Shown in pieces: positions 1 to 64,000 of a stretch of DNA of 64,000 nucleotides. The position numbers were made by a program, and so were the translations under genes. The notes beneath the pieces are model-generated. The model had not been told where the DNA came from, searched no databases, and saw only the letters and a list, made by a program, of their open reading frames with translations. How positions within the stretch are numbered: the first letter of the stretch is position 1; each line of letters begins with the position of its first letter. This DNA comes from Streptomyces niger. GTDB lineage: Bacteria > Actinomycetota > Actinomycetes > Streptomycetales > Streptomycetaceae. The stretch lies in assembly GCF_000718305.1 (NCBI RefSeq), contig NZ_JOFQ01000003.1, positions 448,527 through 512,526 on the forward strand. Direction: 5' to 3'.

Positions 1-372
1 GCTCTCGGCGATCTGCGGTGTCACTCCGAAGGCGAGCCGGACGGCCTCCTCCAGGCCGCGCCGGGTGCCGCGGATGCGGTGCAGCCGTACGGCGGCGGCG
101 ACCGCGGCCCGCAGCTGCGCCGGGTCCTCGGGCAGGTCCGGGCCGCCGTCGGGCGCGGCGCCGATCCACTCGCCGAGCCAGCGGGTGAAGTCGACCGGCG
201 CGAGCGAGGGGGTGAAGTAGGCGTCCAGGCAGTCCAGGACGTTGTGGATGGGCGCGAGTACCTCGTCGAGGCCGGCGACGAAGCGCTGGGCCAGGTCGTC
301 CTCGGCGAAGACGGCGGGCAGCATGGCGCTCAGCGGCACGGACGAGGCGAGCCCGTCGACCGATCCCCTCAT
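1..372 (-). CDS. eCIS phage tail protein I-like baseplate protein (partial, runs off the left edge)
   Basis: The reverse strand from an ATG at 372 is open to the window edge (124 codons), so the C-terminus is missing. The start overlaps the stop of the upstream baseplate J gene as ATGA, which fixes the start and shows translational coupling. The product has the look of the tail protein I / P2 gpI family: an N-terminal segment rich in LP, VFAEDD and QRFVAGLDEVLAPIHNVLDCLDAYF, then a WLGEWIG stretch and an RLHRIRGTRRGLEEAVRLAFG helix typical of that family. In eCIS particles this protein sits at the baseplate periphery next to the J-type wedge protein. Context (last visible gene of an eleven-gene tail operon) supports the call more strongly than sequence alone. 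Confidence 0.8.
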   Translation of the reverse strand, partial: MRGSVDGLASSVPLSAMLPAVFAEDDLAQRFVAGLDEVLAPIHNVLDCLDAYFTPSLAPVDFTRWLGEWIGAAPDGGPDLPEDPAQLRAAVAAAVRLHRIRGTRRGLEEAVRLAFGVTPQIAES

Positions 373-2327
373 GAGGCGTCCCCGATCACCCGGACGCGGT
401 GGTCGAAGGAGAAGACCAGCGCGGACGGATCCAGGGCGATGCGGTCGGTGGGGTCACCGCGCTTGCCGGTCAGCGGGTCGGCGGGGTGCAGCAGCACCTG
501 GTCGACGAGCTCGACACCGGGCACCCGCTGGAGGACCGCGAAGACCTCGCCGGCCTGCACCGGCCGCCCGAAGGGCCAGCCGGTGCCGTGCGCGCCGCCG
601 GTCAGCGGGTCCAGGTGGCGGTAGAGCGCGTCGTGCGCGTCCCGGCGGACCCGGTCGGTGTCGGTGCCGCGGAACGCGTGCAGGGTCGCGACGACGGTGA
701 CGCCCTGGTAGTACGGCGGGCCCACGGCGAGCCGGGTGCCGATCAGCCGCCGGTCGTCGAGGTAGCGGGTGATCCGGCCGAGCAGCGCGTCGTTGGGCAC
801 GAGCTGCTCGAAGCGGAGCCGGCCGCCCGGGTCCGGCACGGCCTGCGGGATGACCAGGACGCGTACGGCGTGCGCGCCGTGTTCGTCCGGTTCGGCGGCC
901 AGGCAGGTGATGCGGGCGGTCTCGGGCGCGGCGCGGCGGGCCAGTTCCTCGTAGTCCCGCAGGGTGACGGCCCGGTCCTGGGCGCTCAGCGCGATGGGCG
1001 CGCGGACCTTCGCCTCCTCCACGGTCTCGCCGTCCACGCCGCCGCTGGCCGCCTCGCGGTTGGTGACCTCGGCGACGTACGGGACGGAGTCGCGCAGCAC
1101 CTGGATGGCGCCGCGCGCGACGTTGCCCGTCTTGCCGCCGCCGGTGCGGTAGCGGCGGGCCCGGATCATGGCGCCCTTGGGCGGTACGGCGCCGTACTGG
1201 CGCAGCGTGCCGTCCGGTTCGCGCACGGCGGGGCCGAAGGCGATCTCGCCGGTGGCGGCGTCGAGGGTGACGTGCCGGTCCTCGGGGCCGGAGGCGGCGA
1301 AGTGCCCGACGACCTGCCAGTCGACCCAGCCGTCGTGCTCGGCGACCTGGAGGAGCAGCGGCGGCACGTCGCCGACGACGGGCGCGTGGGCGAGGCTCAG
1401 TCGCTGGCCGGGCAGCCCGGCGGCCTCGCCGAGGAGTTCGTCGCGGACGGTGTCGGCGTGCACGGCGCTCGTGGTGCCGCCGATGGTGAACGCCTCGGCC
1501 GCCCGAACGGTGGGCGACACCGCGTAGAACGGCTGGTCGGCGGCGGGCTCGGTGACCCGGCAGCGCAGCCAGCCGGCCTCCCGGCGGCCGGCGCGGGAGA
1601 GCACGTGTCCGCCGGGCACGTGCAGGACGACCTCGCCGGGGCGGTTCAGACCGCCGGTGGTGTCCCGCTCCACCTCGCACTCGGCCCAACCGTCCGCGGT
1701 CCACGCCTCCCAGACCAGCGGGGGCTGCCGCGGGTCCACGCCGACACCGTCGACGCGGCTCTCCAGAGTCAGCACGACGGCGCAGTGCGGTACGGCGGCG
1801 CTCAGTCCGAACAGCATGCGGTCGCCGGGGCGCGGGGCCTCGGCGAAGCAGTTCACGTCCTTGCCCTCGGCGAGGTCCGTGGTCCGCTCGGTCACCTCGC
1901 CGTCCTGCGGGTGGACCACGAGATGCGACAACTCGCTCGGCACGATGGTGAGTTCGTGCTCGGTGGCGAAGACGGCGGCCTCTTCGCTCTCGGTGCGCGC
2001 GGTGGCGACCTCACTGCCGACGGGCAGCCGTACGGGCTGCTCCTGAGGGGCGGAGAGCCAGAACGTCACGTCGGCGCGGGCCGCGGAGGGCGGGAAGAGG
2101 GTGATGCCGAGCAGGTCGAGGAACGCCAGGTGGTTCTTCTCCGGCACCCGGTTGAGCCGGTAGACGACCTGGTCGGCCATGTGCGCGACCGTCTCCACCA
2201 GCGTCACTCCGGGGTCGGAGACGTTGTGGTCGGTCCACTCCGGGGCGCGCTGCTGGATGTAGCGCTTGGCGTCGTCGACGAACTGCTGGAAGCGCCGGTC
2301 GTCGAGGTTCGGGGAGGGCAGGGCCAT
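369..2327 (-). CDS. Baseplate J-family protein of the eCIS
   Basis: 652 residues, ATG start overlapping the previous stop as TGATG. The N-terminus (LPSPNLDDRRFQQFVDDAKR, then APEWTDHNVSDPGVTLVETVAHMADQVVYRLNR) is the standard opening of the large baseplate J-type proteins of eCIS (Afp11 class), and the middle carries the GGGKTGNVARGAIQVL and GGVDGETVEEAKVRAPIALSAQDRAVTLRDYEELARR segments of the baseplate J fold. The length fits the family. It is expected to form the wedge of the hexagonal baseplate together with the gp25-like protein encoded just upstream. No signal peptide or membrane segment, as expected for a particle assembled in the cytoplasm. Confidence 0.92.
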   Translation of the reverse strand: MALPSPNLDDRRFQQFVDDAKRYIQQRAPEWTDHNVSDPGVTLVETVAHMADQVVYRLNRVPEKNHLAFLDLLGITLFPPSAARADVTFWLSAPQEQPVRLPVGSEVATARTESEEAAVFATEHELTIVPSELSHLVVHPQDGEVTERTTDLAEGKDVNCFAEAPRPGDRMLFGLSAAVPHCAVVLTLESRVDGVGVDPRQPPLVWEAWTADGWAECEVERDTTGGLNRPGEVVLHVPGGHVLSRAGRREAGWLRCRVTEPAADQPFYAVSPTVRAAEAFTIGGTTSAVHADTVRDELLGEAAGLPGQRLSLAHAPVVGDVPPLLLQVAEHDGWVDWQVVGHFAASGPEDRHVTLDAATGEIAFGPAVREPDGTLRQYGAVPPKGAMIRARRYRTGGGKTGNVARGAIQVLRDSVPYVAEVTNREAASGGVDGETVEEAKVRAPIALSAQDRAVTLRDYEELARRAAPETARITCLAAEPDEHGAHAVRVLVIPQAVPDPGGRLRFEQLVPNDALLGRITRYLDDRRLIGTRLAVGPPYYQGVTVVATLHAFRGTDTDRVRRDAHDALYRHLDPLTGGAHGTGWPFGRPVQAGEVFAVLQRVPGVELVDQVLLHPADPLTGKRGDPTDRIALDPSALVFSFDHRVRVIGDAS

Positions 2328-2809
2328 CAGCGGTCGCTTCCAATGTGCTCGTCGGACTTACGGAGGGAGGTGGTGGGCACGCCGCCCTGGTCGGCGGAGC
2401 CGGCGGCGGCCGGCTCGTCGTGCGAGGGGATGACGTAGAACGGGAAGACCAGGCTGCGCGGGTTGTTGGTGCCGCGGATCGAGTAGCGCACGTCGATGTA
2501 GAGCACGCCCTGGTCGTCGCCGGCCGTCACGGTGACGTCGTCCACCTCGATGCGCGGCTCCCAGCGGTCGAGGCTGGCGTACACCTCGTGCTGGATGCGG
2601 CCCGCGGTGGCCTCGTTGATCGGCGCGAAGACCATGTCGTGGATGGCGCAGCCGAACTCGGGGCGCATCGGACGCTCCCCCGGCGCGGTGGCCAGCACGA
2701 GCCGCATGGCCTCCTCCACCTCGCGCTCCCCGCTGACCAGGGCGATGCCACCCGTCGGGCTGATGCGCAACGGGAAGGACCAGCCGGAGCCTACGAACTG
2801 CCCGGACAT
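2327..2809 (-). CDS. gp25/W-like baseplate wedge protein of the eCIS
   Basis: 160 residues from the ATG at 2809, which has an AGGTGG ribosome site about 8 bases upstream. The frame stays open to 2905 but the upstream part is not family-like. The core reads SFPLRISPTGGIALVSGEREVEEAMRLVLATAPGER, then MRPEFGCAIHDMVFAPIN: the gp25/lysozyme-like baseplate family (Afp9 class), with the EfG/GER signature of these proteins. It should form the inner wedge contact with the J-family protein. The C-terminal ~30 residues are an extra polar tail. The stop overlaps the next start (TGATG), so expression is coupled. Confidence 0.9.
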   Translation of the reverse strand: MSGQFVGSGWSFPLRISPTGGIALVSGEREVEEAMRLVLATAPGERPMRPEFGCAIHDMVFAPINEATAGRIQHEVYASLDRWEPRIEVDDVTVTAGDDQGVLYIDVRYSIRGTNNPRSLVFPFYVIPSHDEPAAAGSADQGGVPTTSLRKSDEHIGSDR

Positions 2810-2864
2810 CAGTGGGCCACCTGCCTTCTCTCTTCCGTGACGTTCCCGGTGAACCGCTCGGCCG

Positions 2865-4760
2865 TCACGGGATCGGGTAGGGCTTGTTGTTGACCAGCAC
2901 GACACCCTGGAGCATCAGCGTGGCGGCGCGGATGCCGACGTTGGCGACGGAGTTGACCTGGATGGTGCCGCCGGCGCTGAGCGTCGCGGCGCCCACGGCC
3001 TTGAGGCTCAGCGCGCCCATCGCGTCCACGTTGACCGCGCCGGCGAGGGACTTGACGTTGACCAGCCCCCGGCCCTGGATGTTGAGCATGCCGCCGCTCT
3101 TGATGGTCAGATTGCGGCGGGCGCTCAGGTCCAGGTCCGTGCCCGCCTCCACGGACACCGACCGGCTGCCCTTGATGGTGACGCTGCCGGAGCTGTCGAC
3201 CGTGATCTCGGTGTTCGTACGGTCCAGATTGACCGTCAGCTTGTCGTCCCCGGTGCTCAGCCGGACGCCGCGCTTGCCGCCGGCGCGCTGGTCGAGCAGG
3301 TCGATGCGGTTGCCGCTGCGGTCGGCGACGGTACGCCGGGTGATGGTGCCCTTCGTGCCGTCGTACAGCGGCACGTCCACCGGATCCGGCTTGTCCCGCC
3401 CGTTGTAGAGCCCGCCGATCACATACGGATGGTCCAGGGTCCCCCGGTCGAAGGCGACCAGTACCTCGTCGCCCACGTCCGGCGTGATGACACCCCCGCC
3501 CTTCACGCCGCCGAACTGCACGGTCCGCGCCCAGTCGCTGGTGTACTTGTCGTCCAGCCACGGGAAGCGGAGCTTGACCCGCCCCTGCTTGAGCGGGTCC
3601 TTCACGTCCGTGACCAGGGCGTTGGCGACGCTCGGCAGCCGGGGCTGCAGGCTCGCGCCGCCGGAGGCGAGGCCGTACAGGGAGCGCCACTGCCGGCCGC
3701 TGACGGTCAGCAGGGTCTCGTAGTGGCGGCCGTCGCCGAAGGAGTGGCGGGCCGCGGTCACCGTGTACTTGCCTTCGAAGGGCTCCCCCACGTCGGCGAG
3801 CGCGACGGGCACGCCGGGCCGCAGCTTCGGGTTGCCGCGCACCGTCACCTCCAGCTCGGCGAAGGCCCCCGTCACGTCGTCCGCGAGGGCCTGCGCCGCG
3901 TACCGGACCTGGGCCTGGTTGTCGAGCGGTGTGTCGGTTTCCACGAGCGTGCTGGCGCCGAACGCCGAGGCGGCCCGGCCCGGCGTGGTCCCGATCGACA
4001 CACCGGGCGTCGTGGCCCCGCTCGCGCGCCCGACCAGGTCCCGCTTGGTCGTCACGTCCCAGCCCCGGGCCTCCACCGAACTCACCTGGTCGGCCGAGGT
4101 GACCGCGGCCCGGCAGCGCAGGATGTCCACGCCCGCCTCCAGGACGAACGGGCTCTTCTCGCTCGGCGTGCTCACCGGGGGCGCGCCGGACGCCGGGTCG
4201 GCCTTGAGGAACTGCAGCTTGCCCTTGGAGCTCAGCGACAGCACCCGCTCGTTCTCGTCCGCCAGCCGGCACGCGAAGTCCCAGTCACTGACGTTGGCCT
4301 GGGTGAGGAAGTCGTACTTGGCGGTGGTGGCCTCGATCCGGCCGACCGGCACCCGGTCCTGGCCGGCGAGCTTGCGGACGATGTCGGAGGCCGTCATGGA
4401 GCGGTAACCGGCCACCCGGCGCTGCCGCAGCATGCGGTGGCCGAGGTCGTAACCGCGGACAACGGTGAAGGTGCCGGTGCCGTCGTAGTCCGTCTCCAGC
4501 CCCGTGACCTCGCCCGTGAGCAGCACGGACTGCGCGCCCTGGCCGTCGGCGACCGGCGCCAGCTCGACCTCGGTACCGATCTTGATGCCCGCCTCGCCGA
4601 GCAGCTTCCGCTTCGGGTCGCGGAAGGTCAGCTGGAAGGCGCCGGGCACCCCGGCCCCGAAGTCCACCCAGCCCGCGACGAGCAGCCGGGCGTGCTGAGG
4701 CTTCAGCGGCGCGCCGCCGACCTTGGCGTGGAAGACGTTGGAGTAACCGATCTGGGTCAT
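2865..4760 (-). CDS. VgrG/gp5-gp27-like central spike protein of the eCIS
   Basis: 631 residues from the ATG at 4760, which overlaps the stop of the LysM gene by one base (TGATG). The frame is open further upstream, but that part shadows the LysM gene. The N-terminal ~390 residues resemble the phage late-control D/gp27 hub (VRGYDLGHRMLRQRR, SDIVRKLAGQ, ANVSDWDFACRLADENERVL). An OB-fold follows (LVTDVKDPLKQGRVKLRFPW, then GDEVLVAFDRGTLDHPYVIGGLYNG). The last ~120 residues are a repetitive beta-rich spike (repeated V.L.A / INV.S patterns) ending in PYPIP. This is the Afp8 class spike hub. I see no added enzymatic domain at the tip. A 55-base gap with an 8-bp inverted repeat (2835-2842 / 2863-2870) separates it from the next gene. 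Confidence 0.93.
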   Translation of the reverse strand: MTQIGYSNVFHAKVGGAPLKPQHARLLVAGWVDFGAGVPGAFQLTFRDPKRKLLGEAGIKIGTEVELAPVADGQGAQSVLLTGEVTGLETDYDGTGTFTVVRGYDLGHRMLRQRRVAGYRSMTASDIVRKLAGQDRVPVGRIEATTAKYDFLTQANVSDWDFACRLADENERVLSLSSKGKLQFLKADPASGAPPVSTPSEKSPFVLEAGVDILRCRAAVTSADQVSSVEARGWDVTTKRDLVGRASGATTPGVSIGTTPGRAASAFGASTLVETDTPLDNQAQVRYAAQALADDVTGAFAELEVTVRGNPKLRPGVPVALADVGEPFEGKYTVTAARHSFGDGRHYETLLTVSGRQWRSLYGLASGGASLQPRLPSVANALVTDVKDPLKQGRVKLRFPWLDDKYTSDWARTVQFGGVKGGGVITPDVGDEVLVAFDRGTLDHPYVIGGLYNGRDKPDPVDVPLYDGTKGTITRRTVADRSGNRIDLLDQRAGGKRGVRLSTGDDKLTVNLDRTNTEITVDSSGSVTIKGSRSVSVEAGTDLDLSARRNLTIKSGGMLNIQGRGLVNVKSLAGAVNVDAMGALSLKAVGAATLSAGGTIQVNSVANVGIRAATLMLQGVVLVNNKPYPIP

Positions 4761-5485
4761 CAGGAGCCGACCTCTTCGGCGGCCGGCAGCACCAGTTCGG
4801 TGCCCGGCCGCAGCTGTGCGGGATTGTCGATGTCGTTGGCCTCGGCGATGGTCCGCCAGGCAGTGGCGTCCCCGTACTCGCGGAAGGCGAGGAACTGCAG
4901 CGAGTCGCCCGCGACCACCCGGTGCACGCGGCGCGCCGTGAGCGCGCCGGAGGTGGGGTTCTGGCCCGCGGTCCGCGTCGGGATCTCGTGCAGCTGCACC
5001 TGGCACGTGGCGCGGATCGGCACACCGGTGGTGCCGAAGAGGGTGTACTGCGCCTCCACGGCACTGACGTACGCGGTGAACCGGGCCGTCGAGAACGACC
5101 CCCACTCGAACACCACCCACGGCGTGGACGGCTGCTTCGCCGCGATGCTCGCCGAGGTCACCTCACAGCAGGAGAACAGCGCCTCCACGTTCTTCCGCAC
5201 GTCGTTGCTGTCCGGCTCGCCGGACCGGTCCAGGAACACCTCGACCGTCATCTCGCGCGGAGCGGCGCCCATGAACTCCGGGAGCGCGCCGTCGCGTACG
5301 GCGGCGGTCGGCGTGGTCTTCCACTCGGCGCGCCGGCTCAGGGCCAGCTGCGCCGGGTTGAAGTCGAAGTTGAAGGTGGTGATCAGACCGCCCGGCTTGG
5401 TGCTGTAACCGAGCGGCGGCTGGTGGATGGCGAGCGTCGCCCGCACCAGGCTCTTGCCCGCGCCGCCCTTGCCCTTGCCCGCCAT
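4760..5485 (-). CDS. LysM-domain tail/hub adaptor protein of the eCIS
   Basis: 241 residues; the ATG follows the previous stop directly (TAG-ATG). A tail-associated N-terminal domain (FNFDFNPAQLALSRRAEWK, MTVEVFLDRSGEPDS, NVEALFSCCEV, WVVFEWGSFSTARFTAYVSAV) is followed by a C-terminal LysM fold of ~50 residues (HRVVAGDSLQFLAFREYG, then WRTIAEANDIDNPAQLRPGT). This architecture is that of the Afp7 class adaptor which joins the tube initiator to the spike. LysM in this setting is probably a structural adaptor and not a secreted peptidoglycan binder, because no export signal is present. The 13-residue Gly/Lys-rich N-terminus is likely flexible. Confidence 0.9.
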   Translation of the reverse strand: MAGKGKGGAGKSLVRATLAIHQPPLGYSTKPGGLITTFNFDFNPAQLALSRRAEWKTTPTAAVRDGALPEFMGAAPREMTVEVFLDRSGEPDSNDVRKNVEALFSCCEVTSASIAAKQPSTPWVVFEWGSFSTARFTAYVSAVEAQYTLFGTTGVPIRATCQVQLHEIPTRTAGQNPTSGALTARRVHRVVAGDSLQFLAFREYGDATAWRTIAEANDIDNPAQLRPGTELVLPAAEEVGS

Positions 5486-5923
5486 CTACGCCGCCCCCGC
5501 ATCCGTGAAGCCGTGGTGCGCGATCTCCAGCGTCTCGGTCGCCACGGCCGGGCTGGCCGGGTCCAGGGACGGCCCGCGCCAGCTGACCGGCAGGACGTCG
5601 AGCAGCCCCCAGCGGGCGACGACCGACCCGTCCGCGCGCAGCGCGGCGATCTGCGCGGTCGGCCGCACCACGCCGCTGGTGACGGAGGAGACCCAGGCGG
5701 CCACCTTCGCGGTGTCCGGCGTGAGCGGCCGGGTCAGCGTGATGTGCGAGAAGCTCACGCGGGAGGGCAGCTGCCAGACGAAGCCGTTGTTGCCGCCCTC
5801 CTGCCGCTGCTCGATCTCGACCTCCGAGGACAGCCCCTCGCAGCCGTTGAAGTCGCCCAGGCTCTCACCGTCGATGGTCAGGTTGAAGAAGATCGTGGAA
5901 CCGGGATCCTGGTCCTGCGGCAT
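5486..5923 (-). CDS. Second tube-like tail protein of the eCIS (T4 gp19 family)
   Basis: 145 residues from an ATG at 5923. It shares the fold signature of the phage tail region/T4 gp19-like family: STIFFNLTIDGESLGDFNGCEGLSSEVEIEQ near the start, VSFSHITLTRPLTPDTAKVAAWV in the middle, and a terminal ETLEIAHHGF strand. eCIS loci normally encode one abundant tube protein and one or two tube-initiator paralogues. Placement immediately before the LysM adaptor suggests that this is the initiator copy, with the 10092-10535 gene as the main tube. It is separated from the upstream 1130-residue gene by ~100 bases without an evident signal. Confidence 0.88.
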   Translation of the reverse strand: MPQDQDPGSTIFFNLTIDGESLGDFNGCEGLSSEVEIEQRQEGGNNGFVWQLPSRVSFSHITLTRPLTPDTAKVAAWVSSVTSGVVRPTAQIAALRADGSVVARWGLLDVLPVSWRGPSLDPASPAVATETLEIAHHGFTDAGAA

Positions 5924-6026
5924 CGGGGCGGGCCTTCCTGGTGCGGCTCATGGGTTCTGCGGGTCGGTGGGGGTGTCGGATCGGGGACGGCGGACGGCGG
6001 CGGTACGGGGTGAGAGTCGGGTCCGG

Positions 6027-9000
6027 TCAACGCCGGGGGTCGCGCAGCCTCCCGATCCGCTCGCGGTCCATCCGGAGCTCGGTACGGAGGAGCCGGGTCA
6101 GCGGCCCGATGAGCCGGTGCGTCAACTCATCGACCTGCCCGTCCGTCAGCTCCCGCGCGTCGAACCCGCCGGTGTCCGGCGCCTGCGCGCCACCGTCCTG
6201 CCGCGACGTGCGGGCCCCGCGGTGCGACGCCCCGCCGACCTGCCGCGACGTGCTCCGCGCCGACCGCTTGGCCTTCCCGGCCCGTTGAACGGTGGGGGTG
6301 GGGTCGGAGCCGGATGCGGACGAGGGGGACGGTGCGGGGGCGGACGCGGGCGTTGCCGGGGTCGACGGCGAGGTCTTCGTCGTCGGGTGGGCCGGGGTCG
6401 CCGGAGCGGGGGCCGAGGTCGTGCCCACCGACGCCCTCTGCACCGGCGCCACCGGGAGTGCGGCGGGCGGTGCGGGAGCCGGTACGTGGTCCGGTACAGG
6501 GGCCGGTACAGGGGCCGGTACGGGGGCCGCGCCGGCCGGCATCGCGGCCGGCGCCGTCGTCCCCGGCCGCGCCACCGGCTGAGGCGCCGCTGCCTGCGGT
6601 GCCGCTGTCCGCGCTGCCGTGCCCGGTGACGTCGTCGCCGGTCCCGTCATGGGGCGCGCCGTCAGAGGTGCCACGGGCGGTGTCGCCACCGGAGGGGTCG
6701 CGGCGGCCCGCTGCACGGGAAGCTGCATGGGCAGCGTCGGCACCGGCCGGGCCAGCGGGACCGCCCGGTCGCCCGCCTGCCGGGCCGCGGGCGCGTGGGA
6801 CGCCTGCGCGGACGGCGCGGCCGGCTGCCCCGCCGGGGCCGGGGGCGCCGGAGAGGCGGGGTGCGCCGGGGCGGCGGCCGGCGAGGCCGGGCCGGCCGCG
6901 GCCGTCGGCTGACGCACCGTCAACCGCTGGACCGGCGCCTGCGGGGCCGCGGAGGGGGCCGGTCCGGGCGCCGCCCCCGCGGGCACCACTCCGGGAATCG
7001 GCACGGGGCCCGTCGCGGAGACGGGCGAGGGGGCGCTCCCGGGAGCCGTCGCGGGGCTGCCCGGCACGGCACGCTGGACCGGCGCTCCGGCACCGCCTGC
7101 CGCGGGCTGACCACCCACTGCCCGTACGGTCTTCCTCGGCTCGCTGCCGCCGCCCGCCGCCGTACCGCCGCCGGGGAGGCGACGCAGCGCCACGGGCGCG
7201 ACCGGCGCGGCCGGTGTGTTCGATGCGTTCGATGCGTTCGGTGCGTTCGGTGTCGATGTGGCGGAAGCGGTCGAGGCGGTCCGTGCGTTCGGTGCCTGGC
7301 TCGACGGGAGTACCGGCTGCGACGTGGACAGTGGCTTCGCCGCCGCCACGCCGAGGAGCGGGGCATCGGCCCGGCGCCGCTGGACGGGGCGCTCCACGGG
7401 GGCACCCGACTCGGCCGGCTCCGACCGCTGCGCGCGCTCCGCCGTGGTCGCCACCGTGGGCGCGGCCGTACGCTCCGTCGCGGGCGCAGTCGTACGCTCC
7501 GTCGCGGGCGCAGCGGACGGCACGGCCGACCGCTGAACGACGGGAACAGGGCCGGCAGCTGCCGACCCGGTGGGCGGCTTCGGGGCCGGGTTCGTCGTCC
7601 CCACGGGGGCGCCGAGCCCGGGGCGGCGTACGGGTACACCCGACCTGGCCGCGGCCGTCCGCGGGCCCGCGGACGGCGTGCCACTCGCGGACGGCGTACC
7701 AGAGGAGGTACGGGAGCCCGGGGCCTCCTTGCGCGTCGCCCTCTGCACCGGGCTGCCGAGCCCGACGCCGCTGGTGGGGCGGGCAGGCGAAGCCGCGGGA
7801 GTCGGCGAAGCCGAGGCCTCCGAGGCCGCCGGGTCCGGCACGTGCCGCTGGCCGGGGCCCGACACGTGTCGCTGGACGGGAGCGGTGGCCGGCTGCGCCT
7901 CGACGGCAGCACTCGCAACGCCCGTCTCGGCCACGGGCGCGCGATGCGGCGTCGCCGCCTTGTTTTCCGGCGACGCCGGCGACCCCGACGACTCCGAAGG
8001 CTTCGACGACTCCGAAGGCTTCGACGGCTTCGACGACGAATTCGAAGGATTCGATGGGTTCGACGGCTCCGACGACCGCTCGGGGCGTGCCTGCGACACG
8101 GGCATCGCGGGACGGGCGGCGGTGCGCCCCGGTGCGGGCTGCCGCACCGGTTCACCCAGCGGCACCGACCGCCGGGCCGGGCCGGGGTTCGGCGCCGGCC
8201 GCGAGGCCGCCCCGCCGTCCGGCACGTCCCGCTGCGCTGCCCGCTGAACCGCCGGCCGCGGCGACGGCTGAGCCGCCGGGCGCTCCGGGGACTTCGCCAC
8301 CGGCCGGTCCGACGACCGGTCAGCGGGACGGTTCGACGACTGCGATGCCGGACGGTTCGACGACTGCGGTGCCGGACGCTTCGACGACGCCACCGGCGGC
8401 AGCGCCGGACCACTGGCCGACGCCGACGACCGCTGCACGGCGGGCCCCGGCTCGCCGACCGGCCCGGCAGCCGAGCCGGGCTCGGCGACAGGCCCCGGCG
8501 CGCTGCCCGCGACCGGAGCGGACGGCGCGACCGGCGCGGTCTCCGCCCCTGCATCCGGCCCGGACGGGACGGTACGACTCGACTCCGAAGGCGCCGGGGC
8601 CGCGGGGGCGGGAGTCACACCTTCCGGCCCCGAAGCCGTACGGCTCGGCTCCGTTCGCGTCGACTCAGTACGCGTCGGCTCCGTACGGCTCGGCTTCGTA
8701 CGCGACGGCTCCGTACGACTCGGTGCCGACGACGGCAGCAGGCGTCGCTGCACCGGGCCGGGCGTCGCGCGGGTCAACGACGGCCCGCCGGAGGCCGATA
8801 CGCGCCCCGACTGCGTCGGTGCGGCCGATGCGGCCGGCGTGACCGGGACGACCCGCGGACCCCTGGCCCGCTGGACCGACGGCGTGGCGTCGGCCGGCCG
8901 GGGGCGAGGGGTCGGCGGGGTCGCGGACGTTTCCGGGGACGGGAGAGCGCGGCCTCGGGGAGCGCTCTGCGGGGCCGGGGCCCCGTCCGCGGGCTCGGGG

Positions 9001-9419
9001 TGCGCGACCGGGAGGGACAGCGCGGGGTTGCCCAGGCCCGGGACGGGCGTCACCGCGGGGGTCAGGGCGCCCTGAATCAGGCCCGTCGGCGCGCTGTCCA
9101 GGACGGCGTGCGAGAGCGTGCCCATGAAGGCGGGGTTCTGCCAGGACGCCAGCGAGCCGGCGAAGTTCGGCGCCGACACCGTGTGCTGCCCCGAAGTGCC
9201 CAGCGCACGCTGGATCGGCGGCAGGCCGACGGGGCCCGTCGGCGCCGCGCCGGCACCGGCCGGCACCGCGGCCGGTGCGTCGGCGACGGCCGGGCCGGTC
9301 CGCACGTCCTCGGCGGCGCCCTGCGTCCGGCCGGTCGTCGCCGCTTCCCCGTCCGGCACGTCACCCGTGGCGGTGCCGGCGTTCTCCCGGTCCCGCCGGA
9401 ACCGGTCGAGCATTCCCAT
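6027..9419 (-). CDS. Very large disordered Pro/Ala/Ser-rich eCIS-locus protein with repeated VQR motifs
   Basis: 1130 residues; the start overlaps the stop of the 52-residue gene (TAATG). Two ordered-looking ends flank a long low-complexity body. The N-terminus is MGMLDRFRRDRENAG followed at ~70-130 by PPIQRALGTSGQ and a SAPNFAGSLASWQNPAFMGTL stretch. The C-terminus is a charged helix (ELTDGQVDELTHRLIGPLTRLLRTELRMDRERIGRL by pattern). Between them I count about 14 (P/A/T)-V-Q-R motifs in a Pro/Ala/Ser/Thr-rich background. Short local repeats include six consecutive SRTEP/TRTE-type units, and Ser-Asn-Pro and Ser-Lys-Pro runs. No enzymatic domain is visible. Position between structural genes argues for a particle-associated role such as scaffold, cargo carrier or tube-lumen filler; this is inference. 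It is not the usual helical tape-measure protein. Confidence 0.75.
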   Translation of the reverse strand: MGMLDRFRRDRENAGTATGDVPDGEAATTGRTQGAAEDVRTGPAVADAPAAVPAGAGAAPTGPVGLPPIQRALGTSGQHTVSAPNFAGSLASWQNPAFMGTLSHAVLDSAPTGLIQGALTPAVTPVPGLGNPALSLPVAHPEPADGAPAPQSAPRGRALPSPETSATPPTPRPRPADATPSVQRARGPRVVPVTPAASAAPTQSGRVSASGGPSLTRATPGPVQRRLLPSSAPSRTEPSRTKPSRTEPTRTESTRTEPSRTASGPEGVTPAPAAPAPSESSRTVPSGPDAGAETAPVAPSAPVAGSAPGPVAEPGSAAGPVGEPGPAVQRSSASASGPALPPVASSKRPAPQSSNRPASQSSNRPADRSSDRPVAKSPERPAAQPSPRPAVQRAAQRDVPDGGAASRPAPNPGPARRSVPLGEPVRQPAPGRTAARPAMPVSQARPERSSEPSNPSNPSNSSSKPSKPSESSKPSESSGSPASPENKAATPHRAPVAETGVASAAVEAQPATAPVQRHVSGPGQRHVPDPAASEASASPTPAASPARPTSGVGLGSPVQRATRKEAPGSRTSSGTPSASGTPSAGPRTAAARSGVPVRRPGLGAPVGTTNPAPKPPTGSAAAGPVPVVQRSAVPSAAPATERTTAPATERTAAPTVATTAERAQRSEPAESGAPVERPVQRRRADAPLLGVAAAKPLSTSQPVLPSSQAPNARTASTASATSTPNAPNASNASNTPAAPVAPVALRRLPGGGTAAGGGSEPRKTVRAVGGQPAAGGAGAPVQRAVPGSPATAPGSAPSPVSATGPVPIPGVVPAGAAPGPAPSAAPQAPVQRLTVRQPTAAAGPASPAAAPAHPASPAPPAPAGQPAAPSAQASHAPAARQAGDRAVPLARPVPTLPMQLPVQRAAATPPVATPPVAPLTARPMTGPATTSPGTAARTAAPQAAAPQPVARPGTTAPAAMPAGAAPVPAPVPAPVPDHVPAPAPPAALPVAPVQRASVGTTSAPAPATPAHPTTKTSPSTPATPASAPAPSPSSASGSDPTPTVQRAGKAKRSARSTSRQVGGASHRGARTSRQDGGAQAPDTGGFDARELTDGQVDELTHRLIGPLTRLLRTELRMDRERIGRLRDPRR

Positions 9420-9577
9420 TAACGTTCCGCCTCCGCGCGCGTCACCAGCGTGGCGATCTGCTCCACATAGCGGCGGCGGTCCCGGTGTTCGAGGTCCAGG
9501 ATCTCCGCGTGGCTCCAGTGGAAGTGGTACGCGACGTACGCGATCTCCTCATGCATGCGGTCGGTCGCGTACGTCAC
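9419..9577 (-). CDS. 52-residue conserved eCIS-locus protein
   Basis: A short gene: GTG at 9577 overlapping the upstream stop as GTGA, and TAA at 9419-9421 overlapping the next ATG as TAATG. Coupling on both sides makes it convincing despite its size. The product reads MTYATDRMHEEIAYVAYHFH, then WSHAEILDLEHRDRRRYVEQIATLV, a compact helical protein with a conserved-looking HFHWSHAEILDLEHRDR core. Small proteins of this kind (the DUF6760 type, from memory) occur next to the tail assembly protein in actinobacterial eCIS and in phages, where the equivalent position encodes tail assembly chaperones. Function in the particle is not established from sequence. Confidence 0.85.
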   Translation of the reverse strand: MTYATDRMHEEIAYVAYHFHWSHAEILDLEHRDRRRYVEQIATLVTRAEAER

Positions 9578-10092
9578 GATTCCCCCAGGCGGCTCCCGCC
9601 GAGTTCGACCTCGAACGGCTGCTCACAGTGCGGACACGACACTCCGGCCCGCGTGTGGCCCTCGGCGTTGATCTGCCGGTAGAAGTCCTGCAGGAAGGCG
9701 AGGTCGGAGGCGAACATGTTCTCCACCACCCCGTCGTGCACCAGCGGCAGCGTCCCCAGCCGGGTGATGACCCGGCCGAGCAGCACCACCGAGAGGTACG
9801 CGGGGTTCTCCTGCACCCGCAGGTCCCGCAGCGGTACGAGCTCGTCCTTGGCGGTCGCCAGGCGCATCACGCCGTGCCGGTGCACGGTGCCCGACTCGTC
9901 GACGTAGCCGCGCGGCAGCTCGAAGGCGAACTCGGTGCTCAGGGTGGGTTGCGGGACCGGGGCGGGGGCGGCCGGGGCCGCCGGAGCGGCGACCGCGGCC
10001 CCGGCCGCCTCCGGTGCGGCCTCCGGCCCTGTCTCGGGACCGGAAGCCGCAGGCTCCGCCATGGCCGGCGGCCTGGGAGCGGTACGGCGCAT
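9574..10092 (-). CDS. Phage tail assembly protein with CPHC zinc-knuckle-like motif
   Basis: 172 residues. The ATG at 10092 overlaps the tube gene stop (TAATG). The first ~50 residues are Ala/Pro-rich and presumably disordered. The rest (LSTEFAFELPRGYVDESGTV, RLATAKDELVPLRDLRVQEN, YLSVVLLGRVITRLGTLPLV) resembles the tail assembly proteins that follow tube genes in contractile tails. Near the C-terminus a CPHC motif could bind a metal if it pairs with another molecule; only one cysteine pair is present. Expected role: chaperone or assembly factor for tube and initiator. Confidence 0.82.
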   Translation of the reverse strand: MRRTAPRPPAMAEPAASGPETGPEAAPEAAGAAVAAPAAPAAPAPVPQPTLSTEFAFELPRGYVDESGTVHRHGVMRLATAKDELVPLRDLRVQENPAYLSVVLLGRVITRLGTLPLVHDGVVENMFASDLAFLQDFYRQINAEGHTRAGVSCPHCEQPFEVELGGSRLGES

Positions 10093-10535
10093 TACTCGAT
10101 GACCAGTTCTTCGAACGTGATGGTCACGGTCTCGGTGAGGGCCGACGCCTCACCGGCCTTCACCGTGCTGGTGTCGACCTTGCTGCACCAGGCCTGGCGC
10201 ATGTTGTACCGCTTGACCGGGTTGTTCTGGTAGTCCATCACCATGATGGTGGCGTTCTTGCGGGCCGTGGCCATCTGGCCCGCCACCGACTCGGTGATCC
10301 ACTGGTTGAACGCCGCGGACTGGGTCATACCGCGCACGACGGTGCAGGTACCGGCCTTCTTGACGCCGGGCAGCTTCTTCGTGACCGGCTTGCCCTGCGC
10401 GGAGACCTGCTGGTACTCGATGACGTCCTGCTCGATGGTCAGGCCGCTGACCTCCTGGAGGTACTCGACCATCACACCGTCGATCTGCAGGCCGAAATTG
10501 TGTGAAGTGAGCGCGTCACCTGGCTGGAGACTCAT
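10092..10535 (-). CDS. Main inner tube protein of the eCIS (T4 gp19 family)
   Basis: 147 residues, ATG at 10535. Family-typical sequence: DALTSHNFGLQIDGVMVEYL, EVSGLTIEQDVIEYQQ, KKAGTCTVVRGMTQSAAFNQ and a terminal TVTITFEELVIE strand. This is the hexameric tube subunit (Afp1 class) that is propelled when the sheath contracts. It lies directly downstream of the sheath gene, the standard order. The ~104-base gap between the two genes holds a perfect 26-base palindrome (separate entry), which could set the sheath to tube ratio. Confidence 0.94.
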   Translation of the reverse strand: MSLQPGDALTSHNFGLQIDGVMVEYLQEVSGLTIEQDVIEYQQVSAQGKPVTKKLPGVKKAGTCTVVRGMTQSAAFNQWITESVAGQMATARKNATIMVMDYQNNPVKRYNMRQAWCSKVDTSTVKAGEASALTETVTITFEELVIE

Positions 10536-10607
10536 GAACTGTCGGGTGTCCTTTGCTGATTACTGACCGACGGGAGGGGCCGCGCGGTGCGCGGCGAGGG
10601 GAGGAGG

Positions 10608-10633
10608 GTGGGGCGGTGCGCGCACCGCCCCAC
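10608..10633 (-). terminator. Perfect 26-base palindrome just after the sheath stop codon
   Basis: Arms GTGGGGCGGTGCG (10608-10620) and CGCACCGCCCCAC (10621-10633) are exact reverse complements. It begins 7 bases past the sheath stop, inside the operon, with no T-run. It may act as a partial terminator or as an RNA 3'-end stabiliser that separates sheath from downstream expression. Confidence 0.7.
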
Positions 10634-10639
10634 CGCTGA

Positions 10640-12226
10640 CTACTCCTCCAGTTCGCCGCTGCCGCTGGAGAACTGGGCCAGGCGGAAGATCACGAATTCC
10701 GCCGGCTTGACGGGCGCGATGCCGATCTCGCAGATGACCCGGCCGAGGTCGACCGACTCCTGCGGGTTGGTCTCGGCGTCACACTTGACGTAGAAGGCCT
10801 CCTCCGGCCGGGAGCCGAAGAGGGCACCCTCGCGCCACTCGGTGACGAGGAAGGCGGAGACGTTGCGCCGGATCCGCGCCCACAGCTGCTGGTCGTTCGG
10901 CTCGAACACCACCCACTGGGTGCCGATCAGGATCGACTCCTCCAGGTAGTTGAAGTACCGGCGGATGTTCAGGTAGCGCCAGGCCGGGTCGGAGGCGAGG
11001 GTGCGGGCGCCCCAGACGCGGATGCCGCGGCCCGGGAAGGCGCGGATGCAGTTGACGCCGATCGGGTTGAGCAGGTCCTGCTCACCGCGGGTGATCTGCA
11101 TCTCCAGGTCGACGGCGCCGCGGACGATCTCGTTGGCGGGCGCCTTGTGCACGCCGCGCTCGGAGTCGTTGCGGGCCCAGATGCCGGCGATGTGGCCGCT
11201 CGGCGGGACGGTCTTCGACTCACCGGTGGCCGGGTCGAAGACCTTGATCCAGGGGTAGTACAGCGCGGCGTACTTGGAGTCGTAGCCGGCGGTCTCCTGG
11301 CGCCAGACGCGGATGCCGCGGGCGTTCAGACCGGGCGGCGGGTCGATGACGGCGACGCGGTCGCCCATCAGCTCGCAGTGCGCGATCAGGCCGAGCTGGA
11401 CGGCCTTGACGGCCTCCAGGTCGATCGCCCCGCGCTGGTAGGCGGCCATCAGGTCGGGCACGGCCACCATGGAGATCTCGTCGACCGCCTCCAGGCCACC
11501 GAAGCCGGTGCGGTCGGCGGAGTCGCCGAGGTACTGGGCCGGGCCCGGGTGACCGGTCGGCGCGGCGGCGGAAGCCGGGGCCGCGGCGGGCGCGGGGGCC
11601 GGCGCGGGCAGGGCCAAGGTCTGGTTCTCGGGCCGGGCCAGCTGCGCGGCCGGCGCCGCCTCCTGGACGGAGATCAGCTTGGAGCGGTCCTTGACCTGCG
11701 TGACGACGTAGTTGCGGCCGCCCTTCTTGGCGGTGACGTCGAAGGTCTCGGCGGCCTTGCCGCCGTCCTTGACGATCAGCCGGAAGCGTTCGGCCGGGCC
11801 CTCGCCCTCGGCGTCGGTGACCTCGACGGAGAGGCCTTCGCCGCTGCCGGGCGTGAGCGCGGCGACCTTGAAGGTGCCGAGCTGCTGCGGCTCGCCGGGC
11901 GGCAGCGCCGCCGGGGCCGCGGCCTGCTCGACGGCGGGCGCCTGGCCGTTCTCGCCGCCCGGGGTGCCGCCGACGCGCACGACGTAGGCGGCGGAGCCAC
12001 CGTTGTTGAAGAAGCCGTAGACGGAGTGCGCCAGGTAGTACCCGTCGGTGAACTCACCGAACTCCGCGACGTACTGGGTCCAGTTCGTGACCAGTGTCGG
12101 CTTGTTCAGTGGTCCGCTCGGCGCGAGTCCGACGAAGGCGGCGACGGAGGTGCCCACCCCCTCGATCGGGCGCGAGCCGCCGGCCACCTCCTCGACATAG
12201 ACGCCCGGCGACAGGTACGACGACAT
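10640..12226 (-). CDS. Contractile sheath protein of the eCIS
   Basis: 528 residues; ATG at 12226 with a GAGGAG site about 8 bases upstream. The opening SYLSPGVYVEEVAGGSRPIE and VGTSVAAFVGLAPSGPLNKP is diagnostic of phage tail sheath proteins, as are the C-terminal segments FPGRGIRVWGARTLASDPAW, YLNIRRYFNYLEESILIGTQ and NPQESVDLGRVICEIGIAPV with PAEFVIFRLAQ. A variable domain between ~100 and ~240 contains Pro/Ala linkers, the usual site of surface-exposed insertions. This is the first gene of the operon; the sheath contracts to drive the tube. Only one sheath gene is present in the window, as in the simpler Streptomyces-type eCIS. Confidence 0.95.
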   Translation of the reverse strand: MSSYLSPGVYVEEVAGGSRPIEGVGTSVAAFVGLAPSGPLNKPTLVTNWTQYVAEFGEFTDGYYLAHSVYGFFNNGGSAAYVVRVGGTPGGENGQAPAVEQAAAPAALPPGEPQQLGTFKVAALTPGSGEGLSVEVTDAEGEGPAERFRLIVKDGGKAAETFDVTAKKGGRNYVVTQVKDRSKLISVQEAAPAAQLARPENQTLALPAPAPAPAAAPASAAAPTGHPGPAQYLGDSADRTGFGGLEAVDEISMVAVPDLMAAYQRGAIDLEAVKAVQLGLIAHCELMGDRVAVIDPPPGLNARGIRVWRQETAGYDSKYAALYYPWIKVFDPATGESKTVPPSGHIAGIWARNDSERGVHKAPANEIVRGAVDLEMQITRGEQDLLNPIGVNCIRAFPGRGIRVWGARTLASDPAWRYLNIRRYFNYLEESILIGTQWVVFEPNDQQLWARIRRNVSAFLVTEWREGALFGSRPEEAFYVKCDAETNPQESVDLGRVICEIGIAPVKPAEFVIFRLAQFSSGSGELEE

Positions 12227-12501
12227 GCTCTGCTCTCCTCGGGGTACTGGACACAGGATCCGGAATTCACCCTCCGGGTCGACAGCCGGAGAAGAAACGT
12301 CCTCCGGTACCTACTTGAGGGCATCGCGCCTGCCCGAGCGGGCAGCCGCACACATCCCCGCGGTGTGCCGCCGGCCACTTCCGGGCGCCCCGGGGCACCC
12401 GGCCGCCGGGCCGACAGGGCAGCCGGTCGCGCGCGAAGGGGCAGCACCCCTGCCCTGTGGCCTCGTGACCTGCGGTCGGGCCCTGCCGTAGCGTCGCGTG
12501 C
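12227..12501. promoter_or_regulatory. Divergent promoter region between the sheath operon and the lectin membrane protein
   Basis: For the plus-strand gene a promoter GTGACC (12465-12470), 18-base spacer, TAGCGT (12489-12494) ends 7 bases before the GTG at 12502, which would give a leaderless mRNA. For the sheath operon I see a good ribosome site but no clear -35/-10 pair, so a non-housekeeping sigma factor or an activator is possible. Confidence 0.5.
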
Positions 12502-13917
12502 GTGAGCATCTGGACCTCCCTCGAACCCTCGTCCGCCACCGTGGATCCCGGCAGTACCGCGTCCGTACGGCTGAGACTCCGCAACACCGGAGACGTCGTC
12601 GACGAGTACCGCTTCGTCCCGGTCGGCGACATCGCGCCGTACACGACGGTGGAGCCCGCATCGGTACGGCTGTACCCGGGGACGACGGGGACGGTGGAGC
12701 TGACCTTCGCGCCGCCGCGCACCCCTGACGCCGCGGCCGGCCCGCACCCCTTCGGTGTCCAGGTCGTCCCTACCGAACACCCGGAAGCCACCACCGTCAT
12801 CGAAGGCAACGTCACCGTCACGCCCTTCACGGAGATACGGGCGGAGCTGGTCCCGCACACCGTCAAGGGCCGGTTCCGCGGCCGCCCGAAGCTGGCCGTG
12901 GACAATCTCGGCAACACCAAGCTCACCGCGTCGATCGCCGGCGGTGACCGCAGCGACGAGCTCTCGTACGACCTCCGGCCGGCGAACGTGCAGATCGAGC
13001 CCGGTCGCGCCGCCTTCGTGGACGCCGTGCTCAAGCCGCGGCAGATCACCTGGGCGGGAACGAAGCAGCAGCGGCCGTACAGCCTGGCGATCCGGCGCTC
13101 GGGCAGCGAGCCGACGGCGGTGGACGGCACGTACGTGCAGCGCAGTGTCTTCCCGTACTGGCTGATGACGCTGCTGGGCCTGCTGCTCGCGCTCACCATC
13201 ACCGGGCTCATCCTGTGGTTCACCTATCAGGCGCCCGTCAACAGCCTCGCCCAGGAGAAGCCGTCGGACGACGCGGGCGTGGCGCTCCCGAAGGAGCCCC
13301 CGGCCCAGCCGACGCAGCAGGCGCCCACGCCGGAGAAGACGCAGGAGCAGCAGACCCAGGCGCCGCAGCAGCCCGCCGACGACAAGCCGGCCGGCGGCGG
13401 GGGCGGGGGCGGGGGCGGGGGCGGCGCGCCCGACGACGGCATGCCGGCGAACCGCACGAAGATCCTCATCAAGAACTTCACGAACGGGACCTGCGCCGAC
13501 CTCCCCACGTTCGAGGCCAAGGACGGGGGCCCGGTCCACCAGTCGAACTGCAACAACAGCCCGGACGACAACCAGCTGTGGACCCTGGACAAGAAGTTCG
13601 ACCACGGCGGCCCGAACGGCGCGGCGCTCTTCACCATCCGCAACGTCAAGGACAACCTCTGCATGGACCTGCCCGGCAAGGGCGGGGCCCCGGCTGCGAC
13701 ACGCGTGGACGAGTGGCGGTGCGACGGCTCGAAGGACGACAACCAGCTGTGGTGGGTCGAGAAGCGGACGGAGAACCGCTGGTGGATCCACAACTTCGCC
13801 AGCGGCAACATGTGCCTGGACTCGCAGGACAGGGACAACGACGACCGCAACCTGAGCGTCTGGCACTGCCAGGCGGAGGACCAGAACAACCACCAGTGGC
13901 TCTTCACGCCCCACTAG
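12502..13917 (+). CDS. Single-pass membrane protein: cytoplasmic Ig-like domains, TM helix, exterior ricin-type lectin domain
   Basis: 471 residues from a GTG at 12502. Residues 1-210 have no signal peptide and contain two beta-sandwich-like repeats (ATVDPGSTASVRLRLRNTG, then VEPASVRLYPGTTGTVELTF, as in the COG1470-like family). One hydrophobic helix (FPYWLMTLLGLLLALTITGL, then ILWF) lies at about 218-242. A Pro/Gln/Lys-rich linker and a run of eleven glycines follow. The final ~150 residues form a ricin B-type trefoil with repeated C..L / DDNQLW motifs. Topology should be N-in, C-out. Divergent transcription from the eCIS operon suggests a membrane docking or sensing partner for the particle. 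Streptomyces eCIS are reported to need a membrane protein (CisA) for membrane contact; I cannot say whether this is its homologue. Confidence 0.8.
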   Translation: MSIWTSLEPSSATVDPGSTASVRLRLRNTGDVVDEYRFVPVGDIAPYTTVEPASVRLYPGTTGTVELTFAPPRTPDAAAGPHPFGVQVVPTEHPEATTVIEGNVTVTPFTEIRAELVPHTVKGRFRGRPKLAVDNLGNTKLTASIAGGDRSDELSYDLRPANVQIEPGRAAFVDAVLKPRQITWAGTKQQRPYSLAIRRSGSEPTAVDGTYVQRSVFPYWLMTLLGLLLALTITGLILWFTYQAPVNSLAQEKPSDDAGVALPKEPPAQPTQQAPTPEKTQEQQTQAPQQPADDKPAGGGGGGGGGGGAPDDGMPANRTKILIKNFTNGTCADLPTFEAKDGGPVHQSNCNNSPDDNQLWTLDKKFDHGGPNGAALFTIRNVKDNLCMDLPGKGGAPAATRVDEWRCDGSKDDNQLWWVEKRTENRWWIHNFASGNMCLDSQDRDNDDRNLSVWHCQAEDQNNHQWLFTPH

Positions 13918-13939
13918 TCCGCACCGCCCCGGCGCGCGG

Positions 13940-14038
13940 CTACGCGTGGTGCCGGGTGTAGTGCTCCGCGATCTCATCGCTCGTCGTCAGCCACACTCCG
14001 GGGTGGCTGACGACGTGTTCGAGGGCCCGGTCCAGGTT
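13940..14038 (-). pseudogene. C-terminal remnant of a polysaccharide deacetylase
   Basis: The minus strand up to a TAG at 13940-13942 encodes LDRALEHVVSHPGVWLTTSD followed by EIAEHYTRHHA. The HPGVWLTTSDEIAEHY ending is the usual C-terminus of the polysaccharide deacetylase family. Upstream, around 14038, the similarity stops and the sequence becomes the opposite-strand MerR remnant. Only about 32 residues survive, so this is debris and not an expressed gene. Confidence 0.65.
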
Positions 14039-14279
14039 GCAGGTACGGGGGCTGCTGGACGCCGGGCTGCCCACACGGATCATCAAGCAGGTCCTTCCGT
14101 GCCTGGACAAGCCGCGGGACATCCACTTCTCCGATGCCACGCCGGAGATGCTCGCCACGCTGGAGCGGGAGAAGGGCCGCATGACCGACCGCATCGGGTG
14201 CCTGACCCGCAACCGGGACGCGCTGGCCGAGTACCTCGACGCGGTGCGGAACGGCGCGGGGGCCACCGCACCGCGATGA
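14037..14279 (+). pseudogene. C-terminal remnant of a MerR-family regulator
   Basis: The translation RGLLDAGLPTRIIKQVLPCL, then DKPRDIHFSDATPEMLATLE and a coiled RMTDRIGCLTRNRDALAEYLDAV segment, is the second half of a Streptomyces MerR-type regulator. The N-terminal winged-helix HTH is missing. The only possible start is a TTG without a ribosome site, and the upstream sequence belongs to the deacetylase remnant on the other strand. It therefore lacks a DNA-binding domain and is best read as a pseudogene, although a short coiled-coil peptide could in principle still be made. Confidence 0.7.
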
Positions 14280-14338
14280 GGACGTGGAATATGGACGTGG
14301 GATGAGGCCGTGGTCCGTGCCGCACGGCCGGACGGTGG

Positions 14339-16699
14339 TCAGGTGACCGTCAGGGTGACCTTTTCCTTGGCGGCGGAGCTGGTGCCCACGTAGAGGTCGA
14401 AGGCGCCCGGCTCCAGGAGGAAGCGGCCTCGGGTGTCGTTGGTCCAGAAGCCCAGGTCCTCGGCGCCGAGGCGGAAGCGCACCGTGGTCTGCTCGCCCGG
14501 TTCGAGGGTCACCCGGCGGAAGCCGCGGAGCCGGCGGACCGGCTGGGTGATCGAGGCGGCCTTGTCGTGCACGTAGAGCTGCACGACCTCGTCGCCGGCC
14601 CGCTTCCCAATGTTCCGTACGGAGACGGAGACCTCCAGCGTGTCACCCTTGCGCAGCGCTTGCGCGGCGACGCGGGGGCGGCTGAGCCGGGGCGCGCCGA
14701 GAGTGAACTCGGTGTAGCTGAGTCCGTGGCCGAAGCCGAACTGCGGTCCTTCGGGCAGGTCCAGGTACTTGGACGTGTACTTGTTGTCCGGGTCGTACGG
14801 CCGCCCGGTGGACTCGTGGTTGTAGTGGATCGGGATCTGGCCGACCGTGCGGGGGAAGGAGACCGGGAGCTTCCCGCCGGGGTTCACGGTGCCGAAGAGG
14901 ACGTCCGCGATGGCGTGCCCGGCCTCGGTACCCGGGTGCCAGGCTTCCAGTACAGCGGGAGCCTTCGCCAGCCAGCCGCCCAGGGTCAGCGGGCGGCCGT
15001 TGACGAGGACCACCACGAACGGCTTGCCCGTGGCCGCGACCGCCTCGACCAGCTTCTCCTGCGCGCCCGGCAGCGAGATGTCGCTGCGCGCCGCGGCCTC
15101 GCCGCTGATCGACGGGGGCTCGCCGACGACCACCACGGTCACGTCGGCGGCCTTGGCGGCGGCCACCGCAGCGGGGATGCCGGCGGTGTCCTCGCCCGCG
15201 GCGTCCACCCCCTTGGCGTACGTGACCTTCGCCTTCGGCGCGGCCTTCTTGACCGCGTCCACCACCTTCACCGCGGGGAACTTCTCCTGAGACGCCGGGA
15301 TCACCCAGGTACCGAGGAGATCGTCGGAGTCGCCGAACGGGCCGACCACCGCGATGGAGGAGGCCCCTGCGGACAGCGGCAGCACCGACTTCTCGTTCTT
15401 GAGCAGCACCATGGAGCGGGCGGCTGCCGCGCGGGCCGCCTTGCGGGCGGCGGCCGACGGCTCGGTGATCTCGTCCTTCTCCTCGACGTAGGGGTGATCG
15501 AAGAGACCCAGCTGGAACTTCAGCTGGAGCACCCGGTACACCGCGTCGTCCAGCCGGCTCTGCTCGATCTTCCCGGCGCGCAGCAGCTTCCTGCCGTTCT
15601 CGACGAAGTGCGTGCTGGTCATCTCCATGTCGACGCCGGCGTTCAGGGAGAGCCGCGCCGCGTCCGCGCCGTCCTCGGCGAAGCCGTGCGCGATGAGTTC
15701 CTGGACGCCGGTGAAGTCGCTGACCACCAGGCCGTCGAAGCCCCACTCGTCCTTGAGGATCTCGGTGAGGGTGTGGGGGTTGCCGTGCGCGGGGACGCCG
15801 CTGATCGTGTTGAACGAGGCCATCACGGTCGCCGCGCCGGCGTCCAGCGCGGCCTTGAACGGCGGCAGGTAGAGGTTGCGCAGCCGTGACTCGGAGACGT
15901 CCACCGTGTTGTAGTCGCGGCCGCCCTCCGCGCCGCCGTACGCGACGAAGTGCTTGGCGCAGGCGGCCAGCCGGTCCTTGTCCTTGAGGCCCTTGGCGTC
16001 CTTGGCGTCCTTGGCACCCTTGGCGTCCTTACCCTGGTAGCCGCGTACCTTGGCGGCGGCGAACGCGGAGGTGAGGTACGGGTCCTCGCCGTTGCCCTCC
16101 GCGATGCGGCCCCAGCGCGGCTCGTGGGTGACGTCCATCATGGGCGCGAAGGTCCAGTGCACGCCGCTGGAGCGGGCCTCCTTCGCGGACACCTCGGCGT
16201 CGACGGCGGTGACCTCGGGGTCGAAGCTCGCCGCCTGGGCGAGCGGGATCGGGAAGTTGGTCCACATGCCGTGGATCACGTCCAGGCCGAAGACCAGCGG
16301 GATGCCGAGCCGGGACTCCTCGACGGCGATCTTCTGCAGGGCGTTGGTGGTCTTCGCGCCGAAGATGCTGAAGACGGAGCCGAGCCTGCCCTTGCGGGCC
16401 GCGTCCTCGACCGCCTTGGTCTCCCCGCCGCCGGGGCCGGTGTCCCAGGTCCACGGCAGCTGCTGGAGCTGGCCGAACTTCTCGTCGACCGTCATCCGGC
16501 CCAGCAGCTCCCGGATCTTCCGGTCGTACGGCCCGGACGCCCGGGGGCCGTCGGCCGCGGCTCCCTGCGCCGCGTCCGCCGCGGCCGTGCCTCCTGCGGC
16601 CGGGGCGGCGGCCTGCGCGCTCCCCGCTCCGAGGAGCCCGCCGGCGACGGCCGTACCACCGGCCGCACTCAGAAGCGTGCGTCGTCGCATCCCCTGCAT
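14339..16699 (-). CDS. Exported GH3 family beta-glucosidase (BglX-like)
   Basis: 786 residues from the ATG at 16699 (GAGGTG site 6 bases upstream; an open extension to 16789 lacks one). The N-terminus MRRRTLLSAAGGTAVAGGLL with an AQA cleavage site looks like a Tat signal. The GH3 N-domain contains KHFVAYGGAEGGRDYN and GFDGLVVSDFTG, in which Asp328 is the expected nucleophile. The GH3 C-domain follows, and the last ~95 residues are a fibronectin III-like domain. It would release glucose from beta-glucosides or oligosaccharides outside the cell. Oddity: a Lys/Asp/Ala-rich insertion at ~223-243 (KDAKGAKDAKDAKGLKDKD) encoded by short direct repeats, in a surface loop. A strong promoter lies upstream. 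Confidence 0.93.
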   Translation of the reverse strand: MQGMRRRTLLSAAGGTAVAGGLLGAGSAQAAAPAAGGTAAADAAQGAAADGPRASGPYDRKIRELLGRMTVDEKFGQLQQLPWTWDTGPGGGETKAVEDAARKGRLGSVFSIFGAKTTNALQKIAVEESRLGIPLVFGLDVIHGMWTNFPIPLAQAASFDPEVTAVDAEVSAKEARSSGVHWTFAPMMDVTHEPRWGRIAEGNGEDPYLTSAFAAAKVRGYQGKDAKGAKDAKDAKGLKDKDRLAACAKHFVAYGGAEGGRDYNTVDVSESRLRNLYLPPFKAALDAGAATVMASFNTISGVPAHGNPHTLTEILKDEWGFDGLVVSDFTGVQELIAHGFAEDGADAARLSLNAGVDMEMTSTHFVENGRKLLRAGKIEQSRLDDAVYRVLQLKFQLGLFDHPYVEEKDEITEPSAAARKAARAAAARSMVLLKNEKSVLPLSAGASSIAVVGPFGDSDDLLGTWVIPASQEKFPAVKVVDAVKKAAPKAKVTYAKGVDAAGEDTAGIPAAVAAAKAADVTVVVVGEPPSISGEAAARSDISLPGAQEKLVEAVAATGKPFVVVLVNGRPLTLGGWLAKAPAVLEAWHPGTEAGHAIADVLFGTVNPGGKLPVSFPRTVGQIPIHYNHESTGRPYDPDNKYTSKYLDLPEGPQFGFGHGLSYTEFTLGAPRLSRPRVAAQALRKGDTLEVSVSVRNIGKRAGDEVVQLYVHDKAASITQPVRRLRGFRRVTLEPGEQTTVRFRLGAEDLGFWTNDTRGRFLLEPGAFDLYVGTSSAAKEKVTLTVT

Positions 16700-16760
16700 G
16701 AGTTCACCTCTTCGGCAATGGGCAGGCCTCATCGCCGCCCCGAATTCAGAAGGTGAATGG

Positions 16761-16789
16761 ACGTTAAAATCTGGTGACGGGCGGGTCAA
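16761..16789 (-). promoter_or_regulatory. Sigma70-type promoter of the GH3 gene
   Basis: On the minus strand, TTGACC (16789-16784), a 17-base spacer, then TAACGT (16766-16761). The predicted transcription start near 16754 leaves a ~55-base leader before the ATG at 16699. No CebR-like palindrome was seen. Confidence 0.65.
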
Positions 16790-16817
16790 GAGGTGTGACG
16801 CATGCGGTCGTGGCGTG

Positions 16818-17240
16818 TCAGAGGTTGAACAGACCCGGTTCCTTGGCCGTCACGCGGAAGAACCGCGCCGGATCGCTCACCAGCCGCCGCTCCGCGAGGT
16901 CCAGCAGCCCGCACACGCTGCCCACCTCGGCCGCGACCTCGCCGTCGGCGCGCACCATGCGCTGCTCGATCCGGTAGGTCTTCCCCTCGCCCCACTCGAA
17001 GAGGCAGTCCACCGAGATCCGGTCGCCGGCGCGCAACTCGCGCCGGAACCGGACGGTGGTCTCCAGGGTCACCGGGCCGACACCCTGGTCCAGCAGGTCG
17101 GACTGGCGGATGCCGGCCGCCTGGAGCAGGGACCAGCGGACGTGGTCGGCGTACTGCACGTACACGCTGGAGTTGAGGTGTCCCTGCGCGTCGGTCTCGT
17201 AGCCGCGAACGGTGATCTCCACGGCGAACGGCACTGCCAT
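16818..17240 (-). CDS. Hotdog-fold acyl-CoA thioesterase (4HBT/YbgC-like)
   Basis: 140 residues from the ATG at 17240. The TVRGYETDAQGHLNSSVYVQ segment with YADHVRW is the thioesterase active-site region of the 4-hydroxybenzoyl-CoA thioesterase/YbgC group, with Asp as the catalytic acid. LETTVRFRRELRAGDRISVD and KTYRIEQRMVRADGEVAAEV form the hotdog strands. The length is normal. It follows the MFS gene by 65 bases in the same direction and may be co-transcribed with the ugd-glycosyltransferase-exporter cassette. Substrate unknown; fatty or aryl acyl-CoA are both possible. Confidence 0.85.
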   Translation of the reverse strand: MAVPFAVEITVRGYETDAQGHLNSSVYVQYADHVRWSLLQAAGIRQSDLLDQGVGPVTLETTVRFRRELRAGDRISVDCLFEWGEGKTYRIEQRMVRADGEVAAEVGSVCGLLDLAERRLVSDPARFFRVTAKEPGLFNL

Positions 17241-17305
17241 CGTCTCCCCCTCGACTGTCCCCGACCGGTCCGGCCGGGCCGACAGGCGAGCGTACAGCCC
17301 TTTCC

Positions 17306-18952
17306 CTACTCGTCCGACAACTTCAGGTTCGGTACCCGGAAAGCCGCGATCACGAAGGCCAGCAGGGTCACTGCCGCGCCGGTCAGGAAGACGACGCGCA
17401 TGGCGGCGACGTAGCCCTCCAGGAAGGGCTGCGCCAGGCGCGGGTCCAGGGTGTGCAGGAAGGCGGAGTCCTCCAGGTTCAGGCCGCCGTGCGGGCGCAC
17501 CACACCGCTCAGCGCGTGTGCGTTGTCGGGCTCCGCCGCGAGCCGACGCAGCGACGGCCGCTGCAACGCCTCGTCGAGCCGTTCGCCGATGCGCGAGCCC
17601 GCCAGGGAGAAGAGGATCGAGAGGAAGGCCGCGGCGCCGACCGTGCCGCCGTTGGAGCGGAAGAAGTTCACCGAGGCGGTGGCCGCGCCCATGTCCGTGC
17701 GCTCCACCTCGGACTGGGCCAGCGTCGTCATGGTCTGCATGGCGGCGCCCAGCCCCGCGCCCATGAAGAGCATGCCGATCGCGACGTACCAGAGCGGGCT
17801 GTCGGCCCGCAGCGTGGCGTAGACGAGCATGGCGACGGTGAAGCAGCCGACGCCCGTCACCAGGTGCACCTTCAGGCGTCCGGTGCGGGACATCAGCCGG
17901 CCGACGGTGAGGGTGACCGCGACGTTGGCGACCGTCGTGGGCAGCATCGCGAGGCCGGCCGCCATCGGGCTCATGCCCTGAGCGAGCTGGAGGTAGAGCG
18001 GCAGCGTCGTCATCGCCCCGAACATGCCGATGCCGACGATGAAGTGCAGGAGTGTGCCGAGGCGGAAGCTGCGGACGCGGAAGAGGCGAAGCGGCAGCAG
18101 TGCCGCCTCGCCCATGCGCCGTTCGATCAGCACGAAGGCGATGAGGCCTGCCACGCCCGTCGCGTACAGCACGAGCGCGGGCGGCGAGGCCCAGCCCCAG
18201 CCGCGGCCCTGTTCGGCGACGACGAGCAGCGGTACGACGCCGAGGGCGAGGGTCAGCGCGCCCCCGTAGTCCAGGCGGTGCCGTACGGGCCGGTGCGGCA
18301 CCCGGCGCAGTACGCGCATGATGACGGTCAGGGCGACCGCCGCCAGCGGCACGTTGACCAGGAAGATCCAGCGCCAGCCGGTGACGCCGAGCACGCTGCC
18401 GGCGCCGGCGAAGACACCGCCGATGACGGGTCCGACGATGCTGGCGCCGGCGAAGACGGCCATGAACCAGCCCTGGTAGCGGCCCCGTTCGCGCGGCGAG
18501 GTGATGTCGGCGATCACCGTCATGGCCAGCGACATCAGCCCGCCGCCACCCAGCCCCTGGACCGCGCGGAACGCCGCCAGTTGGTGGATGGACGCCGCGC
18601 AGCCGCACAGCAGCGACCCGGCGGCGAAGAGCACGATCGCGACGAGGTAGACCGGCCGGCGGCCGTGGATGTCGGACAGCTTGCCGTACAGCGGGGTCGC
18701 GATGGTGCCGGTGACGAGGTACGCGGTGGTCACCCAGGCCTGGGCGGTCAGCCCGTGCAGGTCGTCGGCGATGGTGCGCAGGGCGGAGGAGACCACGGTC
18801 TGGTCCAGCGCACCGAGGAACATCCCGAGCATCAGGCCGGACAGGACGGTGACGATCTCGCGGTGCGACAGCCGCGCGGGCGGGCCGGCCTGTTCGGCCG
18901 GCCCGTCCGCGGGCCGCGGCTCCTGCTTGCGGAGCGCGTCGGAAGAGGTCAC
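17306..18952 (-). CDS. DHA2-family MFS drug/natural product exporter (14 TM)
   Basis: 548 residues; GTG at 18952 overlaps the glycosyltransferase stop (GTGA), so the two are coupled. It has the DHA2 pattern of about 14 hydrophobic segments: LGALDQTVVSSALRTIADDL in TM1, YGKLSDIHGRRPVYLVAIVL (motif A), and GASIVGPVIGGVFAG (motif C of antiporters). Long cytoplasmic N-terminus (residues 1-30). As the exporter paired with a UGT-type glycosyltransferase it likely expels the glycosylated product or a toxic aglycone by proton antiport. A divergent TetR gene beyond ugd fits drug-inducible control. Confidence 0.9.
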   Translation of the reverse strand: MTSSDALRKQEPRPADGPAEQAGPPARLSHREIVTVLSGLMLGMFLGALDQTVVSSALRTIADDLHGLTAQAWVTTAYLVTGTIATPLYGKLSDIHGRRPVYLVAIVLFAAGSLLCGCAASIHQLAAFRAVQGLGGGGLMSLAMTVIADITSPRERGRYQGWFMAVFAGASIVGPVIGGVFAGAGSVLGVTGWRWIFLVNVPLAAVALTVIMRVLRRVPHRPVRHRLDYGGALTLALGVVPLLVVAEQGRGWGWASPPALVLYATGVAGLIAFVLIERRMGEAALLPLRLFRVRSFRLGTLLHFIVGIGMFGAMTTLPLYLQLAQGMSPMAAGLAMLPTTVANVAVTLTVGRLMSRTGRLKVHLVTGVGCFTVAMLVYATLRADSPLWYVAIGMLFMGAGLGAAMQTMTTLAQSEVERTDMGAATASVNFFRSNGGTVGAAAFLSILFSLAGSRIGERLDEALQRPSLRRLAAEPDNAHALSGVVRPHGGLNLEDSAFLHTLDPRLAQPFLEGYVAAMRVVFLTGAAVTLLAFVIAAFRVPNLKLSDE

Positions 18953-20196
18953 GCGTGGTCTCCGACGAGCCTCTCCAGGTCGGCCACCGCGTGCTCGACC
19001 GCCGGCAGGGTCAGCATCCGCAGCCGCGCGCGGCGGGCGGTGGCCGCGGCACCGGCGTCGGCCAGCACCTCCCGGCAGACCGCGGCGATGCCGTCCGGGG
19101 TGCGGTCGGTGATCTCCCGGCCGAGCCCCAGCTCCTCGACGCGCCGTGCGTTGGGCTGCTGGTCGCCGAACTGCGGCAGCACCGCCAGCGGCGTGGCGGT
19201 ACGCATCGCCTCACGGACGCTGTTGAAGCCGCCGTGGGTGAGGAACAGGTCGACGGACTCCAGCAGCAGCGGCTGCGGCAGCCGCTCGGTGAGGTGCACG
19301 TGCGGGGGCAGATCGGTGGTGTCCACCGGTACGCCGGCGGTGGCCACGACGACGGTGCACTCGGTCAGCTTCGCCGCCGCCTCGATGATGCTCTGCAGCG
19401 TCTTGACCGGGTCCGGGAACTCGAACGGCAGCTCCGGGGGCTGCGCCTCGCCCTGTTCCTTGCGCTGCTGGATCATGGGCAGCGCGGTACCGATGGCGGC
19501 CCACACCAGCGGCCGGTCGGTGGGCAGGTCCGCGACCCACTCCGGGAGTACGGAGTCGCGCTCCACCTGCACCGTCTGCCGGTAGGAGTACGAGCCGGGC
19601 AAGTGGCGGGCGAAGGAGAAGTCCGCCGGCACGTAGTCGACGCGCCCGTGCGGGACGACCGAGAGCGGGTCCTCCTGCGCGGGCAGACCGAACTCCTCGC
19701 GCAGGGCGTTCAGGCCGTCGTGGACCTGCGTCGGGTCCAGAATGTTGCTGGAGCCGGAGGGGGTGGGCAGCTGCGGGATGCCCAGTTCCTCGGCGATGAG
19801 GACGGAGCCGAGGTCCATGCCGTCGCGCAGGACGAGGTGGGGGCGGAAGTCGCGCGCCAGGGGAAGGACGATCTCCCGCAGCTTCCTGGCCATCGGGCCC
19901 GAGAGGAGCCGGGTCATGAAGCGCATCATGGCGAGCTGCTGCTGCTCGGGGCCGGCGTCCGCGGCCTCGGCTCCGGGCGCGTCCCCGCCCGGGTCGAGCT
20001 CCTCGTCCAGGAACATCTGCGGCGTGAAGGACGGCATGCAGGTGACGACGGTGAGGTCGTCATGGGCGAAGAGCGGCGCGACCTCCTCGGTGGTGGCCAC
20101 CCGTATCTCGTGTCCGGCGGCCGCGAGGGCCCGCAGCAGCGGGAGCTGGGCGCGCCCGTGCGAGGGGCTGCCGATGGTGGTGCACAGGACTCGCAT
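18949..20196 (-). CDS. UGT/GT1-type small-molecule glycosyltransferase
   Basis: 415 residues; ATG at 20196 with GAAAGG upstream. The GT-B opening MRVLCTTIGSPSHGRAQLPL and LRALAAAGHEIRVAT, and the C-terminal donor-binding region HVHLTERLPQPLLLESVDLF, LTHGGFNSVREAM and PLAVLPQFGDQQPNARRVEE, are those of macrolide/flavonoid/sterol UGTs. It lies between a UDP-glucose dehydrogenase gene and a drug exporter. The donor may therefore be UDP-glucuronic acid made by the neighbour, giving a glucuronosyl (detoxifying or tailoring) transferase; donor choice cannot be read reliably from sequence. Acceptor unknown. Confidence 0.88.
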   Translation of the reverse strand: MRVLCTTIGSPSHGRAQLPLLRALAAAGHEIRVATTEEVAPLFAHDDLTVVTCMPSFTPQMFLDEELDPGGDAPGAEAADAGPEQQQLAMMRFMTRLLSGPMARKLREIVLPLARDFRPHLVLRDGMDLGSVLIAEELGIPQLPTPSGSSNILDPTQVHDGLNALREEFGLPAQEDPLSVVPHGRVDYVPADFSFARHLPGSYSYRQTVQVERDSVLPEWVADLPTDRPLVWAAIGTALPMIQQRKEQGEAQPPELPFEFPDPVKTLQSIIEAAAKLTECTVVVATAGVPVDTTDLPPHVHLTERLPQPLLLESVDLFLTHGGFNSVREAMRTATPLAVLPQFGDQQPNARRVEELGLGREITDRTPDGIAAVCREVLADAGAAATARRARLRMLTLPAVEHAVADLERLVGDHA

Positions 20197-20253
20197 GAAG
20201 AGACCTTTCGGGTCGGTCTGTCGTGGGGTGGGGCCGGGTGCGCGGCGGAGGAG

Positions 20254-21567
20254 TCAGCCCGCCATCGTGTACGGGCTGCCGATGCTCTGCCGGACGAGCC
20301 CGGCGCGGTCCAGCCGGTCGTGGTCGAGGAAGTTGCGGAAGTCGTGGACGATCCGGCCGTCCAGGCGGGCGGCCACCGCGTCCCAGTCCAGTTCGAGGAA
20401 GTCCGGCCATTCGGTGAGCACGAGGCAGGCGGCGGCGCCGTCGGCCGCGGCCAGCGGGTCGTCGGTGAGGGTGAGCAGGTCGCTGAGGTCGGGCCGGGTC
20501 TCGCACAGCGCCGGGTCGTAGGCGTACAGCTCGGCGCCGCGCTCGCGCAGCTGCCGCGCGATGGCCAGCGCCGGCGAGTCGCGCAGGTCGGAGGTGCCGG
20601 CCTTGAAGGCCAGGCCGTACAGCGCCAGTCGTACGCCGGCGAGCGAGCCGTCGCCGCCTGCGCTCTGGGCCGCGACGCGCTCCACCAGTCGGCGCTGGTG
20701 CTCGACGTTGGTCTCGATGGTGGCGCGCAGCAGCGGGAAGTCGATGCCGGCGGCCTCGCAGACGGAGAGCAGGGCGTGGGTGTCCTTGGGCAGGCAGGAG
20801 CCGCCCCAGCCGGGGCCCGGCTGGAGGAAGGCCGCGCCGATCCGCGGGTCGTGGCCGATGCCGGCCGTCACGTCGCCGATGTCGGCGCCGAAGCGCTCGC
20901 AGAGCGTCGCCAGGTTGTTGGCGAAGGACAGCTTCATGGCGAGAAAGAAGTTGGCCGCGTACTTGGTGAGTTCGGCGCTGGCGGCGTCGGTGACCACCAG
21001 CGGGGCCGCGAGGTCGGCGTACAGCTCCGCCACCCGCCGGGCGGCCTCGGCGTCCACGCTGCCCACCACGATGCGGTCGGGGTGCAGGAAGTCGTGCACG
21101 GCGCGGCCCTCGCGGAGGAACTCCGGGTTGCTGACCACGGCCACGTCCGGCCGGGCGAGCAGCGCGGCGACCCGCTCGGAGGTGCCGACCGGCACCGTCG
21201 ACTTGTTGACGACGACCGCGCCGGGCGGCAGCTCGGTACGGATCTCGCCCGCGACGGCCTCGACGGCGGCCAGGTCGGCGGCGCCGCCCGCGCCCATCGG
21301 CGTCGGCAGGCACAGGAACACCACATCGGCGTCGCGCACCGCGGCCGGGGAGTCCCCGACGAACGCGAGACGGTCCGATTTCAGCCCGTCCTGGACGAGT
21401 TCCGGCAGACCCGGCTCCAGGATGTCGACCTCCGCCCGCCGGAGCCGTTCGACCTTGCCCGGGTCCGCATCGGCGCACACCACACGGTGCCCGAGCGAGG
21501 CCAGACAGGCCCCGGTGGTCAGCCCCACATAGCCCGTCCCGATGACGGCAACACGCCTCTCACTCAC
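20254..21567 (-). CDS. UDP-glucose 6-dehydrogenase (UDP-glucuronate synthesis)
   Basis: 437 residues; GTG at 21567 with AAAGGTG upstream. It oxidises UDP-glucose to UDP-glucuronate with two NAD+. The Rossmann motif is VAVIGTGYVGLTTGACLASL; the catalytic Cys258 lies in QPGPGWGGSCLPKDTH; Lys202 and Asn206 lie in ELTKYAANFFLAMKLSFANN. The length is normal for bacterial Ugd. It is first in an apparent operon (ugd, glycosyltransferase, MFS), which is unusual for Ugd, since it normally feeds cell-envelope polysaccharide clusters. Here it probably supplies a donor for small-molecule glycosylation. GDP-mannose dehydrogenase is an alternative within the family, less likely. Confidence 0.93.
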   Translation of the reverse strand: MSERRVAVIGTGYVGLTTGACLASLGHRVVCADADPGKVERLRRAEVDILEPGLPELVQDGLKSDRLAFVGDSPAAVRDADVVFLCLPTPMGAGGAADLAAVEAVAGEIRTELPPGAVVVNKSTVPVGTSERVAALLARPDVAVVSNPEFLREGRAVHDFLHPDRIVVGSVDAEAARRVAELYADLAAPLVVTDAASAELTKYAANFFLAMKLSFANNLATLCERFGADIGDVTAGIGHDPRIGAAFLQPGPGWGGSCLPKDTHALLSVCEAAGIDFPLLRATIETNVEHQRRLVERVAAQSAGGDGSLAGVRLALYGLAFKAGTSDLRDSPALAIARQLRERGAELYAYDPALCETRPDLSDLLTLTDDPLAAADGAAACLVLTEWPDFLELDWDAVAARLDGRIVHDFRNFLDHDRLDRAGLVRQSIGSPYTMAG

Positions 21568-21630
21568 TGATAATCACCTTTTCGAATGATCGTCGGCGGC
21601 TCGACCCTACGAACGGAGGCCCGCAGCGGT

Positions 21631-21656
21631 CAACGATTGATGACAACGACCGATGA
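21631..21656. promoter_or_regulatory. Tandem 13-base repeat in the ugd/tetR divergent promoter
   Basis: CAACGATTGATGA (21631-21643) is followed at once by CAACGACCGATGA (21644-21656), 11 of 13 bases the same. It lies between the divergent ugd (start 21567) and tetR (start 21724) genes and is a plausible operator or activator site; head-to-tail order is atypical for a TetR dimer. Confidence 0.45.
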
Positions 21657-21723
21657 CTTCCGGACACGCGCCGGAACCTGGACCATGTGCTCCTGAACGA
21701 CGAGCCGAAGAAGGTACGAACAC

Positions 21724-22374
21724 GTGGACGGATCGACAGCGAAGGTGACGGACGAGACCGGCGGGCGGCCCGCGCGGACGCGCAAGCACTGCGCCACCGC
21801 CACCCGCGGCGCCCTGATGGAGGCGGCGGCGCTGCGCTTCGGGAGGTACGGCTACGACGGCGCCAGCATCCGGGACATCGCCAAGGACGCCGGGGTGGAC
21901 GCGGCCCTGGTGTACCGCTATTTCGGCTCCAAGGAAGCCCTGTTCGCCGCGGTGTCCATCGACACCGCGATATTCGACCCGCTGCTGCAGGTGCCGCTCG
22001 ACGAGGTCGCGGCCTGGGTGAGCGACTTCGTCGCCAACGGGCCGACGGACGAGGAGGTGCCGCACCCGGTGCTGTCCGTGCTGCGTTCCTCCAGCCGCGA
22101 GGAGGCGGTGGAGCAGTTCCGCGAGGGCGTGACAGAGGTGTTCTCCCGCAACTTCGCCGAGCGCCTGGAGGGCCCGGACGCCGCGCTCCGCGCCGAACTG
22201 CTCGCCGCCTGGCTGCTGGGGACGAGCCTGCTGCGCAAGGCCTTCCGCACCCCGGCGCTGGAGTCCGCATCGGAAGCCGCGCTGCACGGCCACCTCCAGG
22301 CCGGCCTCGCCCGGTTGCTCCAACCCGACCAGCGCTCATGCGGGTGCGGACGCGCCTGCCCCTGCGGGCTCTGA
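21724..22374 (+). CDS. TetR-family regulator, divergent from the ugd-glycosyltransferase-exporter operon
   Basis: 216 residues; GTG at 21724 with AAGAAGG upstream. The HTH domain at ~28-75 reads ATRGALMEAAALRFGRYGYD, then GASIRDIAKDAGVDAALVYR with YFGSKEALFAA. The C-terminal domain resembles the TetR_C group of actinobacterial drug-exporter repressors (DPLLQVPLDEVAAWVSDFVA). It ends in a Cys-rich tail (CGCGRACPCGL), unusual for the family, which could respond to thiol or metal status or simply be a run-on C-terminus. Most likely target: the divergent ugd operon and its own gene. Confidence 0.85.
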   Translation: MDGSTAKVTDETGGRPARTRKHCATATRGALMEAAALRFGRYGYDGASIRDIAKDAGVDAALVYRYFGSKEALFAAVSIDTAIFDPLLQVPLDEVAAWVSDFVANGPTDEEVPHPVLSVLRSSSREEAVEQFREGVTEVFSRNFAERLEGPDAALRAELLAAWLLGTSLLRKAFRTPALESASEAALHGHLQAGLARLLQPDQRSCGCGRACPCGL

Positions 22375-22489
22375 GCCCGCCGCTCCTCCCCCACCGCACG
22401 GGTCACGGCCGAACCAACGGCCGTGGCCCTTCTGTGTTTTCCGCACCTGTGCGGCGCCCCTCCGCCGCCTTGGGACGCCTTCCCCCACC

Positions 22490-22528
22490 TCAATAGTTCT
22501 GATAGGAGTATTTCTAATCGAAACAGTG
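22490..22528 (+). promoter_or_regulatory. Promoter/operator of the LLM monooxygenase-SDR operon, shared with the esterase gene
   Basis: The stretch from 22497 (TTCTGATAGGAGTATTTCTA, then ATCGAAACAGTG) matches 24 of 32 bases with the sequence upstream of the esterase gene at 43243-43274. A TCTAAT (22513-22518) could be the -10 box. TTC-GAT and ATCGAAA arms suggest a dimeric regulator. Match done by eye. Confidence 0.65.
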
Positions 22529-22557
22529 CGGAGACACTCGATGAGGAGGAGCCCGTC

Positions 22558-23691
22558 GTGAAGTTCTCGATGATCTTCGAGGCCCAGATGGCCGACCCGT
22601 CCCCCGAGCACGAGCGCCAGGTGATCCAGGACTGCGTCGAACAGGCCGTGTACGCCGAGGAGATGGGCTTTGACCGGATCTGGGCGGTCGAGCACCACTC
22701 GCTGACGCAGTACGCCCACATGAGCGCGTCCGAAGTCTTCCTGTCCTGGGTGGCGGCGAAGACCTCCCGCATCCGCATCGGCCACGGCGTGGTCACCATG
22801 CCGTTCGGCTACCAGCACCCGATACGGGTGGCCGAACGCGCCGCCATGCTCGACATCCTCTCCGGCGGCCGCGTCGACATCGGCTCCGGGCGCGGCGCCA
22901 CCAAGCAGGAGATGTCCATGTACGGCGTGCGGCCGGAGGACACCTATCCGCAGATGGAGGAGGCGCTGCGGATCGTGAGCAACGCCTGGCGCGAGGAGAC
23001 CTTCGAGTGGCACGGGTCGATCGACATCGGCCCCGGCGCCGTGCTGCCCCGCCCCGTACAGGCCCCGCACCCACCGCTGTTCATGGCCTGCAGCAAGCAC
23101 GACACGCTCAAGCTCGCCGCCGAACTGGGCATCGGCGCGCTCGTGCTGGGCTTCGCCGGTGCCGACGACATCCGGGAGATGCGCAAGGTCTACGACGAGG
23201 CCATCGCCGTACGGGGCACCGAGCGCTTCGTCTCCACCGAGGTCAACAACCATTTCTCGGCGCTCTGCCCGACGATCGTCCTGGACGACGCCGAGGCGGC
23301 CTACCGCATCGGCACCCGCGGACAGCGGTTCTTCGCCGAATCCATCGCCCACTGGTACGGCAACGGCCCCGAGCCCACCGTGGTGTACGAGGAGGACGAG
23401 GACCACGCCGCGGCGATGGCGCGCCGCCGGGACGAGCTGGTCGCCAAGCTGCACGAGGCCGATATCCCGGCCCGCCCCGCCGACACCGGCACCTACAACG
23501 CCGAGCACGCCTACGGCACCGCCGGGACGGCGATCGATTACGTGGACCAGCTGCGCAGGATCGGCGTCGACGAGGTGATGTGCCTGATCCAGATGGGTAC
23601 CGTGCCGCAGGACGTGTGCATGGAGACCATCCGGCAGTGGGGCGAGACGGTCATCCCGCACTTCCGCGCCCTCGAAGCGGCGGCGGGCTGA
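22558..23691 (+). CDS. Luciferase-like (LLM) flavin-dependent monooxygenase
   Basis: 377 residues from GTG at 22558, with GAGGAGG about 8 bases before it; the frame is open upstream but the promoter lies there. Family signature: KFSMIFEAQMADPSPEHERQ, YAEEMGFDRIWAVEHHSLTQ, RIGHGVVTMPFGYQHPIRVA and LDILSGGRVDIGSGRGATKQ, all typical of bacterial luciferase-type FMN (or F420) oxidoreductases. LLM enzymes include type II Baeyer-Villiger monooxygenases that turn ketones into esters. The stop overlaps the next start (TGATG), so it is coupled to a hydroxysteroid-dehydrogenase-like SDR. The esterase gene with the same promoter motif suggests a ketone-ester-alcohol sequence; this is inference. Confidence 0.85.
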   Translation: MKFSMIFEAQMADPSPEHERQVIQDCVEQAVYAEEMGFDRIWAVEHHSLTQYAHMSASEVFLSWVAAKTSRIRIGHGVVTMPFGYQHPIRVAERAAMLDILSGGRVDIGSGRGATKQEMSMYGVRPEDTYPQMEEALRIVSNAWREETFEWHGSIDIGPGAVLPRPVQAPHPPLFMACSKHDTLKLAAELGIGALVLGFAGADDIREMRKVYDEAIAVRGTERFVSTEVNNHFSALCPTIVLDDAEAAYRIGTRGQRFFAESIAHWYGNGPEPTVVYEEDEDHAAAMARRRDELVAKLHEADIPARPADTGTYNAEHAYGTAGTAIDYVDQLRRIGVDEVMCLIQMGTVPQDVCMETIRQWGETVIPHFRALEAAAG

Positions 23692-24437
23692 TGACCGCAC
23701 GGCTGGCGGGCCGGACCGTCGTCGTCACGGGGGCGGGCCGCGGGCAGGGCGCGGCCGAGGCCCGGCTGTTCGCGGAGCACGGTGCGCGCGTCGTTCTGAC
23801 GGACGTACGGCAGGAGGCGGGCCGGGAGACCGCCGCGCACCTCGGGGACCAGGGGCTGTTCGTCCCGCACGACGTGACCGAGGCGGCCGGCTGGCAGCGG
23901 GTCGTCAGCGCGGCGCTGGACGCCTTCGGACGGATCGACGCGCTGGTGAACAACGCGGCGCTGTGGCGCACCGCGACCGTCGAGGAGGAGACCGAGGCGA
24001 ACCTCCAACGGCTCCTCCAGGTCAACCTGGTCGGCCCGTTCCTCGGCATCCAGGCGGTGGTGCCGGCGATGCGCGCGACCGGCGACGGCGGCTCGATCGT
24101 CAACATCTCCTCCACCGCGGGCCTGGTCGGCATCCAGGGCCACGCCTCCTACGGGGCGACCAAGTTCGGGCTGCGCGGGCTCAGCAAGTCCGCCGCGCTC
24201 GACCTGGCCCGGTACCGCATCCGCGTCAACTCGGTGCACCCCGGCATTGTGGACACCCCGATGGTCGCCGGTGCGCTCGGCACGGACGCCGGCGAGCGGG
24301 CGTGGCCGAACGTGCCGCTGCGCCGCATGGGCCACCCGGAAGAGGTCGCGGAGCTGGTGCTGTACCTGGTGTCGGACGCCTCGGCGTACGTGACCGGCGC
24401 CGAGTTCCCCGTCGACGGCGGGCTCACCGCCCAGTAG
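23691..24437 (+). CDS. SDR oxidoreductase, 3alpha/20beta-hydroxysteroid dehydrogenase-like
   Basis: 248 residues; ATG overlaps the upstream stop (TGATG). Classical SDR: cofactor motif VTGAGRGQGAAEARLFAEHG near the N-terminus, NNAA, catalytic Ser in IVNISSTAGLVG and Tyr/Lys in HASYGATKFGLRG, and a C-terminal YVTGAEFPVDGG. The sequence closely follows the pattern of Streptomyces 3alpha,20beta-hydroxysteroid dehydrogenase (RVVLTDV, GSIVNISSTAGL, SVHPGIVDTPM, AYVTGAEFPVDGG). With the neighbouring kshA/kstD locus a steroid alcohol/ketone substrate is plausible, but SDR substrate calls from sequence are weak. It ends at a strong bidirectional terminator. Confidence 0.82.
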   Translation: MTARLAGRTVVVTGAGRGQGAAEARLFAEHGARVVLTDVRQEAGRETAAHLGDQGLFVPHDVTEAAGWQRVVSAALDAFGRIDALVNNAALWRTATVEEETEANLQRLLQVNLVGPFLGIQAVVPAMRATGDGGSIVNISSTAGLVGIQGHASYGATKFGLRGLSKSAALDLARYRIRVNSVHPGIVDTPMVAGALGTDAGERAWPNVPLRRMGHPEEVAELVLYLVSDASAYVTGAEFPVDGGLTAQ

Positions 24438-24443
24438 GTGCGA

Positions 24444-24485
24444 CGCGGGGAGGCCCGCCGGCTGCGACCGGCGGGCCTCCCCGCG
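24444..24485. terminator. Bidirectional terminator between the SDR and the KstD remnant
   Basis: An 18-base perfect stem, CGCGGGGAGGCCCGCCGG with its exact complement, around a 6-base loop (CTGCGA). It lies between two convergent genes and is the strongest hairpin I found in the window. Confidence 0.85.
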
Positions 24486-24498
24486 TGGTGTACGGGGT

Positions 24499-24837
24499 TC
24501 AGCGCAGGCCCAACGCCCCCGCGATGTCGTTGACCGCGATCCAGCTGAACGTCATCGCCGGTCCGATGGTCGCGCCCGGCCCCGGATAGGTCTCCCCCAT
24601 CACCGCTGCGGAAGCGTTGCCGGTGGCGTACAGGCCCTCGATGACCGAGCCGTCCGCGCGCAGCACGCGGGCCGCCGCGTCGGTGACCGGGCCGCCCTTG
24701 GTGCCGATGTCACCGGGGTGCACGGGGACCGCGTGGAACGGAGCCGCTTCGGCGGTCCACTGCACGGACGTGTGCGCCGGGCTGAACTTCTCGCACCGGA
24801 CCTGGTTGCCGCAGGCCGCGCACTCCACCGGCCGCAC
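24499..24837 (-). pseudogene. kstD: In-frame fusion: CxxC leader joined to the last ~80 residues of 3-ketosteroid delta1-dehydrogenase
   Basis: 112 codons from a GTG one base after the kshA stop. Residues ~32-112 ([57 protein letters not shown]) are the C-terminus of KstD, including the YPGPG motif whose Tyr and Gly take part in catalysis in characterised KstD. The FAD-binding N-terminus and the other catalytic tyrosines are absent: full KstD has about 510-570 residues. Residues 1-30 ([20 protein letters not shown] with a CxxC) do not belong to KstD and look like the start of a different small protein. The frame is intact across the junction, consistent with a deletion joining two genes. Not a functional dehydrogenase. 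Confidence 0.85.
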
Positions 24838-24838
24838 G

Positions 24839-26005
24839 TCAGGCCCCGCTCGCCGTCCGCGTCTCCGCGGCGTCGGGCACAGCTGCGGCGCGGCGCGCGA
24901 GGTTCTCGTCGACCTCGGCGCGCCAGGCCTTGTTGGCGCGCTCGGTGTCGACCTCGAACTCGAAGCGCCGAACCATCTCGTCCTTGACGTCCCCCGCGTC
25001 CACGTAGAACTGCTCGTACCAGCGGCGCAGCTGGTAGACGGGGCCGTCCTCCTCGGTCAGCAGCGGGTTGTCGATGCGGGTCTTGTGCCGCCAGATCTCG
25101 ACGTCCTGCTCGAAGCCGGCCGCCAGTCCCTCGGCGGTGACCCGGGCGGCCTCGGCCGCCTCCGCGTCCGTCATGCCGGGCAGCTTCTTCACGATCGCGC
25201 CGTACTGGAGCAGGAAGCTGTCCGCGTCGATCGGGTAGTGGCAGTTGATCAGCACCATCTCCGTCTCGACGCCCTCGGCCACCGGCGTCCAGAGGTGGTC
25301 GATCATGTAGGAGGGGCCGTAGTAGGAGGCGTCGGAGCGCAGCGGGGCGCTGAGGGTGCCGAGGTCGACGTCCTCGCGCGGGGCGCTCTCCATGTACTGG
25401 GTGGCGACGTGCCCCTCGAAGACGTTCTTGAAGTACGTCGGGAAGGAGTAGTGCACGTAGTAGAAGTGCGCCATGTCCACGATGTTGTCCACGATCTCGC
25501 GGCAGTGGGCGCCCGCCACCCGCAGTATGTGCCAGGTCCAGTCGCTCCACTCGTCGCTGAAGGCGCCGTTGATGCGCGGGATGGTGACGTCGGGCGGCGG
25601 CGGGTTGCCCTCGGGGTCGTACCAGACGAACAGTTGGCGGTTCTCCTCCAGGGTGCGCCAGGCACGGGTACGAGCGCGCGGCGGCACCCGGCGGGCGTAC
25701 GGCACGCCCGCGCACCGGCCGTTGCCGGACCAGCGCCAGTCGTGGAAGGGGCAGGCCACGGCGTCGCCCTTGACCGTGCCGTGCGCGAGATTGCCGCCCA
25801 TGTGGGGGCAGTAGGCGTTGAGCACGTGCAGTGCGCCGTCGTGCTCCCCCTGGAAGACCACCAGCTTGCTGCCGAACGCCTCGATCTCGTGCGGCCGGCC
25901 GCCCTTGAACGTGTCGGCGAGGCCGAGGCAGTGCCAGCCGCGGGCGAAGCGGGCGGGCGGCCGGCCCGCTTCGATGACGCGGACCTCGTCGTGGGGAGCA
26001 GTCAT
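24839..26005 (-). CDS. kshA: 3-ketosteroid 9alpha-monooxygenase, Rieske oxygenase component
   Basis: 388 residues; ATG at 26005 with AGGAGG upstream. It hydroxylates C9 of 3-ketosteroids (4-androstene-dione or the 1,4-diene), which with KstD opens ring B. The Rieske [2Fe-2S] ligands are Cys66, His68, Cys85 and His88 (NAYCPHMGG and ACPFHDWRW). The mononuclear iron site has His180 and His185 in [20 protein letters not shown] plus an Asp in the [17 protein letters not shown] stretch. Length and sequence match mycobacterial/rhodococcal KshA over the whole protein. The KshB reductase is not in the window. It lies downstream of the 310-residue SDR gene and translationally next to the kstD remnant. 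Confidence 0.95.
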
Positions 26006-26080
26006 GGTCTCTCGTCCTCCTGCGCGGCGACGGGCTGTCCGGGGAGGCTAGAGCGGCCCGGGACCGACGCGGGAGCCACA

Positions 26081-26099
26081 TTTCCCGGTGAGCGGGAAA
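26081..26099. promoter_or_regulatory. Inverted repeat upstream of kshA / downstream of the SDR gene
   Basis: TTTCCCG (26081-26087), 5-base gap, CGGGAAA (26093-26099). It is 75 bases above the kshA start and 37 bases after the SDR stop, so it may be an operator for kshA or a short terminator. It does not resemble the KstR or KstR2 sites. Confidence 0.45.
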
Positions 26100-26135
26100 G
26101 GGGGCCGGGCGCGTGTAGTGCCACGCTCCCCCGCC

Positions 26136-27068
26136 TCACCGCGCCCCGTACACCGGTTGGGGCGGCTCGGCGGCCGCTAGCAGCTTCCGTGCGGCCTCGC
26201 CTGCCTCCGCCGGGGTCCAGCGGGCGCCCTTGTCGGCGGTGGGGCCGGGGCGCCAGCCCTCCATGACGGTGATCCGGCCGCCCTCCGCCTCGAAGACCCG
26301 GCCGCTCACCCCGTCGGAGGCGGTGGAGGCCAGCCAGACGACGAGTGGGGAGACGTTCTCCGGGGCCATCGCGTCGAAGGCGTCCCCGCCCGGCGCGGCC
26401 ATGGTCTCGGCGAAGGTCCGCTCGGTCATGCGGGTGCGGGCGGCCGGCGCGATCGCGTTGACCTGGACGCCGTACCGGGCGAGCTCGGCGGCGGCGACGA
26501 GCGTGAGACCCACGATGCCGGCCTTGGCGGCGGAGTAGTTGCCCTGGCCGACGCTGCCGAGCAGTCCCGCGCCCGAGCTGGTGTTGATCACTCGGGCCTC
26601 GGGCGTGTGGCCGGCCTTGGCCTCCGCGCGCCAGTGCGCCGCCGCGTGCTTCAGCAGCAGGAAGTGACCCTTGAGATGGACGCGCAGTACGTCGTCCCAG
26701 TCGTCCTCGTCGAGGTTGACGAGCATCCGGTCGCGGAGGAAGCCCGCGTTGTTGACCAGCGCGTCCAGCCGGCCGTACGTGCCGAGCGCGGTGCTGATCA
26801 GCGAGGCCGCACCGGCCGCCGTGGCGATGTCGCCGCCGTGCGCGACGGCCTCGCCGCCGGCGGCCCGGATCTCGTCGACGACCTGCTGGGCGGGCCCGGC
26901 GGCGGCCGCGCCGCTGCCGTCCAGGCCGACGCCGAGGTCGTTGACGACCACCTTGGCGCCCTCGGCGGCGAGGGCGAGGGCATGCGCGCGGCCCAGTCCG
27001 CGGCCGGCTCCGGTGACGACGGCGACGCGTTCACTGCACAGTCCGGTCAGTCCGGTCAGTCCGGTCAT
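26136..27068 (-). CDS. SDR oxidoreductase of the HIP (steroid C/D ring) cluster, Rv3548c-like
   Basis: 310 residues from ATG 27068, which overlaps the previous stop (ATGA); GAAGGGA upstream. SDR with VAVVTGAGRGLGRAHALALA and an extended KVVVNDLGVGLDGSGAAAAG loop characteristic of the HSD17B4-like/long actinobacterial SDRs, NNAG, catalytic ARVINTSSGAGLLGSVGQGN and YSAAKAGI. The C-terminal extension (GRITVMEGWRPGPTADKGAR) is typical of this group. Position (second of two SDR genes divergent from echA20-ipdABC) equals Rv3548c in M. tuberculosis. The precise step in ring C/D or side-chain beta-oxidation is not defined. The first codons come from a short repeat encoding TGLTGLTGL. Confidence 0.87.
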   Translation of the reverse strand: MTGLTGLTGLCSERVAVVTGAGRGLGRAHALALAAEGAKVVVNDLGVGLDGSGAAAAGPAQQVVDEIRAAGGEAVAHGGDIATAAGAASLISTALGTYGRLDALVNNAGFLRDRMLVNLDEDDWDDVLRVHLKGHFLLLKHAAAHWRAEAKAGHTPEARVINTSSGAGLLGSVGQGNYSAAKAGIVGLTLVAAAELARYGVQVNAIAPAARTRMTERTFAETMAAPGGDAFDAMAPENVSPLVVWLASTASDGVSGRVFEAEGGRITVMEGWRPGPTADKGARWTPAEAGEAARKLLAAAEPPQPVYGAR

Positions 27069-27874
27069 GGCGTGTGATTCCCTTCCGTGTGGCTGACGGT
27101 GTGGTTGACGGTGGCGGCGGCGAGGAACGCCGGGCGTTCGCCGCCGCCGTGGACGTGCAGGCTCGCGCCGCTGACGTACGCGGCCCGGGCGGAGGCGAGG
27201 AAGGCGCAGGCGTCGCCGACTTCGTCGGGTTCGGCGAGTCTGCCGAGCGGTACGGTGCGGCCGACGGCGGCGAGCCCGGCTTCGTCCCCGTAATGCAGGT
27301 GGGACAGTTCGGTGCGGACCATGCCGAGGGTCACGGTGTTGACGCGTACCTTCGGGGCCCATTCCACGGCCATCGAGCGGGCCAGGTTGTCCAGGCCCGC
27401 CTTGGCGGCTCCGTAGGCCGCCGTGCCCGGTGAGGGACGGGTGCCGCTGACGCTGCCGATCATGATGATCGAGCCGCCCGTGGGCCCCTCGCGCAGCAGG
27501 TCGTAGGCGGCGAGCGAGGCGTTCAGCGGGGCGAGCAGGTTGAGTTCGACGACCCGCGCCGCGTGTCGGCTGCCGGCGTCGGCGAGCATGCGGTACGGAG
27601 TGCCGCCCGCGTTGTTGACCAGCGTGTCCAGCCGCCCGTACTCGTTCCGTACCGCCTCGAAGAACGCGCCGACCGCGTCCGGGTCCCGGAGATCCACGGT
27701 GTGGAAACGGGCGGTGCGTCCCGCCGCTCCGACGGGTCGGTCGGGGGGCCGTCGCGCGCAGGTCACCACCTCGGCCCCGGCTTCGAGCAGGGCGCGCACG
27801 ATGCCCGCGCCGACGCCCCGCGTGCCGCCCGTGACGACGGCGACGTATCCCGACAGATCGATGATCGCTGGCAT
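27065..27874 (-). CDS. SDR oxidoreductase of the HIP cluster, Rv3549c-like
   Basis: 269 residues; ATG at 27874, transcribed away from echA20 across an 87-base promoter that carries a KstR2-like box. SDR motifs: VAVVTGGTRGVGAGIVRALL, NNAGG, SIIMIGSVSGTRPSPGTAAY with GAAKAGLDN, and AYVSGASLHVHGGGE near the C-terminus. The length and the place in the cluster match Rv3549c. Probably a hydroxyacyl-CoA or ring-hydroxyl dehydrogenase in HIP breakdown. The C-terminal ~15 residues are a His/Thr-rich tail (NHTVSHTEGNHTP) formed by a short DNA repeat. Confidence 0.87.
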   Translation of the reverse strand: MPAIIDLSGYVAVVTGGTRGVGAGIVRALLEAGAEVVTCARRPPDRPVGAAGRTARFHTVDLRDPDAVGAFFEAVRNEYGRLDTLVNNAGGTPYRMLADAGSRHAARVVELNLLAPLNASLAAYDLLREGPTGGSIIMIGSVSGTRPSPGTAAYGAAKAGLDNLARSMAVEWAPKVRVNTVTLGMVRTELSHLHYGDEAGLAAVGRTVPLGRLAEPDEVGDACAFLASARAAYVSGASLHVHGGGERPAFLAAATVNHTVSHTEGNHTP

Positions 27875-27926
27875 TGAGCACCTCCCGCGGCGCGCCGACC
27901 GCTGCTACCTTGCCTGCACGCGCCCT

Positions 27927-27940
27927 AACAAACGTTTGGT
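27927..27940. promoter_or_regulatory. KstR2-like operator between the SDR pair and echA20
   Basis: AACAAACGTTTGGT. It follows the published KstR2 pattern AnCAAGnnCTTGnT with one change in each half, and its reverse complement ACCAAACGTTTGTT matches the 36550-36563 box at 12 of 14 positions. It is centred in the divergent promoter, 21 bases before the echA20 start. Confidence 0.75.
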
Positions 27941-27961
27941 GGAAAGGTAGCTGATTCGCTC

Positions 27962-28773
27962 ATGGGTGTCTCCACCTCCTCGCCCGAAGAGGGCATCGCG
28001 GTCGTCACCGTCGACTTCCCACCGGTGAACGCCCTTCCCGTACACGGCTGGTACGACCTGGCCGCCGCCGTCCGCGCGGCGGGCGCGGACCCGAAGGTGC
28101 GCTGCGTCGTCCTCGCCGCCGCCGGACGCGGCTTCAACGCCGGTGTGGACATCAAGGAGATGCAGCGCACGCCCGGGTACGACGCACTGCTCGGCGCCAA
28201 CCGCGGCTGCTCCGAGGCGTTCGCCGCGGTGTACGACTGCGAAGTCCCGGTGATCGCCGCCGTACAGGGCTTCTGCCTGGGCGGCGGCATCGGCCTGGTC
28301 GGCAACGCCGACGCGATCGTGGCGAGCGACGACGCCACGTTCGGCCTGCCGGAGCTGGACCGGGGCGCGCTCGGCGCCGCCACCCACCTCGCCCGGCTGG
28401 TACCGCAACACGTGATGCGGACCCTGTACTACACCTCACGCACCGTCACGGCCGAGGAACTGCACCGGCACGGTTCCGTCTGGCAGGTGGTGCCCCGCGA
28501 CCGACTGACGGACGCAGCAATGGCGTTGGCGGGCGAGATCGCCGCCAAGGACGGCACCCTGCTCCGCCTCGCCAAGGCCGCCATCAACGGCATCGACCCG
28601 GTCGACGTGCGCCGCAGCTACCGCTTCGAGCAGGGCTTCACCTTTGAAGCCAACCTCAGCGGCATCGCCGACCGGGTACGCAACACCTTCGGCACCGGCA
28701 CCAGCACCAGCACCAGCACCAGCACCAGCACCAGCACCAGCACCGGATCCAACACAACGAGGGGGCAGCGGTC

Positions 28774-28777
<4 letters not shown>
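27962..28777 (+). CDS. echA20: EchA20-type enoyl-CoA hydratase family ring hydrolase of the HIP pathway
   Basis: 271 residues; ATG at 27962. Crotonase fold: AVVTVDFPPVNALPVHGWYD, VLAAAGRGFNAGVDIKEMQR (oxyanion loop) and VQGFCLGGGIGLVGNADAIV. In M. tuberculosis EchA20 hydrolytically opens steroid ring D in the HIP pathway, and the gene order echA20-ipdA-ipdB-ipdC is kept here. ATG/TGA overlap couples it to ipdA. Oddity: the end is extended by a (Ser-Thr)7 tail encoded by seven perfect ACCAGC repeats, absent from the ~247-residue mycobacterial protein. Length variation among isolates is likely. Confidence 0.92.
28700..28741. repeat. Seven perfect ACCAGC hexanucleotide repeats inside echA20
   Basis: Seven copies of ACCAGC in frame, encoding alternating Thr/Ser at the EchA20 C-terminus. 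The unit is six bases, so slippage changes tail length by two residues without a frameshift. Confidence 0.95.
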
Positions 28778-29639
<862 letters not shown>

Positions 29640-29643
<4 letters not shown>

Positions 29644-30401
29644 GTGCGGTGAAGGCGACCCGGGCCGAGTACTGCGTGCTGGCCTGCGCCGAGGTCTGGC
29701 GCGGCGCGGGCGAGGTGCTCGCCAGCCCGATGGGCACCGTGCCGTCGATCGGTGCGCGGCTGGCGAAGCTCACCTTCTCCCCCGACCTGCTGCTGACGGA
29801 CGGGGAAGCGCTGCTGATGGCGGACGTACCGGCGGTCGGGGCGCGGTCGGAGGCCACCGAGGGCTGGCTGCCGTACCGGCAGCATCTGGCGCTGGTGGCC
29901 ACGGGGCGGCGGCACGTGATGATGGGCGCGAGCCAGCTGGACCGGTACGGCAACCAGAACATCAGCTGCATCGGCGACTGGGCCCGACCGAAGCGGCAGC
30001 TGCTGGGCGTGCGCGGCGCGCCGGTCAACACCCTCAACAACCCGACGAGTTACTGGGTGCCGCGGCACTCGCGCCGGGTGTTCGTGGCGCGGGTCGACAT
30101 GGTGAGCGGCGTCGGGTACGACCGGGCCGCCGCGGCCGGGCCGGCCGCCACCCGGTACCACCGCATCCCGGAGGTCGTCACCGACCTGGGCGTCTTCGAC
30201 TTCGAGACCCAGGACCACACCCTGCGGCTGCGCTCCTTGCACCCGGGCGTCACGGTCGAGCAGGTCCGCGAGGCCACCGGTTTCCCGCTCGCCCTGACCG
30301 ACCCGGTGCCGTACACCCGCGAGCCCACGCCCGAGGAGCTGCGGCTGATCCGGACCGTCATCGACCCCGGCGGGCTGCGGGACCGGGAGGTCACGGCGTG
30401 A
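29640..30401 (+). CDS. ipdB: IpdB, beta subunit of the steroid ring hydrolase IpdAB
   Basis: 253 residues; ATG overlaps the ipdA stop (ATGA). Matches the beta-subunit half of the family: RAEYCVLACAEVWRGAGEVL, ASPMGTVPSIGARLAKLTFS, LLLTDGEALLMADVPAV, and RRHVMMGASQLDRYGNQNIS, where a typical CoA-transferase would have SENG with the catalytic Glu. Its absence agrees with IpdAB acting as a hydrolase. Length equals the mycobacterial protein (about 250). Coupled to ipdC by GTGA. Confidence 0.94.
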
Positions 30402-31474
30402 GCGACGCACCGGCCGACGTCACCCTGGCAACACCCCTCACCCGGCTGGTCGGCGTGCGGCACCCCCTCGTCCAGACCGGCATGGGCTGGGTGGCGGGCC
30501 CCCGGCTCGTCTCGGCCGCCGCGAACGCGGGCGCACTGGGCATCCTGGCCTCGGCGACCATGACCGTGGAGCAGTTGCGGGCCGCCGTCCGGGAGGTCGC
30601 CGCGCGCACGGACGCACCGTTCGGGGTGAACCTGCGCGCGGACGCGGGCGATGCGGCCGACCGCGTCCGCGTCATCGTCGAGGAGGGCGTACGGGTCGCC
30701 TCCTTCGCGCTCGCGCCCTCCCGGGAACTGATCGCCCGGCTCAAGGACGCCGGGGTGGTCGTCGTCCCGTCCGTCGGCGCCCGGCGGCACGCGGAGAAGG
30801 TCGCCGCCTGGGGCGCCGACGCCGTGATCGTGCAGGGCGGCGAGGGCGGCGGCCACACCGGGGAGGTCGCCACCGGCGTGCTGCTGCCGCAGGTCGTGGA
30901 CGCGGTGGACATCCCGGTGGTGGCGGCCGGCGGGTTCCGCGACGGCCGCGGGCTGGTGGCGGCGCTGGCGTACGGCGCCGCCGGCATCGCCATGGGCACC
31001 CGCTTCCTCCTCACCTCCGACAGCACCGTCCCCGACGCCGTCAAGGCCCGCTACCTCGCCGCGACCGTCAAGGACACCACCGTCACCACCGCCGTCGACG
31101 GCCTCCCCCACCGGATGCTGCGCAGCGAACTGGTCGACGCGCTGGAGCGCTCGGGGCGGGCGGCGGCACTGCTGCGCGCGGTGCGGCACGCCGCCGCCTT
31201 CCAGCGTGAAACCGGCATGAGCTGGCGCCGGATGGTCCGCGACGGCCTGGCCATGAAGCACGGCAAGGACCTGACGTGGAGCCAGTTCCTGCTGGCGGCC
31301 AACACCCCGATGCTGCTCAAGGGCTCGATGGTGGACGGCCGTACGGACCTGGGCGTGATGGCCGCCGGGCAGGTCGCGGGCCTCATCGACGACCTGCCGT
31401 CCTGCGCCGAGCTGGTGGCCCGCGTCATGGCGGAGGCCCACGCCACCCTCCACGCCCTGCCGGCAGCGGACTGA
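30398..31474 (+). CDS. ipdC: IpdC, nitronate monooxygenase-like flavoenzyme of the HIP pathway
   Basis: 358 residues from GTG 30398 (GTGA overlap with ipdB). NPD/2-nitropropane dioxygenase fold with FMN: RHPLVQTGMGWVAGPRLVSA, ANAGALGILASATM, PFGVNLRADAGDAADRVRVI, ADAVIVQGGEGGGHTGEVAT and VVAAGGFRDGRGLVAALAYG, with AAGIAMGTRF. In rhodococci IpdC acts with IpdF in remodelling the C5 hydroxyl of HIP intermediates before ring opening. Length matches Rv3553 (355). Last gene of the echA20 operon. Confidence 0.93.
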   Translation: MSDAPADVTLATPLTRLVGVRHPLVQTGMGWVAGPRLVSAAANAGALGILASATMTVEQLRAAVREVAARTDAPFGVNLRADAGDAADRVRVIVEEGVRVASFALAPSRELIARLKDAGVVVVPSVGARRHAEKVAAWGADAVIVQGGEGGGHTGEVATGVLLPQVVDAVDIPVVAAGGFRDGRGLVAALAYGAAGIAMGTRFLLTSDSTVPDAVKARYLAATVKDTTVTTAVDGLPHRMLRSELVDALERSGRAAALLRAVRHAAAFQRETGMSWRRMVRDGLAMKHGKDLTWSQFLLAANTPMLLKGSMVDGRTDLGVMAAGQVAGLIDDLPSCAELVARVMAEAHATLHALPAAD

Positions 31475-31491
31475 ACCGCGCCCGCACCGTG

Positions 31492-31548
31492 CCCACCACG
31501 GACCGGCTCCGGCCCACCACGGACCGGCTCCGGCCCGCCACGGTCCGG
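31492..31548. repeat. 21-base tandem repeat downstream of ipdC
   Basis: Two perfect copies of CCCACCACGGACCGGCTCCG+G (31492-31512 and 31513-31533) and a third degenerate partial copy to 31548. It is noncoding, between ipdC and the phosphatase gene. Confidence 0.9.
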
Positions 31549-31624
31549 AGCGGGCCCGCGCTCCACCCGAGGAACTTTCCGGCACACCGCACCCCGGACA
31601 CCCCTCTCCCCTCTTGGAGTGACC

Positions 31625-32554
31625 ATGCGCGCCACTCGTCTCCGCCGTACGGCGGCAGTGCTGCTCACCGCCGCCCTCGGCGCCCTCCCCGCCTGCTCGG
31701 CGGCCCCGGCCCCCGACCGGCCCGCCGCCCCACCGACCACGTCCTCCGGCCCGGCCGCCGGCACCGTGCACCGCGTAGCGCTGCGGGGCGCGGTCAACGT
31801 GCGCGACCTCGGCGGCTACCGCACCCGCGACGGCCAACACGTCCGATACGGCCGGGTCTTCCGGGCCGACGGGCTCGGGAAGCTGACCCCGGCGGACGGC
31901 GCGAAACTGACCGGGCTGGGCCTACGCACCGTCGTGGACCTGCGCGTCCCCGCGGAGATCGCGCGGGACGGCGCCGACCGGCTGCCCCGCGGGCCGGAAC
32001 CGGTCTCCCGGCCCGTGCCGGACCACCGGCTGAACGACACGACGAACGAGGCGCTGGGCAGCAAGGACCCCGACACGCAGCGCAAGCTCCTCGGCGGCGG
32101 CCGGGCGGAGCGGCTGATGCGCGCCACGTACCGGTCCTTCGTCACCGACGCGCAGAGCCGCCGCCAGTTCGCCGCGACCCTGCGCGACCTCGCGGACGGC
32201 AGGGGCGCCCCGCTGCTCTTCCACTGCACCGCGGGCAAGGACCGCACCGGCTGGCTGAGCTACGTACTGCTCCGCGCCGTCGGCGTACCGGAGGCCACCG
32301 CGATCCGCGATTATCTGCTCTCCAACGACCTGCGCGCGGCTGCCGACCGCAGGACCCGCGCGGGGCTGAAGGAGAGCGGGCAGATGCGGGACCCGGACCT
32401 GCTCACCCCGCTCCTGGCCGTCCGCGAGGACTACCTGCAGGCCGCCGTCGACCAGGCCCGGCAGGACTACGGCGGCCTCGACGGCTACCTCACCGAGGGG
32501 CTGGGCCTGGACTCCAGGACCCTGGCGCGGCTCCGCTCCCGCCTGGTGCACTGA
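31625..32554 (+). CDS. Secreted lipoprotein tyrosine phosphatase (MptpB/Y_phosphatase3-like)
   Basis: 309 residues from the ATG at 31625, GGAG five bases upstream. The N-terminus is a lipoprotein signal (LLTAALGALPACSA, lipobox LPAC at about 23). The catalytic P-loop is HCTAGKDRTGW (Cys-x5-Arg), preceded by FRADGLGKLTPADGAKLTGL and TVVDLRVPAEIA, as in the MptpB-type dual-specificity phosphatases. It should act outside the membrane on phosphotyrosine or phosphoinositide. It sits inside the HIP cluster between ipdC and fadA6, where mycobacteria carry other genes; a functional link to steroid breakdown is not evident. Confidence 0.9.
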   Translation: MRATRLRRTAAVLLTAALGALPACSAAPAPDRPAAPPTTSSGPAAGTVHRVALRGAVNVRDLGGYRTRDGQHVRYGRVFRADGLGKLTPADGAKLTGLGLRTVVDLRVPAEIARDGADRLPRGPEPVSRPVPDHRLNDTTNEALGSKDPDTQRKLLGGGRAERLMRATYRSFVTDAQSRRQFAATLRDLADGRGAPLLFHCTAGKDRTGWLSYVLLRAVGVPEATAIRDYLLSNDLRAAADRRTRAGLKESGQMRDPDLLTPLLAVREDYLQAAVDQARQDYGGLDGYLTEGLGLDSRTLARLRSRLVH

Positions 32555-32603
32555 GCCGCGGGCCGAAGGCTCAGCTCCTGCCCGCGCTCGCCGCGACCGC
32601 CAT

Positions 32604-32637
32604 CCCGCTCGCGGCGCACTGCGAGGCCGCGAGCGGG
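32604..32637. terminator. Bidirectional terminator between phosphatase and fadA6
   Basis: Perfect 12-base stem CCCGCTCGCGGC / GCCGCGAGCGGG around a 10-base loop, between two convergent genes. No T-run, as is normal in high-GC actinobacteria. Confidence 0.75.
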
Positions 32638-32748
32638 TGGTTGTCCTGCCGTCCGACAGTCCGCCGGCAGGGCTCGCCCGGATCACGCTGGCGGGCCTCG
32701 CCCGCCGGGAGGGCCCGGAGCGGACTGAGGCCTTACGGACCGGCGGGG

Positions 32749-33906
32749 TCACAGCCGTTCGATGACCGTCACGTTGGCCTGGCCGCCGCCCTCGCACATC
32801 GTTTGGAGGCCGTACCGGCCGCCGGTGCGCTCCAGCTCGTGGAGGAGAGTGGTCATGAGCTTGGTGCCGGTGGCGCCCAGGGGGTGGCCGAGGGCGATGG
32901 CGCCGCCGTTGACGTTGACCTTCTCGGGGTCGGCGCCGGTCTCCTTCAGCCAGGCCAGCACGACCGGCGCGAACGCCTCGTTGATCTCGACCAGGTCGAT
33001 GTCGTCCATGGTCAGGCCGGTTTTCTTCAGCGCGTGCGCGGTGGCCGGGATGGGCGCCGAGAGCATCCGGATGGGGTCCTCGCCGCGTACGGAGAGGTGG
33101 TGGACGCGGGCCCGCGGGGTCAGGCCGTGTTCGCGTACGGCCCGTTCGGAGGCGAGCAGCATCGCGGCCGCGCCGTCGGAGACCTGCGAGGAGACCGCCG
33201 CGGTGAGCCGCCCGCCCTCGACCACCGGCTTCAGCCCGGCCATCTTCTCCAGGGAGGTGTCCCGGCGCGGGCCCTCGTCGGTCGTGACGTCCCCGTACGG
33301 GACGAGTTCACGGTCGAAGCGGCCTTCGTCGATGGCGTGCAGGGCCCGCCGGTGGGAGCGGAGCGCGAACTCCTCCATCGCCTCCCGCGTGATGCCCCAC
33401 TTCTCGGCGATCAGCTCGGCGCCGTGGAACTGGTTGACCGGCGCGTCGCCGTAGCGGGCCCGCCAGCCCTCGCTGCCCGCGTACGGCCCCTCGGTCAGCC
33501 CGAGCGGTTCGGCGGCCTGCCGGCTGGCGAAGGCGATCGGGATCATCGACATGTTCTGGGTGCCGCCCGCGACGACCAGGTCCTGCGTGCCGGAGAGCAC
33601 GCCCTGCGCGGCGAAATGGATGGCCTGTTGGGAGGAGCCGCACTGCCGGTCGACGGTGACGCCGGGTACCTCTTCGGGGAGCCCGGCGGCCAGCCAGCAC
33701 GTTCGGGCGATGTCACCGGCCTGCGGCCCGACGGTGTCGAGGCAGCCGAAGACGACGTCCTCGACGGCGGCCGGGTCGATGCCGGTGCGCCGCACGAGGG
33801 CCTTGAGCACGTGGGCCCCGAGGTCGGCCGGGTGGACGGCGGCGAGCCCGCCCTTCCGGCGTCCGACGGGCGTGCGGATCGCGTCGATGATGTAGGCCTC
33901 GGCCAT
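32749..33906 (-). CDS. fadA6: FadA6-type acetyl-CoA acyltransferase (thiolase) of the HIP pathway
   Basis: 385 residues; ATG at 33906. Thiolase with all catalytic landmarks: nucleophile Cys in TVDRQCGSSQQAIHFAAQGV, EINEAFAPVVLAW, GGAIALGHPLGATGTKLMTT (His) and TMCEGGGQANVTVIERL (second Cys). It cleaves a beta-ketoacyl-CoA formed after ring opening. The neighbouring gene order fadA6-kstR2-ipdF-fadE30 is that of M. tuberculosis Rv3556c-Rv3560c (with small genes missing). Fourth gene of the fadE30 operon. Confidence 0.92.
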   Translation of the reverse strand: MAEAYIIDAIRTPVGRRKGGLAAVHPADLGAHVLKALVRRTGIDPAAVEDVVFGCLDTVGPQAGDIARTCWLAAGLPEEVPGVTVDRQCGSSQQAIHFAAQGVLSGTQDLVVAGGTQNMSMIPIAFASRQAAEPLGLTEGPYAGSEGWRARYGDAPVNQFHGAELIAEKWGITREAMEEFALRSHRRALHAIDEGRFDRELVPYGDVTTDEGPRRDTSLEKMAGLKPVVEGGRLTAAVSSQVSDGAAAMLLASERAVREHGLTPRARVHHLSVRGEDPIRMLSAPIPATAHALKKTGLTMDDIDLVEINEAFAPVVLAWLKETGADPEKVNVNGGAIALGHPLGATGTKLMTTLLHELERTGGRYGLQTMCEGGGQANVTVIERL

Positions 33907-33945
33907 GGCTGCTGCTCCTCGGTCGGTTCACAGTGGCGCGTGGGG

Positions 33946-34560
33946 TTACGTGCGTACGGCGACGCCGTCCAGGACCATGGACAGGTACTGGCGGGCGATC
34001 TCCTCCGGGCTGTGCTGTCCGCCCGGTCGGTACCAGCTCACCGCGACCCAGACGGTGTCGCGGATGAAACGGTAGGTCAGCCGGATGTCGAGGTCGGCGC
34101 GGAAGACTCCGGCGGCCACCCCGCGCTCCAGCGTGCCCAGCCACGCCTTCTCGAACTTCACCTGTGAGTCGGCGAGGTAGGCGAAGCGCGGCTGCGCGGC
34201 CAGGGCCCGGGCCTCCTTCTGGTAGATGGCGACCGCTGCGCGGTGCCGGTCGATCTCCCGGAAGGACTCGGTGACGAGGGCCTCGATGGTTTCCCGGGGG
34301 CCGAGGCCGGCGTCCAGCACGGTGTCGTAGCCGGCCCACAGCTCGTCCAGGAAGGTGGCCAGGATCTCGTCCAGCATCGATTCCTTGGAATCGAAGTGGT
34401 AGTAGAGGCTGCCGGCCAGCATGCCGGCCGCGTCCGCGATCTTGCGTACGGTGGTGGCGTTGTAGCCCTGCTCGGCGAACACCTCGGCAGCGGTGTCCAG
34501 CAGCTCGCGGCGGCGCTCGGGTGACGGGCTCACGTTCGACTTCTTCTTGGCGGTTGGCAC
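33946..34560 (-). CDS. kstR2: KstR2, TetR-type repressor of the HIP regulon
   Basis: 204 residues; GTG at 34560. HTH at ~15-60: RRRELLDTAAEVFAEQGYNA, then TTVRKIADAAGMLAGSLYYH with FDSKESMLDEIL. The ligand domain has the KstR2 marks IYQKEARALAAQPRFAYLAD, YRFIRDTVWVAVSWYRPGGQ and EIARQYLSMVLDG, which line up with M. tuberculosis KstR2 nearly end to end. KstR2 is released from DNA by HIP-CoA, the product of FadD3 (encoded at 40828). It sits within the fadE30 operon and so is probably autoregulated through the box at 36550-36563. Confidence 0.94.
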   Translation of the reverse strand: MPTAKKKSNVSPSPERRRELLDTAAEVFAEQGYNATTVRKIADAAGMLAGSLYYHFDSKESMLDEILATFLDELWAGYDTVLDAGLGPRETIEALVTESFREIDRHRAAVAIYQKEARALAAQPRFAYLADSQVKFEKAWLGTLERGVAAGVFRADLDIRLTYRFIRDTVWVAVSWYRPGGQHSPEEIARQYLSMVLDGVAVRT

Positions 34561-34581
34561 CGCACCATTGTCGCCCGCCCC

Positions 34582-35367
34582 TCACGCGCGCTGACTGCTG
34601 ACCGGCACGACCTCGCCGGTCATGTAGGACGAGTAGTCGCTGGCCAGGAAGACGATGACGTTGGCGACCTCCCAGGGCTCCGCGTACCGCCCGAACGCCT
34701 CCCGCTCGGTCAGCTCCGCCAGCAGCTCCGGGGTGGTGACCTTCGCCAGGTGCGGGTGCATGGCCAGGCTCGGGGACACGGCGTTGACCCGGACACCGTA
34801 CTCGGCCGCCTCCACCGCGGCGCAACGGGTCAGGGCCATCACACCGGCCTTGGCGGCGGCGTAGTGGGCCTGGCCGCGCTGGGCGCGCCAGCCGACGACC
34901 GAGGCGTTGTTCACGACGACACCGCCGTGTCCGGCTTCCTTCATGCGGCGCAGGGCGGCGCGGGTGCAGCGGAAGGTGCCGTTGAGCGTGACGTCCAGGA
35001 CCCGGTCCCACTGCGCGTCGGTCATGTCGACGAGGTCGGCGGTGCCGCCGAGCCCGGCGTTGTTGACGACGATGTCGAGGCGGCCGTGGCGTTCCGCGGC
35101 GAGGTCGAAGAGGGCTGCGACCCGGTCCTCGTCGGTGACGTCGCAGGGCAGTGCGGCGACCCGGTCGGCGCCGAACTCCGCCGCAAGGGCGGCCTCGGAC
35201 TCCTTGAGCCGGCGGGCGTGCGCGTCGGAGAGGACGACCCGGGCGCCCTCCTCCAGGAGGCGGCGGGCCGTGGCGCCGCCGATGCCCGCGCCCGCCGCGG
35301 CGGTGACGACGGCGGCCCGGCCGGCGAGCAGCGCGTGCCCGGGGACGTACGGGGGCGGCGGGGTCAC
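34582..35367 (-). CDS. ipdF: IpdF, 5-hydroxy-HIP-type short-chain dehydrogenase
   Basis: 261 residues; GTG at 35367 overlaps the fadE30 stop (GTGA). SDR with an altered glycine-rich loop (AAVVTAAAGAGIGGATARRL, AAAGAGIG in place of GxxxGIG), a feature of this SDR branch. NNAG, catalytic NNASVVGWRAQRGQAHYAAA with Tyr-x3-Lys, and SSYMTGEVVPVSSQRA at the end. The length equals Rv3559c (262). In rhodococci it oxidises the C5 hydroxyl of the HIP-CoA intermediate. Confidence 0.92.
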   Translation of the reverse strand: MTPPPPYVPGHALLAGRAAVVTAAAGAGIGGATARRLLEEGARVVLSDAHARRLKESEAALAAEFGADRVAALPCDVTDEDRVAALFDLAAERHGRLDIVVNNAGLGGTADLVDMTDAQWDRVLDVTLNGTFRCTRAALRRMKEAGHGGVVVNNASVVGWRAQRGQAHYAAAKAGVMALTRCAAVEAAEYGVRVNAVSPSLAMHPHLAKVTTPELLAELTEREAFGRYAEPWEVANVIVFLASDYSSYMTGEVVPVSSQRA

Positions 35368-36533
35368 GAGCGTGCCTCCTTCGGCAGGCCGAGGACGCGC
35401 TCGGCGATGACGTTGCGCTGGATCTCGTTGGACCCGGCGTAGATCGTGTCGGCGCGGGAGAAGAGGAACAGCCGCTGCCAGTCGGTGAGGTCGTACGGTT
35501 CCCCGGCGGCCAGCATGCCGTCGGCGCCGCAGACGGCCATGGCGAGTTCGCCGAGCTCGCGGTGCCAGGTGGCCCAGAAGATCTTGCCGATGGAGGCCTC
35601 CGGACCCGGCGCCCCTGCCGCGACCCCGTCGAGCATCCGCAGGGCGTTGCAGCGGATCGTCTCCAGGCCGGTCCAGGCACGGGCGATCCGGTCGCGGATC
35701 AGCGGGTCGGCGGCGGCGCCGTTGGCCTTGGCCAGTTCGGTGACGGCGGTCAGTTCGCGGCGGAAGCCGACCTGCTGGCCGAGGGTGGAGACGCCCCGCT
35801 CGAAGCCGAGGGTGGCCATGGCGACGCGCCAGCCGTCCCCGGGTGCGCCGACGATGTGAGCCGCGTCCGTGCGCGCCTCGTCGAAGAACACCTCGTTGAA
35901 CTCGGAGGTGCCGGTGAGCTGGGTGATGGGTCGGATCTCCACGCCCGGCTGGTCGAGCGGGACCAGCAGGTACGACAGTCCGTGGTGGCGGGTCGAGCCG
36001 GGTTCGGTGCGGGCGACGACGAAGCACCAGTCGGACTCGTGCGCGAGCGAGGTCCAGGTCTTCTGCCCGGTGATCACCCAGTCCCCGCCGTCGTCCCGCA
36101 CGGCCTTGGTGCGGACGCCCGCCAGGTCCGAGCCGGCGTCGGGTTCGCTGTAGCCCTGGCACCACAGTTCCTCGACGGCGACGATCCTCGGGAGGAAGCG
36201 GTCCCGCTGCGCCGGCGTGCCGAAGGCGATGAGGGTGGGGCCGAGCAGCTGCTCGCCGATGTGGTTGACGCGCGCGGGCGCGTCGGCGAGGGCGTATTCC
36301 TCGTGGAAGGCGATCTGCTGGGCGAGGGACGCGCCGCGCCCTCCGTACTCCTCCGGCCAGCCGACGCAGGTCCAGCCCTCGGCCGCCATCCGCCGTTCCC
36401 AGGCGAGGCGTTCGGCGAAGGCCTCGTGTTCCCTCCCCGGGCCGCCGCGGCCGCGCAGGTCCGCGAACTCGCCGCTGAGCCGGGCCCGTAGCCAGGAGCG
36501 GACCTCCTTGCGGAACTCCTCGACGCTGCTCAT
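35364..36533 (-). CDS. fadE30: FadE30-type acyl-CoA dehydrogenase acting on the HIP side chain
   Basis: 389 residues; ATG at 36533, 46 bases from the divergent hydratase gene, with a KstR2-like box in between. ACAD fold: GWPEEYGGRGASLAQQIAFH, YSEPDAGSDLAGVRTKAV, WVITGQKTWTSLAHESDWCF and the C-terminal TIYAGSNEIQRNVIAERVLG. FadE30 of M. tuberculosis dehydrogenates 5-OH-HIP-CoA in the first beta-oxidation of the propionate side chain. First gene of the operon fadE30-ipdF-kstR2-fadA6. Confidence 0.92.
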   Translation of the reverse strand: MSSVEEFRKEVRSWLRARLSGEFADLRGRGGPGREHEAFAERLAWERRMAAEGWTCVGWPEEYGGRGASLAQQIAFHEEYALADAPARVNHIGEQLLGPTLIAFGTPAQRDRFLPRIVAVEELWCQGYSEPDAGSDLAGVRTKAVRDDGGDWVITGQKTWTSLAHESDWCFVVARTEPGSTRHHGLSYLLVPLDQPGVEIRPITQLTGTSEFNEVFFDEARTDAAHIVGAPGDGWRVAMATLGFERGVSTLGQQVGFRRELTAVTELAKANGAAADPLIRDRIARAWTGLETIRCNALRMLDGVAAGAPGPEASIGKIFWATWHRELGELAMAVCGADGMLAAGEPYDLTDWQRLFLFSRADTIYAGSNEIQRNVIAERVLGLPKEARS

Positions 36534-36549
36534 GCCGCTACGTTAACCT

Positions 36550-36563
36550 ACCAAACACTTGTT
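36550..36563. promoter_or_regulatory. KstR2-like operator between fadE30 and the hydratase-fadE31 operon
   Basis: ACCAAACACTTGTT matches AnCAAGnnCTTGnT with a single mismatch and resembles the box at 27927-27940. The 46-base divergent gap forces both promoters to overlap this site, so one repressor dimer could silence both operons. Confidence 0.8.
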
Positions 36564-36579
36564 AGGGAAGGAGTGGCGG

Positions 36580-37431
36580 ATGCCCGCTGAGCCCGACGAC
36601 GCGCCCGTGCGCTACGCACGGCAGGGACCGGTCGCGACGGTCACCATGAACCGGCCCGATTACCGCAACGCACAGAATTCCGCGATGACTTACGCGCTGG
36701 ACCGCGCCTTCTACCGCGCGGCCGACGACGACGAGGTGAAGGCCGTCGTCCTCGCGGGCGCCGGCGAGCACTTCTCCGCAGGGCACGACATCGGCACCCC
36801 CGAGCGCGACGCGCACCTGCCATTCGACCGCAAGGCCGGCCTGTGGTGGGACCACAGCGACAAGGCGGGCACGGAGAGCCGCTTCGCGCGCGAGTCCGAG
36901 GTGTACCTCGGGATGTGCCGCCGCTGGCGCGAACTGCCCAAGCCGGTCATCGCGAGCGTGCAGGGCGCCTGCGTGGCGGGCGGGTTGATGCTCGCCTGGG
37001 TCTGCGACCTGATCGTGGCCTCCGAGGACGCCTTCTTCGCCGATCCCGTGGTCCGTATGGGCATACCGGGCGTGGAGTACTTCGCCCACCCCTGGGTGAT
37101 GCCGCCCCGCATCGCCAAGGAGTTCCTCTACACCGGAGACCGGATGAGCGCCCGGCGGGCGTACGAGATCGGCATGGTCAACCGGGTCGTGCCACGCGAG
37201 GAACTCGCTGACCGGACAACGGAGTTGGCCCAACGAGTCGCCGAGATGCCGCGCATGGGGCTCGCCCTCACCAAGCGTGCGGTCAACCAGGCCGAGGACC
37301 TCCAGGGCCTGCACACCGGCCTCGACTCCGTCTTCGGCCTGCACCACCTCGCGCACGCGCACAACGCCGAGACCGCACGGGACTCCCTCGGCGGCATGGA
37401 CATCCGGGGCATGAAGGAGGCGTCCTCCTGA
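36580..37431 (+). CDS. Enoyl-CoA hydratase of the HIP cluster
   Basis: 283 residues from the ATG at 36580, with GGGAAGGAG upstream; a TTG further up lies inside the KstR2 box and is less likely. Crotonase fold: VATVTMNRPDYRNAQNSAMT, VVLAGAGEHFSAGHDIGTPE, IASVQGACVAGGLMLAWVCD and MGIPGVEYFAHPW. It carries the ~20-residue insertion after GHDIGTPERDAHLP found in a group of actinobacterial EchA proteins. It heads the operon and would hydrate the enoyl-CoA made by the FadE enzymes. The M. tuberculosis cluster starts directly with fadD3 here, so this gene is an addition. The stop overlaps fadE31 (TGATG). Confidence 0.87.
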   Translation: MPAEPDDAPVRYARQGPVATVTMNRPDYRNAQNSAMTYALDRAFYRAADDDEVKAVVLAGAGEHFSAGHDIGTPERDAHLPFDRKAGLWWDHSDKAGTESRFARESEVYLGMCRRWRELPKPVIASVQGACVAGGLMLAWVCDLIVASEDAFFADPVVRMGIPGVEYFAHPWVMPPRIAKEFLYTGDRMSARRAYEIGMVNRVVPREELADRTTELAQRVAEMPRMGLALTKRAVNQAEDLQGLHTGLDSVFGLHHLAHAHNAETARDSLGGMDIRGMKEASS

Positions 37432-38609
37432 TGAACCTGGACCTCTCCCCCGCGGACGAGGAGTTCCGGGCCGAGGCCCGCGCCTGGCTCGCCGCGCACG
37501 TGCCCCGCGTTCCGCTGCCCTCCCTGGAGACGGCGGAGGGCTTCGCGGCCCACCGGGAATGGGAGCGCGTACTCGCCGACGCCCGCTGGTCGGTGGTCTC
37601 CTGGCCCGAGGAGTACGGCGGCCGGGGCGAGTCCCTGCTGCGCTGGCTGCTCTTCGAGGAGGAGTACTACGCCGCCGGGGCGCCCGGCCGGGTCACCCAG
37701 AACGGCATCAACCTGCTGGCCCCGACGCTCTTCGAACACGGCACCCCGGAACAGCTGGCCCGCGTCCTGCCCGCCATGGCGAGCGGCGCGACCATCTGGG
37801 CCCAGGCGTGGTCCGAGCCGGAGGCCGGGTCGGACCTGGCCTCCCTGCGCTCCACGGCGGTACGCACCGACGGGGGATGGCTGCTCAGCGGGCAGAAGAC
37901 CTGGTCCTCCCGGGCCGCCTTCGCCGACCGGGCCTTCGGCCTCTTCCGCAGCGATCCCGCCGGCGCCGCCGAGGGCAAGCCGCACCGGGGACTGACGTAT
38001 GTGATGTTCCCGCTGGACGCGCCCGGGGTGACCGTGCGCCCCATCGGCCGGCTCGACGGCAAGCCCGCCTTCGCCGAACTCTTCCTGGACGAGGTGTTCG
38101 TCCCGGACGCCGACGTCATCGGGGAGCCCGGGCAGGGCTGGCGGGTGGCGATGAGCACGGCGGGCAACGAGCGCGGGCTGACGCTGCGCAGCCCGGGACG
38201 CTTCCTCGCCGCGGCCGACCGGCTGGTGGCGCTGTGGCGCGAGCGGGCCGACCCCACCGACACCGCGCTCCGCGACCGGGTGGCCGACGCGGTGATCGGC
38301 GCCCGCGCGTACCAGCTCTTCACGTACCGAAACGCGTCCCGCATCGCGGAGGGCGGGGAGCTGGGGGCCGAGTCCAGCCTGAACAAGGTCTTCTGGTCCG
38401 AGTACGACATCGCGCTGCACGAGACGGCGCTCGACCTGCTGGGGCCGGAAGGCGAGCTGGCGGACACGGCCGGGGACGCGCCCGCGCACGGCGGCTGGGC
38501 CGAGGGCTACACCTTCGCCCTCGCCGGACCGGTCTACGCGGGCACCAACGAGATCCAGCGCGACATCATCGCCGAGCGGCTGCTCGGTCTGCCGAAAGGA
38601 CGCCGGTGA
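37431..38609 (+). CDS. fadE31: FadE31-type acyl-CoA dehydrogenase
   Basis: 392 residues; TGATG overlap with the hydratase gene. ACAD motifs: WPEEYGGRGESLLRWLLFEE, QAWSEPEAGSDLASLRSTAV, WLLSGQKTWSSRAAFADRAF and PVYAGTNEIQRDIIAERLLG. The length is that of FadE31. Steroid-degrading actinobacteria use alpha2beta2 acyl-CoA dehydrogenases built from a full and a degenerate subunit; fadE31, fadE32 and fadE33 in a row are consistent with that. It lies in the same order as M. tuberculosis Rv3562. Confidence 0.9.
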   Translation: MNLDLSPADEEFRAEARAWLAAHVPRVPLPSLETAEGFAAHREWERVLADARWSVVSWPEEYGGRGESLLRWLLFEEEYYAAGAPGRVTQNGINLLAPTLFEHGTPEQLARVLPAMASGATIWAQAWSEPEAGSDLASLRSTAVRTDGGWLLSGQKTWSSRAAFADRAFGLFRSDPAGAAEGKPHRGLTYVMFPLDAPGVTVRPIGRLDGKPAFAELFLDEVFVPDADVIGEPGQGWRVAMSTAGNERGLTLRSPGRFLAAADRLVALWRERADPTDTALRDRVADAVIGARAYQLFTYRNASRIAEGGELGAESSLNKVFWSEYDIALHETALDLLGPEGELADTAGDAPAHGGWAEGYTFALAGPVYAGTNEIQRDIIAERLLGLPKGRR

Positions 38610-39613
38610 TGCGGTTCCTGCTCGATGCCGAACAACGGGAGTTCGCCCGCTCCCTGGACGCGCTGCTCGCGGCGGCCGGCACGCCCGCTGTGGTCCGGGC
38701 CTGGTCGGCCGGGGACACCGGGCCCGGCCGCGCGCTGTGGTCCCGGCTCGCCGACGCCGGTGTCTTCGCCCTGGCCGTGCCGGAGAAGTACGAAGGCGTG
38801 GGCCCGCTGCCGGTCGAACTGGCCGTTGCATTCCGCGAGTTGGGGCGGCATGCGGTGCCGGGGCCGGTCGTGGAGACGGTCGCGGCGGCGGCCTTCCTGG
38901 ACCGGCTGGGGGACGACGCGGCCGCGGCCGCGCTGCTGCCCGGCATCGCCACCGGCCGGACCGTCGCCTCGTTCTGCCTGCTCTCCCCCGCCCCCGGCAT
39001 CGAAGGAAGCCCGTACGCACTGGACGCCGACGCCGCCGACCTGGTCCTCGCCGTGCGGGACGACTGCGTACGGCAGACCGCCTCGGCCGGGCCCGTGCAG
39101 CCGTCCGCCGACCCGGCACGGAGGCTGGCCAGGCCGGTCGGCGGAGACGTGCTGGCGCGGGGCCCTGAGGTGCGGGCCGCCGCCGCGTACGCCGCCGACG
39201 TCGCTGCGCTGGCCACCGCGGCGCAGGCGCTGGGCCTGGCCCGCACGCTGCTGGCGCGCACGGTCGAGTACGTCCGGCAGCGGACTCAGTTCGGGGTGCC
39301 CGTCGGGTCGTTCCAGGCGGTGAAGCACCGGCTGGCGGACACCCTCATCGGCGTGGAGTTCGCCGAGCCGCTGCTGTACGCGGCGGCACTGGGGCTGGCG
39401 GCCGACGATCCCGCCGAGGTGCCGGCGGCGAAGGCCGCGGCAGGCGAGGCGGCGTACGCGGCGGCCCGCACCGCACTCCAGCTGCACGGCGCCCTCGGCT
39501 ACACCGACGAGCTGGACCTGTCCCTCTGGATCCGCAAGGCACGCGCGTTGCGGTCGGCCTGGGGCACGCCGGCCGCCTGCCGCGCCCGCGTGCTGGAAGG
39601 GGCCGGCGCATGA
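38609..39613 (+). CDS. fadE32: FadE32-type acyl-CoA dehydrogenase subunit
   Basis: 334 residues; TGATG overlap with fadE31. It is shorter than a full ACAD, with a weak middle domain (no standard FAD-site GSD or WxxS pattern). It retains LARTLLARTVEYVRQRTQFG, VPVGSFQAVKHRLADTLIGV and a LQLHGALGYTDELDLSLWIR C-terminus. This is the pattern of the second subunit of heteromeric alpha2beta2 steroid ACADs. Probable partner: FadE31 or FadE33. Confidence 0.88.
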   Translation: MRFLLDAEQREFARSLDALLAAAGTPAVVRAWSAGDTGPGRALWSRLADAGVFALAVPEKYEGVGPLPVELAVAFRELGRHAVPGPVVETVAAAAFLDRLGDDAAAAALLPGIATGRTVASFCLLSPAPGIEGSPYALDADAADLVLAVRDDCVRQTASAGPVQPSADPARRLARPVGGDVLARGPEVRAAAAYAADVAALATAAQALGLARTLLARTVEYVRQRTQFGVPVGSFQAVKHRLADTLIGVEFAEPLLYAAALGLAADDPAEVPAAKAAAGEAAYAAARTALQLHGALGYTDELDLSLWIRKARALRSAWGTPAACRARVLEGAGA

Positions 39614-40773
39614 GCGAACTGTCGCTGACGGAGGAGCAGGAGGAACTGCGGGCCGCGGTACGGGCGTTGCTCACGCACCACGAGGGCGCTGCGGCCTGGC
39701 GGCCGCTGACGGAGCAGATCGGTGTCGCGGGGCTCGCCGTCCCCGAGGAGTACGGCGGCGCGGGGTACGGCGCATGCGAAGTGCACGTGGTGATGGCGGA
39801 GTTGGGGCGGGCGCTGAGTCCCGTGCCGCTCCTCGGGTCCGCTGTGCTGACGGTGGAGGCGCTGCTGGCCTCCGGCGACCGGTCGGCCTGCAAGGAACTG
39901 CTGCCGGGGCTGGCCGAGGGGCGGACCGTCGGGGCGCTGGCCTGGGCCGAGCGGGGCGCGTGGGACCCGGCGGCGGTCAGCGCGGAGGCAGTGCCGGGCT
40001 CCGGCGGAACGTGGCAGCTCACCGGCGTCAAAGAGTACGTGCTGGACGGGGCGGCGGCCGATGTGCTGCTGGTGGCGGCCCGTACCGTTGCCGGGGTGTC
40101 GCTGTTCCAGGTGGCGGTGGACGACGCGGGCGTGCGGCGCGTGCCCTCCGTGACGATGGATCAGACACGGCCGCTCGCAACGGTGGTGTGCGACGGGGCA
40201 CAGGGGCGGCTGATCGGCGCCGAGGGCGACGGCGAGCGGGTCCTGTCGCACGTGCGGGACGTGGCCTGTACGGCGCTGGCCGCCGAGCAGGTGGGCGCGG
40301 CCGAACGCTGTCTGGAGCTGACCGTCGCGCACGCCAGGGACCGCGTGCAGTTCGGCCGCCCCATCGGTTCGTTCCAGGCGGTCAAGCACCGGCTGGCCGA
40401 CGCGTACGTCCTGGTGGAGTCGGCCCGGTCGGCCGCGCTGGGCGCGGCGTGCGCGGCGGCGGCCGATACGGAGGGGCTGTCCTGGGCGGCGGCCGTCGCC
40501 AAGGCGGTCTGCTCCGAGGCGTTCTCGGCGGTGGCGGGCGAGATGATCCAGCTGCACGGCGGCATCGGCATCACCTGGGAGCACACGGCACACCGCTACT
40601 TCAAGCGCGCGCACGGCAGCGCGCAGCTCTTCGGCCCGCCGGAGCAGCACCGGGCCCGCCTGGCCGCCGAACTGGGGCTGGGAAGCGGCCGGCCGGCTTC
40701 TTCCACCGGATCGGCCGGCTTCTCCCACTGGGCGGGACTCGGCGGTGGCCGGCGCCGGCGGGGCGGTGTGTGA
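39610..40773 (+). CDS. fadE33: FadE33-type acyl-CoA dehydrogenase subunit
   Basis: 387 residues; ATGA overlap with fadE32. ACAD features: GVAGLAVPEEYGGAGYGACE, QFGRPIGSFQAVKHRLADAY, and MIQLHGGIGITWEHTAHRYF near the end, in which the Glu of TWEH is characteristic of this branch. The last ~35 residues are a Gly/Arg/Ser-rich tail. With FadE32 it probably forms a heteromeric dehydrogenase for a ring-opened CoA ester. Followed by a 54-base gap, then fadD3. Confidence 0.88.
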   Translation: MSELSLTEEQEELRAAVRALLTHHEGAAAWRPLTEQIGVAGLAVPEEYGGAGYGACEVHVVMAELGRALSPVPLLGSAVLTVEALLASGDRSACKELLPGLAEGRTVGALAWAERGAWDPAAVSAEAVPGSGGTWQLTGVKEYVLDGAAADVLLVAARTVAGVSLFQVAVDDAGVRRVPSVTMDQTRPLATVVCDGAQGRLIGAEGDGERVLSHVRDVACTALAAEQVGAAERCLELTVAHARDRVQFGRPIGSFQAVKHRLADAYVLVESARSAALGAACAAAADTEGLSWAAAVAKAVCSEAFSAVAGEMIQLHGGIGITWEHTAHRYFKRAHGSAQLFGPPEQHRARLAAELGLGSGRPASSTGSAGFSHWAGLGGGRRRRGGV

Positions 40774-40827
40774 TGGCCCGCACGACGGCGGCGGACGCCG
40801 CGGTAAGCGGCGGCGGAACGGGAGGGC

Positions 40828-42495
40828 GTGAGCGTGGTCGAGGTCGAGACGGACAACCCCCGAGGGCAGCGGCCGGACCCGAGGCCGGCCGGCACTGTCG
40901 CGCGGCTGGTGGACTGTGCGGCGGACGCGTTCGGCGCGGCCGAGGCGCTGGCCGACGGCGAGGTGCGGTGGAGCTTCACGCGGCTGCGGGACGAGGTGCA
41001 CGCGGCTGCGCGGGCCGCGGTCGCCCACGGTGTGCTGCCCGGCGAGCGGGTGGCCGTCTGGGCGCCGAACAGCCGGCAGTGGATCGTGGCGGCGCTCGGT
41101 GCGGTCGCGGCCGGGGCCGTGCTGGTGCCGGTGAACACCCGTTACAAGGCGGCCGAGGCCGCCGACATCATCCGGCGCAGCGGTGCCCGGCTGCTCTTCA
41201 CCGAGCGGGGCTTCCTCGGTACGGACTACGTGGCGATGCTGCACGGCTCCGGTGCGGACCTCCGCGGGCTGCGGCACACCGTCGTGCTGCGCGAGGGGGC
41301 CGGGGCCACCGCTCCGGCCTACGGGGCGGTGGCCTGGGACGCCTACCTCGCGGCGGGCGCCGCCGTACCGGACGCCGAACGGGCGGCGCGCGCCGCCGCC
41401 GTACGCCCGGAGGACCTCTCCGACATCCTCTACACCTCCGGCACGACGGGCCGGCCCAAGGGCGTGATGACCACGCACGGGCAGACCCTCGGGGTCTACG
41501 AGAGCTGGTCCCGCACCGTGACCCTGCGCCCCGGCGACCGCTATCTGCTGGTCAACCCCTTCTTCCACACCATGGGGTACAAGGCGGGCGTCCTCGCCTG
41601 CCTGTTGCGGGGCGTGACGATGCTGCCCGAGCCGGTCTTCGACACCGGGCGCGTCCTGGACCGGATGGCGGCGGAGCGGGTGAGCGTGCTGCTCGGCCCG
41701 CCGACCGTCTTCCACGGCCTCGTACGGCACCCGGAGCGCGGCCGGTACGACCTGTCGGCGCTCCGCCTCGCCGGTACCGGCGCGGCCATGATCCCCACCA
41801 CGCTGATCGAGGAGATCCGCCGCGAGTTGGGGGCGACGGACGTGTTCACCGCGTACGGACTCAGCGAGTCGACCGGGGTGGTGTCGATCTGCCCCTTGGA
41901 CGCCGACGCCGCGACGGTCGCGCGGACCGTGGGCGTCGCGCTGCCCGGCACCGAGCTGCGGATCGTCGGTCCCGACGGGCGTGTCCTGCCGGCCGGCGAG
42001 CCCGGCGAGGTGGTCACCCGCGGCTTCCATGTCATGGCCGGCTACCTCGACGCCCCCGAGGCCACCGCCCGTGCCGTCGACGCCGACGGCTGGCTGCACA
42101 CCGGCGACGTCGGCGTGCTGGACGCACGCGGCTACCTGACCCTCACCGACCGGCTGAAGGACATGTACGTCGTCGGGGGCTTCAACGTCTACCCGGCGGA
42201 GGTGGAACAGGCCCTCGGCGCTCATCCGGGGATCGCCGAGGTGGCCGTCGTCGGGGCGCCGGACGAGCGGCTGGGCGAGGTCGGCGTCGCCTTCGTCGTC
42301 CCCGATCCCGCACTGCCGCCGCCCACCCCGGAGGCGCTCACGGCCTGGGCCCGCGAGCGGCTGGCCAACTTCAAGGTGCCGCGCCGCTTCCACCTCGTAC
42401 CCGGGCTGCCGCGCAACGCGAGCGGCAAGGTCCTGAAGACCGAACTGCGCCGGGCGGCCCGGGACGGGCCGCGGGACGAGCCCGGTTCCGGCTGA
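40828..42495 (+). CDS. fadD3: FadD3-type HIP-CoA synthetase
   Basis: 555 residues from GTG 40828 (GGGAGGGC upstream). Adenylating acyl-CoA synthetase with all core motifs: P-loop ILYTSGTTGRPKGVMTTHGQ, TAYGLSESTG, GWLHTGDVGVLDARGYLTLT with DRLKDMYVVGGFNVYPAEVE, and the catalytic Lys in NASGKVLKTELRR. FadD3 is known to load HIP onto CoA, making both the substrate of the pathway and the ligand of KstR2. In M. tuberculosis fadD3 is first in this operon; here it is last. ~25 N-terminal residues longer than usual. Confidence 0.92.
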   Translation: MSVVEVETDNPRGQRPDPRPAGTVARLVDCAADAFGAAEALADGEVRWSFTRLRDEVHAAARAAVAHGVLPGERVAVWAPNSRQWIVAALGAVAAGAVLVPVNTRYKAAEAADIIRRSGARLLFTERGFLGTDYVAMLHGSGADLRGLRHTVVLREGAGATAPAYGAVAWDAYLAAGAAVPDAERAARAAAVRPEDLSDILYTSGTTGRPKGVMTTHGQTLGVYESWSRTVTLRPGDRYLLVNPFFHTMGYKAGVLACLLRGVTMLPEPVFDTGRVLDRMAAERVSVLLGPPTVFHGLVRHPERGRYDLSALRLAGTGAAMIPTTLIEEIRRELGATDVFTAYGLSESTGVVSICPLDADAATVARTVGVALPGTELRIVGPDGRVLPAGEPGEVVTRGFHVMAGYLDAPEATARAVDADGWLHTGDVGVLDARGYLTLTDRLKDMYVVGGFNVYPAEVEQALGAHPGIAEVAVVGAPDERLGEVGVAFVVPDPALPPPTPEALTAWARERLANFKVPRRFHLVPGLPRNASGKVLKTELRRAARDGPRDEPGSG

Positions 42496-42525
42496 CGCAC
42501 CGCCGCTCACCTGCGGCATCGGTCC

Positions 42526-42541
42526 TATACTCGCGCCCGTG
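42526..42541 (+). promoter_or_regulatory. -10 box giving a leaderless padR mRNA
   Basis: TATACT at 42526-42531 ends 7 bases before the GTG start at 42539 and no ribosome site is present, so transcription probably begins at the start codon. The -35 region is poor. Confidence 0.5.
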
Positions 42542-43183
42542 ACCGAGTCCACCACACCCTTCGACCCCGCCGGACTGCCGCCCACCAGCTGGGCGGTGCT
42601 GGGGCTGCTCTCCTTCGGGGAAGAGCTGTCCGGCTACGACCTGAAGAAGTGGGCCGACGCGAGCCTGCACTTCTTCTACTGGAGCCCGTCGGCCAGCCAG
42701 GTCTACGGCGAGCTCAAGCGCCTGGAGAAGCACGGTTACGTCACGTCGCGGACGGTCTCCCAGGACGACGGCGTGCGTGGCAAGCGCATGTACAGCATCA
42801 CCCCGAGCGGCAAGGAGGCCGCCGCCCGGTGGGTGAGCGAGGCTCCGGTGGAGCCGCCCGTCCTCAAGCACGGCGTGATGCTGCGGCTGTGGCTCGGCCA
42901 CATGACGGAGCCCGAGCAGCTGCGGGACATCCTCGAACAGCACCGTGCGTACGCCGAGAAGATGACGCACCGGGCCCGCGCCACGGCCGAGGGCTCGGCC
43001 AAGGAGCCGTCCTGGGCGTACACCGAGCTGGTCCTGCGGTGGTCGGAGAAGTACTACGAAGCGGAGCGGGAGTTCGCCGAGTCGGCGCTGCGCGACCTCG
43101 ACGAGGTGGCGGCGACGGTACGCGCGGCCGAGGAGCCCGCTTCCGCGTCCGGGCCGCGCAGGCGCGGGAAGAAAGCCGACTGA
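42539..43183 (+). CDS. PadR-family transcriptional regulator
   Basis: 214 residues; GTG start. PadR winged helix at ~15-90: WAVLGLLSFGEELSGYDLKK, FFYWSPSASQVYGELKRLEK, HGYVTSRTVSQDDGVRGKRM and YSITPSGKEAAARWV. The C-terminal half is a long helical dimerisation domain (Vir-like). It lies just upstream of an esterase gene whose promoter carries an inverted repeat also found before the LLM monooxygenase operon 21 kb away, which makes PadR the first candidate for the regulator of both. Ends in an Arg/Lys-rich tail. Confidence 0.88.
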   Translation: MTESTTPFDPAGLPPTSWAVLGLLSFGEELSGYDLKKWADASLHFFYWSPSASQVYGELKRLEKHGYVTSRTVSQDDGVRGKRMYSITPSGKEAAARWVSEAPVEPPVLKHGVMLRLWLGHMTEPEQLRDILEQHRAYAEKMTHRARATAEGSAKEPSWAYTELVLRWSEKYYEAEREFAESALRDLDEVAATVRAAEEPASASGPRRRGKKAD

Positions 43184-43235
43184 CGCCTGCCGAAGGGGCG
43201 CTGGCCACGGTACGGCGCGGCTCGCTCCGGAAGCA

Positions 43236-43274
43236 TTGACATTTCGATCAGGCGTACTTCTCATCGAAACACTG
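43236..43274 (+). promoter_or_regulatory. Esterase promoter with PadR-candidate operator
   Basis: TTGACA (43236-43241), 17-base gap, TCTCAT (43259-43264). Overlapping it is TTTCGAT (43242-43248), 14-base gap, ATCGAAA (43263-43269), a perfect inverted repeat. From 43243 it matches the LLM-operon promoter at 24 of 32 positions. Confidence 0.7.
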
Positions 43275-43311
43275 CTTCCGGCTCGACCGCGACGACGAGG
43301 TGAGGGCGCAC

Positions 43312-44256
43312 GTGCCGTTGGATCCCGTGGCCAAGGCAATCATCGACCTGTCCGAGGCCCACTTCCCGCGCCTGGGCACCGAGGTGTTCGACGCGACGGA
43401 AGCACGCCGCATCCTCGCGGCCCAGCCGGCCCGTTCGGCACCGCCCACCCCGGTCGCTCGCGTCGAGGACCGGCGGCTGCCCGGCCCGGCCGGCGCCCCC
43501 GAGGTCCCGGTGCGGCTGTACCGGCCGCGGACGTCGGGCGGCGCGCCCCTGCCGGTGGTGGTGTTCTGCCACGGCGGCGGCTTCGTGATCTGCGACCTGG
43601 ACTCGCACGACGGGATGTGCCGGGAGATGGCCAACGCGACGGGTGCTCTCGTCGTCTCCGTGGACTACCGGCGGGCGCCGGAGCACCGGTTCCCCGCGGC
43701 GGCCGAGGACGCCTACGCGGTGCTGTGCTGGACCGCCGCGCACGCCGCCGGCCTGGGCGGCGATCCCGCGCGCCTGGCCGTGGCCGGCGACAGCGCGGGC
43801 GGCAACCTCGCCGCGGTGCTCCCGCTGATGGCCCGGGACCGCGGCGGCCCGATGCCCGTCTTCCAACTGCTGATCTACCCGATGCTCGACCCCGCCCGGA
43901 ACACCCCGTCCTACCGGGACAACGCGCGCGGCTACTTCGTCACCGCCGATCACCTGCGCTGGTACTGGGAGCAGTACCTGGGCGACCGGTCCGGCGCCCA
44001 CCCCTACGCCTCGCCGCTCGCCGCGCCCGACCTCTCCGGCCTGCCGCCGGCCCACGTGCTCACCGCCGAGTACGACCCGCTGCGCGACGAGGGCGAGACC
44101 TACGCGCTACGCCTGCGGGAGTCCGGCGTCCCGGTGGACGTCCGGCGCTACGACGGGGTCTTCCACGGGTTCTTCGGCATGGCGGGCCAACTCCGCGCCG
44201 CGGCCGAGGCGAACGACGCGGCGTACTCGGCGCTGCGTGCAGCACTGCACCGCTGA
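43312..44256 (+). CDS. HSL-family (family IV) alpha/beta-hydrolase esterase
   Basis: 314 residues from GTG 43312, which has GAGGTGAGGG 6 bases upstream; a GTG at 43300 is the alternative. Catalytic features: oxyanion motif VVVFCHGGGFVICDLDSHDG, nucleophile in AVAGDSAGGNLAAVL, Asp in LTAEYDPLRDEGE and His in DGVFHGFFGMAG. Cytoplasmic. It would hydrolyse carboxyl esters or lactones. The promoter motif shared with the LLM monooxygenase operon suggests that it removes the ester made by a Baeyer-Villiger reaction. Confidence 0.9.
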   Translation: MPLDPVAKAIIDLSEAHFPRLGTEVFDATEARRILAAQPARSAPPTPVARVEDRRLPGPAGAPEVPVRLYRPRTSGGAPLPVVVFCHGGGFVICDLDSHDGMCREMANATGALVVSVDYRRAPEHRFPAAAEDAYAVLCWTAAHAAGLGGDPARLAVAGDSAGGNLAAVLPLMARDRGGPMPVFQLLIYPMLDPARNTPSYRDNARGYFVTADHLRWYWEQYLGDRSGAHPYASPLAAPDLSGLPPAHVLTAEYDPLRDEGETYALRLRESGVPVDVRRYDGVFHGFFGMAGQLRAAAEANDAAYSALRAALHR

Positions 44257-44311
44257 CCGCACCGCACCACTGACCGCGCTGCATCCCTGACCGCACCGCA
44301 CCGCTGACCGC
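44253..44311. repeat. 17-base tandem repeat at the esterase 3' end
   Basis: Units at 44253, 44270 and 44287 (first: CTGACCGCACCGCACCA) plus a partial fourth from 44304. The esterase stop codon lies within the first unit. Copies 1 and 3 differ at one base. Confidence 0.85.
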
Positions 44312-44326
44312 CCGGCCGCCGGAGCG

Positions 44327-45079
44327 TCAGCCCGGTACCTGCGCCCGCAGTGCGGCCAGGAGCAGGTCCATGACGTGCTCGACGGCGGGGCCGGCCATCG
44401 TGGGGAGGTGGGCGCGTACCGCGTGCAGGTGCGGGAAGTCCTCGGCGGGCAGTTCGGCGTACGCCTCGCTCCAGGCCTGCGCGTCGCCGGCCCGTTGGCC
44501 GGCCGGGAGGCGCAGCACCGCCGCGTCCAGCGCCGCGTGGCCCAGGACGGTGTCGATGAAGGCGTGGTAGTGGCGTACGGCGGTGGCGTCGTCGAAGCCG
44601 GCCCGGCGCAGCAGGCCGATGCCCGTCTCCACCGCGCGCTGTTCGTGGGGGCGGCGGGTGACGCGGTGGGTGCTGAGGACGGCGACGCGCGGGTGGCGCA
44701 GCGCCGCGCGGTAGGCGCAGCGGCCGAACTCCCGTAGCGCCTCGGCCCAGTCCTCGTGGTCGTCGGGCCGGAAGGCGTCGAGGGCCTCACCGATGAGCCG
44801 GTCCCCCAGGGCCAGCAGCAGGTCGTCGGCGCCGCGGTAGTAGCGGTAGACGGCGCTGGGGTCGGCGCCGAGTGCGGCGCCGAGGCGGCGGATGGTGAGG
44901 GCTTCCGCGCCGTGCTCGTCGAGGAGTTCGAGCGCCTTGTCGAGGATCATCTCCGCCGACAGGACCACGCCGCTCTTGGTGGGGCGCCGGCGGCGGCGTT
45001 CGGCGGTGACGCGGTCGGGTGGTGCCACGGTCGGCCCTTCGTCGTCGGAGCCGGGCGCCTGCCCGGGGGTCGGGCCCAC
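44327..45079 (-). CDS. TetR-family regulator of the permease-amidohydrolase operon
   Basis: 250 residues from GTG 45079 (GGAGG 9 bases upstream; a TTG at 45085 is too close to that site). N-terminal ~35 disordered residues, then HTH LSAEMILDKALELLDEHGAE, ALTIRRLGAALGADPSAVYR and YYRGADDLLLALGDRL, followed by a TetR_C-type ligand domain (RRPHEQRAVETGIGLLRRAG). It is divergent from the permease gene; a perfect 12-base palindrome in that promoter is the expected operator. Confidence 0.87.
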   Translation of the reverse strand: MGPTPGQAPGSDDEGPTVAPPDRVTAERRRRRPTKSGVVLSAEMILDKALELLDEHGAEALTIRRLGAALGADPSAVYRYYRGADDLLLALGDRLIGEALDAFRPDDHEDWAEALREFGRCAYRAALRHPRVAVLSTHRVTRRPHEQRAVETGIGLLRRAGFDDATAVRHYHAFIDTVLGHAALDAAVLRLPAGQRAGDAQAWSEAYAELPAEDFPHLHAVRAHLPTMAGPAVEHVMDLLLAALRAQVPG

Positions 45080-45140
45080 AGTCAATCACCTCCCCGCGGT
45101 CCTTCCGCGGCCTCCTTCGGACCGCGCACGGGCGACTTAC

Positions 45141-45180
45141 GTCAACGCCATTGACATACTGTTGGCGCCAACTGTTTCAT
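45141..45180 (+). promoter_or_regulatory. Permease promoter with TetR-type operator palindrome
   Basis: TTGACA (45151-45156) with the perfect palindrome GTTGGCGCCAAC (45161-45172) placed between it and a weak -10 (TTTCAT, 45175-45180). A second inverted repeat, GTCAA-N5-TTGAC (45141-45155), overlaps the -35 box. Confidence 0.6.
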
Positions 45181-45256
45181 CGGCGCACGCGGTGCTCCGC
45201 CGCGCCGGGTCCCGGTCACCGGACGCCCCTCCCTCCCGCCCAAGGAGCGTGTCCCC

Positions 45257-46789
45257 GTGCCCCCAGCAGTGCCGCCCGCTCCGCCGGGCACCCGCATGCG
45301 CCGCTCGCTCGGCGTCAAGGACGGCGTGGCCATCGCCGCCTCCAGCACCGCCGCGACCACCAGCATCGGCATCGGAATGGGCACCCTCGCCGGGTACGCG
45401 GGCCGGCAGACGCCCGCCCTGCTGATCCTGGCGTTCCTGCCGATCCTCGGCATCGCCCTCTCCTACGCCCGCCTCAACCGCTCCGAGCCCAACTGCGGCA
45501 ACGGCTACACCTGGGTCGGCCGCTCCATCGGCCCCTGGCCGGGCTTCCTCACCGGCTGGGTCGTCACGGTCGGCAACGTCATCTTCATGGCGTACACCGG
45601 AGCCATCACCGGCTCGGTGCTCCTGCAGTTCCTCAACAAGCTGGGCGCGCATACGGTGTTCGGGGTCGCACTGGACCCGAATTCCACGGCCACCAGCACC
45701 GTCATCGGCCTCGTCGCACTCGTCGTCGTGACGCTCACGGCGGTCACCGGCGTCCGCTCCGCCACCCGCCTGCAACTCTGGCTGCTGGTCTTCGAGTACG
45801 CCGTGCTGCTCGTCTTCTGCGCCTGGGGGCTGGCCGCCGGCGACCAGCCCTTCTCCTTCTCCTGGCTGAACCCGTTCGAGATCGGCTCGGCGACGTCGCT
45901 CGCCCAGGGCATGGTCCTCGCCGTCTTCCTCTACTGGGGCTGGGACGCGGCGTTCACCGTCAACGAGGAGACGAAGGCCGCGGGGGACGCGGCGCGCGGC
46001 GGGCTCCTCGCCCTCGCCGTCATGCTGGCGCTGTTCGTCTTCGCCGCCGTCTCCTTCCAGCGCGTGCTGGGCAACGGCGAACTGGTGCGCAACGGCCCGC
46101 AGGCGCTCACCTTCCTCGGCACGCACCTCGCCCCCGAGCCCTGGGCGTCCCTGCCACTGGCCGCCCTGATGTGCTCCGCCTTCGCGTCCCTGCAGTCCAG
46201 CGTCATCCCCACCGCGCGCGGCCTGCTCGCCATGGGCCGCGACCGCACCCTCGGCCCCGTCTGGACGAAGGTCAGCCCCCGCTTCGGCACGCCCGCCGTG
46301 GGTACGGTCCTCATCATGGCCATCGCCGCGGCCGTCGCCGTACTGGCCCTCGGCATCCCCCAGCTGAACGAAATGATCCTCGCCGCGGTCAACTCGATCG
46401 GGCTGGTCGTCTCCCTCTACTACGGCCTGACCGCACTGGCCTGCGCGCTGCGCTTCCGCGCCGACCTGCGGGCCGGGCCGCGCGCCGCGCTGACCGGCGT
46501 GGTGATCCCCGCCACCAGCGGACTGCTCCTCTTCGGGCTGGGCGGCTACCTCGCCCACCACTACGCGACCATGAGCGACCGCTTCGAAGCCCGGCCGGAC
46601 AACGGCTGGTTCATGCTCCTCGTGCCCGGCCTGATCATCGCCTCCGGGCTGGCGGTCGCGGCGCGGGCCAAGTGGGGGCGGCGCTCGCCGTACTTCGTCA
46701 CCGGCCGCGGCACGGACGCGGAGGCGATCGACCTGCCGGGGGACCACGGCGCCGGCCCCGTCGCGGCACCGACCGAACCCGCCCGCTGA
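45257..46789 (+). CDS. APC-superfamily amino acid/amine permease
   Basis: 510 residues; GTG with AAGGAG upstream. About twelve hydrophobic helices. The APC consensus is seen in TM1 (KDGVAIAASSTAATTSIGIG), in CGNGYTWVGRSIGPWPGFLT (TM2/3 loop) and in VLAVFLYWGWDAAFTVNEET (TM6 and the conserved GWD..NEE). Probably a proton-coupled uptake system for an amino acid or an amide-type compound hydrolysed by the amidohydrolase encoded 68 bases downstream. Divergent TetR control suggests substrate induction. Confidence 0.87.
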   Translation: MPPAVPPAPPGTRMRRSLGVKDGVAIAASSTAATTSIGIGMGTLAGYAGRQTPALLILAFLPILGIALSYARLNRSEPNCGNGYTWVGRSIGPWPGFLTGWVVTVGNVIFMAYTGAITGSVLLQFLNKLGAHTVFGVALDPNSTATSTVIGLVALVVVTLTAVTGVRSATRLQLWLLVFEYAVLLVFCAWGLAAGDQPFSFSWLNPFEIGSATSLAQGMVLAVFLYWGWDAAFTVNEETKAAGDAARGGLLALAVMLALFVFAAVSFQRVLGNGELVRNGPQALTFLGTHLAPEPWASLPLAALMCSAFASLQSSVIPTARGLLAMGRDRTLGPVWTKVSPRFGTPAVGTVLIMAIAAAVAVLALGIPQLNEMILAAVNSIGLVVSLYYGLTALACALRFRADLRAGPRAALTGVVIPATSGLLLFGLGGYLAHHYATMSDRFEARPDNGWFMLLVPGLIIASGLAVAARAKWGRRSPYFVTGRGTDAEAIDLPGDHGAGPVAAPTEPAR

Positions 46790-46857
46790 CCCCGCCCACC
46801 GACCCAGCCGCCCTCACCTTCGCACGTCTCATGCGCCCCCGAACCAGGAGTCCGGTC

Positions 46858-48510
46858 ATGCCCCCTTCGCACCCCGCCGACCTCGTGTTCACCGGCGGCC
46901 CCGTGCACACCGTCGACCCGGCGCGCAGCCGCGCCACCACCGTCGCCGTGCGCGGCGACCGCATCGTCGCCGTCGGCCACGACGAGGTGCGCGCCCTCAT
47001 CGGCCCGCGCACCGAGGTCGTGGACCTGCACGGCCGGCTGCTCGTACCCGGCTTCCAGGACGCGCACGTCCACCCGGTGGGCGGCGGCGTCGAGCTCGGG
47101 CAGTGCGACCTGAGCGGCGCGGTCACCGCGGAGGACTACCGGCGCCGCATCCGCGCGTACGCCGACGCGCACCCGGACGCCGAGTGGATCACCGGCGGCG
47201 GCTGGTCCATGGAGGCCTTCCCCGGCGGCACGCCCACCCGGCAGTTCCTCGACGCGCTGGTGCCCGACCGCCCGGTGTACCTGGTCAACCGCGACCACCA
47301 CGGCGGCTGGGCCAACACCCGGGCGCTGGCGCGCGCCGGGCTCGACGCGCGGACGCCCGACCCGGCGGACGGGCGCCTGGAACGGGAGGGCGACGGGCAC
47401 CCCACCGGGATGCTCCAGGAGGGCGCCATGACCCTGGTCGCCGCCGTCGTGCCGGAGCCGACCCCGGAGACGCTCACCGAAGGGCTGCTGCGGGCGCAGG
47501 CCCTGCTCCACTCGTACGGGGTCACGGCCTGGCAGGACGCCCTGCTCGGCAACCACGCCGGGATGGCCGACCCGGCCCCCGCCTACGCGGCCGCCGTCCG
47601 CGCGGGCCGGCTGACCGCCCGGGTCATCGGCTCCCTGTGGTGGGACCGGGCCCGCGGCACCGAGCAGATACCCGAACTCCTCGCCCGGCGCCAGGAGTTG
47701 ACCGGAGGCCGGCTGCGCGCCACGACCGTGAAGATCATGCAGGACGGCATCGCCGAGAACCACACGGCGGCCCTCCTGCACCCCTACCTCACGGCCTGCG
47801 GCTGCGCCTCCGACAACAGCGGCATCTCCTTCATCGAGCCCGAAACGCTGCGCCGCTACGTCACCGACCTGGACGCGCACGGCTTCCAGGTCCACTTCCA
47901 CGCCCTCGGCGACCGCGCCGTCCGCGAGTCCCTCGACGCCGTCGCGGCGGCACGCGCGGCCAACGGCTGGACGGACAACCGCCCGCACCTCGCGCACCTG
48001 CAGATCGTCCATCCCGACGACGTGCCCCGCTTCCGCCGGCTCGGCGCCACCGCCAACGTCCAGGCGCTGTGGGCAGCGCACGAGCCGCAGATGGACGACC
48101 TGACCATCCCGTTCCTGGGTACCGAGCGGGCCGCCCTGCAGTACCCCTTCGGCGACCTGCTGCGCGCCGGCGCGACGCTCGCCGCCGGCAGCGACTGGCC
48201 GGTCAGCAGCCCCGACCCGATGGCCGCGCTGCACACCGCCGTCCACCGCCGCCAGCCGGGGGCGGCCCCCGACGCCCCGGCGTTCCTCCCCGAGCAGCGC
48301 CTCGACCTCGGCGCCGCGCTCGCGGCCTACACCGCCGGCAGCGCCTACGTGAACCACCTCGACGACACCGGCACGATCCGCGCCGGCAACCTCGCCGACC
48401 TCGCCGTCCTCGACCGCGACCCCTTCGAGGACCCGGCGGACATCGCGGCGACCCGGGTCCTGCAGACGTACGTCGGCGGCGTCCGCGTGCACGCCGCCGA
48501 GGACGCCTGA
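46858..48510 (+). CDS. YtcJ-like metal-dependent amidohydrolase (amidohydrolase 3 family)
   Basis: 550 residues; ATG at 46858 with AGGAG upstream. TIM-barrel amidohydrolase motifs: DLHGRLLVPGFQDAHVHPVG (HxH metal ligands), a MQDGIAENHTAALL segment with the bridging Lys region just before it, HFHALGDRAVRESLDAV, LAHLQIVHPDD and AAGSDWPVSSPDPMAALHTA (Asp ligand). No signal peptide. It probably hydrolyses an amide, N-formyl or cyclic amide substrate brought in by the upstream permease; the precise substrate is not readable. Confidence 0.87.
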   Translation: MPPSHPADLVFTGGPVHTVDPARSRATTVAVRGDRIVAVGHDEVRALIGPRTEVVDLHGRLLVPGFQDAHVHPVGGGVELGQCDLSGAVTAEDYRRRIRAYADAHPDAEWITGGGWSMEAFPGGTPTRQFLDALVPDRPVYLVNRDHHGGWANTRALARAGLDARTPDPADGRLEREGDGHPTGMLQEGAMTLVAAVVPEPTPETLTEGLLRAQALLHSYGVTAWQDALLGNHAGMADPAPAYAAAVRAGRLTARVIGSLWWDRARGTEQIPELLARRQELTGGRLRATTVKIMQDGIAENHTAALLHPYLTACGCASDNSGISFIEPETLRRYVTDLDAHGFQVHFHALGDRAVRESLDAVAAARAANGWTDNRPHLAHLQIVHPDDVPRFRRLGATANVQALWAAHEPQMDDLTIPFLGTERAALQYPFGDLLRAGATLAAGSDWPVSSPDPMAALHTAVHRRQPGAAPDAPAFLPEQRLDLGAALAAYTAGSAYVNHLDDTGTIRAGNLADLAVLDRDPFEDPADIAATRVLQTYVGGVRVHAAEDA

Positions 48511-48536
48511 GGACCACTTCTCCGAAGGGGTGTGCT

Positions 48537-49607
48537 TCAGGGCCGTCCGGCGGGCGGCACCTCCTCGCCGGGCGGCACGGGGCCCGGCGGGGTGCCGTCG
48601 CCGAACGGCCGGCCGCCCAGCTGCTCGCGGTGGTGCGGGGTGAGCCAGCCGGCGAGGTCGGGTCCGCGGGGCACCACCTGGGTCGGGTTGATCCCCGTGT
48701 GCACCTGGTAGTAGTGCCGCTTGATGTGGTCGAAGTCGACGGTGTCGCCGAAGCCCGGCGTCTGGTACAGGTCGCGCATGTAGGCCCAGAGCACCGGGTC
48801 CTCGGCCAGCTTGTAGCGGTTGCACTTGAAGTGGCCGTGGTAGACGGCGTCGAACCGCACCAGCGTGGTGAACAGCCGGATGTCCGCCTCGGTGATCGTG
48901 TCGCCGACCAGGTACCGGCGGTCGGAGAGCCGCCCCGAGAGCACCTCCAGCCGCCGGAAGACGTCCTCGTACGCCTCCTCGTACTCCTTCTGCCCGGTCG
49001 CGAACCCGGCCCGGTACACGCCGTTGTTGACGTCCCGGTAGACGCCGTCCATGACCTCGTCGATCTCGCCGCGCAGCGGCTCCGGGTAGAGGTCGGGCGC
49101 GCCGGGCCGGTGCAGCGCCGTCCACTCGGTCGCGAGGTCCAGGGTGATCTGCTGGAAGTCGTTGGTGACGAGCTTGCCGCTCGGTACGTCCACGACGGCG
49201 GGCACGCTGACGCCGCCGGGGTAGCCGGTCTCGCGCGCGTCGTACGCCTCGCTGAGGTAGCGGATGCCCAGTACGGGGTCGCGGCCGTCCGGGTCCAGGG
49301 TGAAGCGCCAGCTGCGGTCGTCCTGGATCGGGTCGGTGACGGCCAGCGACAGCGCGTCCTCCAGGCCGAGCAGCCGCCGGGAGACCAGGGCACGGCTGGC
49401 CCAGGGACAGGCGCGGCTGACGACCAGGCGGTAGCGGCCGGCCTCGACGGGCCAGCCGTCCCGGCCGTCGGCGGTGATGCGGTCGGCGAAGTGGCTCCGC
49501 GACCGCTTGAAGGACTTCCTGCCGTACTCGGTGTTGCCGTCGGATGCGCTCCCTGGTGCTGCGTCGTCCTGGTGTGTGCTGGCGTCGGCGGAACGGTGCG
49601 CGGTCAT
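48537..49607 (-). CDS. Glutathionyl-hydroquinone reductase-like (Xi-class GST, YqjG/ECM4 family)
   Basis: 356 residues; ATG at 49607. The thioredoxin-like domain has the active-site Cys in VVSRACPWASRALVSRRLLG, and conserved PVLGIRYLSEAYDA, VSVPAVVDVPSGKLVTNDFQ, and a GST C-domain with LVGDTITEADIRLFTTLVRF and HFKCNRYKLAEDPVLWAYMR. The family reduces S-thiolated hydroquinones. Actinobacteria of this type use mycothiol and not glutathione, so the physiological thiol is likely different. The 26-base convergent gap to the amidohydrolase holds no clear hairpin. Confidence 0.9.
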   Translation of the reverse strand: MTAHRSADASTHQDDAAPGSASDGNTEYGRKSFKRSRSHFADRITADGRDGWPVEAGRYRLVVSRACPWASRALVSRRLLGLEDALSLAVTDPIQDDRSWRFTLDPDGRDPVLGIRYLSEAYDARETGYPGGVSVPAVVDVPSGKLVTNDFQQITLDLATEWTALHRPGAPDLYPEPLRGEIDEVMDGVYRDVNNGVYRAGFATGQKEYEEAYEDVFRRLEVLSGRLSDRRYLVGDTITEADIRLFTTLVRFDAVYHGHFKCNRYKLAEDPVLWAYMRDLYQTPGFGDTVDFDHIKRHYYQVHTGINPTQVVPRGPDLAGWLTPHHREQLGGRPFGDGTPPGPVPPGEEVPPAGRP

Positions 49608-49732
49608 CGCGGTCCGTCTCCTTCCCGTGCAGGTGGCCGGTTCTCTGCGGGAAGGGTTCCCGCCATGATCCGATTCTCACCGCACGTCAGCCTGGCGGGG
49701 CAGGACCGGGCCGCGCCCCGGGGCGTCGGCAC

Positions 49733-50554
49733 TCAGGCGGCGGGGGTGCCGATGACAACGGTCGCGTACTGCTCCTCCGACGTGACCACCCGCGGGACGA
49801 GGCCGCTGCGGTGGAACACCTCGGCCGCCGCAGCCGCCTGGCGGGCGCTCGTCTCGACGAGGAGATGGCCGCCCGGCGCCAGCCAGCGCGGCGCCCCGGC
49901 CGTCACCCTGCGCAGGATGTCCAGCCCGTCGGCGCCGCCGTCCAGGGCCACCAGCGGCTCGTGCTCCCGGGCCTCGGGCGGCAGCAGCCCGACCTCGTCG
50001 GTGGGCACGTAGGGCACGTTCGCCACGAGGACGTCGATCCGGCCGCGCACGGTGTCCGGCAGCGCCTCGTACAGGTCACCCTGGTGCACGTGGCCCACGG
50101 TGGCGGGGATGTTGCGGCGGGCGCAGCGGACCGCGGCCGGGTCGATGTCCGCCGCGTGCAGCTCCGCGCCGGGGGCCGGGACGGCGGCGGCCAGCGCGGC
50201 GCCCACCGCGCCGGAGCCGCAGCACAGGTCGACCACGACCGCGCGGGCGCCGGGCGGGACGGCGGTGGCGAGCGCGACGGCACGCGCGGCGAGGAACTCG
50301 GTACGGCGGCGGGGCACGAAGACGCCCGGCGCGACGGCCACTCTCAGGCCGCAGAACTCCGCCCAGCCCAGTACCTGTTCGAGGGGGAGGCCGGCGGCGC
50401 GCCGTTCCACCATGGCATCGAGGGCGGCGGGGGTGGCGGCGGTGGCGAGCAGCAGGTCCGCCTCGTCCTCGGCGAAGACCGAACCGGTCTCACGGAGGCG
50501 GCCGACGGCGGCGGAGCGGAGGGAGTGCATACGGGGAGAAGCGAGGAGCGACAC
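49733..50554 (-). CDS. PrmC/HemK-related N5-glutamine methyltransferase with altered NPPY motif
   Basis: 273 residues; GTG at 50554 with GAAAGG upstream. An N-terminal helical domain resembles PrmC (ERRAAGLPLEQVLGWAEFCG, GVFVPRRRTEFLA). The SAM motif I is VVVDLCCGSGAVGAALAAA. The substrate motif reads VANVPYVPTDEVGLLPPEAR, NVPY instead of the NPPY that contacts the target glutamine in PrmC and N5/N6 methyltransferases. This matches the PrmC-related subgroup and not the true release-factor enzyme. Target unknown. The position of NPPY is otherwise conserved, so catalysis is still possible. Confidence 0.83.
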   Translation of the reverse strand: MSLLASPRMHSLRSAAVGRLRETGSVFAEDEADLLLATAATPAALDAMVERRAAGLPLEQVLGWAEFCGLRVAVAPGVFVPRRRTEFLAARAVALATAVPPGARAVVVDLCCGSGAVGAALAAAVPAPGAELHAADIDPAAVRCARRNIPATVGHVHQGDLYEALPDTVRGRIDVLVANVPYVPTDEVGLLPPEAREHEPLVALDGGADGLDILRRVTAGAPRWLAPGGHLLVETSARQAAAAAEVFHRSGLVPRVVTSEEQYATVVIGTPAA

Positions 50555-51100
50555 GGGAAGCCTTTCGGGTGCCTGGCGGACGCCGGGCGGGCTCCCTCCT
50601 CCGGTCGCTACGGCAGTGGTGCCGCGGGAACCGTGCGGACGCGAGCAGGGAGGACCCGTCCTGTTGCAGCGGTAATGGGTCTCACCTCCTCGGTCGGACC
50701 GGCATGATCACCGGCGTCGGTCAGATTACCCGATGCCGAGCCGACCGCACGTCGAATTCCGATCGGATTCCGGCCCAATGCCGGTCGAATGCCGGTCGAT
50801 ACGGAAGAACCTGACGGGCCGGCGGGCGAGGGCGGCCGGCAGGCCGCGCGATCACCTGACCACGGGGTCTTGGTGGCGCGATGGTGCGACGGCCCGCCGG
50901 CCCGGTCTCCGGTGTCGCGACACTGTGAGACGCAGAGTCACCACTGCCCACGTATCTCCGTCGGCATACCAAGGGACACGGGGGGGGGCCGGCGCCCCGC
51001 GCGCGAACATGCGGGGCCGCTGACCGGCGACGACAATGGGAGGGCCGGGACCTGCGGCGCGTCGGGCGTCGCGCCGGCCGTCCGGCATGGGAGGTACCTC
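50555..51100. other. 546-base intergenic region between the PrmC-like and CBS genes
   Basis: Divergent promoter region. No convincing gene. It contains AATGCCGGTCG twice in tandem (50777-50798 area) and an exact nine-guanine run near 50982. The PrmC-like leader holds a short frame starting GTG AGA CCC directly after GAGGAG (~26 codons), with several small hairpins, but it is not supported enough to call a leader peptide. Confidence 0.5.
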
Positions 51101-51520
51101 ATGACCACTGCCGGAGAGATCATGCACCCCGGCGCCCAGTGGATACCCGAGGACGCCACCTTGGACCGCGCGGCACAGCTGATGCGGGAGCTCGATGTGG
51201 GCGCCCTGCCGATCAGCGACGCGGACGAGCGGCTGTGCGGCATCCTCACCGACCGCGACATCGTGGTCGGCTGTGTGGCCATGGGCCACGATCCGACCCA
51301 CATCACCGCGGGTGAGATGGCCAAGGGCACGCCCCGCTGGATCGACGTGGACGCCGATGTCGCCGAGGTGCTGGAGGAGATGCGGGGACACCAGGTCCGC
51401 CGGCTCCCGGTGATCCAGAACAAGCGGCTGGTCGGCATGATCAGCGAGGCCGATCTGGCCGGTCACCTCACCGACGACCAGCTGGCCGACTGGACGCAGA
51501 GCATCACGGCACAGCGCTGA
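51101..51520 (+). CDS. CBS-pair regulatory protein (Hrp1-like)
   Basis: 139 residues; ATG with GGGAGGT upstream. Two CBS motifs: EIMHPGAQWIPEDATLDRAA with LPISDADERLCGILTDRDIV (1-62) and EMAKGTPRWIDVDADVAEVL with LPVIQNKRLVGMISEADLAG (70-125). Stand-alone tandem CBS proteins like this resemble mycobacterial hypoxic response protein 1 and bind adenine nucleotides or act in stress. It is monocistronic and followed by a strong terminator. Confidence 0.9.
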   Translation: MTTAGEIMHPGAQWIPEDATLDRAAQLMRELDVGALPISDADERLCGILTDRDIVVGCVAMGHDPTHITAGEMAKGTPRWIDVDADVAEVLEEMRGHQVRRLPVIQNKRLVGMISEADLAGHLTDDQLADWTQSITAQR

Positions 51521-51551
51521 CCCGCTCCCCTGCCCGTACCGTCTCCCGCTC

Positions 51552-51580
51552 GCCGTGGGCCCGTACCCCGGGCCCACGGC
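51552..51580 (+). terminator. Terminator after the CBS gene
   Basis: Perfect 12-base stem GCCGTGGGCCCG / CGGGCCCACGGC with a 5-base loop, 31 bases beyond the CBS stop codon. Confidence 0.8.
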
Positions 51581-51734
51581 CCTTCCGCGCCGCTTTCCTC
51601 GTCACTTCCCTCGTCGCTTTCCTCGTCACACCGTTCTCCGGGGCTCGCGGTCCTGCCGGTACTCGGGACACGACCGGGTCCGATGGGCGTACGGTGGTCA
51701 CCGGCGCGAAGAAGGTCGCGCGAGGAGGTCGGCC

Positions 51735-52010
51735 GTGGAAGCGATGTTGAAGACGGTGATCGGCGGCGAGCTCGTGGAGCTGCCCGGCACCATTGCCGGT
51801 ATCCGGGCCGTCCTCGACGAGGACCAGGCCCGCGTGTTCGACCAGGAGATCCCGCACGTCCCGGCCGCCGAGCTGCCCGCCCGGCTGGCCCGCTGGGCCC
51901 TGGGCGGCACCGGCGCCGACCTGGAGGACCAGGAGCTCTTCGAGCGGCTGGAGCGGGGCGAGGACATCGGTGCCGTGCCGGCCGACGACAGCCGGCCGGA
52001 GGTGGCGTGA
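51735..52010 (+). CDS. Small antitoxin-like protein (type II toxin-antitoxin pair)
   Basis: 91 residues from GTG 51735, GAGGAGG just upstream. Acidic, helical: VEAMLKTVIGGELVELPGTI, VLDEDQARVFDQEIPHVPAA and an acidic C-terminus (EDIGAVPADDSRPEVA). No recognised DNA-binding fold can be claimed. Its stop overlaps the start of an 81-residue RelE/ParE-like gene (GTGA), the usual antitoxin-then-toxin layout. Confidence 0.72.
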   Translation: MEAMLKTVIGGELVELPGTIAGIRAVLDEDQARVFDQEIPHVPAAELPARLARWALGGTGADLEDQELFERLERGEDIGAVPADDSRPEVA

Positions 52011-52252
52011 GCCGCCGTCGCCTGCAGTACGCGCCGCCGGCCGACCAGGCCCGCGACGCCATGGACACCTCCTTACGCACCCGCTTCGACGCGGGGATGC
52101 GCCGGCTCGCCGACGACCCGTACGGGCACGGTTCCGCGGCGATCGACAAGGAGCGGGAGCGGCGGGAGGCGACCGTCGCCGGTGTGGTGATCCGCTATTA
52201 CGTGAGCGAGAGCGTGCTGACGGTCACGGTCGTGCGCATCGTCTACTTCTGA
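52007..52252 (+). CDS. RelE/ParE-like toxin with a TTA codon
   Basis: 81 residues; GTG overlapping the antitoxin stop. LQYAPPADQARDAMDTSLRT, RFDAGMRRLADDPYGHGS, then EATVAGVVIRYYVSESVLTV and VVRIVYF follow the RelE/ParE pattern: helical start, LADDP.GH, beta strands with VIRYYVSE...VTVVRIVY. It would cleave mRNA at the ribosome or poison gyrase. Codon 23 (52073-52075) is TTA, so in a Streptomyces its translation would depend on the bldA tRNA. The 3' end overlaps the convergent gntR gene by 10 bases. Confidence 0.75.
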   Translation: MSRRRLQYAPPADQARDAMDTSLRTRFDAGMRRLADDPYGHGSAAIDKERERREATVAGVVIRYYVSESVLTVTVVRIVYF

Positions 52253-52989
52253 GCCCCACCCGACGCCGGGTACGCGCACGACCCCGCGCCGCCGTCCTCC
52301 AGCAGTCGCTCCACTTCGTCGCGGGCCGCGTCGAGGATGCGGACGACGGCCTCCGCGGCGTCGGCGGACCGGCCTTCGGCGACCGCGTCGGCGACCTCCC
52401 GGTGGCGGTGCACGGCGGCCGGGTCGAGGGCGGCCGGCATGAGCGACAACTCTCGCCGGGACACCAGCAACTCCTCTGTCACCTCGGCCAGTTGGGCGAA
52501 CATGCGGTTACCGGACGCGGTGAGCAGCGCGCGGTGGAAGGCCGCGTCGGCCGCGACGAAAGCAGCACGGTCACCGGCCCGGGCCGCATCCGCCATGGCG
52601 CGCGCGTGCCCGGTCAGCGCGTCGCGGACGGCGGGGGCCGCGCCGGAGGCGGCGAGGGCCGCGGCGGACGGTTCGACGGCGGCCCGCAGTTCGGCCAGTT
52701 CGCGCAGTTGGGTCCCGCGCCGGGGCGAGGCCAGCCGCCAGCGGATGATCTGCGGATCGTAGAGGTTCCAGTCGGCGAGCGGGCGTACGGTGATGCCGAC
52801 GCGGGGGCGGCTGGTGACCACCCGCTTGGACTCCAGGACGCGGACCGCCTCGCGCGCGACCGTGCGCGAGACGCCGTACCGCTCCTGCACGTCCTCCAGG
52901 CGCAGCACCTCGCCCGCGCGGATCTCGTCCGCGGCGAGCGACCGGCCGATGCGGTCGACCACCTGCCCGTGCAGGCCTTGAAGTTCCAC
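52243..52989 (-). CDS. GntR-family (FCD/FadR-type) regulator
   Basis: 248 residues; ATG at 52989. The winged HTH at ~8-75 reads GQVVDRIGRSLAADEIRAGE, VLRLEDVQERYGVSRTVARE and AVRVLESKRVVTSRPRVGIT. The FCD ligand domain contains the metal-type residues in ELAELRAAVEPSAAALAA, FVAADAAFHRALLTASGNRM and VHRHREVADAVAEG. FCD GntR proteins usually sense a sugar acid or keto acid. It is encoded downstream of the IlvD/Edd dehydratase on the same strand, which suggests local control of sugar-acid breakdown. Confidence 0.88.
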   Translation of the reverse strand: MELQGLHGQVVDRIGRSLAADEIRAGEVLRLEDVQERYGVSRTVAREAVRVLESKRVVTSRPRVGITVRPLADWNLYDPQIIRWRLASPRRGTQLRELAELRAAVEPSAAALAASGAAPAVRDALTGHARAMADAARAGDRAAFVAADAAFHRALLTASGNRMFAQLAEVTEELLVSRRELSLMPAALDPAAVHRHREVADAVAEGRSADAAEAVVRILDAARDEVERLLEDGGAGSCAYPASGGAQK

Positions 52990-53104
52990 GCCGTTCCCCA
53001 GTCTCTCCGAGTGCGCCGGTGCCTCGTGTGCGCCGGTACGGGGCGGCCCGCCGGTGGCCGCCCCGCCCGATTCTCACACCTCCGGCGTCCCCGGCGAACC
53101 GGGG

Positions 53105-54853
53105 TCAGAAGGCCTGGCGGGGCGGCGTCGAATCGCTGGCGCCGCGCAGGAAGTCCAGGTCGACGCCGGTGTCGGCCTGGGTGACGTGCCGGTCGTAGAG
53201 ATAGCGCCAGCCGCGTTCCGCATGTGCGCGCGGCGGCTGCCAGGCGGCGCGGCGGCGCGCCAGCTCCGCGTCCTCGACCAGGACGTCGAGCCGCCGTGCG
53301 GGCACGTCCAGGCGCACCCGGTCGCCGGTGCGGACGAGGGCGAGCGGGCCGCCGACGGCCGCCTCGGGCGCGACGTGCAGGACGCAGGTGCCGTACGCGG
53401 TGCCGGACATGCGGGCGTCGGAGATCCGCACCATGTCGCGCACGCCCTCGTCGAGCAGCTTCTTCGGCAGCTGGACATTGCCGACCTCGGGCATGCCGGG
53501 GTAGCCCTTCGGCCCGGTGTTGCGGACGACGAGGACGGTGTCGGCGGTGACGTCGAGCGCGGGATCCTCGGCGACGGCGAGGTAGTCCTCCAGCGAGTCG
53601 AAGACCAGCGCGGGTCCGGTGTGGGTGAGCAGTTCGGGGTCGGCGGCGGACTGCTTGATGACGGCGCCGCCGGGCGCGAGGTTGCCGCGCAGGACGGCCG
53701 TACCGTTGCCGGCGGGCTGTACGGGCCGGTCGAGCGGGCGGATGACCTCGCGGTCGTACACCTCGGCCCCCTCGCAGTTGTCGAGCAGGCTGCGCCCGGT
53801 GACGGTGACGGTGTCGCGGTGTAGATGGTCACGGAGGTCATTGATGAGGGCCGGGAGGCCGCCCGCGTACGCGAACTCCTCCATCAGGAAGCGCCCTGAC
53901 GGCATCAGGTCGACGAGCAGCGGGAGTTCGGCGCCGAGCCGGTCGAAGTCGTCCAGTGCGAGGGGTACGTCGATGCGGCCGGCGAGGGCGAGGAGGTGGA
54001 GGACGGCGTTGGTGGAGCCGCCGATGGCGGCGTTGACACGGATGGCGTTCTCGAAGGCGGCGCGGGTCATGATGCGCTGCGGGGTGAGGTCGCTGCCGGC
54101 CAGCGCGACGGCGCGGCTGCCGGTCTCCTCGGCGAGGGTGGAGCGGCGGGAGTCGACGGCGGGCAGTCCGGAGCCGCCGGGGACCATCATGCCGAGCGCT
54201 TCGGTGAGGCAGGCCATGGTGGAGGCCGTGCCCATGGTCATGCAGTGGCCCGCGCTGCGGTTCAGCGAGCTCTCGAACTCGGTGAACTCCTCCTGTGTGA
54301 TGGTGCCCGCGCGCAGCTCCTCGGTCATCCGCCACACGTCCGTACCGGAGCCGACGTGGCGGCCCCGGAAGCGGCCGTTGAGCATGGGGCCGCCGGTGAA
54401 GACGATCGCGGGGACGCCCGCGCTCGCGGCGCCCATGAGGGCTGCCGGGGTGGTCTTGTCGCAGCCGGTGAGCAGGACGACGGCGTCCATGGGGTTGGCG
54501 CGGATCTGCTCCTCGATCTCCATGGCGGCGAGGTTGCGGTAGAGCATGGTGGTCGGTCGCATGATCGGCTCGCCCAGCGACATGGCGGGGAACTCCAGCG
54601 GGAAGCCGCCGGCCTGCAGCACGCCGCGTTTCACGGCGGCCGAGAGGATCTGCAAGTGGCCGTTGCAGGGGTTCAGTTCGGAGTAGGTGTTGCAGATGCC
54701 GATGACCGGCCGGCCGTCGAAGTTGTGCCCGCCGCGGCCCATGCCGCGCAGGGCGTGCCGGGTGATGAAGCCGTTCTTGCCGCCGTCCCCGAACCAGGCG
54801 CGGGAGCGGAGCGGGGCGGTGCCGGCGGGCTGCTGCCGGTCGTGCACGGTCAT
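53105..54853 (-). CDS. IlvD/Edd-family dehydratase, sugar-acid dehydratase type
   Basis: 582 residues from the ATG at 54853 (GGAAGG upstream); the longer open frame adds unrelated residues. [Fe-S]-dependent dehydratase: GICNTYSELNPCNGHLQILS, VVLLTGCDKTTPAALMGAAS and NRSAGHCMTMGTASTMACLT carry the three cluster cysteines, and VRISDARMSGTAYGTCVLHV is the C-terminal signature. The pattern (LNPCNGHL, GCDKTTPA) is nearer to L-arabonate/D-xylonate/galactonate dehydratases than to IlvD. With the FCD GntR gene next to it a sugar-acid role is probable. Confidence 0.88.
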   Translation of the reverse strand: MTVHDRQQPAGTAPLRSRAWFGDGGKNGFITRHALRGMGRGGHNFDGRPVIGICNTYSELNPCNGHLQILSAAVKRGVLQAGGFPLEFPAMSLGEPIMRPTTMLYRNLAAMEIEEQIRANPMDAVVLLTGCDKTTPAALMGAASAGVPAIVFTGGPMLNGRFRGRHVGSGTDVWRMTEELRAGTITQEEFTEFESSLNRSAGHCMTMGTASTMACLTEALGMMVPGGSGLPAVDSRRSTLAEETGSRAVALAGSDLTPQRIMTRAAFENAIRVNAAIGGSTNAVLHLLALAGRIDVPLALDDFDRLGAELPLLVDLMPSGRFLMEEFAYAGGLPALINDLRDHLHRDTVTVTGRSLLDNCEGAEVYDREVIRPLDRPVQPAGNGTAVLRGNLAPGGAVIKQSAADPELLTHTGPALVFDSLEDYLAVAEDPALDVTADTVLVVRNTGPKGYPGMPEVGNVQLPKKLLDEGVRDMVRISDARMSGTAYGTCVLHVAPEAAVGGPLALVRTGDRVRLDVPARRLDVLVEDAELARRRAAWQPPRAHAERGWRYLYDRHVTQADTGVDLDFLRGASDSTPPRQAF

Positions 54854-54923
54854 GTGACGTCCTTCCGACGCGGTCCGGGGTGGCCGCGAGCCGAGCCGCG
54901 CCCTCGCCACCCGTCCAATGGTG

Positions 54924-54940
54924 CTATCAAAGCACGATAG
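54924..54940. promoter_or_regulatory. Candidate GntR operator upstream of the dehydratase gene
   Basis: CTATC (54924-54928), 7-base gap, GATAG (54936-54940), an inverted repeat 71 bases above the dehydratase start, in the region divergent from the GT4 gene. Confidence 0.5.
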
Positions 54941-55150
54941 AACCGGCCCCCGTCCAGACCCGTGCACACCTCGGCACGAGCGCGCGCACCGTGCGCACCG
55001 CGGCCGCCACGCTCCCCCGGCAACTCCTCCGAGCGCCCGCGCACCCCCCGCCACCAGGCCCGATGCATATCGGCCGTTTGGGGGTCGGCTTCGCGACACG
55101 CGACCGCGATTACTCATAGAGTCACAATTAGCGTCATATTCTCCAGTTCT

Positions 55151-57526
55151 GTGCAGAAGCGTGACGACGTGGTCGTGTCAGGCATGGTTCCGGAAGCGGC
55201 GGCGTGCTCAGCGCCCCCCGTACGGGCAGCACACCGGCTGAAGGTGTGCTTCCTCCTCTTCAACCTCTACGGCATCGGCGGCACCATCCGCTCCACCGTC
55301 AACCTCTCCGGCGCGCTGGCGGAGGCCGGGCACGACGTCGAGATCGTCTCGATGATCCGGACCCGGTCGGCACCCGCCCTGCCGGTGCACCCGCGGGTGC
55401 GCGTCGTCCCCCTGGTCGAGGCCCGCCGGGACCAGCCCGGCTTCGACCCGGCGCACGACCCGAAGGGCAACCCCTCGCGCGTCTATCCCGCCTGCGACGG
55501 CCCGTACCGGCTGTGCAGCGCGCTGGTGGACGAGCGGATCGAGCGTCACCTCAGCGGCACCGACGCGGACGTGATCATCGGGACCCGGCCCGGTATCAAC
55601 GTCTACCTGGCGCGTTTCGGCCCGGCCCGGGCCCTGCTCGTCGGCCAGGAACACCTCACCCACGACATGCACCGGCCGGACATCCGCACGGCGCAGAACG
55701 CGGCGGTGGCGCACCTGGACGCGTTCGTCACGGTCTCCCGGCAGGACGCCCGGATCTACCGCGAGGCGCTGCCCGACGTCGCCACGGAGATCCGCTGCAT
55801 CCCCAACGCGGTGCCGCAGCCTGACGTGTCGCCCTCCACCGGGCGGAACAAGCTCGTGGTAGCGGCCGGCCGGCTCATCCGGATCAAGAACTACCGGCTG
55901 CTGATCGACGCCTTCGCGCGCGTCGTGGAGCAGCGGCCGGACTGGAAACTGCGGCTGTACGGGCGCGGTCCCGAGGCCCGGGCGCTGCGGGCCCGCATCC
56001 ACGAGCTGGGCCTGTGCGAGCAGGTGATCATGATGGGCGCGCATGCGCCGATCGAGCCGGAGTGGGCGAAGGGATCGATCGCGGCCGTCTCCTCGGACGG
56101 CGAGTCCTTCGGCATGACGATCGTGGAGGCGATGCACGCGGGGCTGCCGGTGGTCGCCACGGACTGCCCCTTCGGGCCCGGCGAGATCATCTCCAACGGG
56201 GTGGACGGACTGCTCGTCCAGCCGGGCAACGCCGACGAGTTCGCTGCCGCGCTGCTGGACCTGATCGCGGACGACGAGCGGCGGAGCGCGCTGGCCGCGG
56301 CCGCCCGCGCCAAGGCGCTGAACTACGCGCCCTCGGCGATCGCGCACGCCTACGTCAAGCTCTTCGAGGACCTCGCCGCGCGCACCGGCAAGGGCTGCGG
56401 CTCACCGGGTACGCGGGAGAAACCCCACGGGGCGCACGCGCTGAGCGGAGGCGCCGGAGCAGCAAGCGGCAGTCGGCTGCTGCGCGCCGGCAGGGAGCTC
56501 GCAGGACGCGCGGTACGTCCCCTCCTCCAGCGGCCCGCGACGGCCGGCCCGCTGCTCGGCCTGGTGCGGCGGATCTCCCCCGCCGCTGCCGCGCGGGCCG
56601 ACGGCACGGCGCGCAAGCTGCGCCCCGTGGCGCGCTGTGCGGCGGCCGAGGACGGCGCCCTGGAACTGACCTTCCCGGCCAAGGGGCTGGCCGGCCCCGC
56701 CGACCTCGTACTGCGGCGCCGCAACTCCGCCGAGGAGATCCGGGTCCCGCTGCCGCCACCCGCCCGGGAGGGCCGGGGCGGTCCGTACCGGACCCGGCTG
56801 CGGCTGCCCCGTATGCCGCTCGCCGAGGGGCACTGGGAGGTATGGGTGCGGCGGCGCGCCGACGGGGCGCAGCGGCACGTGCGCACCCCGATGGTCGAGC
56901 GGGCCGCGCTGGTCGGCCGGGCTCCCGAGGTGACCGCCGACGCCGTGCGGTCCTGGATTCCGTACGCCACCGACAGCGGCCGGTTGGTGCTGCGCGTGTG
57001 GCGGCGCGGCGCGCACGCGGAGGTGGTGTGGGTCGCGGTCGGGCCCTCGGTCACGTACGTCGAGGCGGAGCTGCTGGGCGCCGTGCTGACGCCGGATGCC
57101 GTGGTGACGGCGACGCGCCGCGGCGACCGGCCCACGGTGCTGCGGCTGCCCGCGACGGAGCTGGGCGCCGGCCGGTTCTGCTGCCTGCTGCCGCACGAGG
57201 ACTTCACCGGGCGGGTGGCCGGCACGACGCCGCGGGACCGGGAGTTCTGGGACCTGCGGCTGGCGCTGCCGGACGGCATGGCCGTACGGATCGGGCGGAT
57301 CGGCGGGGACATCGTGGCCCGCAAGGACATCGACAGCCACCCGTCGGCGTACCGCGGCGAGGGCGCGGCGCGCGCCCGGGTCCGCCCGTACTTCACCGAC
57401 TCCAACGACCTGGCCCTGGTCACCGCGCCGGCCCCGGCCCCGGACGTGGCACCCGCCCAGCCGGCGGTGCCCAAGTCCGCGCCCCTGCAGGGGGCCGGCG
57501 ACCTGCCGGCCGGGGGCGGCGCCTGA
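55151..57526 (+). CDS. GT4 glycosyltransferase with a long C-terminal beta-rich domain
   Basis: 791 residues from GTG 55151, chosen because a TATTCT (55137-55142) would give a leaderless mRNA there; the ATG at 55184 is an alternative. Residues ~35-410 are GT4: VCFLLFNLYGIGGTIRSTVN, LVVAAGRLIRIKNYRLLIDA, WKLRLYGRGPEARALRARIH and SSDGESFGMTIVEAMHAGLP with VVATDCPFGPGEIISNGVDG. The remaining ~380 residues carry repeats of an LxLPRxPLAEGxWxVW(V)RR type, resembling the accessory domains on actinobacterial teichoic-acid and capsular enzymes. Cytoplasmic, membrane-peripheral. Acceptor unknown. Confidence 0.85.
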   Translation: MQKRDDVVVSGMVPEAAACSAPPVRAAHRLKVCFLLFNLYGIGGTIRSTVNLSGALAEAGHDVEIVSMIRTRSAPALPVHPRVRVVPLVEARRDQPGFDPAHDPKGNPSRVYPACDGPYRLCSALVDERIERHLSGTDADVIIGTRPGINVYLARFGPARALLVGQEHLTHDMHRPDIRTAQNAAVAHLDAFVTVSRQDARIYREALPDVATEIRCIPNAVPQPDVSPSTGRNKLVVAAGRLIRIKNYRLLIDAFARVVEQRPDWKLRLYGRGPEARALRARIHELGLCEQVIMMGAHAPIEPEWAKGSIAAVSSDGESFGMTIVEAMHAGLPVVATDCPFGPGEIISNGVDGLLVQPGNADEFAAALLDLIADDERRSALAAAARAKALNYAPSAIAHAYVKLFEDLAARTGKGCGSPGTREKPHGAHALSGGAGAASGSRLLRAGRELAGRAVRPLLQRPATAGPLLGLVRRISPAAAARADGTARKLRPVARCAAAEDGALELTFPAKGLAGPADLVLRRRNSAEEIRVPLPPPAREGRGGPYRTRLRLPRMPLAEGHWEVWVRRRADGAQRHVRTPMVERAALVGRAPEVTADAVRSWIPYATDSGRLVLRVWRRGAHAEVVWVAVGPSVTYVEAELLGAVLTPDAVVTATRRGDRPTVLRLPATELGAGRFCCLLPHEDFTGRVAGTTPRDREFWDLRLALPDGMAVRIGRIGGDIVARKDIDSHPSAYRGEGAARARVRPYFTDSNDLALVTAPAPAPDVAPAQPAVPKSAPLQGAGDLPAGGGA

Positions 57527-57617
57527 CGGCCCGTAGGGCCCGTGGGGTCCGCCGCGCAGGCCCCGTAGGTCCGGCCCGCCCTCGTACGAAGCGACCGCGC
57601 GTACCGTCGCGGGGCCG

Positions 57618-57639
57618 GCCGGCGGGGTGGCCCGCCGGC
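57618..57639. terminator. Bidirectional terminator between GT4 and the nucleotidyltransferase-like gene
   Basis: Nine-base stem GCCGGCGGG / CCCGCCGGC with a 4-base loop (GTGG), between convergent genes. Confidence 0.7.
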
Positions 57640-57644
57640 GGGGC

Positions 57645-58679
57645 TCACCGTACGGGCGACCGGGTCGCGCCGGCGAAGACGGACCAGGTCACCGGGCGGG
57701 CGGTGAACGGGCCGAAGGTGCGGACGCGTGGGCTCGGCGCGCTGCGGCGGCGGGCGGCGCGGTGTCCGGTGCCGCCGGCCTGCTCGACGCCGCGGGCGTC
57801 GGCCGTGGCCGGGAAAGGCGACCGGAACACGCCGTGCCAGACACGGATCGCGCCATCGTGGTCACCGGCCCGTTCCCGGCGTTGGGCCTCGGCGGCCTGC
57901 GCGGCGAGCGCGGCCAGCACCTCGGCGCGGGAGCGGCGCTGTTCCTGCGACCAGCCCTCGGTCAGGTCCACCGAGCCGGTGGGGTCCAGGACGGGGCCGG
58001 AGACGGCCTGCGCGGCGTGCGTGAGCGCCGTGGCGACCGCGTCGGTGTGCTGCCGCGGCCCGGAGACCGCTTCGTACGCGAGCGCCTCCCACAGCAGGCC
58101 GCGCGTCTCGCGCAGCGCCGGGTGGCCGTTCCTTAACGCCTTGAGCATCCGGACCTGGTGGACGAAGCGGCCGTCGGTGGCGTGGTCGTGCCGGCCTATG
58201 ACGCGGTTGAGCGTGCGGACGGTCGAGCGCTCCCAGCTGCCCCGCTCCCAGTTCGCGGTGAGCAGGTCGGTGCAGCGCGGGTCGGCGAGCGCGGGGGTCA
58301 GGCCGAAGGTGACGTCCAGGTCGGCGAAGGTGACCTGAAGGGCGCGGGAGGTGCGGTCCTCGTCGCCGAACCGGGAGCCGGGGAACGCCTCGGTGACCGC
58401 GTCGCAGAGCATCGCCATGGCGTCGGCGGCGCCGCCGGGGCGCTTGACGAGGCGGGCGAAGCGCCGGTGGAAGACCATGACCATGCCGACGTCGTCCAGC
58501 GGGGCGATGCGGGTCTTGCGGGCGAAGCTGCCCTGCAGGCAGCTGCTCTCGATCAGGCCCGCGTTCTTCAGCGCCGCGGTGATCTGGCGGTGCCGTCGCC
58601 GGGCCCTCTCGTAGCGGCCGGGTTCCAGGGCGAGGGCCTGGTCGAAGTAGCCGAAGGCGGTCCTGGCGGTGTACATCAT
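57645..58679 (-). CDS. CD-NTase/nucleotidyltransferase-fold protein with a degenerate metal site and a TTA codon
   Basis: 344 residues from the ATG at 58679. The NTase opening is clear: SSCLQGSFARKTRIAPLDDV with Gly50-Ser51 in the right place, then helices, and LDVTFGLTPALADP with the third carboxylate Asp122. The DxD of active CD-NTases/OAS reads Asp63-Val-Gly65 here, so one metal ligand is lost. The rest, with KALRNGHPALRETRGLLWEA, matches the helical C-domain of the cGAS/OAS-like superfamily. No E1, E2, JAB or effector gene of a CBASS system is nearby. Codon 182 (58136-58134) is TTA. Possibly a pseudoenzyme, regulator or orphan sensor. Confidence 0.7.
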   Translation of the reverse strand: MMYTARTAFGYFDQALALEPGRYERARRRHRQITAALKNAGLIESSCLQGSFARKTRIAPLDDVGMVMVFHRRFARLVKRPGGAADAMAMLCDAVTEAFPGSRFGDEDRTSRALQVTFADLDVTFGLTPALADPRCTDLLTANWERGSWERSTVRTLNRVIGRHDHATDGRFVHQVRMLKALRNGHPALRETRGLLWEALAYEAVSGPRQHTDAVATALTHAAQAVSGPVLDPTGSVDLTEGWSQEQRRSRAEVLAALAAQAAEAQRRERAGDHDGAIRVWHGVFRSPFPATADARGVEQAGGTGHRAARRRSAPSPRVRTFGPFTARPVTWSVFAGATRSPVR

Positions 58680-59194
58680 CGCGCGGGGCTCGTTTCTCTC
58701 GACATCAACGGGACGAGGGGGCATTCCGGTTGGCCGCCGACGGCCGGGCCGACGGCGTCCGGGGAGGAGCGAGCGTAGCGGGGAATCGTTTCAGCGGAAG
58801 GGGTCGAACGTGTCACATCATGCATGGGAAAAATCGTTCCTCTCCGCGCCCGGTCGACGACCGGGCAGACTGCCGCAGTTGTCTCGCGCCACTCCACGTC
58901 ACTTTCGCCCGACTGGGTTCCGGTTTCCCGCGCGCACACCGGTCCTGACGGACGGCCACGCGCCCCTGCGAGCGGTGCCGCTCCATTCAACTACGCATAT
59001 ATCTGCCTCGGAGCACCGCGAAACAGCTCGTCCTGATCGATGATGAACCTAATTTCTCCTCTTTCGACCGAAGTCGGCAGCACACGTTTCACGCCCTGTC
59101 GCCGCGTCGACCGCATGGGACCACGCCGTCATGCCGTTGGCATATGACACAGACCTGCGACGACTCGCCACCGAGCGCCGGCCGGCAGCCGGCT
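58680..59194. other. 515-base region without a convincing gene
   Basis: Between the NTase-like gene and the GNAT stop. Base composition is visibly less GC-rich than the flanks around 58960-59160. Short open frames exist on both strands but none has a ribosome site with typical codon use. No hairpin or long repeat found. Confidence 0.5.
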
Positions 59195-59710
59195 TCAGCC
59201 CGTCAGATCCTCGGCCAGCAGGTCCATCAGGAGCCCGTCGTGCCAGGTCCCGTCGGCTCCGCGCTCGTACCGGCGCATGACGCCGACCGCCCGGAAGCCC
59301 ACCTTCCGGTAACTCCGTATCGCCGCCTCGTTGTCCGCCGCCGGGTCGATCGTGATCCGGTGATGACCACGCTCCGTCAACAGGTGGCGGGCCAGCGTGC
59401 GCACGGCGTCCGTCCCCAGCCCCCGGCCGTGCAGCGCGGACGTCAGATAGATGTCGATATTCGCATGCCGATAGTCCGGATCCGACTCCTGCGACCACTG
59501 GATCGCGCCAATGTTCCGGTTCCGGTACTCGATCACGTACGAGAACTTGTCCGGCGAGGCGAGGTCGGCGGCGATCTCGGCCGCCAGATCCACACCGCCG
59601 CGCCACCTCGCGTACACCTCCGGCTCGGCCCGGATCTCGGCCAGGGCGGGGATGTCGTCCGCCGTTGCGGGACGCAGCACCACGTCGGCGCCGTACAGAG
59701 TCGTCTGCAT
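59195..59710 (-). CDS. GNAT acetyltransferase, aminoglycoside 6'-N-acetyltransferase-like
   Basis: 171 residues from the ATG at 59710. GNAT fold: LRPATADDIPALAEIRAEPE, RNIGAIQWSQESDPDYRHAN, LHGRGLGTDAVRTLARHLLT (acetyl-CoA loop RGxGxxA), HRITIDPAADNEAAIRSYRK, then VGFRAVGVMRRYERG and GTWHDGLLMDLL. The C-terminal DPAADN...YRKVGFR...ERG.DGTWHDGLLMDLL pattern is that of AAC(6')-type and related chromosomal enzymes. It may modify an aminoglycoside or an unrelated amine; resistance cannot be concluded from sequence. Confidence 0.83.
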   Translation of the reverse strand: MQTTLYGADVVLRPATADDIPALAEIRAEPEVYARWRGGVDLAAEIAADLASPDKFSYVIEYRNRNIGAIQWSQESDPDYRHANIDIYLTSALHGRGLGTDAVRTLARHLLTERGHHRITIDPAADNEAAIRSYRKVGFRAVGVMRRYERGADGTWHDGLLMDLLAEDLTG

Positions 59711-59785
59711 ACGCCATGACGCTAGTGGCCGGGCCCGGCAGCCGCACCGGCGCGGACCGGCCTCAGCGATCTTCACGACGCGGGT

Positions 59786-60739
59786 CTACCCGGCGCTCCG
59801 GGCGGCGCGCCGCTCCCGTAGCGCGGTCTTGAGCACCTTGCCCGCGGCCGACACCGGCAGTGCATCCGTGAAGTGCACCTCGCGCACCCGCTGGTACGGC
59901 GCGACACGGTCGGCGACGTACGCCATCAGCTCCTCCGCCGTGGCCGCCGCACCGTCCCGCAGCACCACGTAGGCGGCCGGGATCTCCCCCGCCTCCGCGG
60001 CGGGCGCGCCGATCACCGCGACCGCCGCCACCGCGAGGTGCCCGGCCAGGATGTCCTCCAGGTGCAGCGGATAGACGTTGTAGCCCTTGTAAAGGAGCAT
60101 GTCCTTGGCGCGCCCCGACAGGAAGAGGCGGCCGCGCTCGTCCAGCCGGCCGATGTCGCCGGTACGCAGCCAGCCGTCGCTGTACTGCTCGGCGGTGAGT
60201 TCGGGATGCCCCTCGTACCCGTCGGTGATCTGCGGACCGCGCGCCCACAGCTCGCCGGTCTCCCCCACGGGCAGTTCGCGCGCCGGGTCGAGCAGGTCAC
60301 GGATGGACAGCCGGGTGTCCGGGAGCGCGACGCCGACCGTGCCGTGCGGTGTCCCGGCCGCGGCGTCCAGCGGCCACATGGCCAGCGCCATGGTCGCCTC
60401 GGTGAGCCCGTACCCCTCGGTGAACAGCGCCTCCGGGAAGAGACCGGCGAGCCGCCGCCGGGTCGCCGGGTCCATCGGCGCGGCCCCGGAGTTGAGGTGG
60501 CGTACGGACTCCAGGCGCCGCCCGGCACTCGCCGGGGAGGCCAGCAGCGCCCGGTACATCGTGGGTGAGCCGCCCACCGAACCCACCTGGTGCGCATCGA
60601 TGTCGTCCAGGTACCGGACGGGGTCGAAGCGGTCGAGCAGGACGACCTCCGCGCCGCCGGCCCGCAGCCGTCGGGCGGTGGCCAGGCCCAGGCCCGAGGC
60701 GCCGCCGATGACGACGGCGGAGATTCCGGTGGTCTGCAT
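59786..60739 (-). pseudogene. In-frame chimera: SDR N-terminus joined to the C-terminal two-thirds of an acyl-CoA synthetase
   Basis: 317 codons. Residues 1-~37 (SAVVIGGASGLGLATARRLR, then AGGAEVVLLDR) are the NAD-binding start of an SDR. From FDPVRYLDDIDAHQVGSVGG on it is an ANL acyl-CoA synthetase: TEGYGLTEATMALAMWPL, WLRTGDIGRLDERGRLFLSG, RAKDMLLYKGYNVYPLHLED and the catalytic Lys in PVSAAGKVLKTALRER. The P-loop (SGTTGxPKG) and the SDR catalytic Tyr-x3-Lys are both absent. Many synthetases read VVLL.RFDP at this point, so the shared GAEVVLLDR suggests recombination across short homology. It follows the acyl-CoA dehydrogenase by 34 bases. Neither original activity should remain. Confidence 0.82.
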
Positions 60740-60773
60740 GCGGGTGCCTTCCGGTAGGGGCGTGGGCAGGGGT

Positions 60774-61931
60774 TCAGAGGCCGAGCGACTTGGCGATGAT
60801 CGTCTTCATGACCTCGTTGGTACCGCCGTAGATGCGCGAGACCCGGGTGTCCGCGTACAGCCGGGCGATCGGGTACTCGGTCATATAGCCGTAGCCGCCG
60901 TGGAGTTGCAGACACTTGTCGATGACCCGGCCCGCGACCTCGGTGCAGAACAGCTTGGCCTTGGCGGCGTCGGCGACGCTCAGCTCGCCCGCATCGTTCA
61001 GCTCCAGCGCCCGGTCGGCGAAGGTCTGCGCGGCCTCGGTCTCGGCGGCGCACTCCGCGAGCACGAACTTGGTGTTCTGGAAGGCGGCGACGGGTTTCCC
61101 GAAGACGGTGCGCTCCTTGACGTACGCGGTCGCGAAGCGCACCGCCGCCGTCGCCGCGGCAGTGCTGCCGAGGGCGATGGTCAGGCGTTCCTGGGGGAGG
61201 TTGTGGGTGAGGTGGGCGAAGCCCTGCCCCTCCTCGCCGAGGAGGTTCGCCGCCGGGACCCGTACGTCGGTGAAGGAGAGTTCGGCGGTGTCGGAGGACT
61301 TCAGGCCGATCTTGTCCAGCTTGCGCCCGACGACGAAGCCCTCGCTCGCGGACTCCACGCACAGGATGGACAGGCCGGCCCTGCGGTCGTCCGGGTCCGG
61401 CGGCGAGGTGCGGCAGACGACCAGCACCAGGTCGGCGAGGGCGCCGCCGGTGATGAAGGTCTTGGCGCCGTTGAGCACGTAGTGGCCGCCGTCGGCGGAG
61501 AGCCGGGCGGTGGTCCGCATGCCCGCCAGGTCGGAGCCGGTACCGGGCTCGGTCATGGCGATGGCGGTCATCAGGTCGCCGGCGGCGAAGCCGGGCAGCC
61601 AGCGGCGCTTCTGCTCCTCGGTCGCGTACGCGAGCAGGTACGGGAGGATGAGGTTGGAGTGTACGGAGTGGCCGCCGAACGAGACCCCGGCGCGGGCTGC
61701 CTCCTCCATCACGACCGCGTTGAACTTGAAGCTCGGCTCGCCTCCGCCGCCGTACTCCTCGGGCACCTGGATGCCGAGGACGCCCAGCTCACCGAGGCGG
61801 CGGTAGAAGTCCCGGTCGGGGTGGCCCTGTTGCTCCCACGAAGGGAAGACGGGGACGACTTCCTTGGCGATGAAGTCCCGCAGGGTCTCCCGGAACGCCT
61901 CGTGATCCTCGTTGAACACCGTCCGCCGCAC
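60774..61931 (-). CDS. Acyl-CoA dehydrogenase
   Basis: 385 residues from GTG 61931 (GGAAGGGG upstream); a longer frame adds 17 unrelated residues. Typical ACAD: FNEDHEAFRETLRDFIAKEV, MTEPGTGSDLAGMRTTARLS (FAD site), YVLNGAKTFITGGALADLVL and LQLHGGYGYMTEYPIARLYA, where Glu in MTEYP is the catalytic base position of isovaleryl/long-chain type enzymes, then RVSRIYGGTNEVMKTIIAKS. Probably acts on a medium/long or branched acyl-CoA. The operator 61992-62005 lies upstream; the next gene is the SDR/synthetase chimera. Confidence 0.92.
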   Translation of the reverse strand: MRRTVFNEDHEAFRETLRDFIAKEVVPVFPSWEQQGHPDRDFYRRLGELGVLGIQVPEEYGGGGEPSFKFNAVVMEEAARAGVSFGGHSVHSNLILPYLLAYATEEQKRRWLPGFAAGDLMTAIAMTEPGTGSDLAGMRTTARLSADGGHYVLNGAKTFITGGALADLVLVVCRTSPPDPDDRRAGLSILCVESASEGFVVGRKLDKIGLKSSDTAELSFTDVRVPAANLLGEEGQGFAHLTHNLPQERLTIALGSTAAATAAVRFATAYVKERTVFGKPVAAFQNTKFVLAECAAETEAAQTFADRALELNDAGELSVADAAKAKLFCTEVAGRVIDKCLQLHGGYGYMTEYPIARLYADTRVSRIYGGTNEVMKTIIAKSLGL

Positions 61932-61991
61932 CCCGGGCCCCTTCCGTCGCACCTCTGCGGTGCGCCCGTGCCCCGCACGCACCCCGCTGAC

Positions 61992-62005
61992 GAACGATCG
62001 TTAAG
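61992..62005. promoter_or_regulatory. TetR-type operator, copy A (acyl-CoA dehydrogenase promoter)
   Basis: GAACGATCGTTAAG, containing the perfect palindrome AACGATCGTT (61993-62002), about 60 bases above the dehydrogenase start. Copies B and C match at 12-13 of 14 positions. Confidence 0.75.
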
Positions 62006-62370
62006 TTACGGCTGCACGGAAGTCCTGTCCAGGGCATGGGCGGAAGGCCCTTCCGCTACCACGTCCCCGGTGGCCACGGCCGCGACGGCCCACTCGCACC
62101 ACGCGTCGCACGGATCTTCTGTGCGCCGCTCGCGCACCCGGCGCCGCTGCCGTACCCACGACGCGCATCCCGGCCGCGATCCGGTACGCCGCCCGGCTGC
62201 GGGACAACGCCACTGGTCGGCGCGGGTGAGCGGCTGGCCGACCGGCCGGGGCGGCGCGACCGGCCCGGCTGTCGACCAGCACGGCCCAGCCAGAAAACCG
62301 ACCGGGAAGTCGACGCAAAGAGACCGCTAAAGGTCCGAGACCGATCGGCCGGCCCGGCCCGCCGCCGGCT
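62006..62370. other. 365-base region without a gene
   Basis: Between copy A and the SUKH-4-like stop codon. It contains a 17-base palindrome, GCGGAAGGCCCTTCCGC (62040-62056), which may be a terminator or a protein site. No frame with credible start and codon use seen. Confidence 0.5.
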
Positions 62371-62913
62371 TCACCAGAGCCATCTCTCCAGGAACTCGAC
62401 CCAGATGTAGCCGACGAATCCGTCGAAGGCCGGCGGGTCGATGGCCTTCAGCTGCACGGCGAGCCGGCCCAGCTCGGCCACCGCGGCGCCCTCGTCGGCG
62501 TGCGGGTCGTTGAGGATCGCCGACCCGCTGACGTGCAGCCCGTAGTGGTGCAGCGTACGCAGCCACAGCTCTATCGAGGAGTTGGCGAACCACGCCTCGC
62601 CGTCGGGCAGTACGTAGTACACCGCCCCGGAATCGGGATCGACGCCGAACGCCCAGGTCAGCGCGGGTGAACGGCTGCCGTGCGAATTCTGCGTCAGACG
62701 GTACAGCAGCCGGCCGTCGCTGGTGCGCAGCTGCGGCTCGGGCTCGTGCTGGAAGGACGCCGTACCGATGAGGTTGTCCACCACCGGTATGCCGGTGGTC
62801 ACCAGTAACTCCTTCTGCCGCTCCGGTATCCGCCACCCCGCCACGGCGTCCCGCTCGGCCCGGACGACATGGCCGGCACCGGCCCACGCCACCAGCTCTT
62901 CATATTTCGGCAC
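62371..62913 (-). CDS. SUKH-4-type immunity protein (orphan) with a TTA codon
   Basis: 180 residues from GTG 62913 (GGGAGGGG upstream). The pattern ITPERQKELLVTTGIPVVDN-like (here WRIPERQKELLVTTGIPVVD), VYYVLPDGEAWFANSSIELW, LRTLHHYGLHVSG and a final FVGYIWVEFLERWLW fits the SUKH-4 superfamily, immunity proteins against nucleic-acid deaminase or nuclease toxins. No toxin gene lies next to it. Codon 36 (62808-62806) is TTA. Operator copy B is 125 bases upstream. The role may be toxin immunity or a domesticated function. Confidence 0.75.
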   Translation of the reverse strand: MPKYEELVAWAGAGHVVRAERDAVAGWRIPERQKELLVTTGIPVVDNLIGTASFQHEPEPQLRTSDGRLLYRLTQNSHGSRSPALTWAFGVDPDSGAVYYVLPDGEAWFANSSIELWLRTLHHYGLHVSGSAILNDPHADEGAAVAELGRLAVQLKAIDPPAFDGFVGYIWVEFLERWLW

Positions 62914-63037
62914 AGGAGCCCCTCCCCCACGGCTGATCGCACGCGGCGGGACTCTACCGGGAACAACCGTCCGGCGAGTCGGACATCTGACCACGCGGCA
63001 CGGCGCGAAGGAGCAGACCGGGGCGGAAAAGCGAGTG

Positions 63038-63051
63038 GAACGGTCGTTAAG
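63038..63051. promoter_or_regulatory. TetR-type operator, copy B (upstream of the SUKH-4-like gene)
   Basis: GAACGGTCGTTAAG, 13 of 14 the same as copy A. It lies 19 bases beyond the tetR stop and ~125 bases above the SUKH-4-like start. Confidence 0.65.
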
Positions 63052-63069
63052 TGGGGGCGTCGCGAGGGG

Positions 63070-63675
63070 TCAGCGGGACCGGCGCGGGAGGCTGCCCGCC
63101 GGCCGGTACTCGACCAGGACGAGCGCCAACTCCACGTATCGCTCGGCGAGTTCGTCCACCCCGACATCACCGCCCGCGCGATACCACTGTGCTACCGCGT
63201 TGCACATGGCGATCACCCCGCGCCGGGCGTCCTCCGGATGCGGCGTACGGAAAACTCCCTGCGACACGCCGGCGTCGACCACTTCGTGAAAAAGCCGCGA
63301 GCCGTCGTACTGGCGCTGCCGCGCCTCTTTCAGCCGGTCCTCGGAGAGGTGGCGCCACTCGGTGAGGAGCAGGCTGCTCTCCAGCCGGCGTTCGGCGCGG
63401 TAGCGGACAGTGGCCCGGACCAGCGCGGCCAGCCGCTCCCCCGCGTCCTCGCCGACCCGTGCCAGCTCCTGGTCGCAGGAGGTGAAGTACTGCGTGCTGC
63501 TCTCGTGCAGCAGGGCGTGCAGCAGCTCCTGCTTGCCGGAGTAGTAGTGGTACATCGCGGAGAGGCTGACGCCGGCCCGCCGGGCTATGTCGCGGATGGA
63601 CGCCGCGCCGTATCCGCGGCCGGCGAACTCGTGCCGGGCGGCGTCGAGAATGGCCCTCTGGCCGGCAGGCTGCAC
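63070..63675 (-). CDS. TetR-family regulator, probably of fatty/acyl-CoA catabolism
   Basis: 201 residues from GTG 63675 with AGGAGGGGG directly upstream; the longer frame to 63750 overlaps the operator. HTH at ~8-52: GQRAILDAARHEFAGRGYGA, ASIRDIARRAGVSLSAMYHY and YSGKQELLHALLHE. The C-terminal TetR_C domain has ERRLESSLLLTEWRHLSED and DARRGVIAMCNAVAQWYRAG, seen in regulators near acyl-CoA dehydrogenase genes. Operator copy C lies 22 bases above its start (autoregulation) and copy A is at the acyl-CoA dehydrogenase promoter. Confidence 0.9.
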   Translation of the reverse strand: MQPAGQRAILDAARHEFAGRGYGAASIRDIARRAGVSLSAMYHYYSGKQELLHALLHESSTQYFTSCDQELARVGEDAGERLAALVRATVRYRAERRLESSLLLTEWRHLSEDRLKEARQRQYDGSRLFHEVVDAGVSQGVFRTPHPEDARRGVIAMCNAVAQWYRAGGDVGVDELAERYVELALVLVEYRPAGSLPRRSR

Positions 63676-63696
63676 CGCCGCCCCCTCCTGACGGAA

Positions 63697-63710
63697 CTTA
63701 ACGAACGTTG
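63697..63710. promoter_or_regulatory. TetR-type operator, copy C (tetR's own promoter)
   Basis: Minus-strand CAACGTTCGTTAAG; reads CTTAACGAACGTTG on the plus strand. It matches copies A and B at 12 of 14 positions. Confidence 0.75.
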
Positions 63711-63754
63711 GCTCAGTGTACGGGGGCGGAGGGCGCACCGGCCCGTACACAGCA

Positions 63755-63788
63755 GAACGCCGCCCGGCGGCGCGACCGGGCGGCGTTC
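63755..63788 (-). terminator. Terminator of the reductase gene at the right edge
   Basis: Thirteen-base stem GAACGCCGCCCGG / CCGGGCGGCGTTC around an 8-base loop, 20 bases beyond the reductase stop at 63808. Confidence 0.8.
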
Positions 63789-63807
63789 CGTCAGATGTCC
63801 CCGCGGA

Positions 63808-64000
63808 TCAGGCCTGGGTGGGGAGGCCGGAGAGGCGCTCGACGCCGCGCAGGAGGGCGGAGTGGTCCAGGCCGCCGTCGCCCTGGGCGCGCAGGGCGGC
63901 GACGAGGTTGGCGACGACGGCGCCGACGGGGAGGGCCGCGCCGACGTTGCGGGCGGCGTCGGTGACGATGCCCATGTCCTTGTGGTGCAGGTCGATGCGG
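63808..64000 (-). CDS. 2-hydroxy-3-oxopropionate (tartronate semialdehyde) reductase, C-terminal part
   Basis: The minus strand is open from the window edge to a TGA at 63808-63810. The ~63 visible residues (LHHKDMGIVTDAARNVGAAL, PVGAVVANLVAALRAQGDGG, LDHSALLRGVERLSG) match the end of the beta-hydroxyacid dehydrogenase family, GarR/GlxR type, with the typical HKD(M/L)GI...D.A...G..LP and D.SAL patterns. It works in glyoxylate/glycerate metabolism. The N-terminus and NADPH site are outside the window. Confidence 0.78.
   Translation of the reverse strand, partial: RIDLHHKDMGIVTDAARNVGAALPVGAVVANLVAALRAQGDGGLDHSALLRGVERLSGLPTQA

Follow-up and report, generated by a model that had tools for sequence, protein, structure and literature searches.

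Results

A chimeric reading frame directly downstream of kshA

We analyzed a 64,000-nucleotide stretch of the Streptomyces niger genome (contig NZ_JOFQ01000003.1, positions 448,527 to 512,526), which is referred to here as the window. Within it, the KSH oxygenase gene kshA forms an intact frame on the reverse strand (24839..26005); its product scores above the cut-offs of the Pfam KshA_C and Rieske families, and residues 7-374 align to the solved KshA structure 4qdc. One base past the TGA stop codon of kshA (24841-24839), a 112-codon open reading frame begins on the same strand with a GTG codon at 24837, and its stop codon ends at 24499. Its coordinates and translation agree with the initial annotation, which had described a 112-codon frame at this one-base distance that contains the sequences CAACG and YPGPG; we locate these at residues 6-10 and at residue 84. 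Between the frame and a convergent SDR gene lies an inverted repeat (24444-24485; 18-base arms and a 6-base loop) that looks like a terminator shared by the two.

The frame is a chimera that joins the start of a small CxxC gene to the end of kstD, and both halves match their parents far beyond chance. Specifically, its first 95 bases (24743..24837, reverse strand) correspond to the first ~32 codons of the small gene (80 codons in the Streptomyces genome G302) and are identical to the gene that follows kshA at 92 of 95 positions in G302 (97%) and at 87 of 94 positions in a second Streptomyces genome, G125 (93%). From base 97 onward (24499..24741, reverse strand), the frame contains the last ~80 codons of kstD, with 202 of 222 bases identical in G302 (91%) and 199 of 221 in G125 (90%). 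The alignments end at base 95 and resume at base 97, so the single base in between (24742, reverse strand) is assignable to neither side. The KstD origin of the C-terminus, as originally proposed, is also evident at the protein level: residues 22-91 align with the C-terminal end of the FAD_binding_2 profile in Pfam (positions 345-414 of 414, E = 2.9e-15), residues 30-105 correspond to positions 472-547 of 547 in the NCBIfam 3-oxosteroid 1-dehydrogenase model (E = 3.8e-35), and residues 28-106 align with the final ~79 residues of KstD chains of solved structure (E ~1e-21). As would be expected of a fragment, the score on the 3-oxosteroid 1-dehydrogenase model falls far short of the cut-off set for full-length proteins.

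The leader had been taken for unrelated sequence. However, in 19 of the 21 mapped loci (L045 and 20 others; in the remaining two, L174 and L179, kshA lies beyond the fetched stretch) a small gene separates kshA from kshB, and the leader is therefore derived from an operon neighbour. Of the loci fetched, L080 and several others were left out of the analysis. Ninety proteins encoded by this gene were found (66-125 amino acids), among which only the window's own fusion contains a Pfam domain; the G302 copy matched no Pfam family, and the copy in a third genome, G023, matched no Pfam or NCBIfam family. Some of their records are named ferredoxin and most hypothetical. Across the 90 rows, five cysteines are near-invariant (positions 6, 9, 15, 35 and 54, G302 numbering), defining a conserved five-cysteine Streptomyces protein encoded between kshA and kshB (L165 7240-7479; L045 7704-7901; P0242-P0330).

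The fusion keeps the first three of these cysteines and has lost the other two, and a leucine that is kept in 98% of the 90 rows is an arginine in its leader. On the KstD side, YPGPG probably represents positions 487-491 of KstD1, so that the C-terminal portion that carries the Tyr487/Gly491 motif (numbered as in KstD1, as used in the relevant section of PMC5348764) is present, whereas the FAD-binding N-terminal region, Tyr119 and Tyr318 are absent, the two profile matches being confined to the terminal ranges given above. Because the FAD-binding part, two of the four catalytic residues of KstD and two of the five small-protein cysteines are gone, the frame can produce neither parent protein.

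A block of ring A/B genes is missing at the joint

Among the genus genomes searched, the KshA proteins closest to that of the window are encoded by G302 (91%) and G125 (88%), and both genomes match the window's gene order on both flanks. On the kstD side, the shared order is a TetR-type regulator (21724..22374, forward; Pfam; 78% in G302, 75% in G125), a luciferase-like monooxygenase (22570..23691, forward; Pfam; 94% and 88%) and the SDR gene that converges on the scar (23691..24437, forward; 88% identical in both). On the other side it is kshA, two SDR genes (26136..27047 and 27065..27874, both reverse) and echA20-, ipdA- and ipdB-like genes. Between these flanks, G302 and G125 carry the small gene, kshB, iclR, hsaA, hsaD, hsaC, hsaB and kstD; from kshB through hsaB all of these genes are missing from the window, together with the first ~85% of kstD. 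The gap that opens at the window's joint measures 7,176 bases in G302 (L165 7335-14510), 8,498 in G125 and 7,160 in G023.

The missing genes were named by comparing the copies in G023 with family models. HsaA and HsaD score above their family cut-offs, while HsaC (384 against 450 bits), HsaB (195 against 230) and KstD (664 against 788; 672 for the G302 protein) fall under theirs with their own family still the best match. The name IclR comes from Pfam, and KshB, which no family model names, was identified by its Fer2, FAD and NAD domains and its position. Many relatives have a tandem pair of hsaA-like genes (L167-L173, L178, L180, L181, L184). The initial annotation had proposed a deletion scar marking the loss of kstD, with an intact pairing of the small frame and kstD to be looked for in relatives. 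The scar is confirmed, and it is larger than claimed: the small gene and kstD are indeed whole in G302 and G125, but kshB, iclR and hsaA, D, C and B stand between them, and kstD was not lost alone.

The ring C/D gene set is retained

As the initial annotation had noted, kshA and the ring C/D genes are still present. The genes adjoining the kshA-side SDR genes encode an echA20-like enoyl-CoA hydratase (27962..28777, forward; above the NF005925 cut-off, named by gene order), ipdA- and ipdB-like proteins (28774..29643 and 29640..30401, forward; Pfam CoA_trans and gene order) and an ipdC-like flavin enzyme (30398..31474, forward; Pfam NMO, FabK-like below cut-off, gene order). They are followed on the reverse strand by a fadA6-like thiolase (32749..33906; above the cut-off of NF005865, which carries a general thiolase name), a TetR-type regulator at the place of kstR2 (33946..34560; Pfam, position by gene order only), an ipdF-like SDR (34582..35367; above the cut-off of NF005880, a general SDR name) and an acyl-CoA dehydrogenase that is fadE30-like by order (35364..36533; families below cut-off). 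Three further acyl-CoA dehydrogenases, fadE31- to fadE33-like by order (37431-38609, 38609-39613 and 39610-40773, forward; families below cut-off), of which the last two are closest or second closest to IpdE2, precede a fadD3-like HIP-CoA ligase (40828..42495, forward) that scores 686 bits against a cut-off of 657 in the FadD3 family NF005801. FadD3 alone exceeds the cut-off of a family that bears its name; the remaining ring C/D names were given by order and fold. The dN/dS values of the ipdA-, ipdB- and echA20-like genes are 0.15-0.24.

Elsewhere in the genome, contig C7 encodes a steroid 3-ketoacyl-CoA thiolase that scores above cut-off, as in G302, G125 and G023, and it adjoins a cytochrome P450 gene whose product we take to resemble CYP125; entry into the steroid pathway may thus be kept. 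Near the start of the window, the translations between 369 and 12226 presumably represent a phage-tail-like contractile system, with a sheath-like protein at 10640-12226.

Orthologs of the main lost genes were not found elsewhere in the genome

The genome is available as a 108-contig draft assembly with a completeness given as 100. The search for another kstD, which the initial annotation had suggested, found none in this assembly: queries with the KstD model and with the KstD of G023 matched the remnant and, weakly, other flavoproteins. The best HsaC and HsaA matches reached 52 and 211 bits, each against a cut-off of 450. With the G302 KshB as query, no KshB ortholog was found; the best reductase is 38% identical and nothing lies above 38-40% identity. 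Several reductases with the same domains as KshB remain, and G302 and G125 encode counterparts of the 38%-identical protein in addition to their true KshB. When the block DNA of G023 was compared with the genome (40 of 1301 first-look candidates scored), we recovered both sides of the scar, hsaG-hsaF-like genes on contig C20 (67%) and weaker matches that include stretches of flavin-reductase and iclR genes; no HsaD was found in this search or in the fetched loci. The HsaB-type flavin reductases encoded elsewhere are 47-49% identical to HsaB, compared with 64-73% for most relatives' HsaB, and were therefore taken to be general flavin reductases. The C20 meta-cleavage genes (L079) were considered as stand-ins and rejected: their aldolase, the only HsaF-type aldolase in the genome, is 49% identical to the G023 HsaF and is also present in G302 and G125.

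The evidence thus comprises a chimeric frame, flanks that match two relatives, and the absence from the assembly of orthologs of the main lost genes. As judged from gene content, the 9,10-seco pathway for rings A and B is incomplete in this genome, lacking KshB, HsaA and HsaC. That the block is actually present in the strain and was dropped by an assembly or library artefact is very improbable; the assembly is a draft, but the joint is located 39 kb into a 512 kb contig, the block ends of relatives showed no long repeat, the stated completeness is 100 and the searches did not recover the missing genes from other contigs.

Nature and age of the deletion

The simplest origin of the frame would be a single deletion that joined codon ~32 of the small gene to codon ~482 of kstD (of 563 in G302), which would have removed kshB, iclR, hsaA, hsaD, hsaC, hsaB and the first ~85% of kstD. 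Such a loss is an ordinary kind of event. We infer one event, and several deletion or shuffling steps would look the same. The leftover frame may be translated through coupling to kshA. In G302, nine bases, GGCCGCCGT, occur at both break points, and direct joining via them was rejected, as the product would be one base longer and out of frame. For the window lineage, whose ancestral bases may have differed from those of G302, only ~3 shared bases (GGC) are arguable at the joint. No insertion sequence or phage stood out as a cause on inspection of the ORF lists.

The in-frame joint had been read as a sign of recency, but it is expected by chance in one of three cases and provides no clock. For the kstD part, the window branch has a dN/dS of 0.26, and the 1795 usable bootstrap replicates of 2000 span 0.02-1.09. 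The unconstrained share of this branch is estimated at 15% (median), and its upper bounds of 0.82 (95%) and >1 (97.5%) make an old deletion compatible as well. Four window-only replacements occur in 74 codons of the kstD part, and each of the four residues also occurs at the corresponding position among 119 homologous rows, which are mostly partial proteins. The lack of visible decay faintly suggests a recent loss.

Distribution of the fusion and of related losses

In 392 genus genomes, KshA was detected in 41 and HsaA in 40 (E <= 1e-120), with both present in 39. KshA occurs without HsaA in the window genome and G220 alone, and HsaA without KshA in G277. The G220 stretch (L215) contains two kshA genes, the small gene, kshB and kstD, and the genome yields no HsaA at E <= 1e-120. 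The initial annotation had reasoned that recurrence of the same short fusion in relatives, under purifying selection, would make it a real small protein; among the matches listed by E-value for the 392 genomes, the fusion was matched end to end only in the window genome, and among the 120 of 434 protein matches listed, no other covers more than 79% of it. That the fusion is a working small protein maintained by selection, perhaps as a redox partner to KshA, is accordingly a most improbable reading. It is in frame, its start is coupled to kshA, its codon use is typical of the genome (GC3 0.94) and the dN/dS of its kstD part (0.31 against G302, 0.16 against G125) falls inside the range of the flanking genes compared with the window (0.07-0.48). 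However, conservation of the kstD part may predate the deletion, both parents are without essential parts, the highly conserved leucine has become arginine, and the fusion occurs in one genome among the matches listed.

The ring A/B locus of G038 (L048, L216) resembles the window in that ring C/D-like genes are kept and the A/B block is reduced to pieces. It retains ipdA/B/C-like and SDR genes with remnants of kshB (residues 54-98) and kstD (residues 515-557), the kshB piece preceding the kstD piece in the scar at L048 6694-7266. It differs in its break points, its pieces do not share a reading frame, neither KshA nor HsaA is detected at E <= 1e-120, and another kstD-like gene is located elsewhere in G038; these differences in break points, frames and gene content indicate an event separate from that in the window. 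P0009, from other Streptomyces, begins with a frame resembling that in the G038 scar. Short KstD fragments elsewhere in the genus (P0004, P0009 and others) hint at more such losses. An earlier survey states, in the part bearing on this point, that the pathways are absent in 55 of 57 Streptomyces genomes (PMC4810484), compared with the 41 KshA-containing genomes of 392 in the present set. Among the matches listed from open-licence papers, none reports the loss of this block in Streptomyces.

Discussion

Our reading of the locus, to which we assign a probability of about 90%, is that one deletion of ~7-8.5 kb left the fusion behind, so that the strain would keep KshA and the ring C/D (HIP) gene set, lose ring B cleavage and ring A opening, and stall at androstenedione. 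The relevant sections of earlier papers state that KshA needs KshB, both parts being required (PMC6153880, PMC7532642), that the M. neoaurum HGMS2 KshA alone is inactive (PMC7532642), and that loss of both KstD and KSH leads to androstenedione (PMC6153880). As KshB, KstD, HsaA and HsaC are gone, sterols should be converted at most to androstenedione. The initial annotation had predicted a build-up of 9-hydroxylated 4-ene products, which is not supported, KshB being lost and the best remaining reductase only 38% identical to it; androstenedione should be the likelier end point unless another reductase serves KshA. We regard it as unlikely that KshA does work with such a partner and that 9-hydroxy-androstenedione accumulates: the KshA frame is intact and several same-domain reductases remain, but the dedicated KshB is lost, the literature cited above describes KshA as inactive without its partner, and relatives that keep KshB also encode counterparts of the remaining reductases, which argues that these have jobs of their own.

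It is also improbable that the strain lives on HIP-type leftovers of other degraders, having shed the ring A/B genes while ring C/D genes stay in use. This reading draws on the retained ring C/D-like and FadD3 genes, on the dN/dS values of the ipdA-, ipdB- and echA20-like genes, on the kept ipdA/B/C-like genes of G038, where fragments of kshB and kstD are all that remains of the A/B locus, and on the release of intermediates by degraders in soil (the section of PMC8540908 concerned does not include HIP itself among those shown). However, if the deletion is recent, retention of ring C/D genes is uninformative on their use, and G038 has another kstD-like gene elsewhere. Its broader form, in which Streptomyces repeatedly shed ring A/B functions and kept ring C/D functions to become HIP feeders, the window strain being a recent case and G038 an earlier one, is a long shot of the same order.

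In the preferred reading, the loss covers the ring A/B opening block rather than one enzyme, apparently in one step. If the predicted phenotype is right, the window strain and the intact G302/G125 lineage would provide a clean pair for asking whether orphaned ring C/D genes still serve. In G302, G125 and G023 the seco operon runs kshA, small gene, kshB, iclR, hsaA, hsaD, hsaC, hsaB and kstD; the window shares kshA, the flanks (with G302 and G125) and both block ends, which are recognizable in the scar, whereas everything from codon ~32 of the small gene to codon ~482 of kstD is gone. The ring C/D set is much like the M. tuberculosis KstR2 set as given in the gene list of PMC5380842, in a similar but not identical order. 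If the predicted phenotype holds, the strain would be a natural androstenedione-stalling one and a useful comparison for engineered steroid producers. Engineered and industrial steroid strains in which kstD, ksh or both are disabled are blocked at androstenedione or its 9-hydroxy form, a block like that predicted here, as the corresponding section of a review (PMC6153880) and the description of an M. fortuitum five-kstD mutant (PMC10018825) indicate. The window strain differs from them in that its deletion is natural, hsaA-D are also gone and its product is a prediction.
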